Made by a program: the position numbers and the translations under genes. The notes under the pieces were generated by a model. It worked only from the letters and a program-made list of their open reading frames with translations, searched no databases and was not told where the DNA came from. From assembly GCA_021646415.1 (NCBI GenBank), contig SOEU01000010.1, forward strand, positions 1 to 64,000: a DNA stretch of 64,000 nt, read 5' to 3'. The DNA comes from Candidatus Brocadia sp. (lineage in GTDB: Bacteria; Planctomycetota; Brocadiia; Brocadiales; Brocadiaceae). Shown here in pieces: positions 1-64,000 of the stretch. Each line of letters begins with the position of its first letter. Within the stretch, counting starts at the first letter, position 1.

Positions 1-127
1 AAATCTATTCCCACAAAATAACTCATATCTGCTCCTCCTTTCTTACCGTTTTCACCGTTTATTTCACGATGCCCTTATGATACAATTTGGCATCGAATTG
101 TGAAGGAGCCTTCTATATGATTATCAC
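1..127 (-). mobile_element. Left end of an IS110-family element, cut by window edge
   Basis: Bases 1-127 are the reverse complement of the left end of the complete IS110-family element at 56.5 kb: the 100-base untranslated leader, the ribosome-binding stretch and the first codons of the transposase (first residues MSYFVGIDL). Identity to the other copy stops at base 127, directly before a CRISPR-repeat-like GTCTCA. The rest of the element lies outside the window. The near identity of the two copies suggests recent movement. Confidence 0.85.
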
Positions 128-163
128 GTCTCACGTCCTTCCACATCCCTTATTCATCAGGTC
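128..163. repeat. Decayed CRISPR repeat interrupted by 11 bases
   Basis: GTCTCA (128-133) and ATCCCTTATTCATCAGGTC (145-163) are the first 25 bases of the array repeat split by the 11-base insert CGTCCTTCCAC. It lies at the end of the array farthest from the leader, where old repeats usually decay, and touches the IS110 end. No cas-like spacer can be recognised next to it. Confidence 0.6.
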
Positions 164-198
164 GGCCCTGACGGAGATAAAGATAAAGTGAAAAGTGA
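145..198. repeat. 54-bp direct repeat, copy 1 (copy 2 at 689-742)
   Basis: Bases 145-198 and 689-742 are identical over 54 positions. Each copy consists of the second part of a CRISPR repeat followed by a GGCCCTGACGGAGATAAAG-type tail. The two copies bracket the four-helix-bundle gene at 224-586, so either a duplication of the array trailer carried the gene in, or the gene inserted with duplication of its flanks. Confidence 0.75.
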
Positions 199-223
199 TG
201 AGGTAACTATACATAATATATAT

Positions 224-586
224 TCATTCTTTATTCTCTATTTTATTTATCTTCTTGGTCAACATAGCTCGTATTTCCTCACAGATTGCCTCTCTCTGAG
301 CAAAGGTATCTACCGATATATAGTTAAGTCTCTTTAATTTCTCATACCAATCTATACTTTCATTGGCAGATCCTCTGGATACATATAAATAATGCTCATA
401 CTCCTTACCTTTTCGCCTTCCATAACCTTCTGCTATATTTGCACTCACAGAAGAAACGCTCCTTAAGACTTGATTTGATATTATCCTGGCAACTTCGGTA
501 TTTGGAAACTTTTCAGCATCCTTAACAACATCCTCAAATAAACTCATTGCTTTTTGCCATACTACTAAATCTCTGAAATCATTCAT
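224..586 (-). CDS. Four-helix bundle protein (S23/IVS family)
   Basis: A 120-residue protein of the small four-helix-bundle family first known from intervening sequences of 23S rRNA genes (TIGR02436-like). Characteristic features are the opening MNDFRDLVVWQKAM and the central SNQVLRSVSSVSANIAEG followed by GRRKGKEYEHYL. The start at 586 is chosen because AGGAAGGG lies just upstream; an in-frame extension to 646 is a lysine-rich, unlikely N-terminus. The molecular role of this family is not established; the fold is a pentamer-forming helical bundle in solved members. It sits between two copies of a 54-bp repeat inside the decayed distal end of the CRISPR array, which is an unusual location and suggests it arrived as a passenger. 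Confidence 0.85.
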   Translation of the reverse strand: MNDFRDLVVWQKAMSLFEDVVKDAEKFPNTEVARIISNQVLRSVSSVSANIAEGYGRRKGKEYEHYLYVSRGSANESIDWYEKLKRLNYISVDTFAQREAICEEIRAMLTKKINKIENKE

Positions 587-688
587 ATTGATCCCTTCCT
601 TTCTCCTTATTTTATCTTTTCTTTTCACCTTCCTTTTCCCTTTCACTCTGCCCTTTCTCTTTCACTCCGCCTTAAGCGGGCCGTCTCA

Positions 689-742
689 ATCCCTTATTCA
701 TCAGGTCGGCCCTGACGGAGATAAAGATAAAGTGAAAAGTGA
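689..742. repeat. 54-bp direct repeat, copy 2, with truncated CRISPR repeat
   Basis: Identical to 145-198. It is joined on its left to GTCTCA, so 683-707 is the first 25 bases of a CRISPR repeat whose last 12 bases are replaced. The following 81 bases (743-823) are pyrimidine-rich and end in CGGGCC, just as the bases before 683 do, which suggests a tandem duplication of the trailer segment. Confidence 0.75.
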
Positions 743-823
743 GAAAAAATCATTCAGCACGCACTACCATTTTTCATTCTTCCTATCTTTCACTCATCCC
801 TTTATCTCTCACTCCAACGGGCC

Positions 824-1463
824 GTCTCAATCCCTTATTCATCAGGTCAATGATTCACACATGAGGATGGGAATGATGTCCCTCATTTATTTAATGTGTC
901 TCAATCCCTTATTCATCAGGTCAATGATTCACACAGAAAGTCCAGGTATCATGGACACCGCCTACGAAGTCTCAATCCCTTATTCATCAGGTCAATGATT
1001 CACACAGAAAGTCCAGGTATCATGGACACCGCCTACGAAGTCTCAATCCCTTATTCATCAGGTCAATGATTCACACTCAGCAATTGAGGTCTTTGCGGCT
1101 TTATATCGCTCGCGTCTCAATCCCTTATTCATCAGGTCAATGATTCACACTTTATGATTTTTTCGTACTGTATCGGTTGCGCAATCGGTTGCGGTCTCAA
1201 TCCCTTATTCATCAGGTCAATGATTCACACGCCAAGGCACTCCACTTCAGTTCGCGGTTGATACTGAAAAAGTCTCAATCCCTTATTCATCAGGTCAATG
1301 ATTCACACGAAAGCGAATTGAGGGCACTCCAGGCAGACAGCGAGACGCGTCTCAATCCCTTATTCATCAGGTCAATGATTCACACGGGAGGGAGCAGCAT
1401 TATCAAGGTGGCGGTCTAGTACGGGCGTCTCAATCCCTTATTCATCAGGTCAATGATTCACAC
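824..1463 (-). CRISPR. CRISPR array, 9 repeats of 37 bp, 8 spacers
   Basis: Nine identical 37-bp repeats begin at 824, 898, 969, 1040, 1114, 1194, 1272, 1349 and 1427 (plus strand starts GTCTCAATCCCTTATTC, ends ATGATTCACAC). Spacers are 34-43 bp. Read on the minus strand the repeat ends in ATTGAGAC, which fits the 8-base 5' crRNA handle (ATTGAAAC type) left by Cas6, so transcription is inferred to run right to left, as for the cas genes. The leader is therefore at 1464-1671 and the decayed repeats at 128 and 683 are the old end. Two neighbouring spacers, 935-968 and 1006-1039, are identical, so one repeat-spacer unit was duplicated. No spacer source can be named from this sequence. Confidence 0.97.
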
Positions 1464-1671
1464 GGTACCCCTTTCAACCATAATAAACACAAATACTTAC
1501 AAGGCCATTTTCTGTAACCTCCTTTTTTGAGCACCATCTTTTTCTATCACCTCCTTTAAATTTGGACAAAAATTTATTATAATTATCCACAAACACATTA
1601 TTTACAGTTTTTTCTGTAACCACCCCCTCTTTTTGCAACGTTTTCGAGTTTCGTTAACCCATTGCAGTACC
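1464..1671 (-). promoter_or_regulatory. CRISPR leader with likely promoter
   Basis: An AT-rich, gene-free 208-bp stretch between the newest repeat and the end of cas2. On the minus strand it has a TATAAT-like -10 box (plus 1576-1581), which would start transcription about 100 bases before the first repeat; the matching -35 is weak. A 12-bp direct repeat, TTTTCTGTAACC, occurs at 1508-1519 and 1610-1621 and could be a leader protein site. Leader identity rests on position and repeat orientation. Confidence 0.65.
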
Positions 1672-1947
1672 TTACACGATGTAGACATCCTCCACTCTGG
1701 TTACTTTCCCCTGCCCGATAACGTGAATAACCCTTTCACAATTTGCACAGATGGTATATATTCTCACACTGTCGTCCTCCTGCAAGACAATTTTCTTAAT
1801 TCTGGTCACCATTTTGTTCAGGAGACTGCTATCCAATATACATTCAAAGACGCTATATTGCACCCTGTCTCCAAAATCCTTAAGCACCTTTGCCAGTTTC
1901 GTTCTCCTTCCGGTGTCAGGTATGTCATAAGAGACGAGATACAGCAT
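1672..1947 (-). CDS. cas2: CRISPR adaptation protein Cas2
   Basis: A 91-residue Cas2, the structural partner that holds the Cas1 integrase dimers together during spacer insertion. It begins MLYLVSYDIPDTGRRTKLAK, the usual first strand with the conserved Asp followed by the arginine-lysine helix, and has the FECILD strand typical of the ferredoxin-like fold. The start at 1947 gives the normal family length; the open frame continues upstream to 2103 but overlaps cas1 and lacks Cas2 features. cas1 ends one base upstream, so the pair is cotranscribed. The leader and array follow directly downstream. Confidence 0.95.
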   Translation of the reverse strand: MLYLVSYDIPDTGRRTKLAKVLKDFGDRVQYSVFECILDSSLLNKMVTRIKKIVLQEDDSVRIYTICANCERVIHVIGQGKVTRVEDVYIV

Positions 1948-1948
1948 A

Positions 1949-2947
1949 TCATACCTCCTGCAGAAAAGGGATATATCGTTCATTATTCTGAATACTGGCA
2001 GCCAGTTTTTCCGCCTGAAAACGAAAACACTTTCGAAACGTGGTATTTTCTTTGGTTTCTTGTCGAATAAACTCGCGATTGAGCATGCCCTCGTATTCCA
2101 CAAAATAACGCTTCAATGCCTCACGCCTGAGATATACTCCTTCATTGGGGTTTGAGTAAAAGTCCTCCTGTCCGAAAACCCTGTTGTTTACGAGATTGAG
2201 CGTAAGCCGGTCGGCTACTGGGGCTCGAAATTCCTCCATGAGGTCAGAAGCGAGGGATGCCCGCCCATAGTCAATACTATGATAGTAAGCAAGGTATGGA
2301 TCAAAACCCAGTCCATCGAGGAGCGATGATAGTTCACTAAAAATCATAGTATAGCTCAGGGAAAGGAGGGCATTGACGGGATCGGTGGACGGATGCTTCT
2401 TTCTTCCCGGAAAACTGAATTCACCCAGGATCATTCTGCCAAAGGCATCAAAATAAACCTTCGCCGCATTCCCTTCCATGCCAAACAACTGATTGATATA
2501 GGTAGCCGATTCCACATCTTCAAGCTTTGTTTCAAGAGCGGCAATCTCCGTTTCAAGGTGAAGCTTAGGATGATTATACGAAAACAGGCGGACAACATTA
2601 TAGCAATTCATGATCTTCCCAGCCACAATTGCCTTTGAGAGCATGAGCCTGAAGTCATTATCCCAATATTTCTTGAACTGTTGGAGACGCAGGGTAATGT
2701 TTTTGGGTGTAGGAGAGGTTATCTGGCCTATGAGTTTGCCCGTTCGTGTGAGAATGGCCATCTCTATGCCATGTTCAAAGAGTTCATGCACGGCCTGAGT
2801 GGTAAACTGGACGTTCCCGAAGATAAGCACGGCATCTATTTTGTGACACTGCACTTCAAGAAGAATGTTATCATCCTTCTGGACAATAAGCCGGTCACCG
2901 CTCTTGCGTAAAACAGAGTTCTGTTCGGTCAGATAAAGGTTAGCCAC
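1949..2947 (-). CDS. cas1: CRISPR integrase Cas1
   Basis: Cas1 is the metal-dependent integrase that inserts new spacers at the leader end. The protein is about 332 residues, the usual size, so it is not fused to the reverse transcriptase upstream. Counting from the alternative TTG at 2953, the catalytic residues are Glu160 (GMEGNAAK), His225 (YYHSIDYGR) and Glu240 (DLMEEFRAPVADR). I choose GTG at 2947 because AAAGG lies 8 bases upstream and the product then begins like other Cas1 proteins (ANLYLTEQNSVLRK). It sits between the DUF559 gene and cas2 in the same direction. The adaptation module therefore is RT, DUF559, Cas1, Cas2. Confidence 0.95.
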   Translation of the reverse strand: MANLYLTEQNSVLRKSGDRLIVQKDDNILLEVQCHKIDAVLIFGNVQFTTQAVHELFEHGIEMAILTRTGKLIGQITSPTPKNITLRLQQFKKYWDNDFRLMLSKAIVAGKIMNCYNVVRLFSYNHPKLHLETEIAALETKLEDVESATYINQLFGMEGNAAKVYFDAFGRMILGEFSFPGRKKHPSTDPVNALLSLSYTMIFSELSSLLDGLGFDPYLAYYHSIDYGRASLASDLMEEFRAPVADRLTLNLVNNRVFGQEDFYSNPNEGVYLRREALKRYFVEYEGMLNREFIRQETKENTTFRKCFRFQAEKLAASIQNNERYIPFLQEV

Positions 2948-3087
2948 AATCAAAACCTTTCTTTGGAGTAGTGCAGTACTTCTTTCCTCTGATCTTATCC
3001 TTGCCTACATCTTTCATCTTTACATTTGCTAAAAACGCAAATGAATGAACATTGCCCCTCCTTGCGAAAGAGGAAATCGGAAGCAAA

Positions 3088-3492
3088 TTATTTCTTTACC
3101 TCCCCTTTGTCCCCTCCTTGCAAAGGAGGGGATTGAGGGGTGGTTTTTGTAATAATATCGTGTAAGACACCTTTTATATTTTTGACTATGTCATTATTTG
3201 TATATCGTAACACCTTAATTCCCAGAGCCTCTATCTCTTTTTGTCTTTGCCCATCAGAAACAATCCGAGGTTCATAGTAATGAACCCCACCATCAACTTC
3301 GATTGCCAATCTGCGTTCCGGGCAATAAAAATCGACCGTATAATTATTAATCCCATATTGCCTTCTGAATTTTAAACCGTTAATTTGTTTGCCTTTTAAT
3401 TTTGACCAAAGTAATATTTCCGCTTTTGTCATCTTCTTTCGTAAATACTGCCTTTTCTTTGTATGTTCTTTTTTGTTAAACATTTCTGTCAT
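3088..3492 (-). CDS. DUF559 (Vsr-like) endonuclease-domain protein
   Basis: A 134-residue protein with the DUF559 fold, related to very-short-patch-repair and restriction endonucleases. Visible landmarks are LRKKMTKAEILLW, LKFRRQYGINNYTVDFYCPE and LAIEVDGGVHY, where VDFYC and EVDGG carry the acidic metal-binding residues. DNA cleavage is inferred from the family, not proven. It lies between the reverse transcriptase and cas1 and may have been picked up by the adaptation module or be a passenger. Its last 18 residues (TTPQSPPLQGGDKGEVKK) are encoded by a dispersed palindromic repeat, and the purine-rich stretch before ATG 3492 that serves as ribosome-binding site comes from a second copy of the same repeat. 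The true C-terminus may thus have been replaced. Confidence 0.8.
   Translation of the reverse strand: MTEMFNKKEHTKKRQYLRKKMTKAEILLWSKLKGKQINGLKFRRQYGINNYTVDFYCPERRLAIEVDGGVHYYEPRIVSDGQRQKEIEALGIKVLRYTNNDIVKNIKGVLHDIITKTTPQSPPLQGGDKGEVKK
3097..3147. repeat. Dispersed palindromic repeat (REP-like), copy a
   Basis: Contains the 9-bp stem CCCCTCCTT/AAGGAGGGG (3111-3131) followed by GATTGAGGGGTGG. The same unit occurs at 3502-3547, 13515-13548 and, shortened, 13993-14027. Here it forms the coding sequence for the end of the DUF559 protein. Confidence 0.8.
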
Positions 3493-3501
3493 ATTTAACA
3501 A

Positions 3502-3547
3502 CCTCCCCTTTGTCCCCTCCTTGCGAAGGAGGGGATTGAGGGGTGGT
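3502..3547. repeat. Dispersed palindromic repeat, copy b
   Basis: Near-identical to copy a, with stem CCCCTCCTT/AAGGAGGGG separated by GCG. It ends 10 bases upstream of the DUF559 start and on the minus strand supplies GGGGAGG as its ribosome-binding site. A third, weaker palindrome of the same kind (CCCTCCTTCG..GGAGGGG) follows at about 3569-3590. Confidence 0.75.
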
Positions 3548-3639
3548 AAAATTAATTTTTATGCCTTCACCCTCCTTCGTATGGAGGGGAACTTTTACAG
3601 CCTCATATAAAAATGTGAGTATGCATAACCATTTGAGGG

Positions 3640-4581
3640 TTAGGATGAGGATGGGCTATTACTTCGCTTCTTGAAATAATCATCTAAGTTTAATGGACCA
3701 GGATAAAACAGGACTTTTTTCTCCTTCTTTGGGCGATCAAAAGGTACCATAATCATGCTTCGCACGAAGGTAACGCCGAGGAATTTGAATCCGTCTTCAA
3801 AGTTAAGTATTTGTTCTTCATCCAGCTTTAAAAGAAGTTTTCCAAGGGCCTGTTTTGATAATTGAAGTGCATTCTTTGCCTCTTCTGGTTTTTTGCAAAG
3901 AATGACAAAGTCATCAGAATACCTGATTAATCTATATCCTTTCTTTAACAATGCCTCATCCAATTCGTCCAGAAACAAGTTGGCCAGGATGGGAGAAATG
4001 GGTGAACCCTGCGGAATACCTTTTTCTAATACAGTTAATGATTCACCATCCCAGATTTCGGCCTTCAGCCAGAGTTCTATAAGTTTTTGGATATAGGGAA
4101 TAGAGACATATTTTTTGAATTTTGCCAGCAGAAGGTCATGATCCACGCTGTCAAAAAAGGCGTCTATGTCGGCATCCACTATCCAATGATAACCATGATC
4201 ATAATATTCCTTAATCCTATAAACAGCCTGTTTCACTGAACGACCTTTCCGATAAGCAAAACTGCAATCCTCGAATTCCCGTTCAAGAATAGGCTCAATG
4301 GCTTGTAAAACGGCTGCCTGGACAACCCTGTCTCTCACCGTCGGAATGCACAGTGCCCTAGCCTCACCATTCCCCTTGTCAACCAGGATCTTCAGCAGCG
4401 GGAGGGGTGAGTACGTTTGCTCAGCCAGTTCCCTTTGCATGATTCTGAGGTTTATATCCAGATTGCCCTCATATTGTTCAATAGTAACTCCATCCACCCC
4501 CGCACAACCGTGATTCTCCTTAACAGCCTGAAAGGCGGAATACCGGGATGTAAGGTTAATAGCGAAGTTGTTCATGCTCAA
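3640..4581 (-). CDS. CRISPR-associated reverse transcriptase, stand-alone
   Basis: A 313-residue reverse transcriptase of the group II-intron-like lineage. Finger and palm blocks are in order: LCIPTVRDRVVQAAVLQAI (77-95), FEDCSFAYRKGRS (103-115), DADIDAFFDSVDH (136-148), GIPQGSPISPILANLFLD (188-205) and the catalytic YSDD (221-224). There is no intron-maturase thumb, no DNA-binding or endonuclease domain, and no intron RNA around it. It starts inside the last codons of the Csx3-like gene (ATGA overlap at 4578-4581) and is followed by DUF559, cas1 and cas2, so it belongs to the CRISPR operon. In characterised type III systems RT-Cas1 fusions or partners let RNA be captured as spacers; the same role is inferred here but with separate polypeptides. 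Confidence 0.9.
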   Translation of the reverse strand: MSMNNFAINLTSRYSAFQAVKENHGCAGVDGVTIEQYEGNLDINLRIMQRELAEQTYSPLPLLKILVDKGNGEARALCIPTVRDRVVQAAVLQAIEPILEREFEDCSFAYRKGRSVKQAVYRIKEYYDHGYHWIVDADIDAFFDSVDHDLLLAKFKKYVSIPYIQKLIELWLKAEIWDGESLTVLEKGIPQGSPISPILANLFLDELDEALLKKGYRLIRYSDDFVILCKKPEEAKNALQLSKQALGKLLLKLDEEQILNFEDGFKFLGVTFVRSMIMVPFDRPKKEKKVLFYPGPLNLDDYFKKRSNSPSSS

Positions 4582-4820
4582 AATGGATTGTGGTCAAATA
4601 TCAACACGTCTCCGGTTACAGGAGACCGATATGTCAGTTTCTTCGCCTTGCCATGTAGCGCATGGGCAACAGCCAGATAAAGCCACACAGGGGCTTTGCC
4701 CGTTAAAACTATTTCATTGCCTTCGCCAGCCAGGTCAACGACTTTTTTAATATAATTTGACAAGTTTGAAAGCTTGGCGGTTTCAGAGAAAAATGTGCTC
4801 AAGTCTATTTCTTTAACCAT
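4578..4820 (-). CDS. csx3: Csx3-like protein, candidate ring nuclease
   Basis: A short protein (80 residues from ATG 4820; a TTG at 4838 would add six) resembling Csx3. The diagnostic part is VLTGKAPVWLYLAVAH followed by YRSPVTGDVLIFDH, matching the Csx3 pattern of G-K/R-x-P-I/V-W-L, A-H and a DP-x-x-G-x-V-V strand. Csx3 proteins studied elsewhere degrade cyclic tetra-adenylate, so this one may switch off the signal made by Cas10. It is shorter than the roughly 110-residue archaeal Csx3. It begins 11 bases after the membrane CARF gene stops and its stop overlaps the start of the reverse transcriptase, which suggests translational coupling. Function is inferred from the motif and location. Confidence 0.72.
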   Translation of the reverse strand: MVKEIDLSTFFSETAKLSNLSNYIKKVVDLAGEGNEIVLTGKAPVWLYLAVAHALHGKAKKLTYRSPVTGDVLIFDHNPF

Positions 4821-4830
4821 CGATATTGAA

Positions 4831-5724
4831 TCAACCAACCTTTGCTATATGTATCTTTGAGTAAAGCTCTAACAAATATTCACCCATTTTATCTAATATG
4901 ATTCCTGGTTTTATAGCAAGCGGAATAACGTTGTATTTTCCACTTTGCTGTTCTACATATTGAATATCTATAGAGGAATCTAGTGCACCGAAAATCAATC
5001 CAATAGTAATTGATTTGGTTCCACCTGAAATGTCCACAATAATATCGGTGCTTTTTAAGCTTATATGGTTCAGATTTTCTTTTGAATAAATTTTAGAGAG
5101 TAAAGATTTTACTTGTTCAATCAATTCAAGTTCGCCACTTTCAGTTAAGTGGCAAATATTCTTGTGTCCATCTCGATCATAAATCTTTGCATTAGGCATG
5201 AATTTATTGAGAAATTCTTTAATACATTCCCTGTAAGGCATACTATCTTTAGTTGCTAATGGCCATACATATTGAAGAACATCTTTATGGTGATATAATC
5301 CCTTAAACAGTTGGCCAATACTCTGTTCTTTATATAGCAGGCTTATATCAGGTTGTTTTGTGGCTAAAATTATTTTATTTATTTCTTCAGGTGGTTTCTG
5401 TGGTTTACTCAAGGACAAAACCATTCCCCTATGTTGATTCACAACCTGCGAAGTAGTCTCGTCCATAGAACGCTGATTTAAAATTGGTTTGAATTTTAGA
5501 TATATATAACTTATCCATGCACAAAAAGAAAAAAACGGAAACAGATTAATGAATATGTTCAACCAATTGAGGACAAGAGGTCTTTCCGCAAAAACAGTCA
5601 ATAGCAGTTTCCAAAATTCGTATAGACCATTAGTCGCTATGCCTAACCAGGCAAGAGTACCAATACCGGTAATAATAATCTTAGGAGTAATTCTGTCGAT
5701 TCCTAAAATCTTTAGTGCTGTCAT
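4831..5724 (-). CDS. Membrane protein with CARF-like domain, candidate effector
   Basis: A 297-residue protein with two hydrophobic helices near the N-terminus (about residues 14-33 and 52-77) and a soluble Rossmann-like part from about 98. MVLSLSKPQKPPEEI (101-115) looks like the first strand and loop of a CARF sensor, and IIVDISGGTKSITIGLIFGA (228-247) carries the D-x-S-G-G-T-K motif that contacts cyclic oligoadenylate in CARF proteins such as Csm6 and Csx1. No HEPN, nuclease or protease motif is present, so the membrane part is the only visible output. The gene overlaps csm5 by ATGA and is followed at once by the Csx3-like gene. By analogy with Cam1, a membrane CARF protein that depolarises cells, I infer a cOA-gated membrane effector. 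Two helices and length differ from Cam1. Confidence 0.75.
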   Translation of the reverse strand: MTALKILGIDRITPKIIITGIGTLAWLGIATNGLYEFWKLLLTVFAERPLVLNWLNIFINLFPFFSFCAWISYIYLKFKPILNQRSMDETTSQVVNQHRGMVLSLSKPQKPPEEINKIILATKQPDISLLYKEQSIGQLFKGLYHHKDVLQYVWPLATKDSMPYRECIKEFLNKFMPNAKIYDRDGHKNICHLTESGELELIEQVKSLLSKIYSKENLNHISLKSTDIIVDISGGTKSITIGLIFGALDSSIDIQYVEQQSGKYNVIPLAIKPGIILDKMGEYLLELYSKIHIAKVG

Positions 5725-7073
5725 TTTTCATTCTCCACTATTAATTTCACCCATCCTAGCGTGTCCTGTTTGTTGTTTAATAGGTTAACAACCCGCCTTG
5801 TCTTTGGGAAATTACCTGTGTAACTAGTATTTTTCGTGGCATGGCATAGGATATTATCATAAAGGGTTTTATCTTTGTCTTTGACTAACAGTCCCATCGT
5901 AATACTAAAATAACCTTCGTTTTTCCCTATGCGGATAGCAGGGCTGGTTGGGGTATTCTGATGCTTGATACTATGAAGCATAGTAATTATTTGTGGCTTA
6001 TTGAGATTTGTAAAATAGTCTATTTCCTCTCTTAAAAGCCTATCTGTAAATTGGTAACAACACTGAAATACATTTTCTATATCTGAAACCACCCACTTTT
6101 GTTCAGGAGTAAAACCGAGTTTATCAAGAACAGTTCTATTTGTTCTGTTGTTCTCCAATTGAGAGAACTGACACGTAAAGATTTGATCTTGTGTACAGAG
6201 TTCCTGGAAAAGAATGATATCTGTTAAATTACCTTGTGTGTCTCGTTTTTTGGTATTTTCTACCTTCATACTCGAAACAAATAAACATTGAAAAGGGTCT
6301 TTTAACTCGCTGTCTCCTACTTGAAAAACTTTCAGAAGATCATACTTTGCATCACTGTTGTTATTTACCCTGAAAAGCTTGTTTTGCAAGTTCTCTTCAA
6401 TTTTGCCCACTTCTTTTATAAAAATATTTTTAATGTCATTTATTCTTATTTTTGGATATTCTTCATGCCGGATTTTCTTTGTTATCTCATTCAGTCTCTT
6501 TTCACCGAATAGTCTTTTTAATTCCTCTTTTTGAATTTGTTTAAGTTCCGATATTGATAAGTAACTATTACCCTTTCTACCACAAGACGAAAGAATCAAA
6601 AATGTATTTCTAAATTTATTTTGAAGTTCCAACAACTGTTTTTTTAACCATACATAATTTTCATTGCTGCCTAATAAATGATATGCTATTGCCGTCCTTA
6701 TTGCCCCTTTTATTTCTGTACCAGGAATATAAGGTCTATTGTTTTGCTTGATAAAGCAATCAATATCACGCAGATTTCTTTCGGCGGAATAGTTGTTGAG
6801 GGTATATATGGCAACTTTTTTGAATTCGTTTAAAAGTTGAGGCTTGTTGAGTTCAGACTTACAAAATTTAAACCAACTTGGATACTTCTCTGATACAACC
6901 CAATCCATAAAAGATTGCAAGTCTTTCTGGTTTAATATCGTTTTTATTCGATCAAAGTTCATAACAAATACTCTCTTTGGAGTTGAGAAAATATCTTCAA
7001 CGTATGACAGCCCGTTATACTTCTCTCCATTCCCAATATGTATTGGAGATAAGGTTTTAATTTGAAGTTTCAT
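5721..7073 (-). CDS. csm5: Type III-A effector subunit Csm5
   Basis: A 450-residue RAMP protein that caps the crRNA 3' side of the Csm complex. It opens MKLQIKTLSPIHIGNGEKY, the usual Csm5 start with the SPIHIGNGE strand-loop, and has the glycine-rich RAMP loop PYIPGTEIKGAIRTAIAYHL near residue 115. Near the end, SPAIRIGKNEGYFSITMGLL is typical of Csm5 C-terminal parts. It overlaps csm4 by four bases (ATGA) upstream and the membrane CARF gene by four bases downstream. Besides complex assembly, Csm5 recruits crRNA-trimming nucleases in studied systems. Length is slightly above average for the family. Confidence 0.93.
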   Translation of the reverse strand: MKLQIKTLSPIHIGNGEKYNGLSYVEDIFSTPKRVFVMNFDRIKTILNQKDLQSFMDWVVSEKYPSWFKFCKSELNKPQLLNEFKKVAIYTLNNYSAERNLRDIDCFIKQNNRPYIPGTEIKGAIRTAIAYHLLGSNENYVWLKKQLLELQNKFRNTFLILSSCGRKGNSYLSISELKQIQKEELKRLFGEKRLNEITKKIRHEEYPKIRINDIKNIFIKEVGKIEENLQNKLFRVNNNSDAKYDLLKVFQVGDSELKDPFQCLFVSSMKVENTKKRDTQGNLTDIILFQELCTQDQIFTCQFSQLENNRTNRTVLDKLGFTPEQKWVVSDIENVFQCCYQFTDRLLREEIDYFTNLNKPQIITMLHSIKHQNTPTSPAIRIGKNEGYFSITMGLLVKDKDKTLYDNILCHATKNTSYTGNFPKTRRVVNLLNNKQDTLGWVKLIVENEK

Positions 7074-8125
7074 CTTGAACCTCCTATATTGCCAAAGACA
7101 GGAAAGGCAAGTCCGTTCTGATAAATCTTCTGTCTGTTTATTTCTTTTACAACAGGAATTCTTCCGTAAAATTCTCTTTTTTCGTTAGCTTCAAAACATG
7201 AGCCTTCTTTCAGATACATGACCTTAGACTTCCATACATCTTTACCTTTGAATTCTGCCTCTGAATCAACCTTTGAGCGATACGGGAATATTTCATAAAA
7301 CATGGCTGGACTCTCTAGATTTATCTGTTTTACATCAGGAATATACCTGGAAAGGGTGAAAAATTTGCGTGAGTTGTCATCTCCTATGGACACTTCGTTC
7401 AAAATATCTATCTTAAACCTTCCCTTCCCAACAGAGCGATTACCGCCAATACCCTTGTCTTTGAGATAACGGAAAACTGGCCTAAAGAAATCTATCTCAT
7501 TAGTTTTCATTAAAAAGTGTAGTTTAAATGCAGGACTTGTAAAATATTCTTGCTGATAAAAGGTTTGTCCTTCTCCACCGGTGGACATAGTCAATCGATC
7601 TGTGGAATTTTTCTGTACAGCCATACTTTTTGATCCTGGGTTTAACTTTTCAAAAATAGTCTTATATTCTTCATCATCCATAAGTAATTTGCCAGTAAGT
7701 TTAATACCTCCATTATAAAAAATCTTAAACAATTCACCTTCAGAAGTACCGTTCAATATTTTCATAAATAAAGAGGCCGATACATACTCTGCCTTCTTGA
7801 ATTCCTTATAACGGGAGATAATACACACTATCTCTTTCTTTGTCTGCGCCATCTTGTTAATATTTGAGGCAGAAATGCATTCTAAGATTGGCCTTGGATA
7901 AAAAGGTATTGCCGTGTTTGCTTCTTCAATGTATGGAAACGTGGACGAGATAACGAATTTTGGATTTAACTGGAATTCATGCAGTATATCCACCAATGAG
8001 TTTTTATCTGAGCTATCTTGGTATATCCTTCTTATTCCCCAGCAGATCGCACCAAATAGGGTATCTGACGAAGGAAGGCTAGAAAAAGAGGAAGAAGGAG
8101 TAAGTTTTATTTGATAAATTTTCAT
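7070..8125 (-). CDS. csm4: Type III-A effector subunit Csm4
   Basis: A 351-residue RAMP protein that binds the crRNA 5' handle and contacts Cas10. Landmarks are MKIYQIKLTPSSSFSSLPSS and DTLFGAICWGIRRIY at the start, a central dense basic/hydrophobic region, and the glycine-rich GIGGNRSVGKGRFKI loop (about residues 225-240) shared by Csm4/Cmr3 proteins. Its stop overlaps the csm5 start and its start overlaps the csm3 stop, each by ATGA, so the complex subunits are probably made in step. Confidence 0.92.
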   Translation of the reverse strand: MKIYQIKLTPSSSFSSLPSSDTLFGAICWGIRRIYQDSSDKNSLVDILHEFQLNPKFVISSTFPYIEEANTAIPFYPRPILECISASNINKMAQTKKEIVCIISRYKEFKKAEYVSASLFMKILNGTSEGELFKIFYNGGIKLTGKLLMDDEEYKTIFEKLNPGSKSMAVQKNSTDRLTMSTGGEGQTFYQQEYFTSPAFKLHFLMKTNEIDFFRPVFRYLKDKGIGGNRSVGKGRFKIDILNEVSIGDDNSRKFFTLSRYIPDVKQINLESPAMFYEIFPYRSKVDSEAEFKGKDVWKSKVMYLKEGSCFEANEKREFYGRIPVVKEINRQKIYQNGLAFPVFGNIGGSR

Positions 8126-9006
8126 TTCTGCGCCTTTATTGGGAAAATAGTATTAAAATTTATATGAATATCTCTTGGCGTTTCGTTACCGCTCTGGTTA
8201 ACCACAGTCTCATCTTTGCCTTGGATATAATAAGCCATTTCTCTTTTATAAATTTTTATCTTTTCAAAAACTACCTTCCCAGAACCTCTGCTTCCACTTC
8301 CGCCAAGGGCACTGTCCTCAAGGAGCATCATCCCTTCAAAGACCTTTTTAATTTTCTGTTCATCCTCCTCTTTATAAATATCAAAAAGCATCTCAACTTC
8401 AAATACTGAATCGGCTGTAACCCTTTCCATCGGTCTCGGATTTGCTTCAGACGTCAGTCTGTTGATAGTATTTTCAGTTTTTATTTCCGTGTAAATTTTT
8501 TCGCCGAAGTTGATTTCCCACCTCTCAACAGTATCTTTTTTAGGAAAACTATCACGCACAGTAAGGCGCGTTGGTTCTTTAACTGCCGATGCTGCCGAAC
8601 AGCCAAATACGATACAGACATCACACGTACCACAGTCACATGGCTTTATGGAAGGGGACATTCGATCAAGCTCTTCTTGTAATTTATTCTTTTTTACAGG
8701 ATTGTTTTCACCCGAGATTTTATCTATCAATGCTTTTCTCTTTGTTTCAAATTCATCAATTTGGTATTCAGTACAGGTTAAATTGTTTGCTCTTTTTGTG
8801 GTCCACTCAAGCAAACTTCTTATCTTCCCTTTTAGTGACGAGCCTGGTATATAGGGATAACCTGTAATAGGGTCTTTAATTACTGGGTTTTCCATCCCCC
8901 CTATATCAAATCCCTCATCCGTTCCACCAATATGTAATCCAGTAATACAACGCATATCTCCCTTGATGATATATTTGCCAGAAAATTTGTAACTATTGTT
9001 TGACAT
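8122..9006 (-). CDS. csm3: Type III-A backbone ribonuclease Csm3
   Basis: A 294-residue RAMP protein that forms the Csm backbone and cuts target RNA every six bases. GLHIGGTDEGFDIGG and PVIKDPITGYPYIPGSSLKG are the family signature. In Streptococcus thermophilus Csm3 the cutting residue is Asp33 in the loop before SPVIKDP; the aligned residue here is Glu39 (GGMENPVIKDP), so the chemistry at the active site may be altered. A cysteine group, CDCGTCDVCIVFGC near residue 125, is a likely zinc site. The start at 9006 is set by GGGAGGAG seven bases upstream; a longer frame to 9054 lies inside csm2 and is rejected. It overlaps csm2 by 14 bases. Confidence 0.94.
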   Translation of the reverse strand: MSNNSYKFSGKYIIKGDMRCITGLHIGGTDEGFDIGGMENPVIKDPITGYPYIPGSSLKGKIRSLLEWTTKRANNLTCTEYQIDEFETKRKALIDKISGENNPVKKNKLQEELDRMSPSIKPCDCGTCDVCIVFGCSAASAVKEPTRLTVRDSFPKKDTVERWEINFGEKIYTEIKTENTINRLTSEANPRPMERVTADSVFEVEMLFDIYKEEDEQKIKKVFEGMMLLEDSALGGSGSRGSGKVVFEKIKIYKREMAYYIQGKDETVVNQSGNETPRDIHINFNTIFPIKAQK

Positions 9007-9442
9007 GAGATACTCCTCCCTTTTTATCCATTTCTCTTTTCTTATGATATGCAATGACTGCCGTTAACAAGTTTACAAATCTTTTAAAATCCACAACTGT
9101 CTTAATCTTGTTACTAGACAAACATATCTTCATAACTTCATAAAAGTCTCTTGTTATTAAGCCCCTTCCGTAACTATAAGCAAGTTCGGGCATAAGTGGA
9201 TAAAACCCTCTGGGGTCAACCGGATCATTATTTTCTCTACCTTTTAGTTCTACTGTTTCTATCTTTTTTATATGTCCAAAAAACTTCCTTATCTGGGTAA
9301 ATTTCATTTCCCCCCTTTCTCCAGCTATAATATCAGCAATTTTCCCTTCAAGAGCATAATCCTCAGGTTCTAGCACGGAAAGTGTTTTAAGGCTTTCAAG
9401 ATGCTTTTTTACATCTCCCATTGAATTAAAAGAAATCATCAT
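8993..9442 (-). CDS. csm2: Type III-A small subunit Csm2
   Basis: A 149-residue helical protein, the small subunit that lines the crRNA-target groove opposite Csm3. The C-terminal helices with FYEVMKICLSSNKIKTVVDFKRFVNLLTAVIAYHK match the Csm2 pattern, and KFTQIRKFFGHI is the usual first helix with basic residues. The start overlaps the cas10 stop (TAATG at 9442), preceded by AAGGGGG. A second ATG follows immediately, so the protein may begin one residue later. Confidence 0.9.
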   Translation of the reverse strand: MMISFNSMGDVKKHLESLKTLSVLEPEDYALEGKIADIIAGERGEMKFTQIRKFFGHIKKIETVELKGRENNDPVDPRGFYPLMPELAYSYGRGLITRDFYEVMKICLSSNKIKTVVDFKRFVNLLTAVIAYHKKREMDKKGGVSHVKQ

Positions 9443-11859
9443 TAATCCCCCTTTCTTGATTTCAACAAGGCATAGCTTGCTGGTATTCTAATTTTTCTAA
9501 AATATCCGTTGCCAACCGTTAGTAATTTCTCTTTGAGATATTCTTTCAATTTTATTTCTCCACTCGTTATTTTTGCATCCTTTTTAATATTCCTTTCCAT
9601 TTGATAAATTAATGCTGGAATATAATTGAGGTCATCCCCTGATTCATACTGTTTATGTTTCCTTAAAAGTCCATGAATAAAACCCCTAGGCAAACGATCT
9701 TCTTTTTCAACAGCGGTAATTGCCTCAAAAAACATTTCTCCGCAATCGAGAAGATTATCAAAACCAATAGATTCTCCATCCATCCACTCAACTGTTTCTC
9801 CAAAAATAGTTATTCGCCTTCTCCCTTTATCCTTTGACGATTCAAGTGCATCACCAGCAGCCTCTACCGCCAAGCTTATAGGATACTTGGGTTTGCAAAA
9901 AAATATACCGGCAGAGATATTTATATCAACATTATTACAGGTATATACTTTAAATTCGTCACGAATCTTCTTTGCAAGAACTGGCATCTCACTCCACGGA
10001 CCAACAATCATGAGGTCATCTCCACCAGAATATACAATATAAAAGATGTTTTCTATCTTATCGGCTTTTTCTCCCCAACCAGCCTTATGGGCATCCTTTT
10101 TCCATTCTTCAAAAACTTTTTTACAAATATTATTCAGGTATCCACCAAAAAACCAATCCATCCCCCTGCTTAAGGCAGCAATTCGGGATATAGATTTTTG
10201 TCCTTCAGGAAGTCCAATGGCAAATATAAGTCCAAGGTAATCCACATCCATCTTAAGGATGCCAATCCTCTTATCGCCTATGCTCATATCTGCTATAGTC
10301 TCAAAGGTTAAAACCCTATCCTTTAGTGCCTGCTTTTTGCCATCTTCCTCTTCTTCTGTTTCTTGCTCAAAATCCTCCTTTGCTATAGGGGCGGCATTAC
10401 CAATGAATCTGAAATTGCCAATAGTCTCATTCATCATTTGAATAGTTAAAACATCTGGAAGTTCATTGTATTTGTCAGTATATTCATTTGCTGATAAAAG
10501 ATAAACATTTCCAAACTCACCAAACTCTATGTCAACACCCTTCATCGAGTTATTGGGTCTTGAGAGAAAGGCTAAATAGCAAGTTTTGGGCAACTTGCTC
10601 CCTATTTCATGGTGTTTTTTGCATAATATACATACCTCATCATTTTCCCCTTTTTTTACAAGTGTTGTATTGCAAGACCTGCAAACTCTAATCTCTTCCT
10701 CTGGTTTTCTATCTTCCAACCAAAACCAATTCTCACCCAAAAACTCTTTACTCTTCCTTTTCTTAACCAATGATAACTTGTCATCTAGAGTCTTTAAGAG
10801 ATTAGAATAGTCCTTGAGGTCATTACGGTCGGCACTTACTGAAACCAGCACGAGTCCTAATTCACCGTTGTATTCTTTCAACAGCCATGTATTTATCTGG
10901 GTTAATATTTTACCAATATCATGTTGAATTTTATCTGTATTAGGTATCAGCATTTCAAATCTGCCACCACCGCAAAAGAGGAGATGAGGCGTTGCCAGAA
11001 ATAATTTATTAAGGATGTAAGTAGCCATTACTTCTTGCAGTAATACTAAATAAAATGAACGCCCTCTTAACCTCTTAGAAATACCACCAATACCTTGAGT
11101 GCTTGTTATTTTGTAAATAAATTTCTGGATGCCTGAAATATCACCACTAAGAAGCAAAAATTCATTCCCATCTTTCTCACCACTTAACTTTTTAACAAAT
11201 AAACATCCTGCTATTGCAGAGGTTGTTTTAAGATGGTCAAATAGAGAAATGTCCGACTCACTTTTGTAAGCTTCACTCGGTATGCACCATGTATATTTTT
11301 GGAGAAGTGAATAAAGAGTGTTTAAATAGGAATGTGTGTTAAATGCTAGGATATTTTTGACTTCCAAAGCAAAGTCTTCCCACAATTTTTTATATTCATC
11401 TTCAAGATTTTGTTCAGGGAGCTTACAAGGAAATAAATCATCCTTTTTTAGGGATAGAGGTTTCAGGTGGTGGGAATATTCATTTATTTCCATCCCATTA
11501 TTGTAAAGAGATATTTTTCCAAAAACTGACCAAAGTCGTTCTTTAGATGGGTCTCCAGTTTCTTCTGCATCAAGACTAATTCTTTCCATACCAGCAGATA
11601 AGGCATCTGCCAAGGTAATAAATTCAGCATGGTCATGATGTGTGTTTATTGCAAACGCTATTTTCTCTTTTTCTTCCTCTCCAAATAGAATTCGTATCTT
11701 TTTAGCAAAATACTTTTGGTAACATTTTAGTCCAAGAGAGGCATGATCTCTAGCTTTTCTTTCTTCTTTGTCTAATCCTCTTTGATAAAACTTCCCAATA
11801 TCATGGAGCAGTCCTGCAAGCACTACCGTCTGATATTCCCTTTTCTTTTTTTCGTCCAT
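9442..11859 (-). CDS. cas10: Cas10/Csm1, cyclic oligoadenylate synthase
   Basis: The 805-residue large subunit of the type III-A complex. An N-terminal HD nuclease domain shows LLHDIGKFYQRG (His19-Asp20) and THHDHAEF (73-80). LSGDISGIQKFIY (237-249) opens the first palm, a four-cysteine zinc finger lies at 393, 396, 410 and 413, and the second palm has YSGGDDL with GGDD at 612-615, the site that makes cyclic oligoadenylate from ATP when target RNA is bound. Both HD and GGDD residues are intact, so single-strand DNA cutting and second-messenger synthesis are both expected. The products would be read by the membrane CARF protein and cleared by the Csx3-like protein downstream. csm2 follows with overlapping stop/start. 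Confidence 0.96.
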   Translation of the reverse strand: MDEKKKREYQTVVLAGLLHDIGKFYQRGLDKEERKARDHASLGLKCYQKYFAKKIRILFGEEEKEKIAFAINTHHDHAEFITLADALSAGMERISLDAEETGDPSKERLWSVFGKISLYNNGMEINEYSHHLKPLSLKKDDLFPCKLPEQNLEDEYKKLWEDFALEVKNILAFNTHSYLNTLYSLLQKYTWCIPSEAYKSESDISLFDHLKTTSAIAGCLFVKKLSGEKDGNEFLLLSGDISGIQKFIYKITSTQGIGGISKRLRGRSFYLVLLQEVMATYILNKLFLATPHLLFCGGGRFEMLIPNTDKIQHDIGKILTQINTWLLKEYNGELGLVLVSVSADRNDLKDYSNLLKTLDDKLSLVKKRKSKEFLGENWFWLEDRKPEEEIRVCRSCNTTLVKKGENDEVCILCKKHHEIGSKLPKTCYLAFLSRPNNSMKGVDIEFGEFGNVYLLSANEYTDKYNELPDVLTIQMMNETIGNFRFIGNAAPIAKEDFEQETEEEEDGKKQALKDRVLTFETIADMSIGDKRIGILKMDVDYLGLIFAIGLPEGQKSISRIAALSRGMDWFFGGYLNNICKKVFEEWKKDAHKAGWGEKADKIENIFYIVYSGGDDLMIVGPWSEMPVLAKKIRDEFKVYTCNNVDINISAGIFFCKPKYPISLAVEAAGDALESSKDKGRRRITIFGETVEWMDGESIGFDNLLDCGEMFFEAITAVEKEDRLPRGFIHGLLRKHKQYESGDDLNYIPALIYQMERNIKKDAKITSGEIKLKEYLKEKLLTVGNGYFRKIRIPASYALLKSRKGD

Positions 11860-11885
11860 TTTTTCCTCCAGTATTATCGCTTATC

Positions 11886-11983
11886 GTGACCGTGTACCGT
11901 ATCCGTTGAAACACACCCCTGCGCCCCTTATTCGACAAGCTCATGACAAGTCTTGTTTGAAGGAAATTACGGACACATCTCAC
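11886..11983. repeat. Long direct repeat, copy 1 (copy 2 at 12440-12574)
   Basis: Shared blocks are CGTGACCGT, GAAACACACCCCTGCGCCCC, TCTTGTT and GGAAATTACGGACACATCTCA (copy 2: GGGAATTACGGACACGTCTCA). Each copy ends at the stop codon of a minus-strand gene: the MNT-type nucleotidyltransferase here and the 55-residue ORF in copy 2. It may be a 3' element that travels with nucleotidyltransferase cassettes. Confidence 0.7.
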
Positions 11984-12318
11984 GATAATTTAAGCTTTAT
12001 TCCCGTCCTCTTTATCTCCTCCGCCAGCATCCCTCCATCGTAAAAATCTTCGGGTCTGAAAGGGAGTGGTTCTATACGACTATCAATCTTTCGTCTCAGT
12101 GGCACAATCCTTCTCCGGTCTTCAAATCGATCTCCGGTAAAATCTGGTGAAACCAGCACAACGTCAATATCGCTCCATTCCTTAGCCGTACCCTTTACAA
12201 AAGAGCCAAAGAGAATTGCCTCTCTTATTTTGATCCCCTTTTTCAAAAAGGTGGTTTGCAACCTTCCATTATTGGGGGGATTAAGGCGCAGTCTTTTTGC
12301 GCCGAATCCACCTTCCAC
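11980..12318 (-). CDS. MNT-type nucleotidyltransferase with altered N-terminus
   Basis: A minimal nucleotidyltransferase of the MNT/KNTase fold. AILFGSFVKGTAKEWSDIDVVLVS has the G-S-x-x-x-G and S-D-x-D metal-binding motif. Typical members begin about 20 residues before this motif; here the first part of the frame (from GTG 12318) is encoded by a dispersed GGTGGATTAAG repeat, so the natural start was probably overwritten. An internal TTG near 12250 could be used. No HEPN partner gene is adjacent, although the pair MNT-HEPN is the common toxin-antitoxin form. It lies between cas6 and cas10 and is flanked by long direct repeats, so it looks like an inserted cassette. Confidence 0.7.
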   Translation of the reverse strand: MEGGFGAKRLRLNPPNNGRLQTTFLKKGIKIREAILFGSFVKGTAKEWSDIDVVLVSPDFTGDRFEDRRRIVPLRRKIDSRIEPLPFRPEDFYDGGMLAEEIKRTGIKLKLS

Positions 12319-12362
12319 ATTTTTCTAAATGGTGGATTCGCTTCGCTTAATCCACCCTACCC
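12273..12362. repeat. Dispersed GGTGGATTAAG repeat, copy 1
   Basis: A 90-bp unit with GATTAAGGCG, GCCGAATCCACCTTC, a TTTCTAAAT or TTTGTAAATA centre and GGATTCGCTTCGCTTAATC before CCACCCTAC. Another copy lies at 38611-38700. The ends are imperfect inverted repeats (GGATTAAG.. and ..CTTAATCC). This copy overlaps the 5' end of the nucleotidyltransferase gene. Confidence 0.8.
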
Positions 12363-12439
12363 ATACTGAAGATTCTAGCCAGTATTGAACGCTTTTCCTC
12401 TGTTTTTCACCCATTTTTTTCTTCATTATGTGTTCGTTG

Positions 12440-12574
12440 TTCGTGACCGTACTCGGTGTCCTTGAAACACACCCCTGCGCCCCTCTTTTCAGAGGGAAAT
12501 ATACTTCCTTGCCTCTCGTTCAACTGGGTGCTCACGACGAATCTTGTTAAAAGGGAATTACGGACACGTCTCAT
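12440..12574. repeat. Long direct repeat, copy 2
   Basis: Matches 11886-11983 in four blocks, with about 35 extra bases in the middle (AGAGGGAAATATACTTCC region). Together the two copies bracket the MNT-type nucleotidyltransferase gene. Confidence 0.7.
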
Positions 12575-12738
12575 GAAAAAAGCCTTTCCCTTATCCTTTT
12601 TGCCTTTTCCGACATCGCCTTGTGGAAAAACTCCATCTGTGCCTCAAGCCACAGAAGCTTTTCCCGCACAGGCTTTTGTCTGTATGCTTCTATATCTTCT
12701 TTGGATTTGTAATAAAGCAAGGGTGGTTTATTTTTCAT
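12571..12738 (-). CDS. Small protein paired with nucleotidyltransferase (55 aa)
   Basis: An unannotated-size ORF of 55 residues beginning MKNKPPLLYYKSKEDIEAYR and continuing KPVREKLLWLEAQMEFFH. The R-E-K-L-x-W-L-E-x-x-x-E-F pattern is common in small partners of nucleotidyltransferase-like genes. Its ATG lies 11 bases inside the 3' end of the preceding nucleotidyltransferase gene, so the two are translationally coupled. A two-gene antitoxin-toxin-like unit is plausible but not shown. The stop codon falls at the end of the second long direct repeat. Confidence 0.7.
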   Translation of the reverse strand: MKNKPPLLYYKSKEDIEAYRQKPVREKLLWLEAQMEFFHKAMSEKAKRIRERLFS

Positions 12739-13231
12739 ACTTCCATTCCTCTTTAATCTGTTTCAGATAAAATACATCTGCAATATCCTGCGGTCTGCCT
12801 GACTTTTCCTTCATCTCGATGAGATATTTCAGGGATATTACAGGAATGATTATCCTGCCTGCCTTCATCTCCTCTCTTGCTTCATATACCTTTTTGAAAT
12901 CGAATGGTAATTCAACAAAAATATCAAGGAGAAAGAACGGATTTTTTGGATCGAATAAACTAAAAACCATCATCCCTTTATCTTTTATCCAGCTTTCCCT
13001 ATTTTCCCTTTTAATAAAGTCATCGAGATTTACCGGAATTTTTGGTTTAAAATTCAGCTCTTTCATAACTGCAACAAATCTATTGATGTTATTTTCTTCC
13101 AAATCGACAACGAGATCGATATCAGCCGTAGCCCTTTCGATGCCGTAGAGATTGACAGCAATACCTCCGGCAACCAGATAGCGAACCTTAGCTTTATTTA
13201 ATGCTGAAAATAGACTTTCAAATTTGATCAA
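12728..13231 (-). CDS. Nucleotidyltransferase-fold protein (DUF6036/AbiEii-like)
   Basis: A 167-residue protein of the large nucleotidyltransferase superfamily. VRYLVAGGIAVNLYGIERAT has the G-G-x-A loop and ADIDLVVDLEE the D-x-D metal motif; SLKYLIEMKEKSGRPQDIAD is the conserved C-terminal block found in DUF6036 and AbiEii-like proteins. Many such proteins are toxins that modify tRNA or other nucleotide targets, but the target cannot be read from sequence. The start is TTG 13231, supported by GGAG six bases upstream. It is followed by an overlapping 55-residue ORF. It sits between cas6 and cas10 without obvious CRISPR role. Confidence 0.8.
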   Translation of the reverse strand: MIKFESLFSALNKAKVRYLVAGGIAVNLYGIERATADIDLVVDLEENNINRFVAVMKELNFKPKIPVNLDDFIKRENRESWIKDKGMMVFSLFDPKNPFFLLDIFVELPFDFKKVYEAREEMKAGRIIIPVISLKYLIEMKEKSGRPQDIADVFYLKQIKEEWKYEK

Positions 13232-13514
13232 ATCAAACTCCTTTTTTCTTTCACCCCTTTGGGGTTGATTCTCTATTATTTCTCTGTCCAGGTGCTTCGC
13301 CCCTGGCTACATACTTTCTGCCCTTTGGGCATTTGAATTATTGCCTCCGTGTCTCTGTGGTAAAAATAAGTTTATTGTATAGGAATTTTTATTTTATTTA
13401 AGCGATTTTCGAGTCCATAACCAATATGGCATGGTAATAGTCTAATGGAAGACCTCCCCTTCATCGTTCGACTGAGCGTTCGTCTGAGCTCACGCCGAAG
13501 ACTCACGACGAAGT

Positions 13515-13548
13515 CCCCTCCTTGCGAAGGAGGGGAAAGAGGGGTGGT
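13515..13548. repeat. Dispersed palindromic repeat, copy c, in gene-free stretch
   Basis: CCCCTCCTT/AAGGAGGGG stem plus AGAGGGGTGG, matching the copies near DUF559. It lies in the 325-bp gap between the nucleotidyltransferase start and the cas6 stop (13232-13556), which also holds a GTTCGACTGAGCGTTCGTC stretch similar to one at 30198. No gene is seen there. Confidence 0.75.
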
Positions 13549-13556
13549 TATAAGTT

Positions 13557-14639
13557 CTATAAAATCTCATACTTCCCCAACCCAAAGGATGTCCCTTTCC
13601 CCACATGCACATACTCTCCTAACTTTAGCAAGGGTATAAATTCATTCAAATCGCCCTCATATGAAACGGTACCCGTAACACCACCCAGCGACATCCATTC
13701 TTCCTGCCGTGTGGAATAGCGCTTCCAGTCAAACCACTGAATGTCCGATGCTGTCTGCCTTACTGTCTTTGCTTTTTCAATAAGACCTTTAAAATCTAGT
13801 TCCAGCTTTTCGCCACAATGGAAATAAGATAAAGAGGAGATACGACGCAAGAGGTTTCTGATAAGGACATGGAATTCGATTTTGTCGGTTATATGGCCAT
13901 CAAAACGCAGGCGTAGCGGGGTTAATAGCGAAATGGTTATTTTGTTGTTATGGTTATTTCCATGAGAACTACCCTGTTGAGGCAAGTTTTTGACCCCGCC
14001 TTTATCCTCCCCTTCGTAAGGGGAGGAAACTGCGCTGTTTTTACCTTGCAATGATGAGAAAGTTTTATTGCATTTTGCCATAGAGCGGTTTTCCATATTT
14101 TCCTGGACAAATTGGCGGGCTTGTATGATGGGATAATGGTTTGTGAGTGTTTGGTCTTTACTGTTGTAAATCTGAACAGACTCGTTTTCTAAACCGATGC
14201 CTTCCACCTTTAGCAGGTCGTATTTACCCCTGCCCTGTCCGACCCCCTGTTTTCCCAGTTCGGTAAAGGTATAGATAAAATAGGGCAGGTAATCGATGGC
14301 TTGACCTATGAGGATCAGGTGAAAGGTGAATGCTTCGCCTGGTGCGAAGGATTGTTTCTTGTCTGAAGGCGGTTCAATAACAAAGGGGTGGGGTACTTTT
14401 GGATAAAGCCGAAGTATCTCGGTATCTTGTGGAGGAGGGGTCTCAAAGATGTACGAATAAATGCACTTTTGTTTCAGGAGACACTCATCACATCCCTTGC
14501 CTTTTATCACACAGACAACACGTTTAAAGGCATATCCAAAACCGCCACGAAAGGCAGCGCCTTTATAGGTAGGAAAGCGTATGTGCTCTTTGGCGCAGAC
14601 GGTAAATCTGAACTTTGCCAGTCGGAATGTATTGAGCAT
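13557..14639 (-). CDS. cas6: CRISPR repeat endoribonuclease Cas6
   Basis: A 360-residue Cas6, the enzyme that cuts the CRISPR transcript inside each repeat to leave an 8-base 5' handle. The PF10040-type layout is visible: FPTYKGAAFRGGFGYAFKR near residue 23, the cysteine group CDECLLKQKC, and the C-terminal glycine-rich GEYVHVGKGTSFGLGKYEI. It lies 1.7 kb upstream of cas10 in the same direction and is separated from it by two nucleotidyltransferase modules. Residues about 205-217 (SSPYEGEDKGGVK) are encoded by a dispersed palindromic repeat inserted in frame, so the protein carries an extra flexible loop. No active-site histidine can be assigned with certainty by eye. Confidence 0.92.
   Translation of the reverse strand: MLNTFRLAKFRFTVCAKEHIRFPTYKGAAFRGGFGYAFKRVVCVIKGKGCDECLLKQKCIYSYIFETPPPQDTEILRLYPKVPHPFVIEPPSDKKQSFAPGEAFTFHLILIGQAIDYLPYFIYTFTELGKQGVGQGRGKYDLLKVEGIGLENESVQIYNSKDQTLTNHYPIIQARQFVQENMENRSMAKCNKTFSSLQGKNSAVSSPYEGEDKGGVKNLPQQGSSHGNNHNNKITISLLTPLRLRFDGHITDKIEFHVLIRNLLRRISSLSYFHCGEKLELDFKGLIEKAKTVRQTASDIQWFDWKRYSTRQEEWMSLGGVTGTVSYEGDLNEFIPLLKLGEYVHVGKGTSFGLGKYEIL
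13993..14027. repeat. Palindromic repeat inside cas6, copy d
   Basis: CCCCGCCTTTATCCTCCCC and TTCGTAAGGGGAGG are a shortened copy of the dispersed repeat. It lies within the cas6 reading frame without breaking it. Confidence 0.75.
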
Positions 14640-14957
14640 AGAAAACCTAATAAAAATTAGATTAATTCCAGCGAAACCGGTGTTTTTAAAGATCTGCTTA
14701 ACCCCAATATATTGTATATCCTATGAGAAAATCAATGAGAAAATATAATTGATAATGGTTTATTTCATGAAGAAACAAATTTCCTTGAATACCTCACTAT
14801 TACTGGTAAAATATGAAAATTTGCAAGAGTATCAATACAGGTAAAAACAACAGAATGCCCTATGTATTTGTTTTCTCAGCGTTCTCTGCGCCTTCTGTGG
14901 TGAACTATTACGATTTTTATGTGATTACAATTTATACTATTAGCTTTACCCGCTACC
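14640..14957. other. Gene-free stretch between cas6 and yjbQ
   Basis: A 318-bp spacer between divergent genes. It is AT-rich and must hold the promoters of cas6 and yjbQ, but I see no convincing box or operator. It contains a TCTCAGCGTTCTCTGCGCC sequence of the kind repeated in many genomes of this group. No gene is supported. Confidence 0.5.
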
Positions 14958-15356
14958 ATGGACAAACTTCATGTAACGACACAGTCCCATGCAGAGTTTA
15001 TCGATATCACACAGGAAGTGAATGGAATCCTGGAAAAAAGAGAGATTAAGGAAGGGATATGCTATGTATTTGTGCCCCATACAACAGCCGCCGTTACGAT
15101 TAATGAAAACGCCGACCCTTCCGTCCGAAAAGATATAGTAAATGAACTCAACAGGCTGGTACCATGGAATGGGCATTATACTCATATGGAAGGGAATGCC
15201 GCGGCCCATATCAAAGCATCGCTGGTAGGCTCTTCCGTATCTATACCCATTTCAGGCGGGAAATTGGCCCTTGGGACATGGCAGGGTATTTATTTCTGCG
15301 AATTTGATGGACCCCGACGCAGAGAAGTTTTTGTACAAATTATTAAGCGTGAATAG
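14958..15356 (+). CDS. yjbQ: YjbQ family protein (UPF0047)
   Basis: A 132-residue single-domain protein of the YjbQ/UPF0047 family. VFVPHTTAAVTINENADPSV, GHYTHMEGNAAAHIKASLVG and GTWQGIYFCEFDGPRRR are the conserved blocks; the two histidines and the glutamate form a metal-like pocket in structures. Members have weak thiamine-phosphate synthase activity, and the physiological role is uncertain. The start ATG 14958 gives the usual length. The next gene begins within its last codons. Confidence 0.92.
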   Translation: MDKLHVTTQSHAEFIDITQEVNGILEKREIKEGICYVFVPHTTAAVTINENADPSVRKDIVNELNRLVPWNGHYTHMEGNAAAHIKASLVGSSVSIPISGGKLALGTWQGIYFCEFDGPRRREVFVQIIKRE

Positions 15357-16125
15357 CACCCAAATTAAACACAGAGCCGCACTCAATTGCCCCTGGAATC
15401 TAAAAGACGCCATAAAGGTTTTCCTGGCCTACATGCTCCTTATGCTTGTCGGGATGCCAGTTATCGTACGGTTCATCAACGCATTATTTGGTTATAACGT
15501 TCTGAACAACATTACACCGCGGAGCCTGATTCTCTTCATTTCACTTTTTGTTAATCTATCGATCTGTGCCTACGTATTGTACATTGTCTGCATTCAATAT
15601 CATCAATCAATTGCCGCCCTGGGACTGTCTGTCACAAATTTATTTTCCAATATAAAACAGGGTATTAAACGATATCTCATTACGTTACCTCTCATCATGC
15701 TTGCGGGTTTCATTATCAACCTGATCTCCAGCTATTACGGGCAAAATCCGGAAATGCAAGATGTTGTTCGATGGGTGCTGGAAGAAAAGTCACTCTTCAT
15801 CCTGGTCAGTTTGATATTTTTCGGGATTATTATTGCCCCGGTTATCGAGGAGATCATGTTTCGTGGATTTCTGCAACCGGCATTGAAAAATTCCTTCGGC
15901 AGACGATATGCCGTTGTAGTAAGTGCATCACTTTTTGCAGCCGTGCACATGGATATCTTTGCCTTTTTCCAGATATTTATTCTGGGAATGCTCCTGGGTT
16001 ATTTATATGAAAAGACACAAACTCTTATTGCATCTATCGTCGTGCATGTCTTACACAATTCATTAACCCTTGTTTTTTTACTGTATTTTAAATATTTTTT
16101 AAAGGGAAAGGTTCCGGTATTCTGA
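15349..16125 (+). CDS. CPBP family intramembrane metalloprotease
   Basis: A membrane protein of about 258 residues with several hydrophobic helices and the CPBP/Abi signature: IEEIMFRGFLQPAL (Glu-Glu and Arg), then AAVHMDIFAFFQIFILGMLL and HVLHNSL with the further histidines. Bacterial members resemble the CAAX-prenyl protease Rce1 and cleave membrane or prenylated substrates, or protect against self-made bacteriocins; the substrate here is unknown. GTG 15349, overlapping the yjbQ stop, is the preferred start because an earlier in-frame ATG (15271) lies deep inside yjbQ; no clear ribosome-binding site is visible for either. Confidence 0.85.
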   Translation: MNSTQIKHRAALNCPWNLKDAIKVFLAYMLLMLVGMPVIVRFINALFGYNVLNNITPRSLILFISLFVNLSICAYVLYIVCIQYHQSIAALGLSVTNLFSNIKQGIKRYLITLPLIMLAGFIINLISSYYGQNPEMQDVVRWVLEEKSLFILVSLIFFGIIIAPVIEEIMFRGFLQPALKNSFGRRYAVVVSASLFAAVHMDIFAFFQIFILGMLLGYLYEKTQTLIASIVVHVLHNSLTLVFLLYFKYFLKGKVPVF

Positions 16126-16322
16126 CTGGGAAATGGTAACAGTTCCCCACAGAGACGCAGAATATCACAGAAAATATACGCTGGAGTTGCAAGCTGTAAG
16201 CTATCTCTTTAAATTCTGAACTGTTACTGAACTTTCAGCTCTTCACTTACCAGCATCAATTCGGTGGTGTTCCTTGTGTATCCGTGGTGAATTAGTATGA
16301 TACATGAACCCCTGGAGGCACT

Positions 16323-17540
16323 ATGTTTAGAGATGCAGATGAACAATTAGAAATTATCACGCGTGGAACGGTAGATATCGTTACGAAAGAAGAGCTGATA
16401 AAGAAACTAAAAAGGTCAGTAAAAGAAAATAAACCACTCCGGGTAAAATTGGGGCTCGATCCCACAGCCCCGGATATCCATATCGGGAATGCTATACCCA
16501 TCCACAAATTGCGCGCATTCCAGTCGCTCGGCCATACAGCTATACTCATCATTGGGGACTATACAGCAACGGTAGGAGATCCTTCGGGGGTTAATAAGAC
16601 GCGTCCTATGATTACCTACGAAAAGGTATTGGAAAATGCCAAGACCTATCTTTCACAGGCAGGCAGGATCCTTGATATGAAGAAGACGGAGGTGATTTAT
16701 AACAGTGAGTGGTTTAAGAAAATGACCTTCCATGAGGTCATCCAACTCGCTGCAAAGATGACCGTAGCCAGAATGATGGAACGTGACGATTTTACCAGGC
16801 GTTACCATGCCGGCATTCCCATTAGTGTCCATGAGTTCATCTACCCCCTCATGCAGGGCTACGATTCCATTATGGTAAAAAGTGACGTAGAATTGGGCGG
16901 CACAGACCAGTTATTCAGCCTGCTCGTGGGAAGGGACCTGCAAAGGGATGCCGGTGTAGAACCACAGGTTGCCCTGACCACACCCCTCCTTGAAGGAATC
17001 GATGGAAATAAAAAGATGAGCAAGAGTCTGGGAAATTATATCGGCGTAACCGAATCTCCCGGAGAAATGTTTGGTAAGGCGATGTCTATCCCGGACAATC
17101 TGATGCGCAAGTACTTTGAACTTGCAACAGACCTGAGTACCGGTGAGATCAACCAACTCCTTGATGTCCATACCCATCCACGCGCGGCTAAAGTAGCTTT
17201 AGCCAAGGCAATTGTCCGGCGTTATCATGATAGTAAAGATGCAGAGGCAGCCGCGGCAGAGTTTGATCGTGTCTTTAAAGAACGTGAACTCCCGGATAAA
17301 ATCCTTGAAGTCGAAATATCAGAGAATGAACTAACGGATGGCAAGATATGGATTGCCAAACTTATCGTCCTGTGTGGCTTTGCTGCTACCAGCAGTGAGG
17401 CACGACGATTGGTTCAACAGGGCGGAGTAAGTGTGAATGGCGAAATCGTTAATTGCCCCACCTTAAACATCGAGATAAAACCTGATATGATCCTTAAGGT
17501 AGGAAAGCGCAGGTTTGCACGGATAGTAATAACTAATTAG
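16323..17540 (+). CDS. tyrS: Tyrosine--tRNA ligase
   Basis: A 405-residue class I aminoacyl-tRNA synthetase that charges tRNA-Tyr. LGLDPTAPDIHIGN holds the HIGH-type motif (HIGN) and KKMSKSLGNYI the KMSKS loop; VELGGTDQLFSLLVGRD is the tyrosine-binding segment. The C-terminal S4 RNA-binding domain is seen in SEARRLVQQGGVSVNGE. GGAGG stands seven bases before ATG 16323. The 197-bp gap upstream is gene-free. Confidence 0.96.
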   Translation: MFRDADEQLEIITRGTVDIVTKEELIKKLKRSVKENKPLRVKLGLDPTAPDIHIGNAIPIHKLRAFQSLGHTAILIIGDYTATVGDPSGVNKTRPMITYEKVLENAKTYLSQAGRILDMKKTEVIYNSEWFKKMTFHEVIQLAAKMTVARMMERDDFTRRYHAGIPISVHEFIYPLMQGYDSIMVKSDVELGGTDQLFSLLVGRDLQRDAGVEPQVALTTPLLEGIDGNKKMSKSLGNYIGVTESPGEMFGKAMSIPDNLMRKYFELATDLSTGEINQLLDVHTHPRAAKVALAKAIVRRYHDSKDAEAAAAEFDRVFKERELPDKILEVEISENELTDGKIWIAKLIVLCGFAATSSEARRLVQQGGVSVNGEIVNCPTLNIEIKPDMILKVGKRRFARIVITN

Positions 17541-17576
17541 CATTCAGCGGTTAATTGAGAAGCCGATCGCTCACAA

Positions 17577-18233
17577 ATGAACAATGCTTTAATCGTGTTC
17601 CTCAAATATCCCGAACCCGGAAAAGTAAAGACCCGCCTGGCAAAGGCACTGGGGGATGAAAAGGCATGCGCAATCTACAAATCTCTGGCAGAAGGTGTTA
17701 TCAAAAACATTATCTCAAAAAATTCAAGGACGTTTAATATCCACATCCTTTTCACACCTGCTGATAAAGTAAATGAAATCAAGGATTGGCTAAGACCCCT
17801 CCTCAACAGCGATCAGGGAGTTGACACACACCACATACCCCAGGAAGGCAAAGATCTGGGCGAAAGAATGCTCAATGCCTTTCAACAAATATTACAAGAA
17901 AAACATTACAAAAACGCCATAATTATTGGAACAGACTGTCCTGGAACAGATGCCTCATTGATTGAAGATGCCTTTGAAGTATTGAAGAAAAAAGACATTG
18001 TTATCGGACCGTGCAGGGATGGTGGTTATTACCTGTTAGGTATGTCAAGCTTAGTGCTTGATTTGTTTAAAGATATTGACTGGAGCACAGATCGTGTCTT
18101 TGACCAAACGATGAAAAAAATAAATAAGAATAATTTATCTTATAACATTTTAAAGACCTTAACAGATATTGACACAAGGGAAGACTTATATCGATGTGCA
18201 CCAGATATCCTGACATGTGCAAGTCAAAAATAG
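17577..18233 (+). CDS. DUF2064 glycosyltransferase-like protein (TIGR04282)
   Basis: A 218-residue GT-A-fold protein. ALIVFLKYPEPGKVKTRLAK is the nucleotide-binding start, IIIGTDCPGTDASLIEDAF and IGPCRDGGYYLLGM the family blocks. The family (TIGR04282/DUF2064) is often found with a TIGR04283 glycosyltransferase and has been linked to arsenosugar synthesis in some bacteria, but the substrate here is unknown. A TIGR04283-like gene occurs in this window at 30492, 12 kb away instead of adjacent. Confidence 0.85.
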   Translation: MNNALIVFLKYPEPGKVKTRLAKALGDEKACAIYKSLAEGVIKNIISKNSRTFNIHILFTPADKVNEIKDWLRPLLNSDQGVDTHHIPQEGKDLGERMLNAFQQILQEKHYKNAIIIGTDCPGTDASLIEDAFEVLKKKDIVIGPCRDGGYYLLGMSSLVLDLFKDIDWSTDRVFDQTMKKINKNNLSYNILKTLTDIDTREDLYRCAPDILTCASQK

Positions 18234-18668
18234 TAATGCGTCTTTGATGAGATTGTCTATAACAGAAGGGACGATGACACAGAGGGTTTTCTGCGCAAAA
18301 GTGTGTATCTTTATTAGGCTCAGTATAGATAATTTTACATCTTCTTTCCGGTATCCACACAAATTCTATGAAACTTGAATTCCACTACTATATGTGCTAA
18401 ACTTTTTTAAGTGTAGTTTCTCTGTTAAGAAACTGCTATTGATAACAACCATGTTGCGATCTTTTTGAAAAGAGCTTTTTCCCAAAAATGCTTTAGCATA
18501 CTTCTCACTATTCTTTCCGGCATAACAGGAGATTCGTTCTGCTACTTATGAAAGGATGAGGCTGACGTCTGCATAAAGAATTAATCGTGATCATAACTCT
18601 AAGACAGGTTAACTAAAGAGGGAAAGCTGTAAATGTATTCGTGAATAAATCGGAACCTGTTCTCTGGC

Positions 18669-18703
18669 CTTGTCAGACTTTTACCATGGTTGGTTCTGAC
18701 AAG
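18669..18703. promoter_or_regulatory. Inverted repeat upstream of GlpX-like/TPR gene
   Basis: CTTGTCAGA (18669-18677) and TCTGACAAG (18695-18703) form a perfect 9-bp inverted repeat with a 17-base spacer, ending 25 bases before the ATG. It could be an operator or an RNA hairpin in the leader. The rest of the 495-bp gap 18234-18728 shows no gene. Confidence 0.5.
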
Positions 18704-18728
18704 ATTCAGGCTGGTTCTGGAATATAAA

Positions 18729-21398
18729 ATGAACGAATATAAAACAATTAAAAACACTACTACATTTATAAAGGATGCAAGTTTTGATTCCAAAAGGATG
18801 GATGACCCTTTTATTACCGGGGCATATATTCCTGAAGAATACAACTTAAAGATTTCTGGAGAAGGCCTTCAATTGGCAAACAGAAACGAATTGAGACATC
18901 CTGTTGGGGTTGTTGCTGCCAGGTCTTTGCGGTATTTCAGCACAAATGGCGAAAATTTTAATATCTTCCGTATACGAGATATGGTCGTCTGGCGGCTCAG
19001 GCACATCTACAACAGTTTCAACTGGTGGAATGCCTACGTGGTAAATGCAGAAGGTGAACGGAAATATATGCCCATGTTATACATAGGGGAAAAATTCGGT
19101 ACTGTAACAGGTAATACAAACGAGGCAGATATTGTGCCAAGTGCATTTGAAAATGACCGGTGTATCATCAATCAGGAAAGTAAGGGAGGGGCGATTTTTG
19201 CCGTTGGGTACAGTGAAAGAGGTGCATTATTCAATTCTCCCGATATGTATGGGGTCAAAACGATTGTTGGAAATAAGTATAAAGGCGCTGGCGTTAATGT
19301 GATCCATAGTATTACAAAGAATCTCAGGCTTATGGCAGAACGCTCATTAAAAGCCAACGGTAAAGAGATCTCTCCTCAAAGTATTCATGATGAAATCAAG
19401 GAGATGAAAATTGTTATCCTGGACAGGCCCAGGCATGAGAAACTCATTAAAACAGTAAAAGAGCTCGGCGCCCAATTAATTCTCGTTACGGATGATGACC
19501 TTACTCCTACCCTTGCAGTCACGAGAAACGACATTGACCTGATCACCGGTGTAGGTGGAGTTCCCGAAGCAATATTAAGTGCAATTATCGTTGAAAAATT
19601 AGGCGGCGAAATGAGCTTAAAAATATTACCTGCTGATATAGCACAGGATGAAAAGTTATTGGGGAAATTACATAATTGGAATCTCTTCAAGAAAAACGAA
19701 ATAGATATCTTACGGAATTTTAAAATTGTAAGACCCGGCACAGAAAAAGAAGGAGAGAAGCCATGGGATACCGTCTGGACTTCAAGGGATTTGGCCAGGG
19801 GCATGGATATGGTTTTTACAGCCAGTGTCATCAAAAAAACCCCATGGATAAGGTTCCCGGATGGGAAAGAAGTTCCCGGAGTAGAATTAGAACCTGAAAC
19901 GGGAGAAGTAACGGTACATATAGTTCGTATTGCCGGTAATAACCTTGAAATTGTCCCCGTCATCTATACAACAGCAATCAGTGAATGCATCATGCAATAT
20001 AAAGAGCCGGCAGAAGCTCATGCCAGGATGGATGGAGATTTGCTCATCCAATGGGGAAAAGCGTATGCAGAGTTCGGTATGTTTCAAAACGCAAAAGAAT
20101 GCATACGAAAAGCACGGACATGCGAAGACGCAAATGAGGATTTCCTGCAGAAGTGTGATGCTTTGTACGATTATATTGAGGGATTAGATGTCCTTGTCAA
20201 CAAGCATGTTCAAACACCAGGAACTTTAATAGAACATTTTAAAAAGGTATGCCTTTTAGGACGGAAAGACGATTTATGGCTAAAATCCAAGCTCATGATT
20301 AAAAGATTTTTCGAATACCTCGGTGACAAGCATTATCATGACCGGCACTATGAGGATGCCCTTGCCTGTTATAAAGAGGCATTACAATACAGCCCCCAAT
20401 TGAATCTCTACCGTAAGGTAAATTCTATTCAGATGAGAGATATGCTGGAAGAGTATTTTCATCTGATTGACAAAATATATAAGGAACTCAATTACAACGA
20501 ATCGAAAGATCTGGAAAAATACAAACTTGGAATCGCATTGGAAGTTTTTTATAGCAACGAGGGGTTTTTAAAATTTTCGTGCAGAGAACCGTGGCTTATC
20601 TTCTTCAGGAGAACTGTATTACATGGGATAAAGCCTTCTTACAAATTGGCCATTCTCATCAAATTATTAAGATTACATAAGAAATTAAATACCACAAGCG
20701 ATGAGGAACTTTCCCTCTTTTTAAAGAGAGAATTTGGTATGATGGAAGATGAAATAGATAGTATTCTCAATTATAAGAGGGCGCACAAAAGATTCCATTC
20801 TGTAAGTGAACTCTATCGTGTAAAAGGATTGAATTTGGAGAGCTTTTCAAAATTACTGCTCCCACATGTAATTGTAGAAAGCCAAAACGAACTGGAGGAT
20901 GCCGATATCCCGCTGAGTATCAGCCTTGTTGAGGTAATGGAAAAAAGATATAAAAATATGCTGGAGGAACTTAAGGATGGATACAGGAAAGAGGCGCAAG
21001 AGCATTCGTATGCAATGGCAGAAGCATATCATTATGTAGGTCTTGCACTGTATGATGTCGGTGATGACGAGGGTACAAAAATATATTATGAAAAGGCACT
21101 CACAAAATTTCATGAGGTCGTAGAGAAGTTCAAGGGAATAACACCGGTTAATACTCAGTATCGTATTGGCAATCTTTACGAAGAATTAGCCATGCTCTAT
21201 GAGAATGAGAAGGGAGAGTATTACAAAAAGGCAATAGATGCCTACACACGTATTATAGATGAGCAGCAATCAATAAAATTATTTGGTTATATACGCGGGT
21301 TGGTTTCGGTCCGAATAGAACAGGCTAAGGAGAGGGTAGAATGTTTGAAAAGAGAATTGTTACAGGTAACTGACGGCCTTTGGCCTTCTGTCATGTAA
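18729..21398 (+). CDS. GlpX-like (class II FBPase fold) protein fused to TPR region
   Basis: An 889-residue protein from ATG 18729. The first about 430 residues resemble GlpX, class II fructose-1,6-bisphosphatase: MPMLYIGEKFGTVTG, VILDRPRHEKLIKTVKELGA, DLITGVGGVPEAILSA and LGGEMSLKI match conserved GlpX blocks. The metal-binding DPIEGT segment expected after the first block is replaced by IVPSAFEND, so phosphatase activity is doubtful. The second half is helical with TPR-like units (DRHYEDALACYKEALQYSP; ALYDVGDDEGTKIYYEKAL) suited to protein binding. GlpX is normally a single-domain enzyme of about 320-340 residues, so the fusion and lost site suggest a scaffold or regulator. Nothing nearby suggests a carbon-metabolism operon. 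Confidence 0.75.
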   Translation: MNEYKTIKNTTTFIKDASFDSKRMDDPFITGAYIPEEYNLKISGEGLQLANRNELRHPVGVVAARSLRYFSTNGENFNIFRIRDMVVWRLRHIYNSFNWWNAYVVNAEGERKYMPMLYIGEKFGTVTGNTNEADIVPSAFENDRCIINQESKGGAIFAVGYSERGALFNSPDMYGVKTIVGNKYKGAGVNVIHSITKNLRLMAERSLKANGKEISPQSIHDEIKEMKIVILDRPRHEKLIKTVKELGAQLILVTDDDLTPTLAVTRNDIDLITGVGGVPEAILSAIIVEKLGGEMSLKILPADIAQDEKLLGKLHNWNLFKKNEIDILRNFKIVRPGTEKEGEKPWDTVWTSRDLARGMDMVFTASVIKKTPWIRFPDGKEVPGVELEPETGEVTVHIVRIAGNNLEIVPVIYTTAISECIMQYKEPAEAHARMDGDLLIQWGKAYAEFGMFQNAKECIRKARTCEDANEDFLQKCDALYDYIEGLDVLVNKHVQTPGTLIEHFKKVCLLGRKDDLWLKSKLMIKRFFEYLGDKHYHDRHYEDALACYKEALQYSPQLNLYRKVNSIQMRDMLEEYFHLIDKIYKELNYNESKDLEKYKLGIALEVFYSNEGFLKFSCREPWLIFFRRTVLHGIKPSYKLAILIKLLRLHKKLNTTSDEELSLFLKREFGMMEDEIDSILNYKRAHKRFHSVSELYRVKGLNLESFSKLLLPHVIVESQNELEDADIPLSISLVEVMEKRYKNMLEELKDGYRKEAQEHSYAMAEAYHYVGLALYDVGDDEGTKIYYEKALTKFHEVVEKFKGITPVNTQYRIGNLYEELAMLYENEKGEYYKKAIDAYTRIIDEQQSIKLFGYIRGLVSVRIEQAKERVECLKRELLQVTDGLWPSVM

Positions 21399-21429
21399 AT
21401 TTATCAATAAATTCCTTATCTTGATGATT

Positions 21430-22467
21430 CTATAACAGCCCCATCTTCTCATCAAATCCACACATCACATTCATGTTCTGCACGGCCTGGCCGGATGCCC
21501 CTTTGATGAGGTTGTCGATAGCGGAGAGGACGACGATGCGGTTTTCGGTGACCTTTGTGGCTATATCACAAAAGTTGGTATAAATTACGTCTTTTGTTTT
21601 GGGTGTTTCATGGCCTTCTTTCAAACGAATAAAGGGTTCGTTACCGTAAAATTCTTTATAGAGTTTGTGTACCTCATTGTCACTGAGAATCATACTCGCT
21701 GGCCTCATCTCATGCTTTGGCTTGGCATAGATGGTACACAGGATGCCACGATTCATGGGGACAAGGTGAGGGACAAATTGGATAGATATCTTCTGGTTTG
21801 TCTTAATGGAAAGGATATGTTCAATCTCCGGACTGTGGCGATGCCCTCCAACACTATAAGCCTCGATGTTCTCATTGCATTCGCAATAGTGGGTATCTTC
21901 CCTGGGTTCACGCCCGCGTCCAGACACACCTGACTTGGCATCCACGATAATATCGTCTGAAAAGATGATCCCTTTCATGAGCAAAGGGGCCAGGGCCAAT
22001 ATCGTTGCAGTCGTATAACAACCTGGATTGCCTATCAGATTCGTTTTTTTAATTTCGTCCCTGAAAAGTTCCGGAAGGCCATACACGGCTGTTTCAATAC
22101 CCTTGCTATCCATATGCTGTGTCTTATACCACCTTTCGTAAAGTGATTTGTCGCGGAAACGATAATCGGCACTGAAATCTATGACCTTGATGCCCTTTTG
22201 TACAAAGAGAGGGACATACTGCATAGAGATGGCTGGTGGTAATGTAATAAAGGCGAGATCAATATTTTCAGGAACTTCTTTCTGCTCAATAGTTTCGCAC
22301 GGCAAATCAAGCTGGTTTTTTAAAATGGGGAATATGTCTGATATCCTGGGACGGTCGGTTCGGCGTACTCCGAGATAGGAAATTTTTACCTCCGGATGGT
22401 GTAAAAGAATTTTTATTAGCTCAAGGCTTGTATAAGCCGTGGCGCCAATGATTCCAACATTTAACAT
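21430..22467 (-). CDS. argC: N-acetyl-gamma-glutamyl-phosphate reductase
   Basis: A 345-residue enzyme reducing N-acetylglutamyl phosphate to the semialdehyde in arginine synthesis. NVGIIGATAYTSLELIKIL is the NADP-binding start, LIGNPGCYTTATILALAP holds the catalytic cysteine, SGVSGRGREP and GGHRHSPEI are family blocks. The length is normal. It stands alone, convergent with the GlpX-like gene, with no other arginine genes in the window. Confidence 0.96.
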   Translation of the reverse strand: MLNVGIIGATAYTSLELIKILLHHPEVKISYLGVRRTDRPRISDIFPILKNQLDLPCETIEQKEVPENIDLAFITLPPAISMQYVPLFVQKGIKVIDFSADYRFRDKSLYERWYKTQHMDSKGIETAVYGLPELFRDEIKKTNLIGNPGCYTTATILALAPLLMKGIIFSDDIIVDAKSGVSGRGREPREDTHYCECNENIEAYSVGGHRHSPEIEHILSIKTNQKISIQFVPHLVPMNRGILCTIYAKPKHEMRPASMILSDNEVHKLYKEFYGNEPFIRLKEGHETPKTKDVIYTNFCDIATKVTENRIVVLSAIDNLIKGASGQAVQNMNVMCGFDEKMGLL

Positions 22468-22566
22468 ATTTTAAGAGTAACCACAGATTTCACAGATTAC
22501 ACTGTTTTTTTTATTTATCTGCGTAATCTGTGGTTTTAAAAGTTTTTTATTTGTCTGAAAATTGTG

Positions 22567-25011
22567 TCATGAAACCTTGCTAAAAATTCTTTTCTTTTTC
22601 TTTTCCGGTCCTTTTAGTCCGAAAACGACCGGCAACATCTCATCCACTTTTTCTACAAATACGAAGTTCATCTCCTTCTTTGCATTTTCCGGCACTTCCA
22701 CCAGATCCTTTTCATTTCGTTTAGGCAAGATAACGGTAGTGATCCCTGCCCGCTTGGCTGCAAGCACCTTCTCTTTGATACCTCCTACCGGCAGAACACG
22801 ACCACGCAACGTAATCTCCCCCGTCATGGCTACGTTGGAGAGAATTGGTGTTTCTTTCAAGAGGGAAATCAGTGCCATTGCCATCGTTACACCTGCAGAA
22901 GGCCCATCCTTCGGAATGGCACCTGCGGGGATGTGGATGTGAAAATCGTATTTATTAAAATCCTTGAAGGTGATTCCTAGCCTCGTCAATTTGGCCCGAA
23001 TATAACTCATCGCAGCCTGGGCCGATTCCTTCATGATGTCACCCAGTTGCCCTGTCAGCAAGAGTTTTCCCGTGCCAGGCATGAGAGTAGCCTCAATAAA
23101 AAGGATGTCACCGCCAGCCTGTGTCCAGGCAAGACCCGTTGCTACACCGGCTTCCGAGGTCCTTTCCGCGGCTTCTGAGAAAAATTTGATGGGGCCTAAC
23201 AAATTGTACAACATATCAGCCGTTACGGTCACAGACTTTTTTTCTCCTGAAGCAATGTCTTTGGCCACCTTCCGGCAAACATGGGCAATTTCACGTTCGA
23301 GATTACGGATGCCAGCCTCACGGGTATAATCACTGATAATGGTTTTGATGGCATCATCCACAATGGTAATCTGTTCTTTCGTGAGTCCATGTTCCTTCAA
23401 TTGCTTTGGTATTGTAAACTGTTTTGCGATAAATACCTTTTCATCGGCTGTGTATCCGGGAAGTTCCAGTACCTCCATTCGGTCCTTAAGCGCAGGAGGG
23501 ATGGGATCCAGGAGATTTGCTGTGGTAATGAACATTACCTTGGAAAGATCGAATGGTACATCGAGATAATGGTCTGAGAATGAGTGATTTTGTTCAGGGT
23601 CTAAAACCTCAAGCAGCGCCGCCGAGGGGTCGCCTCGAAAATCAGCACCCAGTTTATCAATCTCATCCAGCATGAATACCGGATTATTGGAACCCACCTT
23701 TCGCAGACCTTGAATAATACGCCCGGGTAATGCACCTATGTATGTACGCCGGTGGCCGCGAATCTCAGCCTCGTCTCTTACTCCTCCAAGTGACATACGC
23801 ACAAATTTTCGACCGATGGCACGCGCAATCGACATCCCCACAGAAGTCTTTCCGGTGCCAGGTGGACCTACGAAACACAAGATGGGGCCCTTCATGTCCT
23901 GTTTTAATTTTCGGACTGCGAGATATTCCAGAATCCTGTCTTTGACCTTTTCCAGGTCGTAATGGTCTTCATCCAATACCTTACGGGCCGCCTGGATGTC
24001 CAGGTTATCAGTTGTGGTAATTGCCCATGGGAGAGCAACCAGCAGGTCGAGATAAGTCCTGGAAACTGTATATTCTGCAGAGGCAGAGGGCATTTTGACG
24101 AGCCGGCTTAATTCCCTCTCGGCTTCTTTTTTAGCTTCAGGAGGCATTTTCGCCTCTTCAATCTTCTTGGTCAGTTCTTTGACCTCAACGGCACGCTCGT
24201 CTCCCTCGCCCAATTCTTCCTGGATCGCCTTCAGTTGCTGCCTCAGATAATATTCCCTTTGCCCCTTTTCCATCTCACTTTTCACCTGGGACTGTATCTT
24301 TGTGGCCATCTCCAGCACTTCCATTTCGCTCGTGATAAAGGCAGTTATCTTCTGTAATCTGGCCTTCACATTGATTGCTTCAAGTACTTGTTGTTTTTCC
24401 GCTACGCCAATATTCAGGTGGGATGCAATCATGTCTGCCAAACGGCTTGGGCTGTCAATGTTGACAATTGCTATTTTCAGCTCTTCGGGTAAGGATGGCG
24501 CCATGGATATCATACGAATAAACTGATCCGCAGCATTTCTTGCCAGTGCCTCAGTCTCCATATCATTCTCAATAATATCTTCCAGAACGGTCACCTGGGC
24601 CTTAAAATAAGGTTCTGTTTGGATATATTCATCGATTTTGATTCTGCTGACACCTTGCACCAGCATCTTCGCAGAGTTATCGGGCATACGAAGCATCTGG
24701 AGCACAACAGCCGCTGTGGCATAATCATGCAGATCCGATTGCTTTACAACCTTGAGATCTTTGTCTTTTTGTGCCACAAGCGCCAGAAATCGGTTCGCTG
24801 CAAGGACATGATTCAAAAGTTTAATATCTCTTTCCGTAACAACGCTGAGGGCAGCTACCATACCGGGGAAAACCACAGTATCCTTAACGGGAAGGACTGG
24901 CATTTCCTTTGGTATCTTTAGCTTCTCTGGCTTGTTCTCTTCGGCTGATCCAGATTCCAGGTTTAACGTGACTTTAGCTTCTGATGGGTCTTTGCCTTCA
25001 TTATCTGCCAT
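22567..25011 (-). CDS. lon: ATP-dependent protease Lon
   Basis: About 814 residues. An N-terminal substrate-binding domain ([18 protein letters not shown]) is followed by the AAA+ module with Walker [14 protein letters not shown] and Walker [12 protein letters not shown], then the S16 protease domain with [11 protein letters not shown] (catalytic Ser) and the downstream Lys in [13 protein letters not shown]. It degrades misfolded and regulatory proteins. ATG 25011 is favoured over GTG 25023. It lies beside hsp20 and groEL in the same direction, making a protein-quality-control cluster. Confidence 0.96.
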
Positions 25012-25049
25012 ATAATCATACACCGTTTCAGAAAATAATTACCATGAAC

Positions 25050-25505
25050 TTATTGATGAAAATTAATTTTTATTGAAAACTTTTGAGATGATTGTTGCTG
25101 CGCCTTAGGTAAAATGACTTGCAGAAAGCCATCCTTATACGTGGCTTGTATATTGTCCATATCAATGGGTTTCGGAATGAATATACTCCTCTCGAAGTAC
25201 CCGTAACGGATTTCTACCTGATAAAAGCATATCTTTTCATGTGGTGCAGTATCCCTTATAAATCCACTGATGGTAAGGACTTCGTCTAAAAAGGAAACAC
25301 GAATATCCTCTGATTTAGTGCCAGGCAAGGACATCGTTACTACCACTTCATTGGGAGTTTCATAAACGTCAGTAGGAGGTTGCCATGGCGTTGAAGAATT
25401 GGTAGGAATATTTTTGTTAAAGGCAAAAAATTCTGCAAAGAGCTTTTCCAATTTATTCTCTTTTGCATCAGCTTTGTAATGAATACTGTTATAATTCGCC
25501 GACAT
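25050..25505 (-). CDS. Small heat-shock protein (Hsp20)
   Basis: A 151-residue alpha-crystallin-domain chaperone. TPWQPPTDVYETPNEVVVTM begins the domain, MSLPGTKSEDIRVSFLDEVL and YGYFERSIFIPKPIDM are conserved strands, and ATYKDGFLQVILPKA carries the G-x-L motif. It holds unfolding proteins until ATP-driven chaperones act. The frame is open to 25556 but upstream residues do not look like Hsp20; ATG 25505 is chosen. It is followed by lon 39 bases on. Confidence 0.9.
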   Translation of the reverse strand: MSANYNSIHYKADAKENKLEKLFAEFFAFNKNIPTNSSTPWQPPTDVYETPNEVVVTMSLPGTKSEDIRVSFLDEVLTISGFIRDTAPHEKICFYQVEIRYGYFERSIFIPKPIDMDNIQATYKDGFLQVILPKAQQQSSQKFSIKINFHQ

Positions 25506-25785
25506 CTTTAACCTATCCGCCTCCATATTTTTATGAATGCCAATAAACTGGCACAAAAGGATGAAACCAGTAAGACAAAAAAGAATGCCATTTCAACCGA
25601 AGGGAAAAATCTTACTGTTTAAAACGGCAGAGATTCCTTACCCCAATCGGAAAGACCATATATTTAAAGGTATTGCCAAATGGAAACCAGAATTACTATA
25701 ACAATTTTTATTTTCAAGTGCAAGAGGTTTCAATTTATCAAACTTTTGATACGTGCAAGAAGATAGAGAAATTACGAAGTCACCA

Positions 25786-25817
25786 ATAAAAAACCCCGCA
25801 TACATGCGGGGTTTTTT
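25786..25817 (-). terminator. Rho-independent terminator after groEL
   Basis: Stem AACCCCGCA/TGCGGGGTT with a TACA loop (25792-25813), flanked by A and T tracts on both sides so it can act in either direction. It lies 54 bases past the groEL stop. Confidence 0.9.
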
Positions 25818-25870
25818 AAAAAAATTGTTAAATTTAGTTATAAACGCTTAGGGATTTTCCCGATTCATTA

Positions 25871-27508
25871 TTAATACATATCTCCGTACCCACCGTATCC
25901 TCCACCCGGCGGCATGGGAGGCATCTTCTTCTTTTCAGGTATCTTACCTACAATGGCATCTGTTGTGAGAAGCAAAGTGGATATGCTGGCTGCATTTTGC
26001 AGTGCCGTTCTTACTACCTTTGTCGGATCAATTATGCCTTCACTTACCATATCACAATATCGATCCGCACTGGCATCATAACCTTCGTTCCCTTTTGCGC
26101 TTTCCACTTTCTGTACAATTATGGCAGCGCTCACTCCTGCATTTGTAGCAATCTGTCGTAAGGGTGCCCTTAGCGCCCTGCGTACAATATCAATGCCCAC
26201 GGCTTCATCTCCGGATAGCTTAAGTGCATCCAGGGCCGGGAGGCACCTTAAAAGTGCCACACCTCCACCAGGGAGGATGCCTTCTTCAACAGCAGCACGG
26301 GTTGCATGCAGGGCGTCTTCCACTCGCGCTTTTTTTTCCTTCATCTCGCTTTCAGTAGCAGCGCCCACATTAATTTGCACCACACCACCAGCCATCTTTG
26401 CCAACCTTTCCTGAAGCTTTTCGCGGTCATAATCTGAAGTTGTTATTGAAATCTCCTTTTTGATCTGTTCAATGCGGGCTTTTATCTTTTTGCTTTCCCC
26501 TGCCCCTTCAATAATGATCGTATTTTCTTTATCGATCTCAACTTTCTTTGCCCGGCCAAGATCTTTGAGCTGGATAGACTCCATATTAATACCAAGGTCT
26601 TCAAAGACCGCCTGACCACCAGTAAGGATAGCAATATCCTCTAACATGGCCTTGCGCTTATCTCCAAACCCCGGTGCCTTTACTGCTGAGCATTTTAAAG
26701 CTCCACGCAGTTTATTAACAACTAAAAGAGTTAATGCCTCCCCTTCTATGTCTTCAGCAATAATTAAAAGTGCTTTTCCCGTTTGAGAAACTTTTTCCAG
26801 TATAGGTACCAATACCTTGGCGGTAGTAATTTTTTTCTCATGGATTAAAATATAGGGGTCTTCCAGCATGCATTGCATCGTATTTGGATTCGTAACAAAA
26901 TACGGTGATAGATAGCCTTTATCAAACTGCAGGCCTTCAATCCATTTCGCTTCGGTTTGCAGGCTTTTGCCTTCTTCCACCGTTATAACTCCGTCCTTTC
27001 CAACCTTTTCCATGGCATCAGCAATAATCTTTCCAATTTCAGTGTCGTAATTCGAGGCCACTGTGGCTACCTGCTCAATCTCCTTTCGCCCTTTCGTAGG
27101 AATACTCATTTCCTTCAACTTTTTGACCACAGCTTCAACGGCCTTATCAACGCCGCGCTTGAGTGCCATCGCATTAGCGCCAGCCGTAACATTTTTTAAT
27201 CCTTCAACAAATATGGCTTCTGCAAGTACGGTAGCAGTTGTGGTACCGTCACCCGCAACGTCGCTGGTTTTGGATGCAACGGATTTTACCATTTGCGCAC
27301 CAATATTTTGCATATGGTCTGAAAGTTCAATTTCCTTCGCAACGGTAACTCCGTCTTTTGTAATGGTGGGAGAACCAAAGCTTTTTTGGATAACGACATT
27401 GCGTCCCCTCGGTCCCAGTGTAATCTTTACTGCATCCGCCAGTTGTTTTACGCCAAGCTTAACGGTTTCCAATGCATCATGATCAAATATAATCTTTTTT
27501 GCCGACAT
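25871..27508 (-). CDS. groL: Chaperonin GroEL
   Basis: A 545-residue 60-kDa chaperonin. [35 protein letters not shown] and the C-terminal [10 protein letters not shown] tail are typical. It folds proteins in a double-ring cage with GroES. GGAGG precedes the start. No groES gene is present in the 364-bp gap upstream, so this is either an extra groEL copy or is separated from groES. The terminator just downstream closes the unit. Confidence 0.96.
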
Positions 27509-27872
27509 ATCTACGTATCCTCCAAAATTTTTCTACCGCTAATAAATACTGTTGACGTATGGGCAATGAGCAAAACTGATGCCGATTTATTCATATTATA
27601 TCGCCCCCGGCCGACATTATCCTCCAAATGCTAACTTCTTGTGTATCAATGAAATAAAGTCCACATACCAGGAAAATGGAAAATACGAAAAACCCTTTGC
27701 TGTGCAGACATGCCATTATGGCGGTGGCCTTATTGAAACACCTATGAATTGTATGCCAAACTGACAGGAGGTTTTTTGGTGAGGTGTATTTGAAATTTCT
27801 TTCAAAGAAATAAAGCCGTCGCAAATTTATTTATTCTTTATTACTGAAGATATTTCATATACAATAATCACC
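27509..27872. other. Gene-free stretch between groEL and sppA
   Basis: A divergent intergenic region of 364 bp holding both promoters. No groES, CIRCE-like GCACTC-N9-GAGTGC repeat, or other gene is visible. Confidence 0.5.
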
Positions 27873-28853
27873 ATGAAAAACAAATATTTTTCCCATATCA
27901 CTCTTTTTATTTTTTGCCTGTTTTTTTCTTCAGGCTGTAGTTTCATATCTATTTCCCTGGCCCCATCTGTCGAACCACTCAAGGAAACAACGGTATCTGG
28001 GAGTGGAAAAGACAAGATACTCATGATCGATGTTTCCGGCATTATTTCAGAAGAAAGAAGGCGAGGCCTTGCAGGGCTTTCGGAAGAACCGGATATGGTT
28101 GCCCGTATCAAAGAAGAGCTGAAGACGGCAACCAGAGACAAAAACATGAAGGCCATTATCCTGCGTATCAATAGCCCGGGTGGCACAGTTACCGCCTCAG
28201 ATATGATTTATCATGAGATAGAGCAATTTAAGAAAACAACCAATATTAAAATTATTGCATGTATCATGGATTTAGGGGCATCGGGTGGTTATTACGTGAC
28301 CGTTTCTGCTGACAAAATTATAGCACACCCAACCACGGTTACCGGCAGCATCGGTGTTATTATGATCAATCTTAGTGTTGAAGGGCTTCTGCAAAAAATC
28401 GGCGTGAAGGACACCTCCATTAAAACGGGTGAATACAAGGATATGGGTTCACCCTTAAAAACGATGACAGAGGAGGAACGAAGGATATTTCAAGGCGTAA
28501 TGGATACCCTGTACGAGAGGTTTTTGGCAGTCATTGCGGAAAACAGGAAGAAACTAACCCCTGAAAAACTGAGATTCCTTGCCGATGGCAGGATTTATAC
28601 CGCCCGACAGGCATTGGAATATGGTCTCATTGATCAGATTGGATACCTCGATGAAGCCATTTTACTGGCAAAGGAGGAAGCAGGGCTAACAGAGGCACGG
28701 GTTGTCACATACCATAGGCCCGGAGTTTACAAGAACAATATTTATTCCCAACTCAGCAATGCAGGTTTTGGCGCCATTAACCTTCTGAACATCGACCTAA
28801 AATCATTCGTTAATTCAGGCACGCCGTCGTTTATGTACCTATGGGCACCATAA
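27873..28853 (+). CDS. sppA: Signal peptide peptidase SppA, lipoprotein type
   Basis: A 326-residue S49 serine protease that clears cleaved signal peptides in the membrane. The N-terminus is a lipoprotein signal, with FFSSGC as lipobox, so it is probably anchored by lipid. INSPGGTVTASDMIYHEI, MDLGASGGYYVTVSADKI (catalytic Ser) and the Lys in TGEYKDMGSP are the S49 landmarks. The single-unit length matches the short bacterial form. No strong ribosome-binding site stands before the ATG. Confidence 0.93.
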   Translation: MKNKYFSHITLFIFCLFFSSGCSFISISLAPSVEPLKETTVSGSGKDKILMIDVSGIISEERRRGLAGLSEEPDMVARIKEELKTATRDKNMKAIILRINSPGGTVTASDMIYHEIEQFKKTTNIKIIACIMDLGASGGYYVTVSADKIIAHPTTVTGSIGVIMINLSVEGLLQKIGVKDTSIKTGEYKDMGSPLKTMTEEERRIFQGVMDTLYERFLAVIAENRKKLTPEKLRFLADGRIYTARQALEYGLIDQIGYLDEAILLAKEEAGLTEARVVTYHRPGVYKNNIYSQLSNAGFGAINLLNIDLKSFVNSGTPSFMYLWAP

Positions 28854-28964
28854 GATAATGAAAATATCAAAATACAAAATGCAAAACTACCGACTTTTAT
28901 TTTGTGTTTTTCAATTTTCACTTTTCATTTTGCATTTTTCCGGTAGTTTTGAGATAGCATCCTG

Positions 28965-30083
28965 CTAGGATTTAAGCTTATGTAAATACCCCACCACCTT
29001 ATCTCCCATTCCGGAGGTCGGGAGTATTTTGTCTTTTGGGGTATTGGCACTGGCAATATCACCCGTTCGATACCCATCTTCCAATACAGCCATAATAGCC
29101 TGTTCAATGGCATTTGATTCTTCACGAAGACCGAAGGCATATTTCAACATCATGGCTCCAGACAAGATTTGGGCTAATGGGTTGGCTTTATCTTGTCCTG
29201 CAATATCTGGTGCTGAACCGTGGATAGGTTCAAAGAGCCCAAAACCCGTCTCTGAGAGGCTGGCGCTGGGAAGCATGCCAATAGAGCCGGTAATGGCCGA
29301 TGCCAGGTCTGACAGGATGTCTCCAAACATATTCTCGGTAACAATCACATCAAATTGTTTCGGGTTTGTTGCCAGTTGCATGGCGGCATTGTCCACGTAC
29401 ATGTGATTAAGCTGAATTTGTGGATAATTTTTCAGAACGTAGTCAACAACCACCTTTCTCCAGAGTTTTGAGCTTTCCAGGACGTTTGCCTTATCAACAG
29501 AGGTTAGCCTCTTATTGCGTTTCATAGCCGCCTCGCAGGCAACTTTCGTAATCCTCAGAATCTCTGGTACAGAATAGATCATATAATCCACGGCGTAATC
29601 CCCCTGAACAGCCCCTTCCTTCAAGGTAAGTGACTTGACCTTGTTCTTACCGAAATACACCCCCCCTGTCAATTCCCGCACAATCAGAATATCCAACCCC
29701 CCTTTCAGGCGTTCTGATTTCAGGGATGCCGCGTCTGCCAATGGGCCGAAGATTACAGCCGGACGCAGGTTTGCAAACAAGCCATAAATACCCCTTAAGG
29801 GCAACAATGCCCCCCCTTCAGGGGTTAATTCTGCGGGCAAGTTCTCCCATTTTGGCCCACCCACTGCACCGAAATAAATAGCATCTGCATTATCACATAC
29901 CTTTTTTGTTTCATCCGGCAATGGATGACCATATTCATCATAAGCGCACCCTCCTACTAATGCCTCTTTATATTCAAAGGTATGGCCAAATTTCTTCGCA
30001 ACGGCATCCAACACCTTTCGTCCTTCCTTCATTATTTCAGGCCCGATCCCATCTCCGGCCAGTACAGCAATGCATTTTTTCAT
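28965..30083 (-). CDS. leuB: 3-isopropylmalate dehydrogenase
   Basis: A 372-residue NAD-dependent decarboxylating dehydrogenase of leucine synthesis. VLAGDGIGPEIMKEGRKVLD opens it; AIYFGAVGGPKWENLP and the metal-binding LSDLASAITGSIGMLPSA and EPIHGSAPDIAGQDKANPLA are family signatures. Length is normal. It stands alone, convergent with sppA; leuA, leuC and leuD are not in the window. Confidence 0.96.
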   Translation of the reverse strand: MKKCIAVLAGDGIGPEIMKEGRKVLDAVAKKFGHTFEYKEALVGGCAYDEYGHPLPDETKKVCDNADAIYFGAVGGPKWENLPAELTPEGGALLPLRGIYGLFANLRPAVIFGPLADAASLKSERLKGGLDILIVRELTGGVYFGKNKVKSLTLKEGAVQGDYAVDYMIYSVPEILRITKVACEAAMKRNKRLTSVDKANVLESSKLWRKVVVDYVLKNYPQIQLNHMYVDNAAMQLATNPKQFDVIVTENMFGDILSDLASAITGSIGMLPSASLSETGFGLFEPIHGSAPDIAGQDKANPLAQILSGAMMLKYAFGLREESNAIEQAIMAVLEDGYRTGDIASANTPKDKILPTSGMGDKVVGYLHKLKS

Positions 30084-30491
30084 TTATTCATCTCCGTATA
30101 ATCCATAATCTCTATAGGTAAATTGTTTAAATCAGGACGCAAATTTATGCAGATACATACAACTGGGGCACGGAGCATTGTCCCCTACAAACCTGTCAAT
30201 CGTTCGACTGATCGCTCACGACGAAGTACGCGTTCATCTGTGTCCAAAATAAGGAATGATTTTACCTTTCTTTTTCAGAAGAATCTACTTCTATTTATTA
30301 TTGATTCTGCATACGAAATGGCTAAAATTACACAAATAGTCGGATCACCGCAGAGTCGCAAAGGTCGCAAAGAACGAGTGGAAGACGACGGGTATCGTGT
30401 CGCACGTCGCATGTCACCCATCACTTTTCAGCGTTTTCTGCGCCCGTTCGATTGACAATAACTATTACAAATTATAATAAGAGGCACTTCA
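30084..30491. other. Gene-free stretch upstream of glycosyltransferase
   Basis: A 408-bp region between divergent genes with no credible gene. It holds a TCGTTCGACTGATCGCTCACGACGAAG-like stretch related to the one near 13461 and a GAGTCGCAAAGGTCGCAAAG sequence, both of dispersed-repeat character. Confidence 0.45.
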
Positions 30492-31163
30492 TTGAAGATA
30501 TCGGTTGTTATTCCCACACTAAACGAAGAATCCCACATTGAAAAAACACTTCAAAGCATTACAAAACAGGACGGTGATTATGAATTCTTTGTAGTAGACG
30601 GAGGCAGCAGCGATAATACAGCCACTATCGCCAAAAGATACACCATGGTGATAAACAGCAAACGTGGCCGGGCAATTCAAATGAACACGGGGGCAAGAGC
30701 ATGCAGCGGTGACATTCTATTATTCTTACACGCCGATACAATTCTGCCGGGCAACGCCTTCCGTGAGATACGAAAAAGGATGAAAGATGATACGGTAGCA
30801 GGAGGTTCATTTTTTATTGCGTTTGACACAGATACCTTTATACTAAAAGGTGTTTCTTTTATCACACGCTTTAACTTCAGACTCTTTCATTTTGGTGATC
30901 AGGGTATCTTTGTGCGGCGGGAAGTCTTTCAAACACTCCGCGGATACAAAGAAATACCCATTATGGAAGACTATGATTTTTATAAAAGGCTAGGGAACCA
31001 GGGTAAGGTTATCCTTATACGGATGCCGGTGATTTCTTCGGCAAGACGATTCGTCAAGAAAGGTGTAATAAGACAGTTGTTGATTAATAAGTGCGTGGTT
31101 CTGGCCTATTGGGCTGGTGTGAATATACAAACCATTAAACGTTTTTACGACGACGTGAGGTAA
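30492..31163 (+). CDS. Family 2 glycosyltransferase (TIGR04283-like)
   Basis: A 223-residue GT-A glycosyltransferase. ISVVIPTLNEESHIEKTL starts the fold, FFVVDGGSSDNTATIAKR and LFLHADTILP carry the nucleotide-sugar and metal sites, and IPIMEDYDFYKRLGNQGK is the ED-type acceptor motif. The start is TTG 30492, supported by GAGG seven bases upstream. The family (TIGR04283) usually partners TIGR04282, found here at 17577. surE follows five bases after the stop and is probably cotranscribed. Confidence 0.88.
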   Translation: MKISVVIPTLNEESHIEKTLQSITKQDGDYEFFVVDGGSSDNTATIAKRYTMVINSKRGRAIQMNTGARACSGDILLFLHADTILPGNAFREIRKRMKDDTVAGGSFFIAFDTDTFILKGVSFITRFNFRLFHFGDQGIFVRREVFQTLRGYKEIPIMEDYDFYKRLGNQGKVILIRMPVISSARRFVKKGVIRQLLINKCVVLAYWAGVNIQTIKRFYDDVR

Positions 31164-31168
31164 AAAAT

Positions 31169-31939
31169 ATGCAGATATTGCTGACAAATGACGACGGCAT
31201 CTATGCCCCCGGAATTGATGCCCTGAAGCATACCATCCAGGACCTTGGCCAAATTACCGTGGTGGCTCCTGATGTCGAACAGAGTGGGGTTGGACACTCC
31301 ATTACCTTCAGTCATCCATTACGAATCAGAGAGGCACATTTAGACAATGAATTTCTTGGTTACAGTGTGAACGGTTCTCCGGCCGATTGTGTAAAACTGG
31401 CCATTTATGAGGTCATGAAACAGAAGCCAGATGTAGTCATATCAGGCATCAACATGGGTTCCAATGTGGGTATCCATATCCTGTATTCCGGAACAGTGGC
31501 TGCCGCAGTTGAGGCTGCCATCATGGGATTTCCCTCCATCGCCATTTCATTCGAGATTTCTGGCCAATATGCTGACATCCATGGCGCAGCAAAGGTTGCA
31601 AGGAGCGTCATAGAACGCATTCTAACGCATAAGTTGCCTGCAGGGTCGTTACTCAATGTAAATATCCCCTCAATTCCCCCGGATCAAATCAAAGGAATAA
31701 AGGTAACACGACAATTTGCCCATGATTTTAAAGAAAACTTTGAGAAACGTATAGACCCGGGTGGAAAGGCCTATTACTGGTTAATAGGCACAGACAAGGC
31801 CCTCCACCGTGAGGAAGACACGGATATTAATGCCGTCAATGAAGGCTATATCTCTATTACCCCTCTCCGTTATGACCTGACAGATTACACCATGCAAAAA
31901 AAGGTTGTGGAGTGGGACTGGAAAGGCATCGTGTCGTAA
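31169..31939 (+). CDS. surE: 5'/3'-nucleotidase SurE
   Basis: A 256-residue metal-dependent nucleotidase that dephosphorylates nucleoside monophosphates, linked to stationary-phase survival. MQILLTNDDGIYAPGIDAL with the Asp-Asp pair, APDVEQSGVGHSIT, VNGSPADCVKLAI and ISGINMGSNVGIHILYSGTV are the family blocks. GAGG lies upstream of the ATG. It follows the glycosyltransferase by five bases. Confidence 0.95.
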   Translation: MQILLTNDDGIYAPGIDALKHTIQDLGQITVVAPDVEQSGVGHSITFSHPLRIREAHLDNEFLGYSVNGSPADCVKLAIYEVMKQKPDVVISGINMGSNVGIHILYSGTVAAAVEAAIMGFPSIAISFEISGQYADIHGAAKVARSVIERILTHKLPAGSLLNVNIPSIPPDQIKGIKVTRQFAHDFKENFEKRIDPGGKAYYWLIGTDKALHREEDTDINAVNEGYISITPLRYDLTDYTMQKKVVEWDWKGIVS

Positions 31940-32072
31940 GTTTGGTGAAACCGGGCTCGCCTTAAGACTTGAAAAATCCGGGAATAGTCGTGCTCATGAA
32001 AAGTAAATTGAAGCATATTTACCAAGATAAAAATCAATTTTGAAGACTGGAAAATTCTCGTTTGCAAGAAAA

Positions 32073-32324
32073 TTCATTTAATTGTCTCTATTGGAATCGC
32101 GTATAGGGATTCTTCACGCATACATTCGGTAGCAAAAGCAAAAACAGCGCGTATACTCTCTTTTGTTAACGTTGGATAGTTTTCCATGACCTGTAGTTCT
32201 GTCCATCCCTCGGCAAAAACCCTAAAATAAATTCCACTGACATTCGCGTTCCTTTAACGACGGGCTTGCCAAGCAAAACTTCTGGATCTGAATGTATGTA
32301 TTTTCTCCAATCTATATTTGTCAT
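32073..32324 (-). pseudogene. DUF433 antitoxin-like gene with frameshift
   Basis: Starting at ATG 32324 (GGAG upstream) the frame reads MTNIDWRKYIHSDPEVLLGK and VVKGTRMSVEFILGF, which is DUF433. At a run of five A on the plus strand (32215-32219) the frame breaks; the other frame continues AEGWTELQVMENYPTLTKES to a stop at 32073, completing the domain. A single-base loss in the homopolymer explains it. It may be a true pseudogene or a sequencing error. DUF433 proteins are small helix-turn-helix-like antitoxins that often precede a DUF5615 toxin; none is seen. Confidence 0.8.
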
Positions 32325-32426
32325 TATTTTGTCTCCTTTCATATGAATCTGTTCATATGCACTGCGGATATACTATCAATTTTACGATGTTTGCGCAACC
32401 GGCAAATTGTCTAAAAGCTTTATTAT

Positions 32427-32645
32427 ATGAGGGATAAAATGAAAGTAAATTGGAAAGATTATATCATAAGCACTTCTGATGTGCTTCATGGCAAACCGCA
32501 TTTCAAGGGTACAAGAATTCCCGTAAACCTTATTCTAGGCTATCTTGCAGCGGAATACAGCAGGAAGGAAATGATCGCAGAGTTCCCGGACCTTAAAAAT
32601 GAGCATATTATTGCATGTCTGGATTATGCTATCTACCTCACCTGA
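32427..32645 (+). CDS. DUF433 protein (putative antitoxin)
   Basis: A 72-residue intact DUF433 protein; ATG 32439 inside it (MKVNWKDYI) is a second possible start. IISTSDVLHGKPHFKGTRIP, ILGYLAAEYSRKEMIAEFPD and IACLDYAIYL follow the family pattern. Family members are usually the antitoxin of a DUF433-DUF5615 pair, but no DUF5615 gene follows. It diverges from the frameshifted DUF433 copy next to it, and its 3' part overlaps a convergent zinc-finger ORF. Confidence 0.85.
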   Translation: MRDKMKVNWKDYIISTSDVLHGKPHFKGTRIPVNLILGYLAAEYSRKEMIAEFPDLKNEHIIACLDYAIYLT

Positions 32646-32780
32646 TCCATCGCATTTACTACATTCGTGCCATGCTTCTCCTCCAGTAAATGCCTCTAAG
32701 AAAGAATGAATACTACCTGATCCGTTACAGGTTTCACATTTAACTGTTCCATTACCATCACACCGAGCACAGGTTGCCAT
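32535..32780 (-). CDS. Small DnaJ-like zinc-finger ORF
   Basis: An 81-residue ORF beginning MATCARCDGNGTVKCETCNG and continuing through HECSKCDGSGEVD, that is, three C-x-x-C-x-G-x-G units like the DnaJ zinc centre. The last third lies antisense to the DUF433 gene and has no zinc-finger pattern, so the natural end was probably lost and the stop is accidental. I see the zinc repeats clearly; whether the gene is expressed is unknown. Confidence 0.45.
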   Translation of the reverse strand: MATCARCDGNGTVKCETCNGSGSIHSFLEAFTGGEAWHECSKCDGSGEVDSIIQTCNNMLIFKVRELCDHFLPAVFRCKIA

Positions 32781-32909
32781 TCTTACTCTACCTCTCTTTC
32801 TAAGTTATTTAGAATATAAAATTAAAAGAAAGCCGTAAATTTCACGGTTTTTTGGAAGTTACCTAGAGGAGTAGGGTCATAGGCACAAGTTAATCATATT
32901 TTGTAACAC

Positions 32910-33185
32910 TTTAGTTTTTTGAAAAACTATCAAGGCAAAGCCTTGTGCTGATTTCGCCCCGGAGGGGCAAATTGCTCATAGGCAGGCAATTTATTGCCTG
33001 TGTTAATGGAAAGATAAAAATAAACCCTGTAGGGGTGAATGAAGATTATGGATACAAAATCGTCTCAATCGTCCCTACGGGACTGTATTTCTATTTGATA
33101 AAAATACAGGCAATAAATTGCCTGCCTATTACCTCACGTCCCTATAGGGACTTAAAAAGCACAACTCATCTTTCAAAAAACTAAA
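32910..33185. mobile_element. MITE-like element with nested palindromes
   Basis: A 276-bp non-coding element bounded by perfect 15-bp inverted repeats, TTTAGTTTTTTGAAA (32910-32924) and TTTCAAAAAACTAAA (33171-33185). Inside is a perfect 24-bp inverted pair at 32978-33001 and 33106-33129 (core GGCAGGCAATTTATTGCC), and the palindrome GTCCCTATAGGGAC. No transposase is encoded. The whole could fold into one long hairpin. No flanking target duplication is obvious. Confidence 0.65.
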
Positions 33186-33199
33186 CTGTTTCCATATTT

Positions 33200-33616
33200 T
33201 TAGTATCCACCATCTCCATCTCCATCACCACCACCGCCAGTCTCTTTTTTTAGTTGGACATCGGCTATCTCATTTTCCCCTTCTGCAAGTTCGATTTTCT
33301 TTTTTGCATTCTTGAAGCCCTGCTTTTTTACCTTCAAAATATAATTACCAGCACTTAAATCTGAAAATAGATATTTACCGTCACTATCAGTAATGGTTTT
33401 GTCCTTGAAATCCAGTTCCTTGCTTTTTAAAGAAACTTTTGCACGCTTAACCGGCTTGCCGGATTTTTTGGCTGTTACTGTACCGGATACACTACCTTTT
33501 GAAATGGGTGTAGGTACTAAAGTAGGGGTAGGTGTTTGGGCGTTTATCGTGTTGTAAGAAAATACATATGCACTGGCCATGATAAGGCATAAAGATAACG
33601 TAATGTTTTTAAACAT
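33200..33616 (-). CDS. Secreted carboxypeptidase-regulatory-like domain protein
   Basis: A 138-residue exported protein. A signal peptide (hydrophobic LSLCLIMASAYVFSY) is followed by a short Pro-Thr linker, then one CarboxypepD_reg/CNA-B-like beta-sandwich: GSVSGTVTAKKSGKPVKRAK, DSDGKYLFSDLSAGNYILKV. The end is a Gly-Asp tail (GGGGDGDGDGG). These domains are structural or adhesive in envelope proteins; a specific role cannot be read. ATG 33616 is the start. Confidence 0.8.
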   Translation of the reverse strand: MFKNITLSLCLIMASAYVFSYNTINAQTPTPTLVPTPISKGSVSGTVTAKKSGKPVKRAKVSLKSKELDFKDKTITDSDGKYLFSDLSAGNYILKVKKQGFKNAKKKIELAEGENEIADVQLKKETGGGGDGDGDGGY

Positions 33617-33885
33617 GGTAACCTCCTATTTGTCAAAAAAACAAATATTAATATTGTTATTCAGCGCCGAATAACTCTTTCTGGTTGCGGTTATGCTGCA
33701 CTAAGGTAATTTCTAATAAAAGTAATATTATACGTATTACCAAGAGAGTCAATAAAAAACCTTGACTTGTCTCTATTTCAATTCTATAATAAAATTCAAG
33801 TTTGCCACGAAGACATCAGGATTTTTCTTTGTGAGACTTTGTGTCTGGTGGCGTAAGAATAGTCTAATGACTGATTGAAAAATAT

Positions 33886-33961
33886 GGGCAGATAGCTCAG
33901 TTGGTAGAGCACAGGACTGAAAATCCTGGTGTCGCCGGTTCGATCCCGGCTCTGCCCACCA
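33886..33961 (+). tRNA. tRNA-Phe (GAA)
   Basis: A 76-base cloverleaf: acceptor GGGCAGA/TCTGCCC, D arm GCTC..GAGC, anticodon stem CAGGA/TCCTG around loop CTGAAAA with anticodon GAA, and T arm GCCGG TTCGATC CCGGC. The CCA end is encoded (33959-33961). Confidence 0.98.
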
Positions 33962-34179
33962 CTTACTACCCTGATATGTGTTTAGAACAAGAAAAGTCGA
34001 AGTTTCGTGACCGCAAATCAATCATTGAACAATTGTCCAAGACCTTATAATTCCCTGCCTTTTTATCCATTTCCCGATAATTAGATAACTTGCTCGATGT
34101 CCAGTTTATAAATATTACTTTATTAAAAAAAACAACGTAGTCCTGGAATATTTTATTTTCCCCTGGTAATAATACGATT

Positions 34180-35007
34180 ATGATGAATTTGAAGCGATTA
34201 GATACGAAATCCTTAGAAGAGCGTGCAAAGGTTATTCGGAGGCATATCATACGGATGCTAACGAAGGCAGGCTCCGGGCATCCTGGAAGTTCACTATCAA
34301 CGGTAGATCTGCTGGTTGCTCTTTTTTATAACAAATTACGGCACAATCCACAGTCCCCTCGATGGCCAGATAGGGATAGATTTATTTTGTCGAAAGGTCA
34401 CGCATGTCCTTCGCTCTATGCCATACTTGCTGAAATGGGCTATTTCGATACAGCCATGCTTGATACACTGAGACAGTTCGGCAGCACCCTCCAGGGACAC
34501 CCCTGTATGAAAACAACTCCGGGCATTGAGGTATCCGGTGGATCGCTGGGACAGGGTCTTTCTGTCGGTCTTGGGATTGCCTTGGCCGCAAAATTGGATA
34601 AAAAGGATTATCGAACGTACGTCATGTTGGGCGACGGAGAAATCGAGGAGGGGCAAGTGTGGGAAGCTGCGATGGCCGCAAGCCATTACAAGGTGGATAA
34701 CCTTTGCGCCATTCTTGATCAAAATGGGCTGCAAATTGATGGGTTTATTCATGAGATTATGTCATCACACCCGATACCTGATAAATGGCGGGGGTTTGGC
34801 TGGCACGTGATTGAAATTGACGGACATAATTACGAGTCTATCCTGGCCGCTTATGATGAGGCAGAGAAGATTAAGGGACGGCCAACCGTCATTGTGGCGA
34901 AAACTGTGAAAGGAAAGGGTGTGTCTTTCATGGAAAATCATGTTGACTGGCATGGGAAGGCCCCTTCGAAAGAAGAGGCAGAACGTGCACTGGCTGAATT
35001 AAAGTAA
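34180..35007 (+). CDS. Transketolase, N-terminal subunit
   Basis: A 275-residue thiamine-diphosphate-binding half of a split transketolase. AGSGHPGSSLSTVDLLVAL, ILSKGHACPSLYA and MLGDGEIEEGQVWEAA (the GDG..N cofactor and Mg motif) are the landmarks. The pyrimidine and transketolase C parts are in the next gene, 185 bases downstream; the two halves together catalyse two-carbon transfers of the pentose phosphate pathway. Split transketolases are common in archaea and many anaerobes. Confidence 0.93.
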   Translation: MMNLKRLDTKSLEERAKVIRRHIIRMLTKAGSGHPGSSLSTVDLLVALFYNKLRHNPQSPRWPDRDRFILSKGHACPSLYAILAEMGYFDTAMLDTLRQFGSTLQGHPCMKTTPGIEVSGGSLGQGLSVGLGIALAAKLDKKDYRTYVMLGDGEIEEGQVWEAAMAASHYKVDNLCAILDQNGLQIDGFIHEIMSSHPIPDKWRGFGWHVIEIDGHNYESILAAYDEAEKIKGRPTVIVAKTVKGKGVSFMENHVDWHGKAPSKEEAERALAELK

Positions 35008-35046
35008 ATGGCAATATACATGACAACATAAGTTTACAACTGTCTG

Positions 35047-35108
35047 TCATTCCGGGCTTGACCCGAAATCCACTGTTTTTCTGGATTCCCGCTTTTGCGG
35101 GAATGACA
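35047..35108. repeat. Dispersed REP-like hairpin
   Basis: TCATTCCGGGCTTGACCCG, then GGATTCCCGCTTTTGCGGGAATGA; the second part is a hairpin TTCCCGC/GCGGGAA. This type of sequence is repeated in many bacterial genomes. It separates the two transketolase genes. Confidence 0.7.
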
Positions 35109-35192
35109 TATTGGTATTTGATTAATGACGCTGTGTATAATTCACCGCAAAGAATAAAAAGAAAAGATAAAACAAATTAATGGAAATATCCA

Positions 35193-36137
35193 ATGACTGA
35201 AATGGTAGCCACGCGTCAGGCATATGGTGACGCACTGTTAGAGCTTGGAGAAAAAAACAAAGACATCGTGGTTCTGGATGCTGACCTCTCAAAGTCCACG
35301 ACAACAGCCAAATTTGGCAAAAAATATCCCGAACGGTTCTTTAATATGGGAGTTGCTGAGGCCAATATGATGAATACGGCTGCGGGGTTGGCAACGTGCG
35401 GAAAGATTCCTTTTGTGAGCAGTTTTAGCATCTTTGCAACAGGCCGGGCATGGGAGCAGATTAGAAATACGATCTGTTACAGTGGACTAAATGTAAAAAT
35501 TGTTGCCACCCATAGCGGTGTATCAGTTGGACCTGACGGTGCATCACATCAATGTATAGAAGATATCTCCCTGATGCGAACAATTCCAACTATGGCGGTT
35601 GTTGAACCGTGTGATGCAGTTGAAACAAGAAAGACCATTCTGGCGGCTGTAGACTATAAAGGTCCACTCTATATCCGGTTGGGTAGGGCTGCCGTGCCCA
35701 TAATTACTAAAAAAGAAGACCCTTACACCATTGGAAGGGCAAATATCCTCAGAACGGGAGAGGATGTGGCGATTATCGCCTGTGGGGCATTGGTGGTACA
35801 CTCACTTGCAGCAGCCGACATGCTATCAGAGGAGGGAATTAAGGCAACGGTAGTCAATATGCACACGGTAAAACCAATAGATCGGGAAATACTGGAAAAT
35901 GCAGCAAAACAATCGAAGGCCGTGGTAACTGCAGAACAGCATGTACTGGACGGTGGTTTGGGCAGTGCGGTTGCGTCGATATTAGCACGAACCTACCCTG
36001 TACCTATCGAGATGGTCGGCATCGATAATCGTTTTGGCCAATCGGGAGAACCCGATATCCTCTTCAAAGAATACCACCTCTTACCGGAAGATATTGTTCT
36101 GGCAGCAAAACGAGCCATAGAGCGAAAGAAAAAATGA
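35193..36137 (+). CDS. Transketolase, C-terminal subunit
   Basis: A 314-residue partner of the preceding subunit. IVVLDADLSKSTTTAKFGKK, FFNMGVAEANMMNTAAGLAT (with the proton-relay Glu of the pyrimidine domain) and THSGVSVGPDGASHQ are family blocks; the C-terminal domain begins near residue 190 (GEDVAIIACGALVV). The stop overlaps the start of the S41 protease gene by four bases. Confidence 0.93.
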   Translation: MTEMVATRQAYGDALLELGEKNKDIVVLDADLSKSTTTAKFGKKYPERFFNMGVAEANMMNTAAGLATCGKIPFVSSFSIFATGRAWEQIRNTICYSGLNVKIVATHSGVSVGPDGASHQCIEDISLMRTIPTMAVVEPCDAVETRKTILAAVDYKGPLYIRLGRAAVPIITKKEDPYTIGRANILRTGEDVAIIACGALVVHSLAAADMLSEEGIKATVVNMHTVKPIDREILENAAKQSKAVVTAEQHVLDGGLGSAVASILARTYPVPIEMVGIDNRFGQSGEPDILFKEYHLLPEDIVLAAKRAIERKKK

Positions 36138-37468
36138 AAAAAAGGATATGCATCTTTTTCTTATTTATAACCCTCACAGCACTGAGAGCGATTTCGTTTG
36201 GGCAGGACAAACCTCCCGAAAAACCTCAGGTTGAGGGAAAAGAACAGGTTAAGCCGACCAGTGAAAGCATTTATGAGGAGTTTGAAGAGCTTATTAAAGT
36301 CGTAAAGGAATTACAAGACAAATATGTCGAAGAAATACAGCTGAACACAATCCTCGTAAATGCATACTGCGGGATGCTTTCCGGGCTTGATCCTTACAGT
36401 CAATATTTTAGCCCCGAAGAGTTAGAAGATCTCAAAATTGAAACGGAGGGAGAGTTTGAAGGACTGGGAATCGAAGTAATCATTAAAGATGGATTGTTAA
36501 TAGTGATTACCCCCCTGCTCGATTCTCCTGCATTTAAAGCCGGAATTTTGGTGGGTGACCGAATCATCAAAATCGATGGCGAATCTACGGAAAACATGAG
36601 TATTCGTGAAGCAATAAAAAAGCTTCGGGGAAAGTTAGGGACAAAGATTACCCTGACTGTTGTTCACGAAGGCGATACAGCACCTGTAGATATTACCATC
36701 GAACGTGCGAAAATTTATGTAAACAGCATCCGGGGTGCCAGAATAGCGGATGATGAGTATAAGATCGGTTACCTTGCCGTATCGAATTTTCAGGAAAATA
36801 CCACAAAGGACATGGATATAGCTATCCAGGATTTGTTGAAAAAAGGCATGAAAAGTTTGATACTGGATTTGAGATTTAATCCTGGCGGATTATTAAACGC
36901 CGCTGTAGATATGGCCGATAAATTCCTTGAAAAGGGTATAATTGTTTCCACACGTGGGAGAGATAAGACACAGAATTATATATACCACGCCCGGAAGAAG
37001 GGAACGTATCCCAATTTCCCAATGGTAGTATTGGTAAATAATGGAAGTGCAAGCGCCTCAGAAATTGTTGCGGGTGCACTGAAAGACCACAAACGGGGAT
37101 TACTGCTGGGTGTTAAGACATTTGGCAAAGGGTCTGTTCAAAGCCTGATTCCCGTGGGAGATGGAAAGGCTGCTTTAAAATTGACGACCGCACGGTATTA
37201 TACCCCTTCCGGAGTTTGTATCCATGAAAAAGGGATTGAACCTGATATACAGGTACCACTCAATTTTGCGGAAATAAAGGCACTGCACGAGCATTTAGCC
37301 ACGTTAAACATTGAGAGCAAAATGAATGAAGTTAAGAAGAAGGATGCAGTTCACAAAGATCTCACTGAGGGAAAAGAAACGCCAAAATATGAAGATATCC
37401 AGCTCAAAAGAGCAATTGATATTCTGAAAGGCATTGAGGTTTATGCGAAGAGTATGCGCACTCATTAA
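36134..37468 (+). CDS. ctpA: S41 family C-terminal processing peptidase
   Basis: A 444-residue periplasmic protease of the CtpA/Prc family, which trims protein C-termini. A signal peptide starts it, SGLDPYSQYFSPEELEDLK precedes the PDZ domain (GLGIEVIIKDGLLIVITPL; VGDRIIKIDGEST), and the catalytic region has NNGSASASEIVAGALKDH (Ser) and LGVKTFGKGSVQS (Lys). It overlaps the transketolase subunit by ATGA. A terminator follows the gene. Confidence 0.93.
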   Translation: MKKRICIFFLFITLTALRAISFGQDKPPEKPQVEGKEQVKPTSESIYEEFEELIKVVKELQDKYVEEIQLNTILVNAYCGMLSGLDPYSQYFSPEELEDLKIETEGEFEGLGIEVIIKDGLLIVITPLLDSPAFKAGILVGDRIIKIDGESTENMSIREAIKKLRGKLGTKITLTVVHEGDTAPVDITIERAKIYVNSIRGARIADDEYKIGYLAVSNFQENTTKDMDIAIQDLLKKGMKSLILDLRFNPGGLLNAAVDMADKFLEKGIIVSTRGRDKTQNYIYHARKKGTYPNFPMVVLVNNGSASASEIVAGALKDHKRGLLLGVKTFGKGSVQSLIPVGDGKAALKLTTARYYTPSGVCIHEKGIEPDIQVPLNFAEIKALHEHLATLNIESKMNEVKKKDAVHKDLTEGKETPKYEDIQLKRAIDILKGIEVYAKSMRTH

Positions 37469-37509
37469 AAAAATTAAAATTGTAGTTCACGTGTAAATTG
37501 TTTTAACGA

Positions 37510-37537
37510 AGGCAGGGAAATCTCCTGCCTTTTTTTA
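37510..37537 (+). terminator. Terminator-like hairpin directly before tsaD
   Basis: GGCAGG/CCTGCC stem (37511-37529) followed by seven T. It ends four bases before the tsaD ATG, so it would end ctpA transcripts but also leaves no room for a tsaD promoter and ribosome-binding site. Confidence 0.8.
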
Positions 37538-37540
37538 ATT

Positions 37541-38548
37541 ATGCTAATTCTGGGCATTGAAACATCCTGTGACGAGACATCGGCTTCTCTTGTGAAAGAT
37601 GGTAGAGAGATATTAGCAAGCATTATTTTGTCACAGGATACATTGCATCGTAACTTTGGAGGTGTGGTTCCTGAAATTGCCTGTCGCGCTCATTTAGAGT
37701 CCATCATAGGGGTCATTAACAATGCCCTTGCAGATGCAAAAATACAACTTACTGAAATCGATGCAATTGCAGTCGTTAATACACCCGGGCTGATTGGCGC
37801 CTTGCTTATTGGTGTAACGGCGGCTAAGACGTTGTGCATGGTGTTGGACAAACCTTTGATAGCTACCGACCACCTCCATGCCCATATCTATGCGAATAAC
37901 CTTGAATACGCCGATATACCGTATCCTGCTGTCAGCCTTGTCGTTTCGGGAGGCCATACCATACTTTTTTTATCCGAAAGCGAGACGAAACATGTTCCGC
38001 TGGGCTGGACAATTGATGACGCGGCTGGCGAGGCTTTTGATAAAGTAGCAAAGATATTGGGCCTTGGTTATCCCGGTGGGCCCATCATTGACAAACTGGC
38101 AAGGCGTGGGAACCAATGTGCAGTGACATTCCCTAGGGCTTATCTTGAGAAGGATTCACTTGATTTTAGTTTTAGCGGACTCAAGACGGCGGTACTCTAT
38201 TACTACCGGGGGCAAGATTTAAAAGATACCGATACAAAAACATTATCTGATCAAAAAATAGCAGATATTGCCGCAAGCTTTCAGGAAGCAGTGGTGGATG
38301 TTTTGGTGGATAAAACTGCCCTGGCCGCAAAAATGTATAACGTATGCAGTATACTGACGGGCGGTGGTGTTGCGGCAAACTCCAGGCTTCGGCAGAGACT
38401 AAAAGACAAATCGAAAGAGTTGTCTATTCCGGTCTATTGTCCATCAGTTCGGCTCTGTACGGATAATGCTGCTATGGTGGCTGGACTTGCCTATAAGAAG
38501 TACTTAGAAGGGGATATTTCAGGGTTTGATATAGAAGCTATTCCCTAA
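37541..38548 (+). CDS. tsaD: tRNA threonylcarbamoyltransferase TsaD
   Basis: A 335-residue enzyme that transfers threonylcarbamoyl to A37 of ANN-decoding tRNAs. LILGIETSCDETSASLVKDG, VVPEIACRAHLESI (the H-x-x-x-H metal site is completed by DHLHAHIYA), VVSGGHTILF and GEAFDKVAKILGLGYPGGP are signatures. The start is fixed by the invariant N-terminus. No Shine-Dalgarno is visible because the bases before the ATG are a terminator T-tract. Confidence 0.96.
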   Translation: MLILGIETSCDETSASLVKDGREILASIILSQDTLHRNFGGVVPEIACRAHLESIIGVINNALADAKIQLTEIDAIAVVNTPGLIGALLIGVTAAKTLCMVLDKPLIATDHLHAHIYANNLEYADIPYPAVSLVVSGGHTILFLSESETKHVPLGWTIDDAAGEAFDKVAKILGLGYPGGPIIDKLARRGNQCAVTFPRAYLEKDSLDFSFSGLKTAVLYYYRGQDLKDTDTKTLSDQKIADIAASFQEAVVDVLVDKTALAAKMYNVCSILTGGGVAANSRLRQRLKDKSKELSIPVYCPSVRLCTDNAAMVAGLAYKKYLEGDISGFDIEAIP

Positions 38549-38610
38549 AGTAAAATAAATGCGTAAAATCCAAAAAGATATTTTATATATAGAATAGAAC
38601 CAAGTTATGA

Positions 38611-38700
38611 GTAGGATGGATTAAGGCGTTGGTTTTTACGCCGAATCCACCTTCACGGTATTTGTAAATAGTGGGTTCGCTCTGCTTAACCCACCCTACC
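38611..38700. repeat. Dispersed GGTGGATTAAG repeat, copy 2
   Basis: Matches the copy at 12273-12362 in length and in the blocks GGATTAAGGCG, CCGAATCCACCTTCAC and TTCGCTCTGCTTAACCC. It lies in the 196-bp gap between tsaD and larB. Confidence 0.8.
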
Positions 38701-38744
38701 GAAAATCCGCTTAAATAAAATGAAAATTGCTATACAATTAAGTT

Positions 38745-39503
38745 ATGGATATTGATGTTATAAAACAATTATTAGAAGGTTATAAAGCCGGGGAAGTGTC
38801 GATACATGACGTCCTGGGAAAGATCAGAGAATTGCCTTATAAGGATATTGGTTTTGCTAAGGTAGACAGTCATCGTAAAATTCGTTGTGGTTTTCCAGAG
38901 GTCATTTTTTGCATGGGAAAGACCCCTGATCAGGTTGTGAAGATCGCAGAACATATCGTTGCAGGTGAGAATGATATGCTTGCAACCCGCGCGAGCATGG
39001 AAATTTATGAGGCCGTTTCAAGGAAATTTCCAGAAGCCGCTTACCATGAACAGGCAAGAGCAATTACGATACGAAAGACCCGTCGAAAGACCCGCAAAGG
39101 GTTAATCTTAATCATAACCGCAGGTACCTCTGATATCCCTGTTGCAGAGGAGGCAAGGGTGACGGCGGAGATCATGGGCAATAATGTGCGGGTATTGTAT
39201 GATGTTGGTGTCGCAGGGATCCATCGGCTTATGAAAAATCATAGTGAATTACTAAAGGCAAGCGTGATTATTGTAGTGGCCGGAATGGAAGGTGCATTGG
39301 CGAGTGTCGTAGGAGGTTTGGTAAATTGCCCTGTCATTGGTGTGCCAACAAGTGTTGGTTACGGAGCCAGCTTTTATGGAATTGCAGCACTTTTATCTAT
39401 GCTGAATAGTTGCGCCTCTGGTGTATCGGTTGTAAATATTGACAACGGCTTTGGGGCTGCTTATGTTGCTTCTTTGATCAATCAGACAAAAAAGTTACTG
39501 TAA
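38745..39503 (+). CDS. larB: Nickel-pincer cofactor synthesis protein LarB
   Basis: A 252-residue protein. LarB carboxylates and hydrolyses nicotinic acid adenine dinucleotide in making the nickel-pincer cofactor of lactate racemase and related enzymes. The PurE-like C-terminal half has IITAGTSDIPVAEEARVTAE, VYDVGVAGIHRLMK-like blocks and GVPTSVGYGASFYGIAALLSML. RCGFPEVIFCMGKTPDQV is the N-terminal motif. larC, larE and larA are not in the window. No clear ribosome-binding site is seen. Confidence 0.92.
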   Translation: MDIDVIKQLLEGYKAGEVSIHDVLGKIRELPYKDIGFAKVDSHRKIRCGFPEVIFCMGKTPDQVVKIAEHIVAGENDMLATRASMEIYEAVSRKFPEAAYHEQARAITIRKTRRKTRKGLILIITAGTSDIPVAEEARVTAEIMGNNVRVLYDVGVAGIHRLMKNHSELLKASVIIVVAGMEGALASVVGGLVNCPVIGVPTSVGYGASFYGIAALLSMLNSCASGVSVVNIDNGFGAAYVASLINQTKKLL

Positions 39504-39507
39504 TTTT

Positions 39508-40386
39508 ATGTATGAGGTAAAAGCATTACCAAAGATTCCTTCCAGAAAACCTGATACTCACAAAGGTAACTACGGAAGGGTATTGGTGCTGGCTGGTTCC
39601 AGTGGTATGACGGGTGCAGCGTGCCTGTGCAGCAGCGCTGCGCTGCGTGCCGGCGCTGGACTTGTAACCCTGGGAATCCCGGAGAGTTTGCAGGGAGTCG
39701 TGGCATCCAAACTGACCTGCGTCATGACGCATCCCCTGCCAGAGACGCATGTAAAAACCCTTTCTGAATTGGGGCGTCAGGATATCCTTGATTTTTCGCA
39801 ACAGTTTGATGTTATTGCCATCGGTCCCGGACTGTCCCAGTACCTTGAGACGAAGAGACTGGTACTATGGTTATTACAATCTCTGGATCGGCCCATTGTG
39901 CTGGATGCTGACGGAATCAATGCTTTGGCAGATAATCCGGAAGTATTACAGAAAACAAAAAAACAGATCATTTTTACACCACATCCTGGAGAGATGGCAC
40001 GCCTTCTCGGAATATCTTCTACGCAGGAAATTCAATCTCACCGCTTGGATGTGTCCAGGATGTTTGTTAAAGGCAAGAATAATGTGACCCTGGTGTTAAA
40101 GGGACATCAGACCATTGTTATGAATGAAGAGAAGTTTTATATAAATAAGACAGGTAATCCCGGAATGGCTACTGCCGGGGCTGGCGATGTGTTGACCGGC
40201 ATGATTGCGGCCTTCCTGGGGCAAAATTTTACACCCTTTGAGGCTGCACAGATTGGTGTGCATTTACATGGTTTGGCAGGAGATCTTGCAGCGCAGGAAA
40301 TGGGTGAAATTTCGATGATTGCCACGGATATAGTGAATAAATTACCGAAGGCATTCCTGACTTATAAAGAAAGTACGAGTATATGA
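39508..40386 (+). CDS. nnrD: ADP/ATP-dependent NAD(P)H-hydrate dehydratase
   Basis: A 292-residue ribokinase-fold protein that dehydrates damaged NADHX/NADPHX. GNYGRVLVLAGSSGMTGAA is the nucleotide site, PIVLDADGINAL and IIFTPHPGEMARLLG the substrate segments, and NPGMATAGAGDVLTGMIAAFL the catalytic Asp motif. The epimerase half (NnrE) found fused in many bacteria is absent. It starts four bases after larB and overlaps the next gene by ATGA. Confidence 0.93.
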   Translation: MYEVKALPKIPSRKPDTHKGNYGRVLVLAGSSGMTGAACLCSSAALRAGAGLVTLGIPESLQGVVASKLTCVMTHPLPETHVKTLSELGRQDILDFSQQFDVIAIGPGLSQYLETKRLVLWLLQSLDRPIVLDADGINALADNPEVLQKTKKQIIFTPHPGEMARLLGISSTQEIQSHRLDVSRMFVKGKNNVTLVLKGHQTIVMNEEKFYINKTGNPGMATAGAGDVLTGMIAAFLGQNFTPFEAAQIGVHLHGLAGDLAAQEMGEISMIATDIVNKLPKAFLTYKESTSI

Positions 40387-41405
40387 AACGATTGCTAATC
40401 GTGGTGATTCTGGGATGGTTTTCCAATTCCTTAAATTCCTTATATGCTGAAAATAGCGCCTATTATACTCCAAAAGGCACTGTCAATGAGCAGTTGAAGG
40501 AGGGAATTGACTATACAAAGCGGTATATAAATATTTGTATCCGCACCTTTGCAGCCTTAGATATCATAAAAGACCTGGAAGTTGCCAGAGATAAAGGCAT
40601 CCGGGTACGTATTGTAATTTTAGAATATGACAATAACAATAAAAGAGGCCCGCTGGCTGATACACTGCTTCACAGAGGATTCGATACCAGGGTTCTTAAG
40701 ACCCGGATTGATAATGATCAGGTACAGGATTTTATATTATTGGATGACAGGATTTTGGTAACCGGGGCGTACAACTGGCTTGCCTACCGGAAAAGAAACA
40801 TTTATAATGACGTTCTGTTCCATTACGACCGGGAAAGAATTCGCGCTTACAAGAACATATTTTATACCCTGTTTACAGAAGGAGAGGCCGCTCCTTTCTT
40901 AAATAACCGCAATGAATGGGCCGCGACGAAAGATCCGCTTGTTTCTGGTATTCCTTCCGATATCTCGGATGCTAAACAACCGGCTCAGGATCATATCCCG
41001 GATAAAGAGCTAATGGCTACCGGGAAATCTTCAGAACCGGCTTCGGAGGCAACAATACCGAAAGATTTTCTTGAGATCTCTTTTGATGAGTTGGACAAGC
41101 AATTTGGGAAGAAAAGTATGTTTTCTCGTTCTGAAAAAAATGAATTGTGGAAGAAGTACAAGGGTAAATATGTCCGGTGGCAAGGGGTTGTCTCTTATAA
41201 AGGAATGGGACGTGTAGACTGGAATCGTATCGGAGTAAGTCGTCAACAGAACAAGGATGCGGAAGTAGAAATCCGGTTTGACTGGAGGATGTTCGAAAAG
41301 ATAATGAACGTTAGGGTGGGAAGTACGATTACGTATACCGGCAAATTGGTCTCCCGTTCCGGGCTCAATGCCCCTTATCGCCTGGATGATGGAAATATAG
41401 AATAA
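40383..41405 (+). CDS. Exported PLD-like protein with degenerate active site
   Basis: A 340-residue protein with an N-terminal signal sequence (LLIVVILGWFSNSL). Residues about 25-165 resemble a phospholipase-D-like domain: a helix with IRTFAALDIIKDLEVARDKG, IRVRIVILEYDN and VQDFILLDDRILVTGAYNWL. The H-x-K expected at the start of the last block is missing (DQVQDF), so catalysis is unlikely. The C-terminal third (KYKGKYVRWQGVVSY; GSTITYTGKLVSR) looks like an OB-fold. A binding role in the periplasm is plausible. It overlaps nnrD by four bases. Confidence 0.7.
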   Translation: MKRLLIVVILGWFSNSLNSLYAENSAYYTPKGTVNEQLKEGIDYTKRYINICIRTFAALDIIKDLEVARDKGIRVRIVILEYDNNNKRGPLADTLLHRGFDTRVLKTRIDNDQVQDFILLDDRILVTGAYNWLAYRKRNIYNDVLFHYDRERIRAYKNIFYTLFTEGEAAPFLNNRNEWAATKDPLVSGIPSDISDAKQPAQDHIPDKELMATGKSSEPASEATIPKDFLEISFDELDKQFGKKSMFSRSEKNELWKKYKGKYVRWQGVVSYKGMGRVDWNRIGVSRQQNKDAEVEIRFDWRMFEKIMNVRVGSTITYTGKLVSRSGLNAPYRLDDGNIE

Positions 41406-41459
41406 TAGTATCTTCCAAAGATAATTTTGACATTTTTCAGCAAAAATATAAATAAAATT

Positions 41460-41491
41460 AACCCTGTCAGGGTTGACTCACGAATTTCGTG
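41460..41491. promoter_or_regulatory. Two palindromes upstream of glnB
   Basis: AACCCTGTCAGGGTT (41460-41474) and CACGAATTTCGTG (41479-41491) are near-perfect palindromes 48-78 bases before the PII start. They could be regulator sites. They do not match the NtrC consensus I know. Confidence 0.4.
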
Positions 41492-41538
41492 CTTCGAATT
41501 TTGTCTTTTCCGACTTGTTCAGGTTAGGAGGATAGCGT

Positions 41539-41877
41539 ATGAAAAAGATTACTGCAATTGTAAGAGAAGATAGGTTTGCGATGGTAAAGGACGCTTTATT
41601 GGATATTGGGTATCCTGGTATGACGGTAACCGAAGTAAAAGGGCATGGTCATCAAAAGGGCATTACCGAGCAGTGGCGCGGAAGAACATTTAGAACAGAT
41701 CTTTTAAAGAAAATACAGATGGAAATGGTAGTTTTGGATAAGGATGCCGAAAAAATTATACAATGCATCGTAAAGGAAGCGAAGACAGGCAATATCGGAG
41801 ACGGAAAGATTTTTGTTTCCCCTATTGAAAATGTTATTCGTATTCGTACAGGGGAAAAGGGCGAAAAAGCCATTTAG
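41539..41877 (+). CDS. glnB: PII family nitrogen-regulatory protein
   Basis: A 112-residue PII trimer protein that reads 2-oxoglutarate, ATP and ADP. MKKITAIVREDRFAMVKDAL, MTVTEVKGHGHQKG and GKIFVSPIENVIRIRTGEKG are the three signature regions. In E. coli GlnB the T-loop has Tyr46 and the uridylylated Tyr51; here the segment reads GITEQWRGRTFRTDLL, with Trp and Phe at those places, so uridylylation is not possible. AGGAGG lies seven bases upstream of the ATG. An HD-GYP regulator follows. Confidence 0.94.
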   Translation: MKKITAIVREDRFAMVKDALLDIGYPGMTVTEVKGHGHQKGITEQWRGRTFRTDLLKKIQMEMVVLDKDAEKIIQCIVKEAKTGNIGDGKIFVSPIENVIRIRTGEKGEKAI

Positions 41878-41908
41878 TGAATGTCATCATCAAACAAAGG
41901 TTCTGCGG

Positions 41909-42958
41909 ATGACACAAAATACAATACTTATTGTGGATGATAAAGAAAATATTCTCAAAACTTTGGAAGCACTCCTTGAGAATGAAGGCTATAAGATTTT
42001 TTTTGCAGATAATGGTTTTAAGGGGCTGGAAATTATCAAACATGAAGATATACATCTGGTCATCTCTGACCATAAGATGCCCAATATGGATGGTACACAG
42101 TTTCTCAAAGAGGTAAAACAGTTATTACCGGATACGGTCAGGATCATGTTAACCGGACATGCCGATTTAGATGTAGCTATAAAAGCAATAAACGAAGGTG
42201 AAGTTTATCGACTTATTACAAAACCGTGGAACAACACAGAACTTTTAAGTACTATCAAACAAGGCTTTGAATACTACAATTTGCAGCAGGAATTAGATCG
42301 ATTAAACAAGCTTATACAGTTACAAAATAGAGAACTTAAGGATTGGAATTCCAAACTTGAGCAAAAAGTGTCTGAACAAACCGAGCAAATAAGGGATTTA
42401 TTCCTTGACGCTATTAAATCCCTTGTCTTCGCACTGGAAGCAAAAGACAAATATACGGAAGGGCATTCCCGGCGGGTCACAAAATACACTACTTACATCT
42501 GTGAAAAACTGTCTTTATCAAATGAAGATGCAGAAGATATTAAACTCGCAAGTCTATTGCATGATATTGGGAAAATAGGCGTCAAAGAATCCATATTAGA
42601 CAAACATGGCAAATTGACAGGTGATGAGTATGATCATATCAAAACCCATGTTGTTATTTGTGAACGTATCCTGGCGCCCATTATCAAAAAAGAATCAGTC
42701 ATCCAGATCGTTATGCACCATCATGAACATGTCGATGGCAGTGGATACCCGGAAGGGCTTAAAGATACTGCAATTCCTCTGGGGGCCAGAATAGTTGCCG
42801 TAGCGGACGCCTTTGATGCATTGTTATCGGAGCGACCTTATCGTAAAGCGCTTGACAAAGAAAGTGCCCTTAGAGAACTGATAAAATATTCAGGCATATA
42901 CTTTGATCCTGAGATTGTTAAGATACTTGCAGAGGACGGATGTAACCTTGTAAAATGA
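41909..42958 (+). CDS. Response regulator with HD-GYP phosphodiesterase domain
   Basis: A 349-residue cytoplasmic regulator. The receiver (LIVDDKENILKTLEALLE; phosphoacceptor in VISDHKMPNMDG; LTGH; KPWNN) is joined by a coiled-coil linker (LDRLNKLIQLQNRELKDWNSK) to an HD-GYP domain: EGHSRRVTKYTTYI, LLHDIGKIGV, HHHEHVDGSGYPEGL. HD-GYP domains break down c-di-GMP. ATG 41909 is chosen; the open frame reaches back into glnB. The next gene overlaps by ATGA. The cognate kinase is not adjacent; the Amt-linked kinase at 54 kb is one candidate only by proximity. Confidence 0.92.
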   Translation: MTQNTILIVDDKENILKTLEALLENEGYKIFFADNGFKGLEIIKHEDIHLVISDHKMPNMDGTQFLKEVKQLLPDTVRIMLTGHADLDVAIKAINEGEVYRLITKPWNNTELLSTIKQGFEYYNLQQELDRLNKLIQLQNRELKDWNSKLEQKVSEQTEQIRDLFLDAIKSLVFALEAKDKYTEGHSRRVTKYTTYICEKLSLSNEDAEDIKLASLLHDIGKIGVKESILDKHGKLTGDEYDHIKTHVVICERILAPIIKKESVIQIVMHHHEHVDGSGYPEGLKDTAIPLGARIVAVADAFDALLSERPYRKALDKESALRELIKYSGIYFDPEIVKILAEDGCNLVK

Positions 42959-45654
42959 ATCTGCATCTGAAAGATCTCTCAAATATTGTTGTAATAGGCG
43001 GAGGACCGGCAGGTAGTTTCTTTGCACACTTTGCTTTAAGACTTGCGAAAGAACACGGTCTTAAGGTTATTATAACCATTCTAGACGGAAGAGATTTTAT
43101 TCAAAAGGGACCTGTTGGTTGTAACATGTGCGCCGGGGTTTTATCTGAAACCCTTACCGAAAAAATGGTAAGCCAGAAGATTATCCTCCCCAAAACACGC
43201 GTACAACAGGAAATAAATGGCTATTACTTTCAGACACGGGAACGTGGCATTCAATTACACCACCCCAAACCAGGACATACACCCAAAATAATAACGGTCT
43301 TTCGCGGGAACGGCCCCAGATTTTCAGAATTGACAACCAATATTAGTTTTGATGACTTTCTCCTGAAGCATGTGGTATCTGAAGGAGTAAAAGTCATCTC
43401 GGCAGTTGTAGAAGAAATAGAATTGCCAGAACATCCGCAGGATCTGGTAAACATCGTTTACAAGGAAGCCGATTTAAGAAAAAAGATGGCTGCTGACCTC
43501 ATTGTTGGCGCATTTGGGCTCAATACAGCCCTTATAAAACGAATTGTTGGCAAGGAATTCGGCTATCGGGAACCCCAATCGGTACGGACATGCAATGCAG
43601 AACTTTACCTGGGGCGTTCCTTTATTCAAGAGCGTTTTCATAATACCATTTACGTATTTGCCCTGGGGATGAAACCCATCAAGTTTGCCGCCTTTACCCC
43701 GAAGGGAGATTACATAACTGTCTCTCTCATCGGAAGAGAAGATATAACAAAGGCCCATTTGATAGAATTCATGAACCATCCAAAAGTACGTGCGCTTCTG
43801 CCTGCAGGATGGATGCTACCAAAAGACCTCTGTATTTGCTTTCCTAAAATACCGATTACCCACGCCAGCCATCCCTATACGAACAGGTTGGTAATCATCG
43901 GGGATGCCAGTATCTCCCGCACCTATAAAAATGGTATTGAATCTGCTTTTGATACTGCGCAATTAGCTGCGCATACAATCTTCGAAAGAGGTATTTCTGA
44001 AGAAGATTTTAAAAAGGGGTTCTATAAACCTGCTTTAAAACTTTTGGCGCAAGATAATTTTTTCGGCAATCTTATATTCAATATTCATGATTATACCACA
44101 TCCCAAAAGCACTTAGTAAATGCACAAATTGATCATCTGATAAAACGACGGAATGCCTGGGAATCTATTCAGATTAATAGCATCTTGTGGAATATGGTTA
44201 CTGGCAACGCCAGTTACAAAGAGATTTTTTTTAAGGTTATCGACATTCGCTTGCACATTGCCATGCTCCCCTATATACTTTCTGCGGCTGTAAAGCAAGC
44301 GCATGATTATTGTAAGAACCGGACACGACTGGAACATGAGAAAAAATTAAAATTTTTAAGAAATTTGGGGCTGGGTCCTTTGCAGGACAGACAAACAGTC
44401 GCCATAATTGGCGGAGGACCCGCAGGCTCCAGTTGTGCGATAACCCTCAAGAACCTTGCAAAAAAACGAAATATCAACCTGGACGTTATTATCTTCGAAC
44501 TGAAAGATTTTGAAGGTGGTATTGAACACAATGAATGTGCGGGGGTTCTTTCTCAACCCATTGAACACATTATTGAGGACAAACTGGAAATTCCTTTCCC
44601 CTGGCATCTCGTGAAAAGGGAGGTGCCTGGCTACTATCTTCATACCAACAGTCATATCATCAAGCTTGATGGAGAGGGAGAAATTTCTTACGCCCTGCGC
44701 AGGATCCAGTTTGATGCCTATCTGTTGCAAAAGGCAAAAGCGGCTGGTGCAACCGTGATCAGAAGCAGGGTTACTGATGTAGAAATTGGTAAAGATAAGG
44801 TTACGGTATATAGTGAGGCGAAACACATACGGGCTGACGTCGTTGTAGGTGCATTCGGCCTTGAAGAAGGTACCCATAGGATATTTGAAAGGGAAACCCC
44901 TTACAAGTCTCCAAGGTTTTTATTGACCATATTAACCAAATTTCATCCCAAAGGAAAGCACCACAACCTGGAGGATACAGACGGGTACATCCATGCCTTT
45001 CTACCTTCGCTAAAAGAAATAGAATTTGGTGCTATTACCCCAAAGGCAGATCACTATACTATCAATATCGCCGGGGCAAAGATTTCCGCCAGGTCTATGG
45101 ACGAATTCTTACAATTACCTGCTGTTTTAGAAGTACTCCCCAAAAATTTCACTGAATTACTGGGAGGGCTGGACTACCACCGGGGTTGTTTTCCGATAAA
45201 ACCTGCCAAACACCTGTATGGAGACAGATATGTCACCATCGGCGATGCAGCCGGTCTCATTCGTCCTTTTAAAGGCAAAGGGGTTAATTCTGCGTGCCTG
45301 ATGGGCATCAAAGCAGCGGAAACAATGATAAATATTGGCATATCCAGAGAGGCATTTCAAACATATGCAAACAGCTTTAACGAGGTCACAAAAGACCTTC
45401 CGTATGCGCATGCCGTGAGGAGGTTTGTTATCTGGGGTGCTTATTATGGCTTCCTAACACCCATTCTTCAAATCGCTTCGGATCATCCGGCATGCAAAAG
45501 GGCGTTATTCGATAGCGTATCCGGGAAAAAGGCATATCGTGAAATCTTGATGAGCACAATCAGCATAACACTCTTCATCAGAATAACTATGACACTTATC
45601 CGATGGCTCGTAAAGCGCACAGCAACATTTCATAACAAACATTTTCTCATTTAA
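42955..45654 (+). CDS. Tandem geranylgeranyl-reductase-like flavoprotein
   Basis: An 899-residue protein made of two similar FAD-dependent modules. Module 1 begins VVIGGGPAGSFFAHFALRL (near residue 12) with CNMCAGVLSETLTEKM; module 2 begins VAIIGGGPAGSSCAIT (about 480) with HNECAGVLSQPIEHII. Each has a GDAS or GDAAG second FAD block (LVIIGDASISRTYKNGIES; YVTIGDAAGLIRPFKGKGVN). These match the geranylgeranyl reductase family, which saturates isoprenoid double bonds in lipids or chlorophyll side chains. C-terminal hydrophobic helices suggest membrane contact. Such reductases are normally single, about 400 residues; the fused pair is unusual. Substrate unknown. Confidence 0.85.
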   Translation: MNLHLKDLSNIVVIGGGPAGSFFAHFALRLAKEHGLKVIITILDGRDFIQKGPVGCNMCAGVLSETLTEKMVSQKIILPKTRVQQEINGYYFQTRERGIQLHHPKPGHTPKIITVFRGNGPRFSELTTNISFDDFLLKHVVSEGVKVISAVVEEIELPEHPQDLVNIVYKEADLRKKMAADLIVGAFGLNTALIKRIVGKEFGYREPQSVRTCNAELYLGRSFIQERFHNTIYVFALGMKPIKFAAFTPKGDYITVSLIGREDITKAHLIEFMNHPKVRALLPAGWMLPKDLCICFPKIPITHASHPYTNRLVIIGDASISRTYKNGIESAFDTAQLAAHTIFERGISEEDFKKGFYKPALKLLAQDNFFGNLIFNIHDYTTSQKHLVNAQIDHLIKRRNAWESIQINSILWNMVTGNASYKEIFFKVIDIRLHIAMLPYILSAAVKQAHDYCKNRTRLEHEKKLKFLRNLGLGPLQDRQTVAIIGGGPAGSSCAITLKNLAKKRNINLDVIIFELKDFEGGIEHNECAGVLSQPIEHIIEDKLEIPFPWHLVKREVPGYYLHTNSHIIKLDGEGEISYALRRIQFDAYLLQKAKAAGATVIRSRVTDVEIGKDKVTVYSEAKHIRADVVVGAFGLEEGTHRIFERETPYKSPRFLLTILTKFHPKGKHHNLEDTDGYIHAFLPSLKEIEFGAITPKADHYTINIAGAKISARSMDEFLQLPAVLEVLPKNFTELLGGLDYHRGCFPIKPAKHLYGDRYVTIGDAAGLIRPFKGKGVNSACLMGIKAAETMINIGISREAFQTYANSFNEVTKDLPYAHAVRRFVIWGAYYGFLTPILQIASDHPACKRALFDSVSGKKAYREILMSTISITLFIRITMTLIRWLVKRTATFHNKHFLI

Positions 45655-45687
45655 CTACCTCTCTTTAATTCTAAAAAATATTCAAAA

Positions 45688-45963
45688 TTAATGGATAAAC
45701 AAAAGCACTAACCTCACCACCCCTATTATCAAGAGTATAATACCTATAAACTTCGCTAACTTCTGAATAAAAATCAGCAATATGCCTAATCCTATAATGA
45801 TATATGGGCTCGATCCACCTATAAAATTCCCTATCCGCTGCGGAATTGATATTATATCGGGATTTACTTCCTGCCCAAAAACCACTCTTGCTGTAAGAAA
45901 TGTTATAACAAGAAAAGTAAGAAACAGCGATATCTTCAGAGTTCCAATGCATCGTTTAACCAT
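45688..45963 (-). CDS. Small membrane protein of unknown function
   Basis: A 91-residue protein starting MVKRCIGTLKISLFLTF. Hydrophobic segments lie at about 10-27 (possibly a cleaved signal ending VFGQ) and 47-88 (IIIGLGILLIFIQ and FIGIILLIIGVVRLVLLF), with IPQRIGNFIGGSSPY between. GGGAGG eight bases before ATG 45963 decides the start. No known family is recognised. It is convergent with the flavoprotein and downstream of the SIS isomerase. Confidence 0.7.
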   Translation of the reverse strand: MVKRCIGTLKISLFLTFLVITFLTARVVFGQEVNPDIISIPQRIGNFIGGSSPYIIIGLGILLIFIQKLAKFIGIILLIIGVVRLVLLFIH

Positions 45964-46066
45964 AAGCAAAGCCTCCCGTAATTTTCCCCCTGGCAATGAA
46001 GGAATTGAAAAAATTGCGAAAATAGTGTTTTCTACAATTTACCATTTTAAGCTTCTGTTAGAGTTT

Positions 46067-46675
46067 TTATTCCAGATTGGAATGCCTTTTATGCATTTCG
46101 TTCTCAGAACTATTCAATCTTTTTACCAACGAAAGAATAACCCCATCTAGGTATACCAGGCACGCCTGCTCAAAGAGTGTACTGCGAAATTGAATCGACC
46201 CACTGTTTTTATAATTGGTACTCACTTCCTGTACAGGCAATTCGATAACAATGTCCGCCTGTGCGGCAAGCGGGGAGTTTTTGTGAGAAGTTACTGCAAC
46301 TACTGTGGCGTTGGCCTTTCTTGCCAGTCCGGCGATATAACGGGTAATGTGTGTACTGCCCGAACTGCTACATGCTATCAACAGATCACCCCTATCAATA
46401 TTCGGGGTTGTAGCATCACCAACACAGTACGCATTTAAACCGATGTGAGTGAGCCTCATGGCAAAGGTACGGGATACCAGACCCGATCGTCCCTGGCCTG
46501 TAACAAATACGTTTTTAGCAGCGAGAATTTGCGATACAAACTCCTCGTAAGCTTTCTCATCGATCCTATCGAGTACGGATTGGATTTCATCCAATATAAT
46601 GTGCGTAATTGCCTTGATACCTATTGAATTACCACCGATCTTCAATTTATTTTCCTCTAAACACTTGTCGGACAT
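46067..46675 (-). CDS. hxlB: SIS-domain 6-phospho-3-hexuloisomerase-like protein
   Basis: A 202-residue sugar isomerase-fold protein. VFVTGQGRSGLVSRTFAMRL, LLIACSSSGSTHITRYIAGLAR and VVAVTSHKNSPLA are SIS blocks arranged as in 6-phospho-3-hexuloisomerase (HxlB/PHI), which makes fructose 6-phosphate in the ribulose monophosphate route. The hexulose-phosphate synthase partner is not in the window, so it might serve pentose synthesis or another sugar phosphate. The start is 46675. Confidence 0.85.
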   Translation of the reverse strand: MSDKCLEENKLKIGGNSIGIKAITHIILDEIQSVLDRIDEKAYEEFVSQILAAKNVFVTGQGRSGLVSRTFAMRLTHIGLNAYCVGDATTPNIDRGDLLIACSSSGSTHITRYIAGLARKANATVVAVTSHKNSPLAAQADIVIELPVQEVSTNYKNSGSIQFRSTLFEQACLVYLDGVILSLVKRLNSSENEMHKRHSNLE

Positions 46676-46999
46676 TATAGTAAATTTAATAGTTCACCCC
46701 ACCCTTGCCCTTCACCCCGGGAAGGGGCTGAACTGTTACTAGTAAATTTAGTTATCAAAAGGAGAAAATTAATAGATGCACGTCACATGCCCATTCGGAA
46801 ATTACTGGGAAAAAAACCAATAAAATTCTATCATGCTGCATGCCGCATTTCAAGTAATCATCTCCTCTGACGGCCAGCACTTCCGTATATTTATTTTTGT
46901 TGCTCTCTGCCTTAAGCTGTGTTAAAATTCTTTCCGTTTGAGTATCATAAGCAAATAAAAAATCTATTCTTGTATTCCCTAATAAAAAGGAGTCTTTGC
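46676..46999. other. Gene-free divergent region before yggT
   Basis: A 324-bp spacer between the SIS gene and YggT. It includes a small palindrome-like CACCCCGGGAAGGGGCTG near 46715. Promoters for both directions must lie here; no clear boxes are seen. Confidence 0.4.
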
Positions 47000-47242
47000 A
47001 TGGGAGAGATTCTCGGTAAACTCATTAGCCTTTACGAAATTGCACTGCTTATTAGAATTGTACTCTCATGGGTACCGCACAATCCCTATAACCAGGCTAT
47101 ACAATTTCTCTATAAAATTACAGACCCCGTGTTGAATCCCGTACGAAAACTCATTCCACCCCTGAGAGGTATAGATTTTTCCCCCGTGATTGTATTTATT
47201 GGTTTAGGTATTGTCAAACGGATTGTAGGGGGAATATTTTGA
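47000..47242 (+). CDS. YggT family membrane protein
   Basis: An 80-residue membrane protein. MGEILGKLISLYEIALLIRI, LSWVPHNPYN and TDPVLNPVRKLIPPLRGIDF are the YggT signature; WVP and DPxLxPxR are conserved. The family supports K+ homeostasis or cell division-linked functions and is poorly understood. AAGGAG seven bases upstream fixes ATG 47000. Confidence 0.9.
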   Translation: MGEILGKLISLYEIALLIRIVLSWVPHNPYNQAIQFLYKITDPVLNPVRKLIPPLRGIDFSPVIVFIGLGIVKRIVGGIF

Positions 47243-47266
47243 TTTACAACATATTAAAAGAAACAC

Positions 47267-48604
47267 ATGGTAAACCTACACGTAGCGCAAAATAGCCACA
47301 ACCAAATTCCCATCGATGCTTCCCTCTCTCCACACGTGGGAGTAAAAAAACTCGTCATTATGGATGTAGATGGCGTCCTGTTTAAAGGACAATTCATTTT
47401 ACATTTGGCGCGCTCCCTTGGGATATTGGCATATGTACGAACGGCGATACTATGCCTTCTTTTTAATATGAACAAAATATCTATCTATGAGTTGCTCATC
47501 CGGGTATATGCAAGCTTTAAAGGCGTTACGCTTGAACATGCTCAAATGATTTATAATACTATTCCCATAATAAAACATGCGAAGGAAACGATTGAGACAC
47601 TCCACAACCATGGCTATCTGGTAATTCTCATAAGCAGCGGCGTACCGGATCTATTTGTAAAAGACCTTGCGATAAAACTATCGGCAAATAACGGACACGG
47701 CCTGGAGGTCGGTACAAACAATAATCAATTAACGGGTGAAGTGTTTGGGAGACTTTCTAAACCCAACGGGAAGAGAAATCTCGTCGAAGAGATATTGAGC
47801 AAAAATAATCTTACCTGGCAAGATACTATTGTCCTTGTGGATGATCGTAACAATCTTGATATCATGCAGAAAGCAGGTATTACTATTGGTGTCAATGCAC
47901 ATTATGCGGTACGACAGCGGGCACAGTACTTAATTGATAGCGGAAACCTGTCAGAGGTACTTGATATTATGGATATCGAGGATGCCGATACTTACAAGAC
48001 CCTGTTTGCGGGTATGAGGAAACAGTTTACCCATTCGTGGTATCAGGAAATCAGGAGAAAACTCTTGCATATCCTCATTGCTTTTGTACCCCTCTTTTCA
48101 TCTTTCATTTATCATACAACGCTTTCAGTACTTTTTTCCCTCTTGGTTGTTTATACGATTTCTGAGTGTCTGAGAGTAAATGGATATTCATTTCCTTTGC
48201 TCGGTAGTGTAACAAGGTCAAGTATTCGTAAATTGGAGGAACGTGGTTTTGCATTTGGACCAGTAACCCTGGTTTTGGGTGCCATTCTGTGTCTGCTATT
48301 TTTCCCTGCGGTTATAGCAAATACTGTTATTTGGATTGTTGCCTTTGCCGATACAGCAGCTACAATAGTAGGCAGGAGCCTCGGCAATCATAGAATTCCT
48401 TATAACATGAAAAAAAGTATCGAAGGCTCTCTGGCGGCCTTGCTTGTAGCTTTTCTTTGCGGATGTATTTATTTGCCTCTTTTTCCGGCTTTACTCGCCT
48501 CATCGTTTTCCAGTATACTTGAATCATTACCACTGAGGTCATTGGACAATTTGCTCATGCCTGTTGGCACCGGGATTTTATTAGTATGCCTTGGGTACTC
48601 CTAG
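47267..48604 (+). CDS. HAD phosphatase fused to phytol/dolichol-kinase-like membrane domain
   Basis: A 445-residue fusion. Residues about 28-230 are a HAD hydrolase: LVIMDVDGVLFKG has the D-x-D nucleophile, LISSGVPDLFV motif II, and VLVDDRNNLDIMQKAG motif IV. From about 265 there are six or so hydrophobic helices of the CTP-dependent polyprenol/phytol kinase family (Sec59/VTE5-like): ERGFAFGPVTLVLGAI, FADTAATIVGRSLG and KKSIEGSLAALL are its conserved loops. It is 24 bases after yggT. A linked phosphatase and kinase on one polypeptide suggests turnover of an isoprenyl phosphate. Function is inferred from domains. Confidence 0.82.
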   Translation: MVNLHVAQNSHNQIPIDASLSPHVGVKKLVIMDVDGVLFKGQFILHLARSLGILAYVRTAILCLLFNMNKISIYELLIRVYASFKGVTLEHAQMIYNTIPIIKHAKETIETLHNHGYLVILISSGVPDLFVKDLAIKLSANNGHGLEVGTNNNQLTGEVFGRLSKPNGKRNLVEEILSKNNLTWQDTIVLVDDRNNLDIMQKAGITIGVNAHYAVRQRAQYLIDSGNLSEVLDIMDIEDADTYKTLFAGMRKQFTHSWYQEIRRKLLHILIAFVPLFSSFIYHTTLSVLFSLLVVYTISECLRVNGYSFPLLGSVTRSSIRKLEERGFAFGPVTLVLGAILCLLFFPAVIANTVIWIVAFADTAATIVGRSLGNHRIPYNMKKSIEGSLAALLVAFLCGCIYLPLFPALLASSFSSILESLPLRSLDNLLMPVGTGILLVCLGYS

Positions 48605-48767
48605 CGCAGCACAGCCGCAACTAAAAAGAGTTACTCAGTGCTGAAAATAATACTAAAGAATATCAAATATCATCCATGAAAAATCGTAAAAGGTGAAAAG
48701 AACGGGTTGATATGGTTACCGCCCGGTTAATATTACAGGGCTATTGAGATAGACCCAGGATCAAGAA

Positions 48768-50009
48768 ATGATGCAAACAAGCAACTTTACATACAAAAAA
48801 CCTGAACTGGTTGCGCCAGCCGGAGATATTGAAAAGCTCAAGACAGCGATTGAATATGGCGCTGATGCCATCTATGTGGGTGGAGAAAATTTTAACCTGC
48901 GTATGGGGGCTCCCGGTCTGACGTTATCGGAAATCGAAGAGGCAACAACCTGGGTCCATGAACGAAGGAGAAAAATTTATATTACCTTGAACATCTTTGC
49001 CCGCAATTATCATGTTTCTGGCATACGTCCTTATTTAAAAAAGCTTGCTGAAATCCCGATTGATGCAGTAATCGTTTCAGACCCGGGTATTTTCTTAACG
49101 GTAAGGGAAATTGCCCCGCATATTCCCATACATCTCAGTACACAGGCGAACACCACCAATGTAAAATCTGTTGAGTTCTGGCATCAACAGGGCGTGAAAC
49201 GGGTGGTACTCGCCAGAGAATTAAGTCTGGGGGAAATCCGGGAAATCACGAATACTTCTCAAATAGAAACCGAGGTATTTGTACATGGCGCCATGTGCAT
49301 GTCATATTCCGGACGTTGTCTCCTGAGTAGTTTTATGACCAACCGACATGCAAACCTGGGAGACTGCTCCCATTCGTGCCGATGGCAATATGTCCTGAAA
49401 GAGGAAAAACGACCAAATGAAACATATCCAATTGTGGAAGATGAAAGCGGTACATTTATCCTGAGTTCCAAGGACCTTTGTATGATTCAACATATTCCCG
49501 AACTGGTGCACGCAGGCATTGCCGCGTGGAAAATCGAAGGGCGTATGAAGAGTCAATATTATGTCGCCGCGGTGACAAGGATATACCGGGAGGCACTGGA
49601 TCGTTATTTTGCCGATCCCCATGGATATGTGTATGACCCAAAATGGTTATCTGAGCTTGAAAAGGTAAGCCACAGGGAATATGGAACGGGCTTCTTTTTC
49701 GGAAACCAAGGGTATAGAAATCAGACTACACATCCTGGAAATTTTTACATTAAAGAATATGACTATCTTGGTATGATTCATAATGTGCTTTCTGATGGTC
49801 TGGCTGAGGTGTTGGTAAAAAACAGGATTTCGGGTAACACCTTTGTAGAAATAATGGGAAGACGTTTGAATGAAGATTTTACCCAGGTTCTGCTGGACCT
49901 CAGGAATGAATACAACGAGGCTATCGAAACTGCCCACGTGGGACAAAAGGTACTCATAAAGGTATCACGACCCGTCCATAAATATTTTATGCTCAGGAAA
50001 TGTGGATGA
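48768..50009 (+). CDS. U32 family protease / tRNA hydroxylation protein
   Basis: A 413-residue protein of the peptidase U32 family. PELVAPAGDIEKLKTAIEYG, ADAIYVGGENFNLR, the cysteine-rich FVHGAMCMSYSGRCLLSS and GDCSHSCRWQY (Fe-S-like ligands) and WKIEGRMKSQYYVAAVTRIY are conserved. TrhP, a member of this group, hydroxylates tRNA uridine-34 using prephenate; other members act on 23S rRNA. The specific substrate is not certain. Its stop overlaps the next gene. Confidence 0.9.
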   Translation: MMQTSNFTYKKPELVAPAGDIEKLKTAIEYGADAIYVGGENFNLRMGAPGLTLSEIEEATTWVHERRRKIYITLNIFARNYHVSGIRPYLKKLAEIPIDAVIVSDPGIFLTVREIAPHIPIHLSTQANTTNVKSVEFWHQQGVKRVVLARELSLGEIREITNTSQIETEVFVHGAMCMSYSGRCLLSSFMTNRHANLGDCSHSCRWQYVLKEEKRPNETYPIVEDESGTFILSSKDLCMIQHIPELVHAGIAAWKIEGRMKSQYYVAAVTRIYREALDRYFADPHGYVYDPKWLSELEKVSHREYGTGFFFGNQGYRNQTTHPGNFYIKEYDYLGMIHNVLSDGLAEVLVKNRISGNTFVEIMGRRLNEDFTQVLLDLRNEYNEAIETAHVGQKVLIKVSRPVHKYFMLRKCG

Positions 50010-50248
50010 AAAAGACGGTAAAGAACGTTGCAAAGAATACGGGCGGTATCTGCCTTATACTTATGGGTTGTATGATGATTTTTACCCCTGGTCCGGGACT
50101 GTTTACAATCCTGGCAGGATTGTATATCACGAATTTCCCCGGAAAGTCTCTTCTTGTTGCTAAGTTGAAGAAGACAAAATTTTACCATCAATATGTGATT
50201 AAGATTGAATCAAAAATAAGAACAAAGCTAAAAAGGAAGAAGATCTAG
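50006..50248 (+). CDS. PGPGW-motif small membrane protein
   Basis: An 80-residue membrane protein with TPGPGLFTILAGLYI, the PGPGW-type hairpin motif, between two hydrophobic segments, and a lysine-rich C-terminal tail. The family has no settled function. AGGA stands seven bases before ATG 50006, which is preferred over ATG 50000. It overlaps the U32 gene stop by four bases. Confidence 0.85.
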   Translation: MKKTVKNVAKNTGGICLILMGCMMIFTPGPGLFTILAGLYITNFPGKSLLVAKLKKTKFYHQYVIKIESKIRTKLKRKKI

Positions 50249-50254
50249 TAAAGA

Positions 50255-51283
50255 ATGAACATTAAAACATGTATCTTGATTGCTTCTGTCGTTTTCGTAA
50301 CCGGATGTGGTTCAACTGATTATTTAAAAAAAATATCCCCTTTTAAAAAGGAAGAATCAACCCTTGAATCGAAAGTGGGTACACAATCCTCTGATACACA
50401 GAAAAAAGAGGAAATATTTGTGTGTGCGGGGGATATTAACGTTGCTTACAAAAAATTGGGGGAAGTGAGTCTGGGAGAGTTCGGTTTTTCGGGACACGAT
50501 ATTCTGGCTTCTAAAATAAGAGACAAGGCTCGTGCTGTTGGCGCGCAGGCAGTCATTAATATCCAGTATGACACGGGGGCTTCGAAATCATGGGCAGGAT
50601 ACGGCGAACTGGGGGGAACTGATTACGGGGTAAGGCATACATCGTGGTGTAAGGGAATGGCAATTGTGTTTTTAGAATCCCATGACTCGCTGGGCCTTCT
50701 GTTATGTAATCTTACAAAAGAAAACAGGGAGTGGTTTGGATTTAAAAAAGCACAGACTGGAGTAATGGTCGTTAATATTATGCCGGGAAGTATTGCAGAA
50801 AATGCCGGTATTGCGGTAGAAGACCTTATTACAGAGTGGAATGGTGAAAAAGTTGAAAACAAGTTCCTTTTCAAACAGATGATTGAAAGGACTGCTGGCA
50901 AGGAGGTTAAACTCAACCTGCTTCGTGCCGGGGAAATTAAGATGGTAACCTTATCCGTACCTGTCACCGTGAAGAGACTGGTTGTGTCATCTGAATCCAC
51001 CCCTCCCGAAAAACAAAAATTGCCTACAAATGAAAAAGCAGAACCTTCCCCGTATAAAATTAGCACACATACCCCTGAGGTTCACAACGAAATTGGCGAT
51101 CTTTACCTTCGAAAGGGAATGTATGATGAGGCCATCGAAGAATATAAAAAGGCCATTGAAGCTGACCCAAATTGTGCCATTGCCCATTTCAACCTCAGTA
51201 TCGTATATGATAAAAAAGGCATGAAAGAAAAAGCCGACGAGGAGTACGCAACGTATAAAAGATTAAAACCAAATCGAAAGTAA
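50255..51283 (+). CDS. Lipoprotein with PDZ and TPR domains
   Basis: A 342-residue lipoprotein. The signal ends at a lipobox (VFVTGCG). Residues about 50-130 hold a small domain with DINVAYKKLGEVSLGEFG and ARAVGAQAVINIQYD, like the heavy-metal-binding/YbjQ or DUF4156-type folds. A PDZ domain follows (GVMVVNIMPGSIAENAGIAV), then one TPR pair (GDLYLRKGMYDEAIEEYKKA; AHFNLSIVYDKKGMKEKADE). It probably sits in the envelope as a binding or assembly factor. It starts seven bases after the PGPGW gene. Confidence 0.8.
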   Translation: MNIKTCILIASVVFVTGCGSTDYLKKISPFKKEESTLESKVGTQSSDTQKKEEIFVCAGDINVAYKKLGEVSLGEFGFSGHDILASKIRDKARAVGAQAVINIQYDTGASKSWAGYGELGGTDYGVRHTSWCKGMAIVFLESHDSLGLLLCNLTKENREWFGFKKAQTGVMVVNIMPGSIAENAGIAVEDLITEWNGEKVENKFLFKQMIERTAGKEVKLNLLRAGEIKMVTLSVPVTVKRLVVSSESTPPEKQKLPTNEKAEPSPYKISTHTPEVHNEIGDLYLRKGMYDEAIEEYKKAIEADPNCAIAHFNLSIVYDKKGMKEKADEEYATYKRLKPNRK

Positions 51284-51331
51284 ACGATATTTGGCCATGG
51301 ATTAACACAAGTAATTACAAATGAATATAAA

Positions 51332-51997
51332 ATGAGATTCTTTGCATTTACCTTATTAATGTTTAGTTTATTTATACTACAGCCATTGTCTGCCGCAGAA
51401 CTGCTTAAAAACGGTGACTTTGAATCGGGAGATATTACGGGCTGGAAGTACTGGGAAACCTTTCCGTGGGATGGGGACGGAGCTCCTGTAGAATCTCCCA
51501 CCCATGTAACTATTGCTATTCCCGGTACGATTGGAAATCCTATACCACCTACGACAAGCGGTTTCTTCGCTTTGACACAGCAGGTTGGCTCCAACGGAAC
51601 TGCAAGGGGTGGCCTCTATCAGGAAGTTAAGGTAATAGTAAATACCCCCTATATTTTAACCGGTCATCTTGCATTTTATGGCGATGATATCGGAGATTTT
51701 ACTATCGTAGGAATTTTAGACGGTAACTGGAATCCGGCACTTGCTTTTACCACGGTAAATAAGAATTACATCGGTGGCAATACTACTTCATCATGGATGG
51801 AATTTTCTCTTATGATCGCACCCACAAAAGACGTAATTACCGTCTTTACGGAAACAAGACAAGACTGGATGCACGGACACGTTGCAGGATGGTATGACAA
51901 TCTGAGCCTACGTCCAGTCCCAGAACCCACAAAACTTTCTCCATCACAAAACCCCAAAGACAATTCCGTACGCGAAGAAAAACAAACTACCAAATGA
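51332..51997 (+). CDS. Secreted beta-sandwich protein
   Basis: A 221-residue exported protein with a cleavable signal (LMFSLFILQPLSAAE). It opens LLKNGDFESGDITGWKYWET, the N-G-D-F-E-x-G pattern of carbohydrate-binding-like beta-sandwich domains, and ends WYDNLSLRPVPEP before a polar tail. This layout resembles PEP-CTERM exosortase substrates (VPEP) but the hydrophobic C-terminal helix is absent. No catalytic motif is seen. Confidence 0.75.
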   Translation: MRFFAFTLLMFSLFILQPLSAAELLKNGDFESGDITGWKYWETFPWDGDGAPVESPTHVTIAIPGTIGNPIPPTTSGFFALTQQVGSNGTARGGLYQEVKVIVNTPYILTGHLAFYGDDIGDFTIVGILDGNWNPALAFTTVNKNYIGGNTTSSWMEFSLMIAPTKDVITVFTETRQDWMHGHVAGWYDNLSLRPVPEPTKLSPSQNPKDNSVREEKQTTK

Positions 51998-52671
51998 GCG
52001 TTGGTGAATGATTGCATCCTGACGGTCCCGCCCTGGTGACCAGTCTTCGTCCGCAATGCCCATTTCCCGGGTGAATAATTGCGTCCAACTTGTTTCTTCT
52101 TTTTTTTATCCTTCTGTTTTGTGAGCAGCTTCTCCTGTCATAGTTTCTTGAAAAACGGAAAATTTGTAGTACAATTAAGAGCAGTAAAAGGTATTATAAC
52201 GAAACAGGCTCATAAAAACTCTTCTCCAGCTCAAATAAGGCGTATGTTTTGTTACTTAAAAACAACAAATAAACAAAGTCAATGGGATAATTCAAATTTA
52301 ATAAATGTCTTAAGATGTTCTTATGTGTTAAATTAAGAATCACTCAATGTATGATTGAAAATTATTTTATATCAGGTTTATTAATGTAATACAGCTACTG
52401 TAATTGCATATCCTAATAATAGCTCTTTCTCAGCCAAGTCTATAAAAAGCTGTATCCTGTGTGAAAGATGTTATAGTACAAGAACACACCATAAAGGACA
52501 TTCATCCTTTTGCATCAATCCGTTGTTGTCTTTGGTATACTTCTTAAAACATATCCTTTACAGGTTGCGATCATCGATAATCAAGTTGCCTGTACAATGA
52601 GCCCGGCAATGAAAGCACATGACGGAACCGACTTGATACACCGAGATTATATGCCTTCGGAGGTAACAATC
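51998..52671. other. Gene-free stretch before PLD/PilZ-like gene
   Basis: A 674-bp region. A short frame at 52079-52336 has a phenylalanine-rich start and no domain, so I leave it out. Nothing else is recognised. It probably carries the promoter of the membrane PLD/PilZ-like gene. Confidence 0.45.
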
Positions 52672-54081
52672 ATGAATGAAAGACCAAGACCATTTGTCCG
52701 AATGTTAATCGCGGGTTTCTTTTTTCTTGCCGCAGTCACCCTCAACATTTTATTGCCGCGTTATTGGCATAATATACCTGAAATTGTTAAGCATTTGCTT
52801 CTCATCTTCAGCGCGATAATGTGCGTTCATATCCTGGAGTATGCATACCTCTGGTGGGAAATTTTTGGGCATATAAGAAGTATTTTAAAAGAAACTCTTC
52901 AAGCCACACATCAGCTCATTGATAATAACCGCAGTTCTTTGGAAAAATTTTTACAAGCCTCCAACCGGCTCATCAGTTCAGCAGCAACCTGCGGGTTAAC
53001 GAATATCTATTGTTCCCGGAAAGATGTTAAGGGCGATATATATGATGCTGTAGAAAATGCTGAAAAAAGGGTATGGCTCCTCGGCATCACGTTCTCAGAG
53101 AATGTTCATCTCGACGAATTACTTTCTACACTCAGCAAAAAGATTTCGGACGGGCTCGATGTTAAAATACTTCTGCTTGACGTATTCCGGGATACAGCGG
53201 TCTTTAGAACATTGCTTGAAAGTACTGCCCCTGAGGTTGCAAAGATTATTAATATTAATAGATCAAAAATACAGCCAACAGACCCCTTCTTCCATCAACG
53301 ATTGTACAGCGACTTTACCCATGCCTTTGACAGACTTCGGAACTATCCAAATGTCACACCTATTGTTAGATTTTATGCGCATAATCCGGCCTGCTGGATG
53401 ATGATTGTAGACAACACCGCACACTTTCAACCTTATACATTTGGACGAAGCGCAAGTCAGCATTCATTGAATCTCTGTGTTGGCGCCAATATGCCGGTAT
53501 TCAAATTTCAGATGCAGACGATAGGAAAACCTTTTGAGATACTCGAAGACCATTTCAGGAAGCTGTGGCTGACGTCCAACGTGGATATGTTTCACATTGA
53601 GGCCCGAATAGCAGACCGTAATCGGATCATTAACGACATATTCAATTCTAATCTTTCATGGTTTCAACATGTGTACGAGACACTTCATGCATCCAGGGAG
53701 ACTATGCACTATGCAATTGACCGAAAATTCCCACGTCAACCCTGGGAATGGAAGCAGCTGTCGCTGAACGTTTGTTCTGAAGACTGTAAAACTGTTATCA
53801 GTGCAACCATCTGTGATTATTCTCGTGAAAGCATCTCTTTAAAAACAGAGGGTTCTTTTCCATTGAGCGAGGGGCAAATCGTTATTTTACAGGGCATACC
53901 TCCAGCAGAACCATTAACAGCCAATTTTATTATCGATCATTTCCTGAGAATAAAGAAATTCATGGTCAAACGAATAGTGAACGGGCCACAACCGACCATT
54001 GGATTACAGGCAATTCCTGAAAATGAGAAATATAATGGACAGAATCAAATTGACAGTGCTTTAACCGTTTCTTCCGGATAA
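52672..54081 (+). CDS. Membrane PLD-like/PilZ-like protein
   Basis: A 469-residue protein from ATG 52672, supported by GGAGG eight bases upstream. Two helices near the N-terminus (MLIAGFFFLAAVTLNIL; HLLLIFSAIMCVHILEYAYL) are followed by a helical linker and a domain that resembles the phospholipase-D superfamily fold as used in stand-alone sensor proteins (EKRVWLLGITFSENVHLDEL; LDVKILLLDVFRDTAVFRTL), without the HKD residues. The C-terminal about 100 residues look like a PilZ domain (ISATICDYSRESISLKTEG), which could bind c-di-GMP. It lies 32 bases before the Amt-kinase gene, so the two may act together. Domain calls are tentative. Confidence 0.6.
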   Translation: MNERPRPFVRMLIAGFFFLAAVTLNILLPRYWHNIPEIVKHLLLIFSAIMCVHILEYAYLWWEIFGHIRSILKETLQATHQLIDNNRSSLEKFLQASNRLISSAATCGLTNIYCSRKDVKGDIYDAVENAEKRVWLLGITFSENVHLDELLSTLSKKISDGLDVKILLLDVFRDTAVFRTLLESTAPEVAKIININRSKIQPTDPFFHQRLYSDFTHAFDRLRNYPNVTPIVRFYAHNPACWMMIVDNTAHFQPYTFGRSASQHSLNLCVGANMPVFKFQMQTIGKPFEILEDHFRKLWLTSNVDMFHIEARIADRNRIINDIFNSNLSWFQHVYETLHASRETMHYAIDRKFPRQPWEWKQLSLNVCSEDCKTVISATICDYSRESISLKTEGSFPLSEGQIVILQGIPPAEPLTANFIIDHFLRIKKFMVKRIVNGPQPTIGLQAIPENEKYNGQNQIDSALTVSSG

Positions 54082-54113
54082 TGAAACAAGATTACCTGGA
54101 GTAAGTGTCCCAT

Positions 54114-56159
54114 ATGGAAAGCATTCAAATAAACATCAATCACATCTGGCTTATGGCAGCGGCATGCATGGTATTCTTCATGCAACTCGGCTTCACCTCC
54201 TATGAAGCAGGCTTTGCACAATCCAAGAATGCCATTAGTGTTTCTATTAGAAACCTGATGGTTACTGTCATAGCTTCTTTGGTGTTTTATACCTTCGGAT
54301 TTGGATTTATGTTTGGTAAAAGCCATATGGGGTGGATTGGGTTAGATCATTTCTTTGCCATGGGAGTAATGGCACATCAGGGCAATCTGGCTTTCAGTTT
54401 TTTCTTTTTCCAGTTGGTCTTTGCCGCTACTGCCGCTACCATATTGACAGGTGCCATAGCAGAACGTTCAAATATTATTTCTAATATCTTAGGTATTATA
54501 TTTGTCACGGGCATAATCTATCCGGTTTTCGGTCATTGGGCATGGGGGAATCTCTTTTGTCCGGGGCAGTCCGGCTGGCTGGGAAGATTGGGGTTTATTG
54601 ATTTTGCAGGTTCCACTGTGGTACATTCGATTGGTGGATGGTTCGCCCTGGCGGGTGCTGTGGTTGTGGGTCCAAGAATTGGTAAGTATAACCCTGATGG
54701 TTCTTCAAATCGAATGGGGTTACATAACATTCCCCTGGCTACACTGGGTACCTTCTTCCTTTGGTTTGGTTGGTTTGGCTTTAACGGCGGAAGTCTTCTA
54801 AGGGCTAGTGCGGGCATCGGTCTTGTCATTACCAATACAAACCTGGCACCGGCTGCCTCTGGGGTTTCGGCACTAATACTGAATTACTTGATGGAAAGGA
54901 GGCTGGATGCAGGAAAACTCTTTACAGCTATACTGGCTGGTCTGGTAGCTATAACGGCAGGCTCAAACAGGGTAAGTCCAGATGGTGCTGTTTATATTGG
55001 TTTAATTGCCGGTATCGTGTCAATCATGGCCCAGGACTTTATTGAAAAGATATTAAAGGTCGATGACCCTGTCGCAGCTATTGCAGTTCACGGAGTGGGT
55101 GGTGTTATTGGCACCCTCTGCGTTGCTCTCTTCGCAGAAAAATCAACCCTCCTGGCAGAAAACGGCAACCGATTGTACCAGTTCGGTATCCAGGCTATGG
55201 GCGTAGGGGTAGCCTTTCTATGGTCGTTTGGGCTGGGAATGCTTTTTTTCTGGTGTCTTAAGAAGATCGTAGGTGTTCGTGTAAGTCCGGAAGAAGAAAA
55301 GAGGGGGCTTAATGTTGCCGAATACGAAGACGTGGCTTCATGGCTTGATTTTATTCGTATAACAAGGCTTCAAGACTTGAATATCGTTCTGGAGAAAAGA
55401 GTTGCAGAAAGAACCGAAGAACTTCAAAAGGCGAATATTGCACTTGAAAAGGCCAACAGACTGAAATCAGAGTTTTTGGCGACAATGTCTCATGAGCTTC
55501 GAACCCCGCTGAATGCCATCATCGGTTTTGCCGAGGTTTTAAGGGACGAAATCACCGGAACCCTCAACGAAGAGCAAAAAGAATTTGTGGGCGATATCCA
55601 TAGCAGTGGCCAACACCTGCTCAACATGATTAACAGCATCCTTGACCTTTCAAAGATTGAAGCGGGGAAATTAGAGCTTCAATTTGAAGAGTTTCCTGTA
55701 GAAGAGGCTATTCATGAAGTATTGAACACGATTGTGGGATTTTCTGATAAAAAAGGCATCAGTATACGCACCTATATCCACGAGGACATACCTTCTCTAA
55801 CGGCAGATAAAATGAAATTTAAACAAATTATGTTTAATTTGTTATCCAATGCCATCAAGTTTACACCTGAAAATGGCAGAATTACCATCAAGGCAAAACT
55901 TATAAACCAACATATCCAGATTGCCGTAAGTGATACGGGTATTGGCATCAGGCCAGAAGACATGGACAAATTATTTGAGGCGTTTCGTCAAATAGATGGT
56001 TCATATGCGCGCCATTACGAAGGAACAGGCCTTGGCTTGGCACTTATAAAACGTCTAATCGAATCGCATGGGGGAAAGATATGGGTAAAAAGTACGTATG
56101 GGAAGGGAAGCACCTTTACCTTTACGTTACCCATAAAACCGCCAAAAAATCTTTCTTAA
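54114..56159 (+). CDS. Ammonium channel-histidine kinase fusion (Amt5-like)
   Basis: About 681 residues. Residues to about 390 form an Amt/Rh channel: [11 protein letters not shown], the ammonium-site Asp in [16 protein letters not shown], and the twin histidines in VVHSIGG and [10 protein letters not shown] are present. A coiled-coil linker ([20 protein letters not shown]) leads to a histidine kinase with phosphoacceptor His in SHELRTPLN, then N box [15 protein letters not shown]1 DTGIGI and G2 GTGLGLALI. The Kuenenia homologue Ks-Amt5 is a described ammonium sensor kinase, so the same role is expected. ATG 54114 and GTG 54105 are both possible starts. No response regulator follows. Confidence 0.92.
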
Positions 56160-56194
56160 CAATTGTTCATCGTAAGTCCAGCCGAAAGGTTTTT

Positions 56195-56465
56195 CCGATT
56201 TTTATGTAGGGCAAGGCATCGCCTGCCTGATCAAATGCGGCAATGTGATGCAATGCATACAGCCTCCATCATTGCAAGAAACCGTTCAACGTCAGAATCA
56301 TTCCCAACCAATTCGTTCATTCCACATCCCGCACAAATTATCCACGTGCGTACGAAATAAGTGGTAGGCGATGCCTACCCTACACGGTTACCAAAAACAC
56401 AACCCATTGACACGAGCCTTATGTAGGGCATGGCACTATGTAGGGCAAGGCACCGCCTGCCATAT
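56195..56465. repeat. Repeat cluster GTAGGGCAAGGC..GCCTGCC
   Basis: Several copies of TGTAGGGCAAGGCATCGCC or variants, with an inverted copy GGTAGGCGATGCCTACCC (about 56368-56385). It lies just before the IS110-family left end. It looks like a dispersed palindromic repeat family distinct from the two described above. Confidence 0.65.
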
Positions 56466-56571
56466 AAAATGTGATAATCATATAGAAGGCTCCTTCACAA
56501 TTCGATGCCAAATTGTATCATAAGGGCATCGTGAAATAAACGGTGAAAACGGTAAGAAAGGAGGAGCAGAT

Positions 56572-57588
56572 ATGAGTTATTTTGTGGGAATAGATTTACA
56601 TTCGGATAATAGTTACCTGGGAGTGATCGATAAGAAAGATAGTCGGATATTTGGCAAGAAACTCCCCAATGATCTTGGCATGATCTTAAAGGCACTGGAG
56701 CCATTTCAGAAGAAGATACAAGGGATTGCGGTAGAGTCGACATACAACTGGTATTGGTTGGTGGACGGATTACAGGCGGCGAAATACCAGGTACACCTGG
56801 CCAATCCTGCGGAGATGCAGCAGTATAGTGGCATGAAGTACACGGACGATACTTGGGATTCCTATTGGCTGGCACATCTGCTGCGTTTGGGCATATTACC
56901 GGAAGGGTACATTTATCCGAAAGAGATAAGGCCGATACGGGATTTATTGAGAAAGCGAACCATGTTGGTACGGCACAGAACAGCGCACATATTAAGCCTG
57001 CAAAACATGGTGAATCGCAATACGGGAAGAAAGGTGAACGTCAACGATGCGAAGAGGCTGAGCGAAGAAAAGATAAGCGAGCAGTTAACGGATGAACACC
57101 ACAAAATGGCCGTGCAGAGCGACAAGGCAGTGATAGACTTTTTCCATGAACAGATAGACCGGATAGAAAAGGCCGTACTGAAAGAGGTAAAATTACGATA
57201 TCCGTATGAAGAACTGCTCACCGTACCGGGGATAGGCAAGATATTAGGGATAACGATCATGCTTGAGACAGGAGATATTAACCGGTTTCCCACGGTATCA
57301 GATTACTCCTCATACTGCCGGTGTGTATCGTCCCAAAAGATATCAAACGGGAAGAAGAAGGGAGAGGGGAATAAAAAGAACGGGAACAAATATTTGGCGT
57401 GGGCGTATGTGGAAGCGGCAAATTTTATGGTGAGATATAGTGAACCTGCCAGAAGATGGTATCAACGCAAGGCAGCGAAGACGAACAAAATCGTAGCAAT
57501 CAAGGCATTGAGTAACAAGATAGCCAGGGCATGTTACTTTATCATAAAGGACCAAACACCGTTTGATCCGAAGAAATTATTTCACTAA
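56572..57588 (+). CDS. IS110-family (DEDD) transposase
   Basis: A 338-residue recombinase. The RuvC-like DEDD domain shows FVGIDLHSDNS (Asp8), GIAVESTYNWYWLVDGL (Glu) and KYTDDTWDSYWLAHLLR (Asp pair). The C-terminal Transposase_20 domain has LLTVPGIGKILGITIMLETG with the conserved serine region SDYSSYCRC after it. GGAGGAG lies before the ATG. IS110-family recombinases use an element-encoded bridge RNA to choose target and donor DNA. The gene is intact and full length. Confidence 0.95.
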   Translation: MSYFVGIDLHSDNSYLGVIDKKDSRIFGKKLPNDLGMILKALEPFQKKIQGIAVESTYNWYWLVDGLQAAKYQVHLANPAEMQQYSGMKYTDDTWDSYWLAHLLRLGILPEGYIYPKEIRPIRDLLRKRTMLVRHRTAHILSLQNMVNRNTGRKVNVNDAKRLSEEKISEQLTDEHHKMAVQSDKAVIDFFHEQIDRIEKAVLKEVKLRYPYEELLTVPGIGKILGITIMLETGDINRFPTVSDYSSYCRCVSSQKISNGKKKGEGNKKNGNKYLAWAYVEAANFMVRYSEPARRWYQRKAAKTNKIVAIKALSNKIARACYFIIKDQTPFDPKKLFH

Positions 57589-58010
57589 AACCGTGGGTGG
57601 AGCAGGGAACCAAAGAGATACGAAGTGGTTTATAAAACCCAAATAAAATGGAAACTGTTCCACTCACCAGAGAAAGGAGTAAGGGAAAGGGAATCCCGGA
57701 TAATTTGTCAATAATCAGTACGAGGGGTGGCAGAAGATTGCCCTGGAAAAAGCCATTCATGGGTTATTTAACACCCGAAAAAAGATATGTTTAAAGAGAA
57801 AGTCATGTGAAGAGCAAAGGCAAAGGAAAAAGTGCAAGAGAGGAGGATCAGATCAAAGAGATGAAAGAACAGGGAAGCAGAGGTATGTAAAGGAATGAAA
57901 GAATGGGGCAGTGAACCGGTATAAGGGTTGGTAATCAATCCATGAGATGTGATTGGGAAGCTGTTCCATGCATAAAATGGAGTCTGAAGGCATGATCTTC
58001 AAAGTCCGCC

Positions 58011-58194
58011 TATGCTGTGAGCCACAAGGGGTTGGCCGGAGAGCCACAGGTTTGTGACAAACAATTGGACACAGCATGGTACCAACGATTTTCTGGGGCA
58101 GCTACTTGCCAGGGGCATAAGGAATTTATCGTACAAGCACGTCCTCATGGAAATGAGGAATAATTCCTGAACGTGTGCTGAATTTGTTCAGCAC
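58011..58194 (+). ncRNA. Structured 3' region, bridge-RNA candidate
   Basis: A set of complementary segments: ATGCTGTG (58012-58019) with CACAGCAT (58070-58077), GTTTG/CAAAC (58050-58062), CACGT (58138-58142) with ACGTG (58171-58175) enclosing CCTCAT-GGAA-ATGAGG (58143-58158), and GTGCTGAA/TTCAGCAC (58175-58194). It lies in the gene-free 3' end of the IS110-family element, where IS1111-type elements encode their guide RNA. Folding was judged by eye; transcription is unproven. Confidence 0.5.
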
Positions 58195-58361
58195 GAGCCT
58201 TGATCCGGATGGGTGACTGGTGCTGATTTTTGTAATCCGTAACTACAAAGGAGAAAATACGGGTGCGGTCAATGAGGTGAATGCTTATGAGACAATATCA
58301 TTTTCGTGATAATAAAGGCAAAAAATCTTCGATTTTTTGCTCGAGAGAATTTTTTTTCGCT

Positions 58362-58406
58362 TGACAAAAGCCTTCTAATGGGTGACAAAAGCCTTCTAAT
58401 GGGTGA
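58362..58406. repeat. 21-bp tandem repeat at IS right end
   Basis: Two back-to-back copies of a 21-bp unit starting TGACAAAAGCCTTCTAATGG (58362-58382, 58383-58403), then TGACCC. The unit contains the sub-terminal inverted repeat. A related 19-bp sequence occurs inverted at 62495-62513. Confidence 0.85.
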
Positions 58407-58532
58407 CCCTGTGAACTCCTCTATGCGATGTTTACCAGTAATTTTCCATTGACAAATGTTTTACAATTAAGTAAACATAAACACATGCGTACAGTAAAGC
58501 AAAAAGAATGAAATAATTATGGAGTTAAAATT

Positions 58533-58712
58533 ATGATAACGATAAAGAAAGAGGCGCTGGAAGTAATTTCCAGACTGCCTGATTCTGTCAATATGGACGA
58601 TATTATGTATCATCTTTATGTTTTAGATAAAATTAGAAAAGGGCAAGAAGCGATAAAAGACGGTAAAATCATTTCAGTTGAAGAATTGAAAAAAGAAATG
58701 AAATCATGGTAA
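58533..58712 (+). CDS. Small antitoxin of a ParE-type pair
   Basis: A 59-residue protein reading MITIKKEALEVISRLPDSVN, then MDDIMYHLYVLDKIRKGQEA and KIISVEELKKEMKSW. The layout (N-terminal short strand-helix, central helix, end EELKKEMKSW) is that of RelB/StbD-like antitoxins. Its stop lies inside the start of the toxin gene, the usual coupling. It would neutralise the toxin and repress the operon. Confidence 0.85.
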   Translation: MITIKKEALEVISRLPDSVNMDDIMYHLYVLDKIRKGQEAIKDGKIISVEELKKEMKSW

Positions 58713-58990
58713 TCTGGTCTATTCCTGCAAAACAGGATTTGAAGAAGATATATGATTACATAGCAAGGGACTCGAAATATTATGCAAGAAAGGTTTCGCA
58801 AGGCATTGTAGAAAAATCTGAACTGTTACATAAATTTTCAAAAATTGGAAGAATTGTTCCCGAAATTGGCGAAACGAATATTCGGGAAGTGATTGTCTAT
58901 TCATATCGTCCTACTTACGAAATATCACCCGATAAAATTGAAATTCTCGCACTAATTCATTGCAAGCAGGATTTTTCACCGGCAAGTTAA
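58706..58990 (+). CDS. ParE/RelE-family toxin
   Basis: A 94-residue toxin of the RelE/ParE superfamily: VIWSIPAKQDLKKIYDYIAR, then GRIVPEIGETNIREVIVYSY and YEISPDKIEILALIHCKQDF. The pattern of R-E-x-x-V-x-x-Y-R-x-x-Y-x-I and the ending I-L-x-L-x-H match ParE. ParE blocks gyrase and RelE cuts mRNA on ribosomes; the motif does not decide which. It overlaps the antitoxin by seven bases and ends over the stop of DUF2442 on the other strand. Confidence 0.88.
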   Translation: MVIWSIPAKQDLKKIYDYIARDSKYYARKVSQGIVEKSELLHKFSKIGRIVPEIGETNIREVIVYSYRPTYEISPDKIEILALIHCKQDFSPAS

Positions 58991-59283
58991 ATCTTTTTCG
59001 TTAATGTTTTTTCGTCGGTTTCCATCCATGATGGTAGCGGTTCTCCAGTTGCTTCGTGATAGATAGTTTCCGGTGCCACATCCACGTCTCCAGGCCAACA
59101 TAAGACACCCAACTCAGGATGTATATATGCCTGTTTAAAATATTCAATGTCAGAAAAGCGGGCATATACACTACCTTCTTTTATGTAATCTTTGAAGTCA
59201 ACTATTCCGCTTTTCCCGTTTTCAAATGTGAGCTTAAGTTTGTATTCACCTATATATTTTATTTCTGTAATATCATAATACAT
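58987..59283 (-). CDS. DUF2442 protein
   Basis: A 98-residue protein: YYDITEIKYIGEYKLKLTFE, GIVDFKDYIKEGSVYARFSD and PELGVLCWPGDVDVAPETIY are the DUF2442 blocks. It is usually next to DUF4160, as here (14 bases apart), and the pair behaves like a toxin-antitoxin module in genome distribution, though activity has not been settled. AAGGAG eight bases upstream selects ATG 59283. Confidence 0.88.
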   Translation of the reverse strand: MYYDITEIKYIGEYKLKLTFENGKSGIVDFKDYIKEGSVYARFSDIEYFKQAYIHPELGVLCWPGDVDVAPETIYHEATGEPLPSWMETDEKTLTKKI

Positions 59284-59296
59284 TGAATCAATCTCC

Positions 59297-59557
59297 TTAT
59301 TCCAAAGGTTCAATTTTAATTAATGGTTTTTCCTGTTCTACGGCTTCCCAATTTTTCAGGAGTTCGTCTTTATGGAGTGCTGCCCACTCCATAATAAGCC
59401 CAAGTGCTCTTGGTGGTAAATATCCATTCAGAATTGAAAAATCGAGAATATTGATAGATATTTTATGATTTCCATAGCGAGCATGAAAATGTGGTGGATT
59501 GTGATCTTTGTGAAACATACTTATCACAATACCAAAAAATCTACATATTTCCGGCAT
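59297..59557 (-). CDS. DUF4160 protein
   Basis: An 86-residue protein: MPEICRFFGIVISMFHKDHN, PHFHARYGNHKISINI and LIMEWAALHKDELLKNWEAV. The HN-P-P-H-F-H-A-x-Y motif is diagnostic of DUF4160. It is the upstream partner of DUF2442. Function is unknown; toxin-like behaviour is suspected for the pair. Confidence 0.88.
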   Translation of the reverse strand: MPEICRFFGIVISMFHKDHNPPHFHARYGNHKISINILDFSILNGYLPPRALGLIMEWAALHKDELLKNWEAVEQEKPLIKIEPLE

Positions 59558-59655
59558 CTGGTTCCTCCTCTTCTTTGTTAAGTGTTATTAAAATCAACAC
59601 AAACACTCCTTGTCAACATTATTATTACAGAAATTGCCCTCTGATTGTCATAGCT

Positions 59656-59698
59656 AAAAAATACCCCCGCGGCCTCAACAGCTCAGGGGGTATTTTTT
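59656..59698. terminator. Bidirectional terminator-like hairpin
   Basis: AAAATACCCCC and GGGGGTATTTT are perfect complements separated by about 19 bases, with T and A runs outside. It lies between DUF4160 and a minus-strand ORF that would end into it. Confidence 0.75.
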
Positions 59699-59731
59699 GT
59701 TATCACTCTATATATACCAAAACGCTTGCTG

Positions 59732-59914
59732 TTAGTTTAAATTCTGTTCATTCCAGAGTTTGTCGATTTCGTTTCTAATTATATTTTTGATTTGCGATTC
59801 TTCGCTTAATTCCGGCGGGCTCAGGTTTGCATGTCTGTGCGTAATCGCACACAAACAGGCAACATTAACCCACCGATGGAAATTATCAAGGACTAATTTG
59901 ATCCAGAAAAGCAC
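59732..59914 (-). CDS. Short ORF, unrecognised, possibly a gene remnant
   Basis: A 60-residue frame (start GTG 59914) containing LDNFHRWVNVACLCAITHRH and ESQIKNIIRNEIDKLWNEQN. Amino-acid composition looks protein-like, and a terminator follows, but no family is recognised and no ribosome-binding site is visible. It may be the tail of a longer lost gene. Confidence 0.35.
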   Translation of the reverse strand: MLFWIKLVLDNFHRWVNVACLCAITHRHANLSPPELSEESQIKNIIRNEIDKLWNEQNLN

Positions 59915-59968
59915 GGCTTAAATACCCTGAATTTTATCCGTTGTTCGAATATTGCTCGCTAATCGTGA

Positions 59969-60187
59969 GAAGCAGCCCGTAATGCCGCTATTCTTACCGC
60001 TGTATTAAAATCGGTTCCACATCTATGGACAACCTTAAAGACCTTTATTGACGAAGGGAGATTAAATAAAGAATCACTACAGAAATTTGGATTTTCAGCT
60101 TTGAAAGGTTCTTACGAAGGCGCCTTGAGAGGTGGAATTGCTGCTGCAGTAACTGCTTCACGTCGAAAGTTGCTTGTGGTAAAATGA
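59969..60187 (+). pseudogene. C-terminal remnant of an unknown protein
   Basis: After a stop at 59966 an open frame without ATG reads AARNAAILTAVLKSVPHLW, then LKTFIDEGRLNKESLQKFGF and GALRGGIAAAVTASRR, ending TGA 60187. Codon usage and the helical, alanine-rich composition look coding, so this is probably the end of a gene whose 5' part was removed. Family not recognised. Confidence 0.45.
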
Positions 60188-60211
60188 TAAAAAGATGAAT
60201 ATGAGGTAGAC

Positions 60212-60319
60212 ATGACCAGTATCAAAGAGATAAAATTTACCGAATACGATATTAAATCAAATTGGAAATTGTATAAACAAACCTTCTCAGTAGGTACAGG
60301 ATATGAAGGAAAAAAGTAA
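60212..60319 (+). CDS. 35-residue ORF coupled to DUF5647 gene
   Basis: Begins MTSIKEIKFTEYDIKSNWKL after GAGG and overlaps the next gene by 17 bases. It may be a small partner protein or a truncated version of one. No family is recognised. Confidence 0.35.
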   Translation: MTSIKEIKFTEYDIKSNWKLYKQTFSVGTGYEGKK

Positions 60320-60578
60320 AGATTTTTTTATGAGAAACGCTGAATTAAGCACAGAGTTTAGTAAATATATTTTAGATCATCCTGAGATGGATAAGCTTTT
60401 TACAGAAGAAAAAGTAATTATATTTCTGCCGGAATTTGACCCAGAATTAAAAGAATTTAATCTCAATATGGCAAAAGAGATTGAGGACGAAGGCGGAAAA
60501 GTTATCTATGTAAAAGTAAAGCAGTTATCTCCAAAAATTCAATCGAGATTGGTTGGAGTAGAAATTGGGGTTAAATGA
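60303..60578 (+). CDS. DUF5647-like protein
   Basis: A 91-residue protein: NAELSTEFSKYILDHPEMDK, KVIIFLPEFDPELKEFNLNM and GGKVIYVKVKQLSPKIQSR. It resembles the DUF5647 family, small proteins often near toxin-antitoxin genes; function unknown. A following short frame (from 60581, MINREDIVFERGPLLISDL) is broken after about 23 residues. Confidence 0.6.
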   Translation: MKEKSKDFFMRNAELSTEFSKYILDHPEMDKLFTEEKVIIFLPEFDPELKEFNLNMAKEIEDEGGKVIYVKVKQLSPKIQSRLVGVEIGVK

Positions 60579-61315
60579 AGATGATTAACAGAGAGGACAT
60601 TGTATTTGAGAGGGGGCCACTCTTGATTAGTGATTTAATTTTTTTTCTGTAATAATTCATCAGGTAATTAAGGTGTCACCATATCTGATTTTAATAAGGG
60701 TAAACCGTTCCAAACGATTGTACCCATATCTATTCTCTTGGCGCTCTTGTGGGTAATTTTATAGGAAGCACGTGTGCCGTATTAATTTTTGAAGGGAGTA
60801 AATCCATCTTCCTGTCATTCTTTATTGAATCCGGTCTCTCTTTTTTTAACATCGTAAAACAAGACTTCATTATCCCGTTGGAAATCCTTGAAAGATGCGG
60901 CTTTGATTTGATTCAGATTGATAAGGTCGAACTTGATACAATCAAATTGGACACTATTAAACCAGACAAATCTAATTTAAGCATAACCAAAACGGACGGC
61001 AGCATTGACATTACGTTATTGAAAAGAGGATTAATTAACGTTAATACGATAGGGTACGTATATTAAGGGGCAATTAGGGCTTTATTTCTGACGTAACGAG
61101 TCTTTCGGGTTGTGCAGCCATAATCTTAAACCGCCGGTTTTTTTTTCATCCAGCCTTACATGGCCAGGTTTAAATACAAATTTTATATGGAAGGTATGAG
61201 AAATGTTGAAAGTAAAAGACAGAAATAACAGGGAAAAAGATTTTATTCCTTATCTTCCTGTCTTCCTCAGATGCCACTGAAGAATTAATCTTTTTTATAT
61301 ACTCCCCCTCTGACT
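60579..61315. other. Gene-poor stretch with only doubtful frames
   Basis: A 737-bp region. A frame at 60749-61066 (105 codons from TTG) has repeated DTIKLDTIKPDKS and no domain; I do not call it. A broken 23-residue ORF starts at 60581. The rest shows nothing I can name and resembles decayed accessory DNA. Confidence 0.4.
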
Positions 61316-61432
61316 TTGGCTTCCAAATTTAAGTATGGCCCATTCCCCGAATTGCAGTTTTACAGGGAAATCTTTGATCATATTATGTATAATTTGAAGT
61401 ATGATTTAAAATTCTTATTTGGAGGAATAAAA

Positions 61433-61627
61433 ATGGAGCTAACAATAGATGATAAGAAAATGAGAGAAATTATGAAGGACGTTATTATTGAAATGTTGAA
61501 GGAAAACAGAGAAGGATTTTGTAATCTTAATGGTGAATACCTGATGCATCTTTCCTGCAATATCCATAGGAATCCGTTGCGAGCCAAACGATCTCTAGCG
61601 TCTGCTTTTGAATACTGTAAACTTTAA
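61433..61627 (+). pseudogene. Truncated antitoxin-like gene
   Basis: From ATG 61433 (GGAGG seven bases upstream) the frame reads MELTIDDKKMREIMKDVIIE and MLKENREGF, the usual start of a widespread small antitoxin whose end is normally E-D-I-x-L-x-x-A-I-x-E-G. After residue 30 the sequence changes to unrelated HRNPLRAKRS, antisense to the next gene. The antitoxin end is missing. Confidence 0.55.
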
Positions 61628-61784
61628 AGCTCTGGTGGTAGAAACGGTAGATAGGGTCTTCGTAGCGCCAGTTACTGCTGCATTTTGTAGGAAGTTCCTC
61701 AAGGGAAGATAACTTAGTCTGAAGGTTTTTGAAGAGTTCTCTCACTTCTCTTCTATTATCCGAAGTGCTTGCTTTTTTTGCCAT
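61527..61784 (-). pseudogene. Truncated small ORF, partner of the broken antitoxin
   Basis: Reads REVRELFKNLQTKLSSLEEL and then SNWRYEDPIYRFYHQSFKVY up to KQTLEIV at about 61584, after which the sequence is unrelated. The NWRYEDPxYRFYHQSFKVY core is conserved in small bacterial proteins of unknown function. Both this gene and the antitoxin fragment stop making sense at about 61520-61585, which marks a recombination scar. Confidence 0.55.
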
Positions 61785-61792
61785 TATCTACC

Positions 61793-62134
61793 TCAATCTT
61801 TGTGCACCAACTCTTTTTCTATAGCTTTTTGAACGAGCTGGTTCAATGACAGACCCTTTTTGATAGCTGTTTCAACTACCCGTCTGTGCATCTCTGGCGG
61901 GATACGGACATTAAAACTTCCTTTATACGACCTCATGGGTGCTTTACCCATCTTTTTGCAAAGTTTTATATAGTCGTCTACTTCCTCATGGAATGCCTTT
62001 ATCAGTTCGTCTACGCTGCGGCCTTCAAAGGTTACCAGATCGTCTATTCCTTCTATTTTCCCGTGAAATACCTTATCCTCCGCACTAAAATGGACAGACC
62101 CTATAAAACCCTTATACGTTAAAACATCTTTCAT
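61793..62134 (-). CDS. hicB: HicB antitoxin
   Basis: A 113-residue HicB-family antitoxin. YKGFIGSVHFSAEDKVFHGK, DDLVTFEGRSVDELIKAFHE and EEVDDYIKLCKKMGK form the partly degenerate RNase-H-like fold; the C-terminal FNVRIPPEMHRRVV and LNQLVQKAIEKEL are a ribbon-helix-helix DNA-binding domain that autoregulates the operon. It overlaps the toxin stop by one base (TAATG). Confidence 0.92.
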   Translation of the reverse strand: MKDVLTYKGFIGSVHFSAEDKVFHGKIEGIDDLVTFEGRSVDELIKAFHEEVDDYIKLCKKMGKAPMRSYKGSFNVRIPPEMHRRVVETAIKKGLSLNQLVQKAIEKELVHKD

Positions 62135-62394
62135 TATATCGCCCCCTTGTTTCTCAGTGTTTCCTCAATATCATCCAATTGATACCGTTTACGCTCTGGT
62201 CCTGGGTGTGGCCTATATAGTTTAATGATATGTTTCGTCTCAGGATTTACAAAAGCCACTCTTGACCCTGCCGTCTTACCTGTACTTGTCTTTTCATAAC
62301 CAAGACCCGCCAAAAGCTTTGCGAGCTCATCACAAGTAAAATCCTTCGGCTTTGACAAAAAACGTTTCAGTAGCTTTTCAAACTTGCTCGTCAG
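62134..62394 (-). CDS. hicA: HicA mRNA interferase toxin, probable CTG start
   Basis: HicA is a small double-stranded-RNA-binding-fold mRNA interferase. KDFTCDELAKLLAGLGYEKT, GSRVAFVNPETKHIIKLYRP and HPGPERKRYQLDDIEETLRN match it. The family normally begins K-F-E-K-L-L-x-R-x-L-S-K-P-x-D-F-T; that part (TSKFEKLLKRFLSKPKDFT) is present in frame only if translation starts at CTG 62394; a TTG at 62358 would remove it. The usual ATG is therefore missing, and the gene could be poorly translated. The catalytic histidine of HicA lies in HPGP or equivalent. Confidence 0.82.
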   Translation of the reverse strand: MTSKFEKLLKRFLSKPKDFTCDELAKLLAGLGYEKTSTGKTAGSRVAFVNPETKHIIKLYRPHPGPERKRYQLDDIEETLRNKGAI

Positions 62395-62655
62395 CTAATG
62401 ATAACATGAAATATTTACTATGCAACTGTATTTTAGTTACGATTTCATGTTGTACCTGATCATAAAAACGCATCAGGGGAATTGAGGGGATGGGGGTCAC
62501 CCATTAGAAGGCTGTCCGAGAATGTGGTCAATAAATAATAAGAGACAAAGGAATACTTATGCTCTCTATCGCATCACCTCCAAATCGATTCAACAACCTC
62601 TCTGCCAGGGGAATCGGTAACGACACCTACGCCTATCTCTCAATGACCTGATGCT
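62395..62655. other. Gene-free stretch with IS-end-like sequence
   Basis: The stretch 62395-62655 shows no gene. At 62495-62513 it contains GGTCACCCATTAGAAGGCT, the reverse complement of the IS110-family right-end unit, followed by a different sequence (GTCCGAG), so it may be a second element's end or a recombination site. Confidence 0.55.
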
Positions 62656-62847
62656 CTATGATAAAACCCCATTGATCGCTTGCCACCAGTCGGCAAGCAT
62701 TAAAATCGAGGCAAATACAAATACCCCCAATGCCATTCCGGATGCCGTAAGTGTGGAAGTAAGCCTGCGTATCAAGAGAGTACGAAAGCTATAGAAGAAC
62801 GGTATTCTTGGTCTTCCGGTTGCGCAGAAAAGCGGTCTTCTGGTCAC
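62656..62847 (-). pseudogene. N-terminal fragment of an ABC permease (FtsX/MacB-like)
   Basis: A 63-residue frame containing PFFYSFRTLLIRRLTSTLTA and SGMALGVFVFASILMLADW, the first helix of FtsX-like ABC transporter permeases, then a stop. About 330 residues are missing. It is a broken gene piece. Confidence 0.55.
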
Positions 62848-62942
62848 GTGGAAGAATATATTCAGGATACAATTCCAGATAGCCTTAGGCTCTATGGCAA
62901 AGTTAGCAAAAAAATTTTTTCGTCGATATAGATACCGCCAAA

Positions 62943-63470
62943 CTAGTCTTCGCAGGAATTTCCTTTAAAATTAAAGACAATCACGTATCTATCATTATCC
63001 CTGGTAAAGGCTACAATGCCATTATCATTGTGAATGTGTGTGATTTTGATATCACCCCAGGCAAAACGCCCTAAGCCGCTTCTCTGGATATCAAACATTT
63101 TTTGGTACCATAACCGGACTTTACTCCTTCCAGGATCGGTCTCATAATCCTCTATAAGAATTCTATCATCCCACCATGTATTGCCAGTACCAGGATCGTA
63201 AGCGCCAGGGTTATGTGCAGGCAATTTGCCATTATTCTCACCGAATTGCATAGTTTCACCCCTCCCTGGCCCATAAAAATCATAGGAATACCCTTAGCCA
63301 GAATAGTTCCGGAGGCCGCTATCTGGTTCATTTCCCAGCCTTTTCCGTCACGACCTCGCTTAGCGATCCTATCGTCCGTATCGGCAAATGAAATGGTCGG
63401 TAACAACACGATAAAAAGAAAAATGGAAATACCTATGGTAGCGGTTTTTGGGAATTTATACAGTTCGATT
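62943..63470 (-). pseudogene. Glycoside hydrolase 13 remnant with frameshift
   Basis: Two frames read in order: a hydrophobic signal-like stretch IGISIFLFIVLLPTISFA, then DDRIAKRGRDGKGWEMNQIA and LAKGIPMIFMGQGG; after a run of four C (63259-63262) the other frame continues TMQFGENNGKLPAHNPG, TWWDDRILIEDYE, RSKVRLWYQKMFDIQRS and YVIVFNFKGN. These are the end of the barrel and C-terminal part of alpha-amylase/branching-enzyme proteins. One lost G in the run restores the frame. The catalytic barrel is absent. Confidence 0.65.
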
Positions 63471-63625
63471 AGCTCCTTTCGATCTTAGTTATTTTCTGAG
63501 AAATAGGCTTGAATTATCGAAGCGCAGGAAAAGTTTTGTCTCCATATTTATAGTGAAAGGGTAAAGGTGATACAAAGAATATGAGGAAAATATTATGACC
63601 CTTTGGCCTTCATTTTCACAAGTAT

Positions 63626-63940
63626 TCAAGCAACCATATCAGCAGCTTTAGATATTAAGTTTACTACTTTCGCTATCTTTTCAATAGTTTCAGCAACTTT
63701 TCCTAAATCTTTAATAGCCGCCTTCACGGTTTCATGTGCTTCCTGAATTCCTTCGACGGCTTCTTTGTACTCTGCGGTATCCTGACGTACGTTTTTATCT
63801 ATCAATTCCTGAAGTTTCTTAGCTATCTGTTTTTGTTGCTTCCTTAATTCTTTAACTTTTTTGGGATTTCGTTCTTTAAGAATTAATTCGGTACAATCAT
63901 CAAGTAATTTCGGTAAACTTTCTCCAATTGTTGTTGGCAT
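63626..63940 (-). CDS. Small helical protein of unknown function
   Basis: A 104-residue all-helical, charged protein: TIGESLPKLLDDCTELILKE, KELRKQQKQIAKKLQELIDK and VKAAIKDLGKVAETIEKIAK ending in a hydrophobic VVNLISKAADMVA. GAGGG lies before the ATG. No family is recognised; the heptad-like pattern suggests a coiled coil. Confidence 0.6.
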   Translation of the reverse strand: MPTTIGESLPKLLDDCTELILKERNPKKVKELRKQQKQIAKKLQELIDKNVRQDTAEYKEAVEGIQEAHETVKAAIKDLGKVAETIEKIAKVVNLISKAADMVA

Positions 63941-64000
63941 AACAAATCCCTCTGAATTTTTAAAACGTTCTTATTCTTGTCCGAGCACTTTAATTGCATC

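Follow-up and report, generated by a model that had tools for sequence, protein, structure and literature searches.

A type III-A CRISPR locus of Candidatus Brocadia sp. with a candidate CARF membrane effector and a Csx3-fold partner of altered active site

The window, i.e., the whole stretch of 64,000 nucleotides from Candidatus Brocadia sp. that was analysed, carries a type III-A CRISPR-Cas locus whose features are listed in Table 1. Profile searches found csm2 to csm5 all beside cas10. The Cas10 protein contains the HD motif LLHDIGK and the palm motif SGGDD, and its palm match is the sole one in the genome. A previous reading of this DNA from its sequence alone (the sequence-only reading) had proposed a type III-A operon with an intact Cas10 GGDD, and both parts agree with these results. 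The gene order it described was also recovered: the ATG of the effector gene shares ATGA with the csm5 stop, and a Csx3-like ORF follows the effector. This ORF starts either with TTG at 4838, which overlaps the effector stop, or with ATG at 4820, 10 nt past it, from which it would encode 80 aa.

Table 1. Features of the type III-A locus (coordinates of the window).
Feature	Position	Strand	Basis
CRISPR array, 37-nt repeat x9	824..1497	+	
cas2	1672..2103	-	profiles
cas1	1949..2953	-	profiles
cas1-linked reverse transcriptase (RT)	3640..4581	-	profiles; directly 3' of the Csx3-like gene
Csx3-fold protein, SPVTG subfamily, 86 aa	4578..4838	-	Pfam, structure matches, alignment
CARF-TM effector candidate, 297 aa	4831..5724	-	profiles, AF2, structure matches
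csm5	5721..7073	-	profiles; shares ATGA with the CARF-TM gene
csm4	7070..8125	-	profiles
csm3	8122..9054	-	profiles
csm2	8993..9442	-	profiles
cas10/csm1, HD motif and GGDD	9442..11859	-	profiles, motif
cas6	13557..14639	-	NCBIfam TIGR01877, 40.2 bits, below the cut-off of 58.65

The effector candidate has two hydrophobic segments (residues ~12-34 and ~50-68), and its AF2 model contains helices TM1 (~14-45) and TM2 (~54-82), a CARF domain (~96-275) with the DISGGTK motif, of the D-x-(S/T)-G-G-x-K type, at 231-237, and a C-terminal helix (273-296). The CARF region is modelled with pLDDT mostly between 74 and 94, the two membrane helices with pLDDT ~60. The hydropathy of these helices is modest (1.55 and 1.64), and in the homologue L055 TM1 lies below the hydropathy threshold used. 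The two N-terminal helices and the motif read from the sequence are thus both found by prediction, and so is the Rossmann/CARF core, whose absence would have spoken against a CARF protein. The proposed lack of a nuclease domain agrees with the searches as well: none was found, and no Pfam or NCBIfam profile matched above its cut-off. The PADLOC matches were CARF8--CARF_TM (E 3.7e-23) and CARF_2M (E 5.5e-23, spanning residues 23-271), and by these profiles the protein is placed in the catalogued CARF-TM families. It is also the sole match in its genome to the one CARF-HEPN profile searched; SAVED effectors may be encoded there as well. Membership of the Csx1/Csm6 ribonucleases was rejected, as no HEPN match was found, and a Cam2-type sensor was rejected because the model gives a CARF domain and Cam2 carries REC (PMC11229360).

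The comparison of the effector CARF domain with PDB structures using Foldseek gave Cam1 as the best match (E 3.2e-7), and Cam1 chains made up eight of the nine top matches. VIA-align superposed it on cA4-bound Cam1 with Z 14.8 and rmsd 2.8 over 139 aligned residues, a score that ties with those of Cami1 (14.9) and Csm6 (14.6), Can2 also exceeding 14. The PDB sequence search with the effector alone returned nothing useful, and with the effector profile only weak CARF matches were obtained, the best being Sso2081 (E 0.0018).

The likeness to Cam1 with a different membrane part, as suggested by the sequence-only reading, is supported: Cam1 is an apt comparison for the sensor, and the membrane parts do differ. 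Cam1, too, is described as a type III-A protein with an N-terminal membrane helix and a C-terminal CARF domain without an enzyme domain (PMC10808066); it has one helix, whereas two are predicted here, and identity over the aligned CARF is 15%. PADLOC places the effector in CARF8--CARF_TM/CARF_2M, a placement that covers the effector alone. One position of TM1 (N32 of P0001) is polar or acidic in 11/11 aligned sequences including the window (4 N, 5 D and 2 E). It is reminiscent of D17 of NhCam1, reported to line the pore and to tolerate S and N (PMC10808066; Baca et al. 2024).

The membrane part differs from that of Cam1, but it is not without precedent. The nearest published one is Cap1 (Majumder et al. 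2025 preprint), described as a two-helix CARF-like pore whose III-A locus includes a homologue of Csx3 as well as a DUF1874 ring nuclease (PMC12642688). As in the effector, two membrane helices precede a cytosolic sensor. Compared by description, Cap1 has a divergent CARF-like tetrameric fold with DUF4579 (PMC12642688), whereas a canonical CARF is predicted here and DUF4579 gave no Pfam match in the effector. Cap1 is not among the PDB matches listed, an absence that carries no weight. Csx23 likewise combines a membrane segment with a cytosolic cA4 sensor in type III systems (PMC11014256); its sensor is described as a different tetrameric fold, unlike the effector CARF. By analogy, the effector most likely forms a pore in the membrane, or disrupts it, under the control of cyclic oligoadenylate, its membrane part consisting of two helices.

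The effector gene is open end to end in the window, the operon looks complete, and in the comparison with its homologue L002 pS is 0.82 and pN 0.34. Together these make decay of the gene to a vestige very improbable, even though the homologue L001 is frameshifted in its MAG and a second CARF-TM gene of G370 is split, with the N-terminal part at L058 14167-14868, a CARF piece at 16889-17023 and the Csx3 gene at 17345. For three pairs of Csx3 variants pN was 0.15-0.19 and pS 0.61-0.80, so that pN is well below pS in all four in-frame comparisons (one for the effector, three for Csx3), with synonymous sites saturated in three of the four and the out-of-frame comparison of the L001 C-part left out.

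The Csx3-like protein matched Pfam Cas_csx3 (PF09620) with 27.4 bits at a cut-off of 21, and NCBIfam Crn3 equivalog TIGR02579 with 26 bits, under the cut-off of 55.4. The first seven Foldseek matches of its model were Csx3 structures (E 0.004-0.026, none reaching 0.001), and the first five in VIA were Csx3 entries (Z 7.8-8.2, the next being 6.5). In PDB sequence searches Csx3 was found only at E ~0.05. The protein shares with Crn3/Csx3 of A. fulgidus (AfCsx3; PMC7371418) the fold, the GxxPxWL motif and three histidines, at ~20% identity. H59, H62 and H83 are kept, while S72 and V74 stand where AfCsx3 has D69 and R71. Conservation is strong, with 58-75% identity to P0002 in alignment A3. The same pattern was found in the 14 aligned variants: the histidines corresponding to AfCsx3 H57, H60 and H80 are kept in 14/14, D69 is replaced by Ser and R71 by Val in 14/14, and the ligand contact R46 by K, A, S or Q. 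Among canonical Csx3 relatives, 3/3 have D at the first site and R or K at the second. A fragment of 37 residues with a stop (G354:C126:22783-22893) was left out of the 14, as was G219, which has the canonical motif and was counted with the three canonical relatives.

The partner had been read as the effector's own off-switch. This is not secured, because D69 and R71, needed by AfCsx3 for cA4 cleavage, are replaced in 14/14 variants; D69A of AfCsx3 is reported to be inactive and R71A highly reduced in activity (PMC7371418). The protein could still be an ordinary cA4 ring nuclease, forming a plain effector/off-switch pair, if the loss of Asp and Arg were compensated, e.g., by variant residues R71 and D77. 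This is a possibility to be taken seriously, and it is in accordance with the Csx3 fold, with the three metal-face histidines kept throughout and with the reported presence of ring nucleases at 81% of Cam1 loci (PMC12409355). However, Ser and Val are invariant at the very sites where mutation inactivates AfCsx3 or greatly lowers its activity, and the supposed compensating residues vary (R71 is R in 12, N in 1 and Q in 1; D77 is D in 12, K in 1 and E in 1).

The CARF-TM/Csx3-variant pairing is conserved. It was found in eight further loci, in one of them with the CARF-TM gene split, and for 12 of the 14 variants the adjoining gene encodes a membrane-anchored sensor: nine CARF-TM, the split G370 gene included, and three SAVED-TM, so labelled from the name of the PADLOC model and from an N-terminus judged by eye to be hydrophobic. 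Of the other two variants, that of G106 has no recognised sensor nearby and that of G182 adjoins a split CARF-adenosine deaminase. Canonical Csx3 of the same phylum stands beside soluble CARF nucleases in 3/3 cases; as the genomes are related, 12/14 versus 0/3 does not amount to 17 independent events. The close effector homologues of L001 and L002 have no Csx3 directly adjoining, and in their genomes the variant sits elsewhere, beside another CARF-TM or a SAVED-TM. A literature search recognised no such pairing in print beyond the Cap1 locus, the CARF classification of Makarova et al. 2020 being outside its scope. Such recurrence is suggestive of a defence switch that works at the membrane and has a specialised partner.

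All 12 variants scanned matched the PADLOC fusion model CARF2--CARF_HEPN_CSX3, in which a sensor is linked to a Csx3-type domain, and this ties the Csx3 variant to cyclic-oligoadenylate sensors. The Csx1-Crn2 fusion of Marinitoga (PMC9704534) similarly joins a sensor/effector to a ring-nuclease-type domain, as in the pair described here. Both are single chains with a ribonuclease, whereas the present pair consists of two genes and a membrane effector.

Strong conservation of a protein that has lost D69 and R71, together with the close spacing of the genes and the two kinds of adjoining membrane-anchored sensors, would also fit a partner that does not cleave at all, such as a sponge, a lid or a stoichiometric subunit setting the threshold of the sensor or its gating. 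We consider this rather unlikely, since three invariant histidines would have no obvious job absent chemistry.

The neighbourhood further bears on whether the effector forms a pore. An RT lies 3' of the Csx3 variant in 7/14 loci, with one gene intervening in two of them, and the L002 homologue (45% identity) is flanked by cas6 on one side and by an RT-cas1-cas2-array segment on the other, on an 11-kb contig with no match to the csm2-5 or cas10 of the window. The effector might accordingly be a membrane-tethered sensor that makes no pore, tethering the complex, for instance, or working with the RT-cas1-cas2 adaptation genes. Such a role is improbable, as the pairs of G049 and G354 (C85) have no RT in the stretch examined and Cam1 and Cap1 are direct precedents for a pore.

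No relatives of the effector or of the Csx3-like protein were found in viral_contigs, phages and plasmids at the thresholds used; a viral, phage or plasmid origin was rejected on this basis, with thresholds that do not exclude one.

A membrane effector with a Csx3-fold regulator whose active site is rewired is the best joint explanation of these data, and we regard it as fairly probable. The Cas10-Csm complex would find target RNA, Cas10 would make cyclic oligoadenylate, and the effector CARF would bind it. Both ends of the helical pair are probably cytosolic, judging by the charge distribution, which would place the CARF domain inside. By analogy with Cam1 and Cap1, binding would rearrange the two N-terminal helices, and an oligomer would thereby open or disrupt the inner membrane, arresting the cell. 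The Csx3-fold protein would regulate the sensor, probably handling the same messenger and ending or tuning the response. Its active site appears rewired, with the metal-side histidines kept and the Asp/Arg pair of the cA4-binding side lost, and it may therefore cleave a different cyclic oligoadenylate, use other residues or hold the messenger uncleaved. Of the proposed cyclic-oligoadenylate-gated membrane effector with an off-switch, the supported parts are a CARF domain on two predicted helices, a III-A operon with a GGDD Cas10 and the pairing with a Csx3 homologue; the off-switch is not secured. More tentatively, this Csx3 subfamily may have dropped cA4 ring-nuclease chemistry and become part of a two-part membrane effector with a CARF or SAVED sensor, in which it would recognise a messenger other than cA4, or gate or buffer the sensor, instead of just destroying cA4.

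Among type III effectors the CARF-TM proteins form a recognised group of which few have been tested, and the membrane may be where CRISPR signalling ends in this organism. Of the two proteins, the partner is the more promising, as a branch of Csx3 that occurs mostly with membrane sensors and has two AfCsx3-required residues swapped. If it is no nuclease, the automatic annotation of such genes as Crn3 off-switches needs correcting; if it acts on cA3, cA5 or cA6, it would be a ring nuclease for a non-cA4 messenger, a gap raised in PMC12409355.

The minus strand carries cas10, csm2, csm3, csm4 and csm5, followed by the gene of the 297-residue membrane CARF protein (P0001), that of its 86-residue Csx3-like partner (P0002), a reverse transcriptase (RT), a DUF559 gene, cas1 and cas2, with the CRISPR array beyond; cas6 lies upstream, separated from cas10 by two nucleotidyltransferase-like genes. 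The ATGA overlap with csm5 and the Csx3-like gene behind P0001, both described in the sequence-only reading, are present in the window, as is the intact GGDD of Cas10 (SGGDD, with the HD also kept). The Csx3-like gene has two possible starts, TTG 4838 within the end of the effector gene and ATG 4820, 10 nt past it, and several homologues start near the latter; its stop codon lies 2 nt ahead of an RT ATG. In the whole genome (3.8 Mb) this Cas10 is the only Cas10 palm match, and P0001, via its CARF, is the only match to the single CARF-HEPN profile searched. At other loci, different small guest genes were seen by eye inside the operon, transposase-like in L055 and DUF559-like in L056.

Features of the window and of related loci (L numbers)
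Feature	Position	Strand	Description
P0001	4831-5724	-	297 aa, membrane CARF protein
P0002	4578-4838	-	86 aa, Csx3-like
RT	3640-4581	-	stand-alone, cas1-linked reverse transcriptase
DUF559 gene	within 3088-3547	-	between RT and cas1
56-nt repeats	3089-3144; 3492-3547		91% identical, bracketing the DUF559 gene
23S_rRNA_IVP family gene	224-646	-	at the array's degenerate end (Pfam PF05635)
54-nt copies	145-198; 689-742		exact, enclosing the 23S_rRNA_IVP gene and containing part of the CRISPR repeat
Duplicated spacer	898-1039		two neighbouring repeat-spacer units, identical across 71 nt
Nucleotidyltransferase-like genes	11980-13231		two, between cas6 and cas10; NTP_transf_2, and AbiEii-like below cut-off
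CARF-adenosine deaminase	L056 11217-12789		two reading frames, near Csx3 variant
Short SAVED-TM proteins	L050 4308-5125; L057 9787-10778; L079 5385-6167		176-182 aa, beside Csx3 variant
PADLOC Mem_01 matches	L055 11446-12261; L058 6690-8033		six-TM membrane protein, upstream of CARF-TM gene

P0001 had no Pfam or NCBIfam match above cut-off; it matched the PADLOC profiles CARF8--CARF_TM (3.7e-23) and 'CARF, 2 TMs' (CARF_2M; 5.5e-23) and belongs to the catalogued CARF_TM group. Nine aligned sequences went into its AlphaFold2 model, which shows two long helices at the N terminus and a Rossmann-type domain; the mean pLDDT is 72.7, with values of mostly 74-94 across the CARF region and about 60 in the helices. 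Cam1 chains were eight of the nine best PDB matches in Foldseek (best E 3.2e-7), and the VIA-align Z scores of Cami1 (14.9), Cam1 (14.8) and Csm6 (14.6) all fell within one unit. The Rossmann/CARF core on which the earlier proposal hinged was thus predicted with AlphaFold2, Foldseek and VIA-align.

According to our own reading of the sequences, positive charge occurs ahead of TM1 and behind TM2 in most homologues, which would put the CARF, like both ends, on the cytosolic side; in the L055 homologue, TM2 alone was over the threshold used for membrane segments. All 11 aligned sequences, the window included, have N, D or E at one position of TM1, which may correspond to the conserved D17 of NhCam1, at which S and N are tolerated (PMC10808066). 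By analogy, P0001 is expected to act in the manner of Cam1 and Cap1. It differs from Cap1 in domain content, as Cap1 has a DUF4579 that P0001 lacks, and from Cam1 in predicted helix number; the suggested comparison with Cam1 is supported for the sensor, and the predicted membrane part does differ, but the Z scores tie Cam1 with Cami1 and Csm6. Besides a Csx3 homologue, the Cap1 locus encodes a DUF1874 ring nuclease (PMC12642688), so that a two-helix sensor with Csx3 in type III-A is not new as such.

The L001 homologue, from a MAG named Pseudomonadota, shows 64% identity in the best segment; its gene is frameshifted near TM2 and preceded by the end of cas6, and the contig ends beyond. The L002 homologue (45% identity; pS 0.82, pN 0.34 against P0001), from a MAG named Desulfatirhabdium, is flanked by cas6 on one side and RT-cas1-cas2-array on the other, on a contig with no match to csm2-5 or cas10 of the window. 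When 392 genomes of the phylum were searched at protein level, one weak partial match was obtained besides the gene of the window itself. CARF_2M matched 33 of these genomes, mostly via the CARF part of longer proteins. Among the 30 loci listed, seven besides the window, with a match start at or before profile position 43, were inspected (L005, L006, L007, L008, L010, L011 and L014), and a Csx3-like gene adjoined in six, being absent beside L006.

P0002 has, as modelled by AF2 (mean pLDDT 90.4), the Csx3 fold. Foldseek matches 1-7 were all Csx3 (E 0.004-0.026, none at E 0.001), as were VIA-align entries 1-5 (Z 7.8-8.2; next 6.5). The sequence passed the Pfam cut-off, reached PDB Csx3 only at E about 0.05 and scored 26 bits against the NCBIfam Crn3 equivalog, under its cut-off of 55.4. 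Matches occurred at 14 places in 10 of the 392 genomes; removal of the canonical G219 protein and one fragment left 12 variants in nine genomes, and the L001 and L002 genomes each added one, away from the P0001 homologue. In the alignment of these 14 variants with three canonical relatives (G061, G087, G219) and an A. fulgidus Csx3 (AfCsx3) fragment, the histidines equivalent to AfCsx3 H57, H60 and H80 are kept in every variant, while D69 and R71 are replaced by Ser and Val within an invariant SPVTG, where all three canonical relatives carry DPR or DPK. In AfCsx3, according to PMC7371418, the D69A and H60A mutations abolish activity, and R71A and H80A lower it strongly. The metal face is thus retained in the variants and the face with most cA4 contacts rewired. 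Three variant pairs gave pS 0.61-0.80 and pN 0.15-0.19.

Computation established the operon, the folds, the pairing that recurs across loci and an excess of synonymous over nonsynonymous changes, and the best-supported reading of P0001 is a messenger-gated membrane effector. Target RNA would activate Cas10, the product of which would be bound by the CARF of P0001; binding may move the helices, leading to membrane depolarisation and growth stop. The target of the Csx3-like partner would be either the messenger or the sensor. Its proposed role as off-switch is not secured, since the catalytic D69/R71 pair is lost; it may cleave another messenger, use other residues or act without cleaving.

A CARF-TM sensor (membrane-anchored CARF) neighbours nine of the 14 variants (window, G300 C166, G088, G049, G354 C85, G339, G370 twice, the second time with a split CARF-TM gene, and G392) and a SAVED-TM sensor three (G300 C269, G354 C126, G393). 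The G182 variant lies near a split CARF-adenosine deaminase, with a DUF559-like gene intervening (by eye), and that of G106 in a III-D-type locus with no recognised sensor. Canonical Csx3 neighbours are CARF-RelE (G061) and CARF-PDDEXK (G087, G219). A membrane sensor thus adjoins 12/14 variants versus 0/3 canonical proteins (one-sided exact probability 10/680, about 0.015, among related genomes), which makes the association a lead and no proof. The residue swap and its tie to membrane-anchored CARF and SAVED sensors were not found in the literature searched, which consisted mostly of titles and passages.

The pair goes with different interference modules: III-A-type csm in the window, G088 and G339, Cmr2-type Cas10 in L049, and Csx19 with TIGR03986 in L053. 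RT lies downstream in seven of the 14 variant loci (window, L049, L051, L055, L057, the first copy in L058, and L078), after one intervening gene in L055 and L057, and L051, L058 and L055 (the last with one gene between) share the order Csx3-like gene, RT, cas1, cas2 with the window. All 12 variants scanned matched the PADLOC fusion model CARF_HEPN_CSX3, so the variant should exist elsewhere fused to a CARF ribonuclease; none was seen among the loci here. The short SAVED-TM proteins represent a compact membrane sensor type that deserves a study of its own.

What the first reader, a model, noticed from the sequence alone, without database searches (positions are those of the whole stretch)
3640..4581. 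Stand-alone reverse transcriptase between Csx3-like gene and cas1 in type III-A
Characterised RNA-to-spacer systems mainly use RT-Cas1 fusions. Here the RT is separate, keeps all catalytic blocks including YSDD, has no intron partner, and starts inside the Csx3-like gene. It may let the array record RNA. The RT start overlap with an effector-regulator gene is unusual because it joins signalling control and adaptation.
Basis: partly seen in the sequence, partly recalled or inferred. Interest (0 to 1): 0.7.

Follow-up and report, generated by a model that had tools for sequence, protein, structure and literature searches.

The report
Stand-alone CRISPR reverse transcriptase beside cas1
In an anammox bacterium a gene for an RNA-copying enzyme sits next to the genes that write new entries into the CRISPR immune memory; this is a member of an already described kind of system, it probably lets the cell store pieces of RNA, and its closeness to a signalling gene is ordinary operon packing.

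Summary
A 313-aa reverse transcriptase (RT) with all catalytic blocks (YSDD) and no intron RNA lies between csx3 and cas1 of a complete type III-A locus in a Candidatus Brocadia-like anammox genome. Three corrections apply. A DUF559 gene flanked by high-copy palindromic repeats separates RT from cas1. The RT probably starts at an ATG 2 nt after csx3, so there is no real overlap. Csx3 pairs with the upstream CARF-transmembrane effector, not with the RT. In a tree of 62 RTs the protein falls in a 22-member clade (support 100/99) of stand-alone RTs linked to cas1, sister to RT-Cas1 fusions and outside group II introns. The model lacks the thumb/X domain, as in the solved Cas6-RT-Cas1. RT and Cas1 divergence correlate (r 0.83). 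Stand-alone CRISPR RTs are published (Toro 2017/2018; Silas 2017), so this is a new member of a known kind. RNA-to-spacer function stays inferred: the window's own spacers match nothing. Arrays of the clade hold spacers matching host coding genes (lysS, flgK, murC, a porin, groEL; 5 of about 128), but an RT-less control array also has one, so that hint is not decisive.

The parts
3088..3501 (-). DUF559 (Vsr-like endonuclease) gene between RT and cas1
   Evidence: PF04480 E=4.3e-30
3089..3144 (.). palindromic repeat copy flanking the DUF559 gene; many related copies in this genome
3492..3547 (.). second flanking repeat copy, 91% identical
1949..2947 (-). cas1, start GTG at 2947 by homology (ORF opens at 2953); E160, H225 and E240 kept
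   Evidence: PF01867 E=2.4e-87
1672..1947 (-). cas2
   Evidence: PF09827 E=1.8e-24
4578..4838 (-). csx3 (Crn3 ring-nuclease family)
   Evidence: PF09620 E=3e-6; PADLOC CARF_HEPN_CSX3 E=2.7e-38
4831..5724 (-). CARF-transmembrane effector (Cam1-like), overlaps csx3 by 8 nt
   Evidence: PADLOC CARF8 CARF_TM E=3.7e-23, CARF_2M E=5.5e-23
5721..7073 (-). csm5
7070..8125 (-). csm4
8122..9054 (-). csm3
8993..9442 (-). csm2
9442..11859 (-). cas10/csm1 with HD and GGDD motifs
   Evidence: TIGR02578 E=4.2e-182; motifs read
13557..14639 (-). cas6
824..1481 (-). CRISPR array: 9 complete 37-nt repeats, 8 spacers (7 distinct), leader at the high-coordinate end
164..822 (.). two palindromic-ended inserts in the trailer repeats, one carrying a 23S rRNA IVP gene (224-646, -)

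Best explanation
This is the RT of a type III CRISPR adaptation module in which RT, Cas1 and Cas2 are separate proteins. It descends from group II intron-type RTs, has lost the intron RNA and the thumb/X domain, and is inherited with its Cas1. Most likely RT, Cas1 and Cas2 form one complex in trans, equivalent to the RT-Cas1/Cas2 complex. Cas1-Cas2 joins an RNA or RNA/DNA fragment to the leader-end repeat and the RT makes the DNA strand, so that spacers can come from transcripts as well as DNA. The Csm complex uses the resulting crRNAs, makes cyclic oligoadenylate through Cas10, and the CARF-membrane protein responds while Csx3 degrades the signal. Shown here: gene content, intact active sites, phylogeny, linkage, co-divergence, missing thumb. 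Inferred: complex formation, RT activity, RNA origin of spacers, effector order.
For: Tree of 62 RTs: 22 stand-alone RTs form one clade (100/99), sister (91/89) to RT-Cas1 fusions of Methylococcaceae, Desulfobulbaceae and Nitrospirae; 10 of 11 labelled group II intron RTs group apart (98/97). The RT precedes cas1, usually with cas2, wherever the contig reaches, in Brocadia, Scalindua, Anammoxibacter, Nitrospira, Nitrospinota and desulfobacteria. In relatives without an insert RT and cas1 abut or overlap by a few nt. RT and Cas1 distances: r=0.83, Mantel p=2e-4 over 15 loci. Model pLDDT 88; aligns to GsI-IIC RT residues 2-292 of 417, i.e. fingers and palm only; the solved Cas6-RT-Cas1 also lacks thumb/X (PMC8102632). 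Array repeats of the clade are alike. Spacers matching host genes in sister arrays.
Against: No protospacer found for the window's own spacers. The self-spacer rate in the clade (5 of about 128) is above the 0.4% reported for spacers in general (PMC6990116) but not significantly above RT-less control arrays of the same repeat family (1 of 65). The DUF559 insert separates RT from cas1 here and may weaken co-expression. Only 9 repeats with a duplicated unit and inserts in the trailer: the array may be slow or inactive.
Confidence: 0.8

Rival explanations
1. The RT is an adaptation-module protein but works mainly on DNA (fill-in or DNA-templated synthesis of prespacers), so the array does not record RNA to a useful degree.
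For: Cas6-RT-Cas1 copies both RNA and DNA templates, and the authors discuss a mainly DNA-polymerase role (PMC8102632). An RT-less module of the same family also holds a self-spacer, so capture of host sequences does not need RT.
Against: RT-Cas1 enzymes studied so far acquire RNA spacers (PMC11014452, PMC6990116). Self-matches in RT arrays include genes usually strongly expressed (groEL, lysS, porin).
Confidence: 0.25
2. The RT is a decayed leftover of an RT-Cas1 system and is no longer functional; cas1-cas2 acts alone.
For: DUF559 insert between RT and cas1, short array with a duplicated unit, inserts in trailer repeats. Relatives show broken RTs (L052, L065, L087).
Against: The frame is intact with every catalytic block conserved, 84% identical to another Brocadia. 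Separate RT is the state of the whole clade, not a break in one genome.
Confidence: 0.1
3. The RT is a group II intron or other mobile-element RT that happens to lie in the locus.
For: Nearest general family model is group II intron RT, below its cut-off (288 of 300 bits).
Against: Tree placement, no intron RNA (positive control), no thumb/X, conserved linkage to cas1 in many species.
Confidence: 0.02

Closest known systems
CRISPR-associated RTs separate from Cas1 (Toro et al. 2017 clades 1, 4, 5, 7, 9; clade 13 of Toro 2018; Silas et al. 2017)
   Same: Separate RT beside cas1-cas2 in type III loci, group II intron lineage without intron RNA. By host range (Planctomycetia, Delta/Gammaproteobacteria) and mixture of separate and fused members, clade 4 is the likely home.
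   Different: Clade number not tested: reference sequences of the published tree were not available. DUF559 insert between RT and cas1 here.
RT-Cas1 fusions, e.g. Marinomonas mediterranea and the sister fusions of Methylococcaceae found here
   Same: RT lineage, Cas1-Cas2 partners, type III loci, csx3 upstream in some sister loci (L053, L071, L073).
   Different: RT and Cas1 are separate polypeptides in the window and in its whole clade.
Stand-alone RT-cas1-cas2 on cyanobacterial plasmids (Microcystis NIES-2481 p1; Gloeothece PCC 7424 pP742401)
   Same: Same gene order RT, cas1, cas2; RT of about 310-325 aa.
   Different: Different branch of the RT tree, about 42% identity.
Group II intron reverse transcriptase GsI-IIC (6AR1)
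   Same: Fingers and palm: Z 30.7, rmsd 2.2 over 280 residues, 33% identity.
   Different: No thumb/X domain, no intron RNA, different branch.

Membership tests
CRISPR adaptation-module RT (type III, group II intron lineage) | RT domain with intact catalytic triad | tested here: met
CRISPR adaptation-module RT (type III, group II intron lineage) | branches with CRISPR-linked RTs rather than intron RTs | tested here: met
CRISPR adaptation-module RT (type III, group II intron lineage) | adjacent or fused to cas1 with cas2 in a type III locus, conserved across species | tested here: met
CRISPR adaptation-module RT (type III, group II intron lineage) | no intron RNA | tested here: met
CRISPR adaptation-module RT (type III, group II intron lineage) | no thumb/X domain | tested here: met
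   with PMC8102632
CRISPR adaptation-module RT (type III, group II intron lineage) | acquires spacers from RNA | not testable with these tools
   spacer matches inconclusive:
Toro clade 4 | groups with the published clade 4 sequences | not tested
   published sequences not held; host range fits PMC5541045 Table 1
RT-Cas1 fusion | RT and Cas1 in one polypeptide | tested here: not met
group II intron RT | encoded in a group II intron RNA, with maturase/X domain | tested here: not met
diversity-generating retroelement RT | template/variable repeat pair and DGR RT clade | not tested
   no DGR RT placed in the tree; linkage to cas1-cas2 makes it unlikely
Crn3/Csx3 ring nuclease (neighbour gene) | Csx3 domain | tested here: met
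   activity not tested

The most novel reading that the evidence does not exclude
Modules of this stand-alone RT clade regularly write host messenger RNA into their arrays, mostly in the harmless sense orientation (lysS, flgK, murC and groEL sense; a porin antisense). These arrays would then act in part as a record of the host's own transcripts, without RT-Cas1 fusion.
Probability: 0.25. Interest if true: 0.65.

Novelty: new member of a known kind. Interest (0 to 1): 0.33.

Why it matters
The papers read describe function for RT-Cas1 fusions; none of them tested a stand-alone RT. A compact three-protein module (RT, Cas1, Cas2) kept separate across several phyla is a good test of whether fusion is needed for RNA-to-spacer recording, and might be an alternative part for recording transcripts. 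Environmental arrays of the clade could be mined for spliced or processed RNA junctions, which would settle RNA origin without cultures.

Tried and rejected
Idea that RT was cut off a fusion by the DUF559 insert: rejected as a recent event, since all 22 clade members are separate and uninserted relatives have abutting genes. Idea that csx3 and RT form a special signalling-adaptation pair: rejected. Spacer origin: phage records gave only a conserved lysS stretch matching a sister-array spacer; three window spacers had no exact 24-nt match in viral contigs; the RT family was not found in viral contigs. Self-spacers as proof of RNA capture: weakened by the RT-less control (1 of 65; Fisher p about 0.67). 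G003 was left out of the control as ambiguous because its cas1 is of the RT-linked kind. Paper searches for Brocadia with CRISPR and RT found nothing. Cas6-RT-Cas1 chains (7KFT/7KFU) matched by sequence but are not among the 50 structure rows shown; the paper reports a rotated palm, so no conclusion is drawn.

Full report
WHAT IS THERE. The minus strand of window 1.67-14.6 kb carries cas6, cas10/csm1, csm2, csm3, csm4, csm5, a CARF-transmembrane gene, csx3, an RT, cas1 and cas2, then a CRISPR array of nine complete 37-nt repeats. The crRNA strand repeat ends in GGGATTGAGAC, so the leader is beside cas2. The closest named relative of the RT is in Candidatus Brocadia sp. AMX1 (82%; 84% over residues 9-307). 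The window is thus from a Brocadia-like anammox planctomycete (inference from relatives; the genome itself is unnamed).

THE RT. It has 313 aa if counted from TTG 4581, 311 from ATG 4575. It matches RVT_1 (1.6e-37) and both a stand-alone RT model and the RT half of an RT-Cas1 model. The catalytic aspartates, QGSP and YSDD are kept; D138, Q191, G192, D223 and D224 are invariant over 28 relatives. No Rfam family is found in the first 16 kb; the same search finds intron RNA at four of six intron-type RT loci of this and related genomes. The AlphaFold2 model (pLDDT 88) matches the GsI-IIC RT over fingers and palm only, chain residues 2-292 of 417. The solved Cas6-RT-Cas1 also lacks thumb/X (PMC8102632).

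THE START AND THE OVERLAP. The sequence at the csx3-RT junction is ATTTTGAGCATGAACAAC. Relatives read TTTTGAGTATG, TTTTAAATATG and TTTTAACGATG. The ATG 2-3 nt after the csx3 stop is conserved and the TTG is not. The gene pair is tightly packed but does not overlap. The csx3 gene overlaps the CARF-transmembrane gene upstream by 8 nt. Across 61 genomes of the order, 15 csx3 places were found: 8 are near the RT, 7 are not, and 13 are near a CARF or TM gene of effector type (some of these assignments rest on weak similarity or on reading the sequence). So csx3 belongs to the effector side.

RELATIVES. Searches found the same RT in nine genomes of the order, the window's own included, the others at 61-84% identity, and 42 named loci overall, relatives and more distant. 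In the 22 clade members of the tree the RT is separate from Cas1, and cas1 (mostly with cas2) follows in all whose contig reaches that far. Effectors differ (Csm-type in the window, Cmr-like in G001 and G008), so the adaptation module moves apart from the effector, as Silas et al. 2017 reported. Without an insert the RT and cas1 abut or overlap by a few nt. At this junction several genomes carry small elements: DUF559 (window), GxxExxY/PDDEXK_3 (G001, G005, G008, G012), a RAYT-type transposase (G027).

PHYLOGENY. In a maximum-likelihood tree of 62 RTs the stand-alone clade has support 100/99 and is sister (91/89) to RT-Cas1 fusions. The labelled group II intron RTs lie outside this group. Pairwise distances of RT and Cas1 correlate, r=0.83, Mantel p=2e-4. 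Two named plasmids carry separate RT, cas1 and cas2 in another branch. Published work already describes separate RTs (PMC5541045 Table 1; PMC6013744; PMC5513706).

SPACERS. The window's 7 distinct spacers match nothing in order genomes outside the own array or in phage records; three tested as 24-mers match no viral contig. About 128 spacers of arrays next to RTs of this clade were searched against their own genomes. Five match a chromosomal coding gene outside the array: lysS 36/36 sense (G005), flgK 36/36 sense (G037), murC 40/40 sense (Desulfocapsa), a porin 38/38 antisense and groEL 38/39 sense (both Nitrospira) (lysS, flgK, murC and groEL named from the reading of the sequence, the porin by Pfam). 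One more G005 spacer resembles a gene read as pyruvate phosphate dikinase in two other Brocadia-genus genomes, antisense, 8 and 10 mismatches of 45. Control arrays of the same repeat family next to RT-less modules gave 1 of 65 (a polysaccharide chain-length-type gene, sense). The rate is above the 0.4% reported for all spacers (PMC6990116; binomial p about 2e-4, computed there with 135 as the count) but not significantly above the control (Fisher p about 0.67). MAG contamination could inflate or hide such matches.

VERDICT. Real, intact, and a member of a known kind. RNA recording is likely by homology and untested. The claimed joining of signalling and adaptation is not supported.

Noticed in passing
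window 224-646 and trailer ends of arrays in G002, G004, G009, G021, G027 (C7), L039, L041, L052: A 23S rRNA IVP (four-helix-bundle) gene lies within about 1.3 kb of a CRISPR array in 9 of 16 genomes against 0.15 expected (p 3e-15), on the trailer side wherever orientation was read, with and without RT. Altae-Tran 2023 (PMC10910872) lists IVP in its figure of CRISPR adaptation-module associations.
   Followed up: partly
window 139-860: Two palindromic-ended elements (one with the IVP gene, one 115 nt without it, DNA fold z -3.6) interrupt trailer repeats, each with the 25-nt repeat part GTCTCAATCCCTTATTCATCAGGTC repeated beside it.
   Followed up: partly
window 3089-3547: DUF559 gene between two copies of a palindromic repeat whose relatives give dozens of matches in this genome; possibly a small mobile element.
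   Followed up: partly
L027, L028, L029, L034, L031, window: RT-cas1 junction: The RT-cas1 junction carries different small nuclease or transposase genes in different genomes (GxxExxY, DUF559, RAYT), like an insertion hotspot.
   Followed up: partly
L041 6359-7915 (same in G056, L085): One 518-aa ORF in Scalindua joins a Y1/IS200-type transposase to the CRISPR RT; neighbours have the two as separate genes.
   Followed up: partly
L037 6132-6977: Nitrospinota protein with a class III nucleotidyl cyclase domain (PF00211) joined to a Csx3 domain (42% to the window's Csx3), directly upstream of the RT; a separate csx3 also present.
   Followed up: partly
L203 (G021:C1 about 2106300-2112500): Array of about 88 repeats with spacers that overlap each other in register and several hairpin-plus-T-run spacers resembling transcript ends; no RT seen nearby.
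   Followed up: no
window 13984-14039 within cas6: The cas6 gene contains an in-frame insert related to the same palindromic repeat family.
   Followed up: no
window 898-1039: One repeat-spacer unit is duplicated exactly in tandem.
   Followed up: no
L091 (G020, seven near-identical places): 335-aa RT, 41% to the window RT, in seven places of one complete genome, without an Rfam intron match at L091.
   Followed up: no
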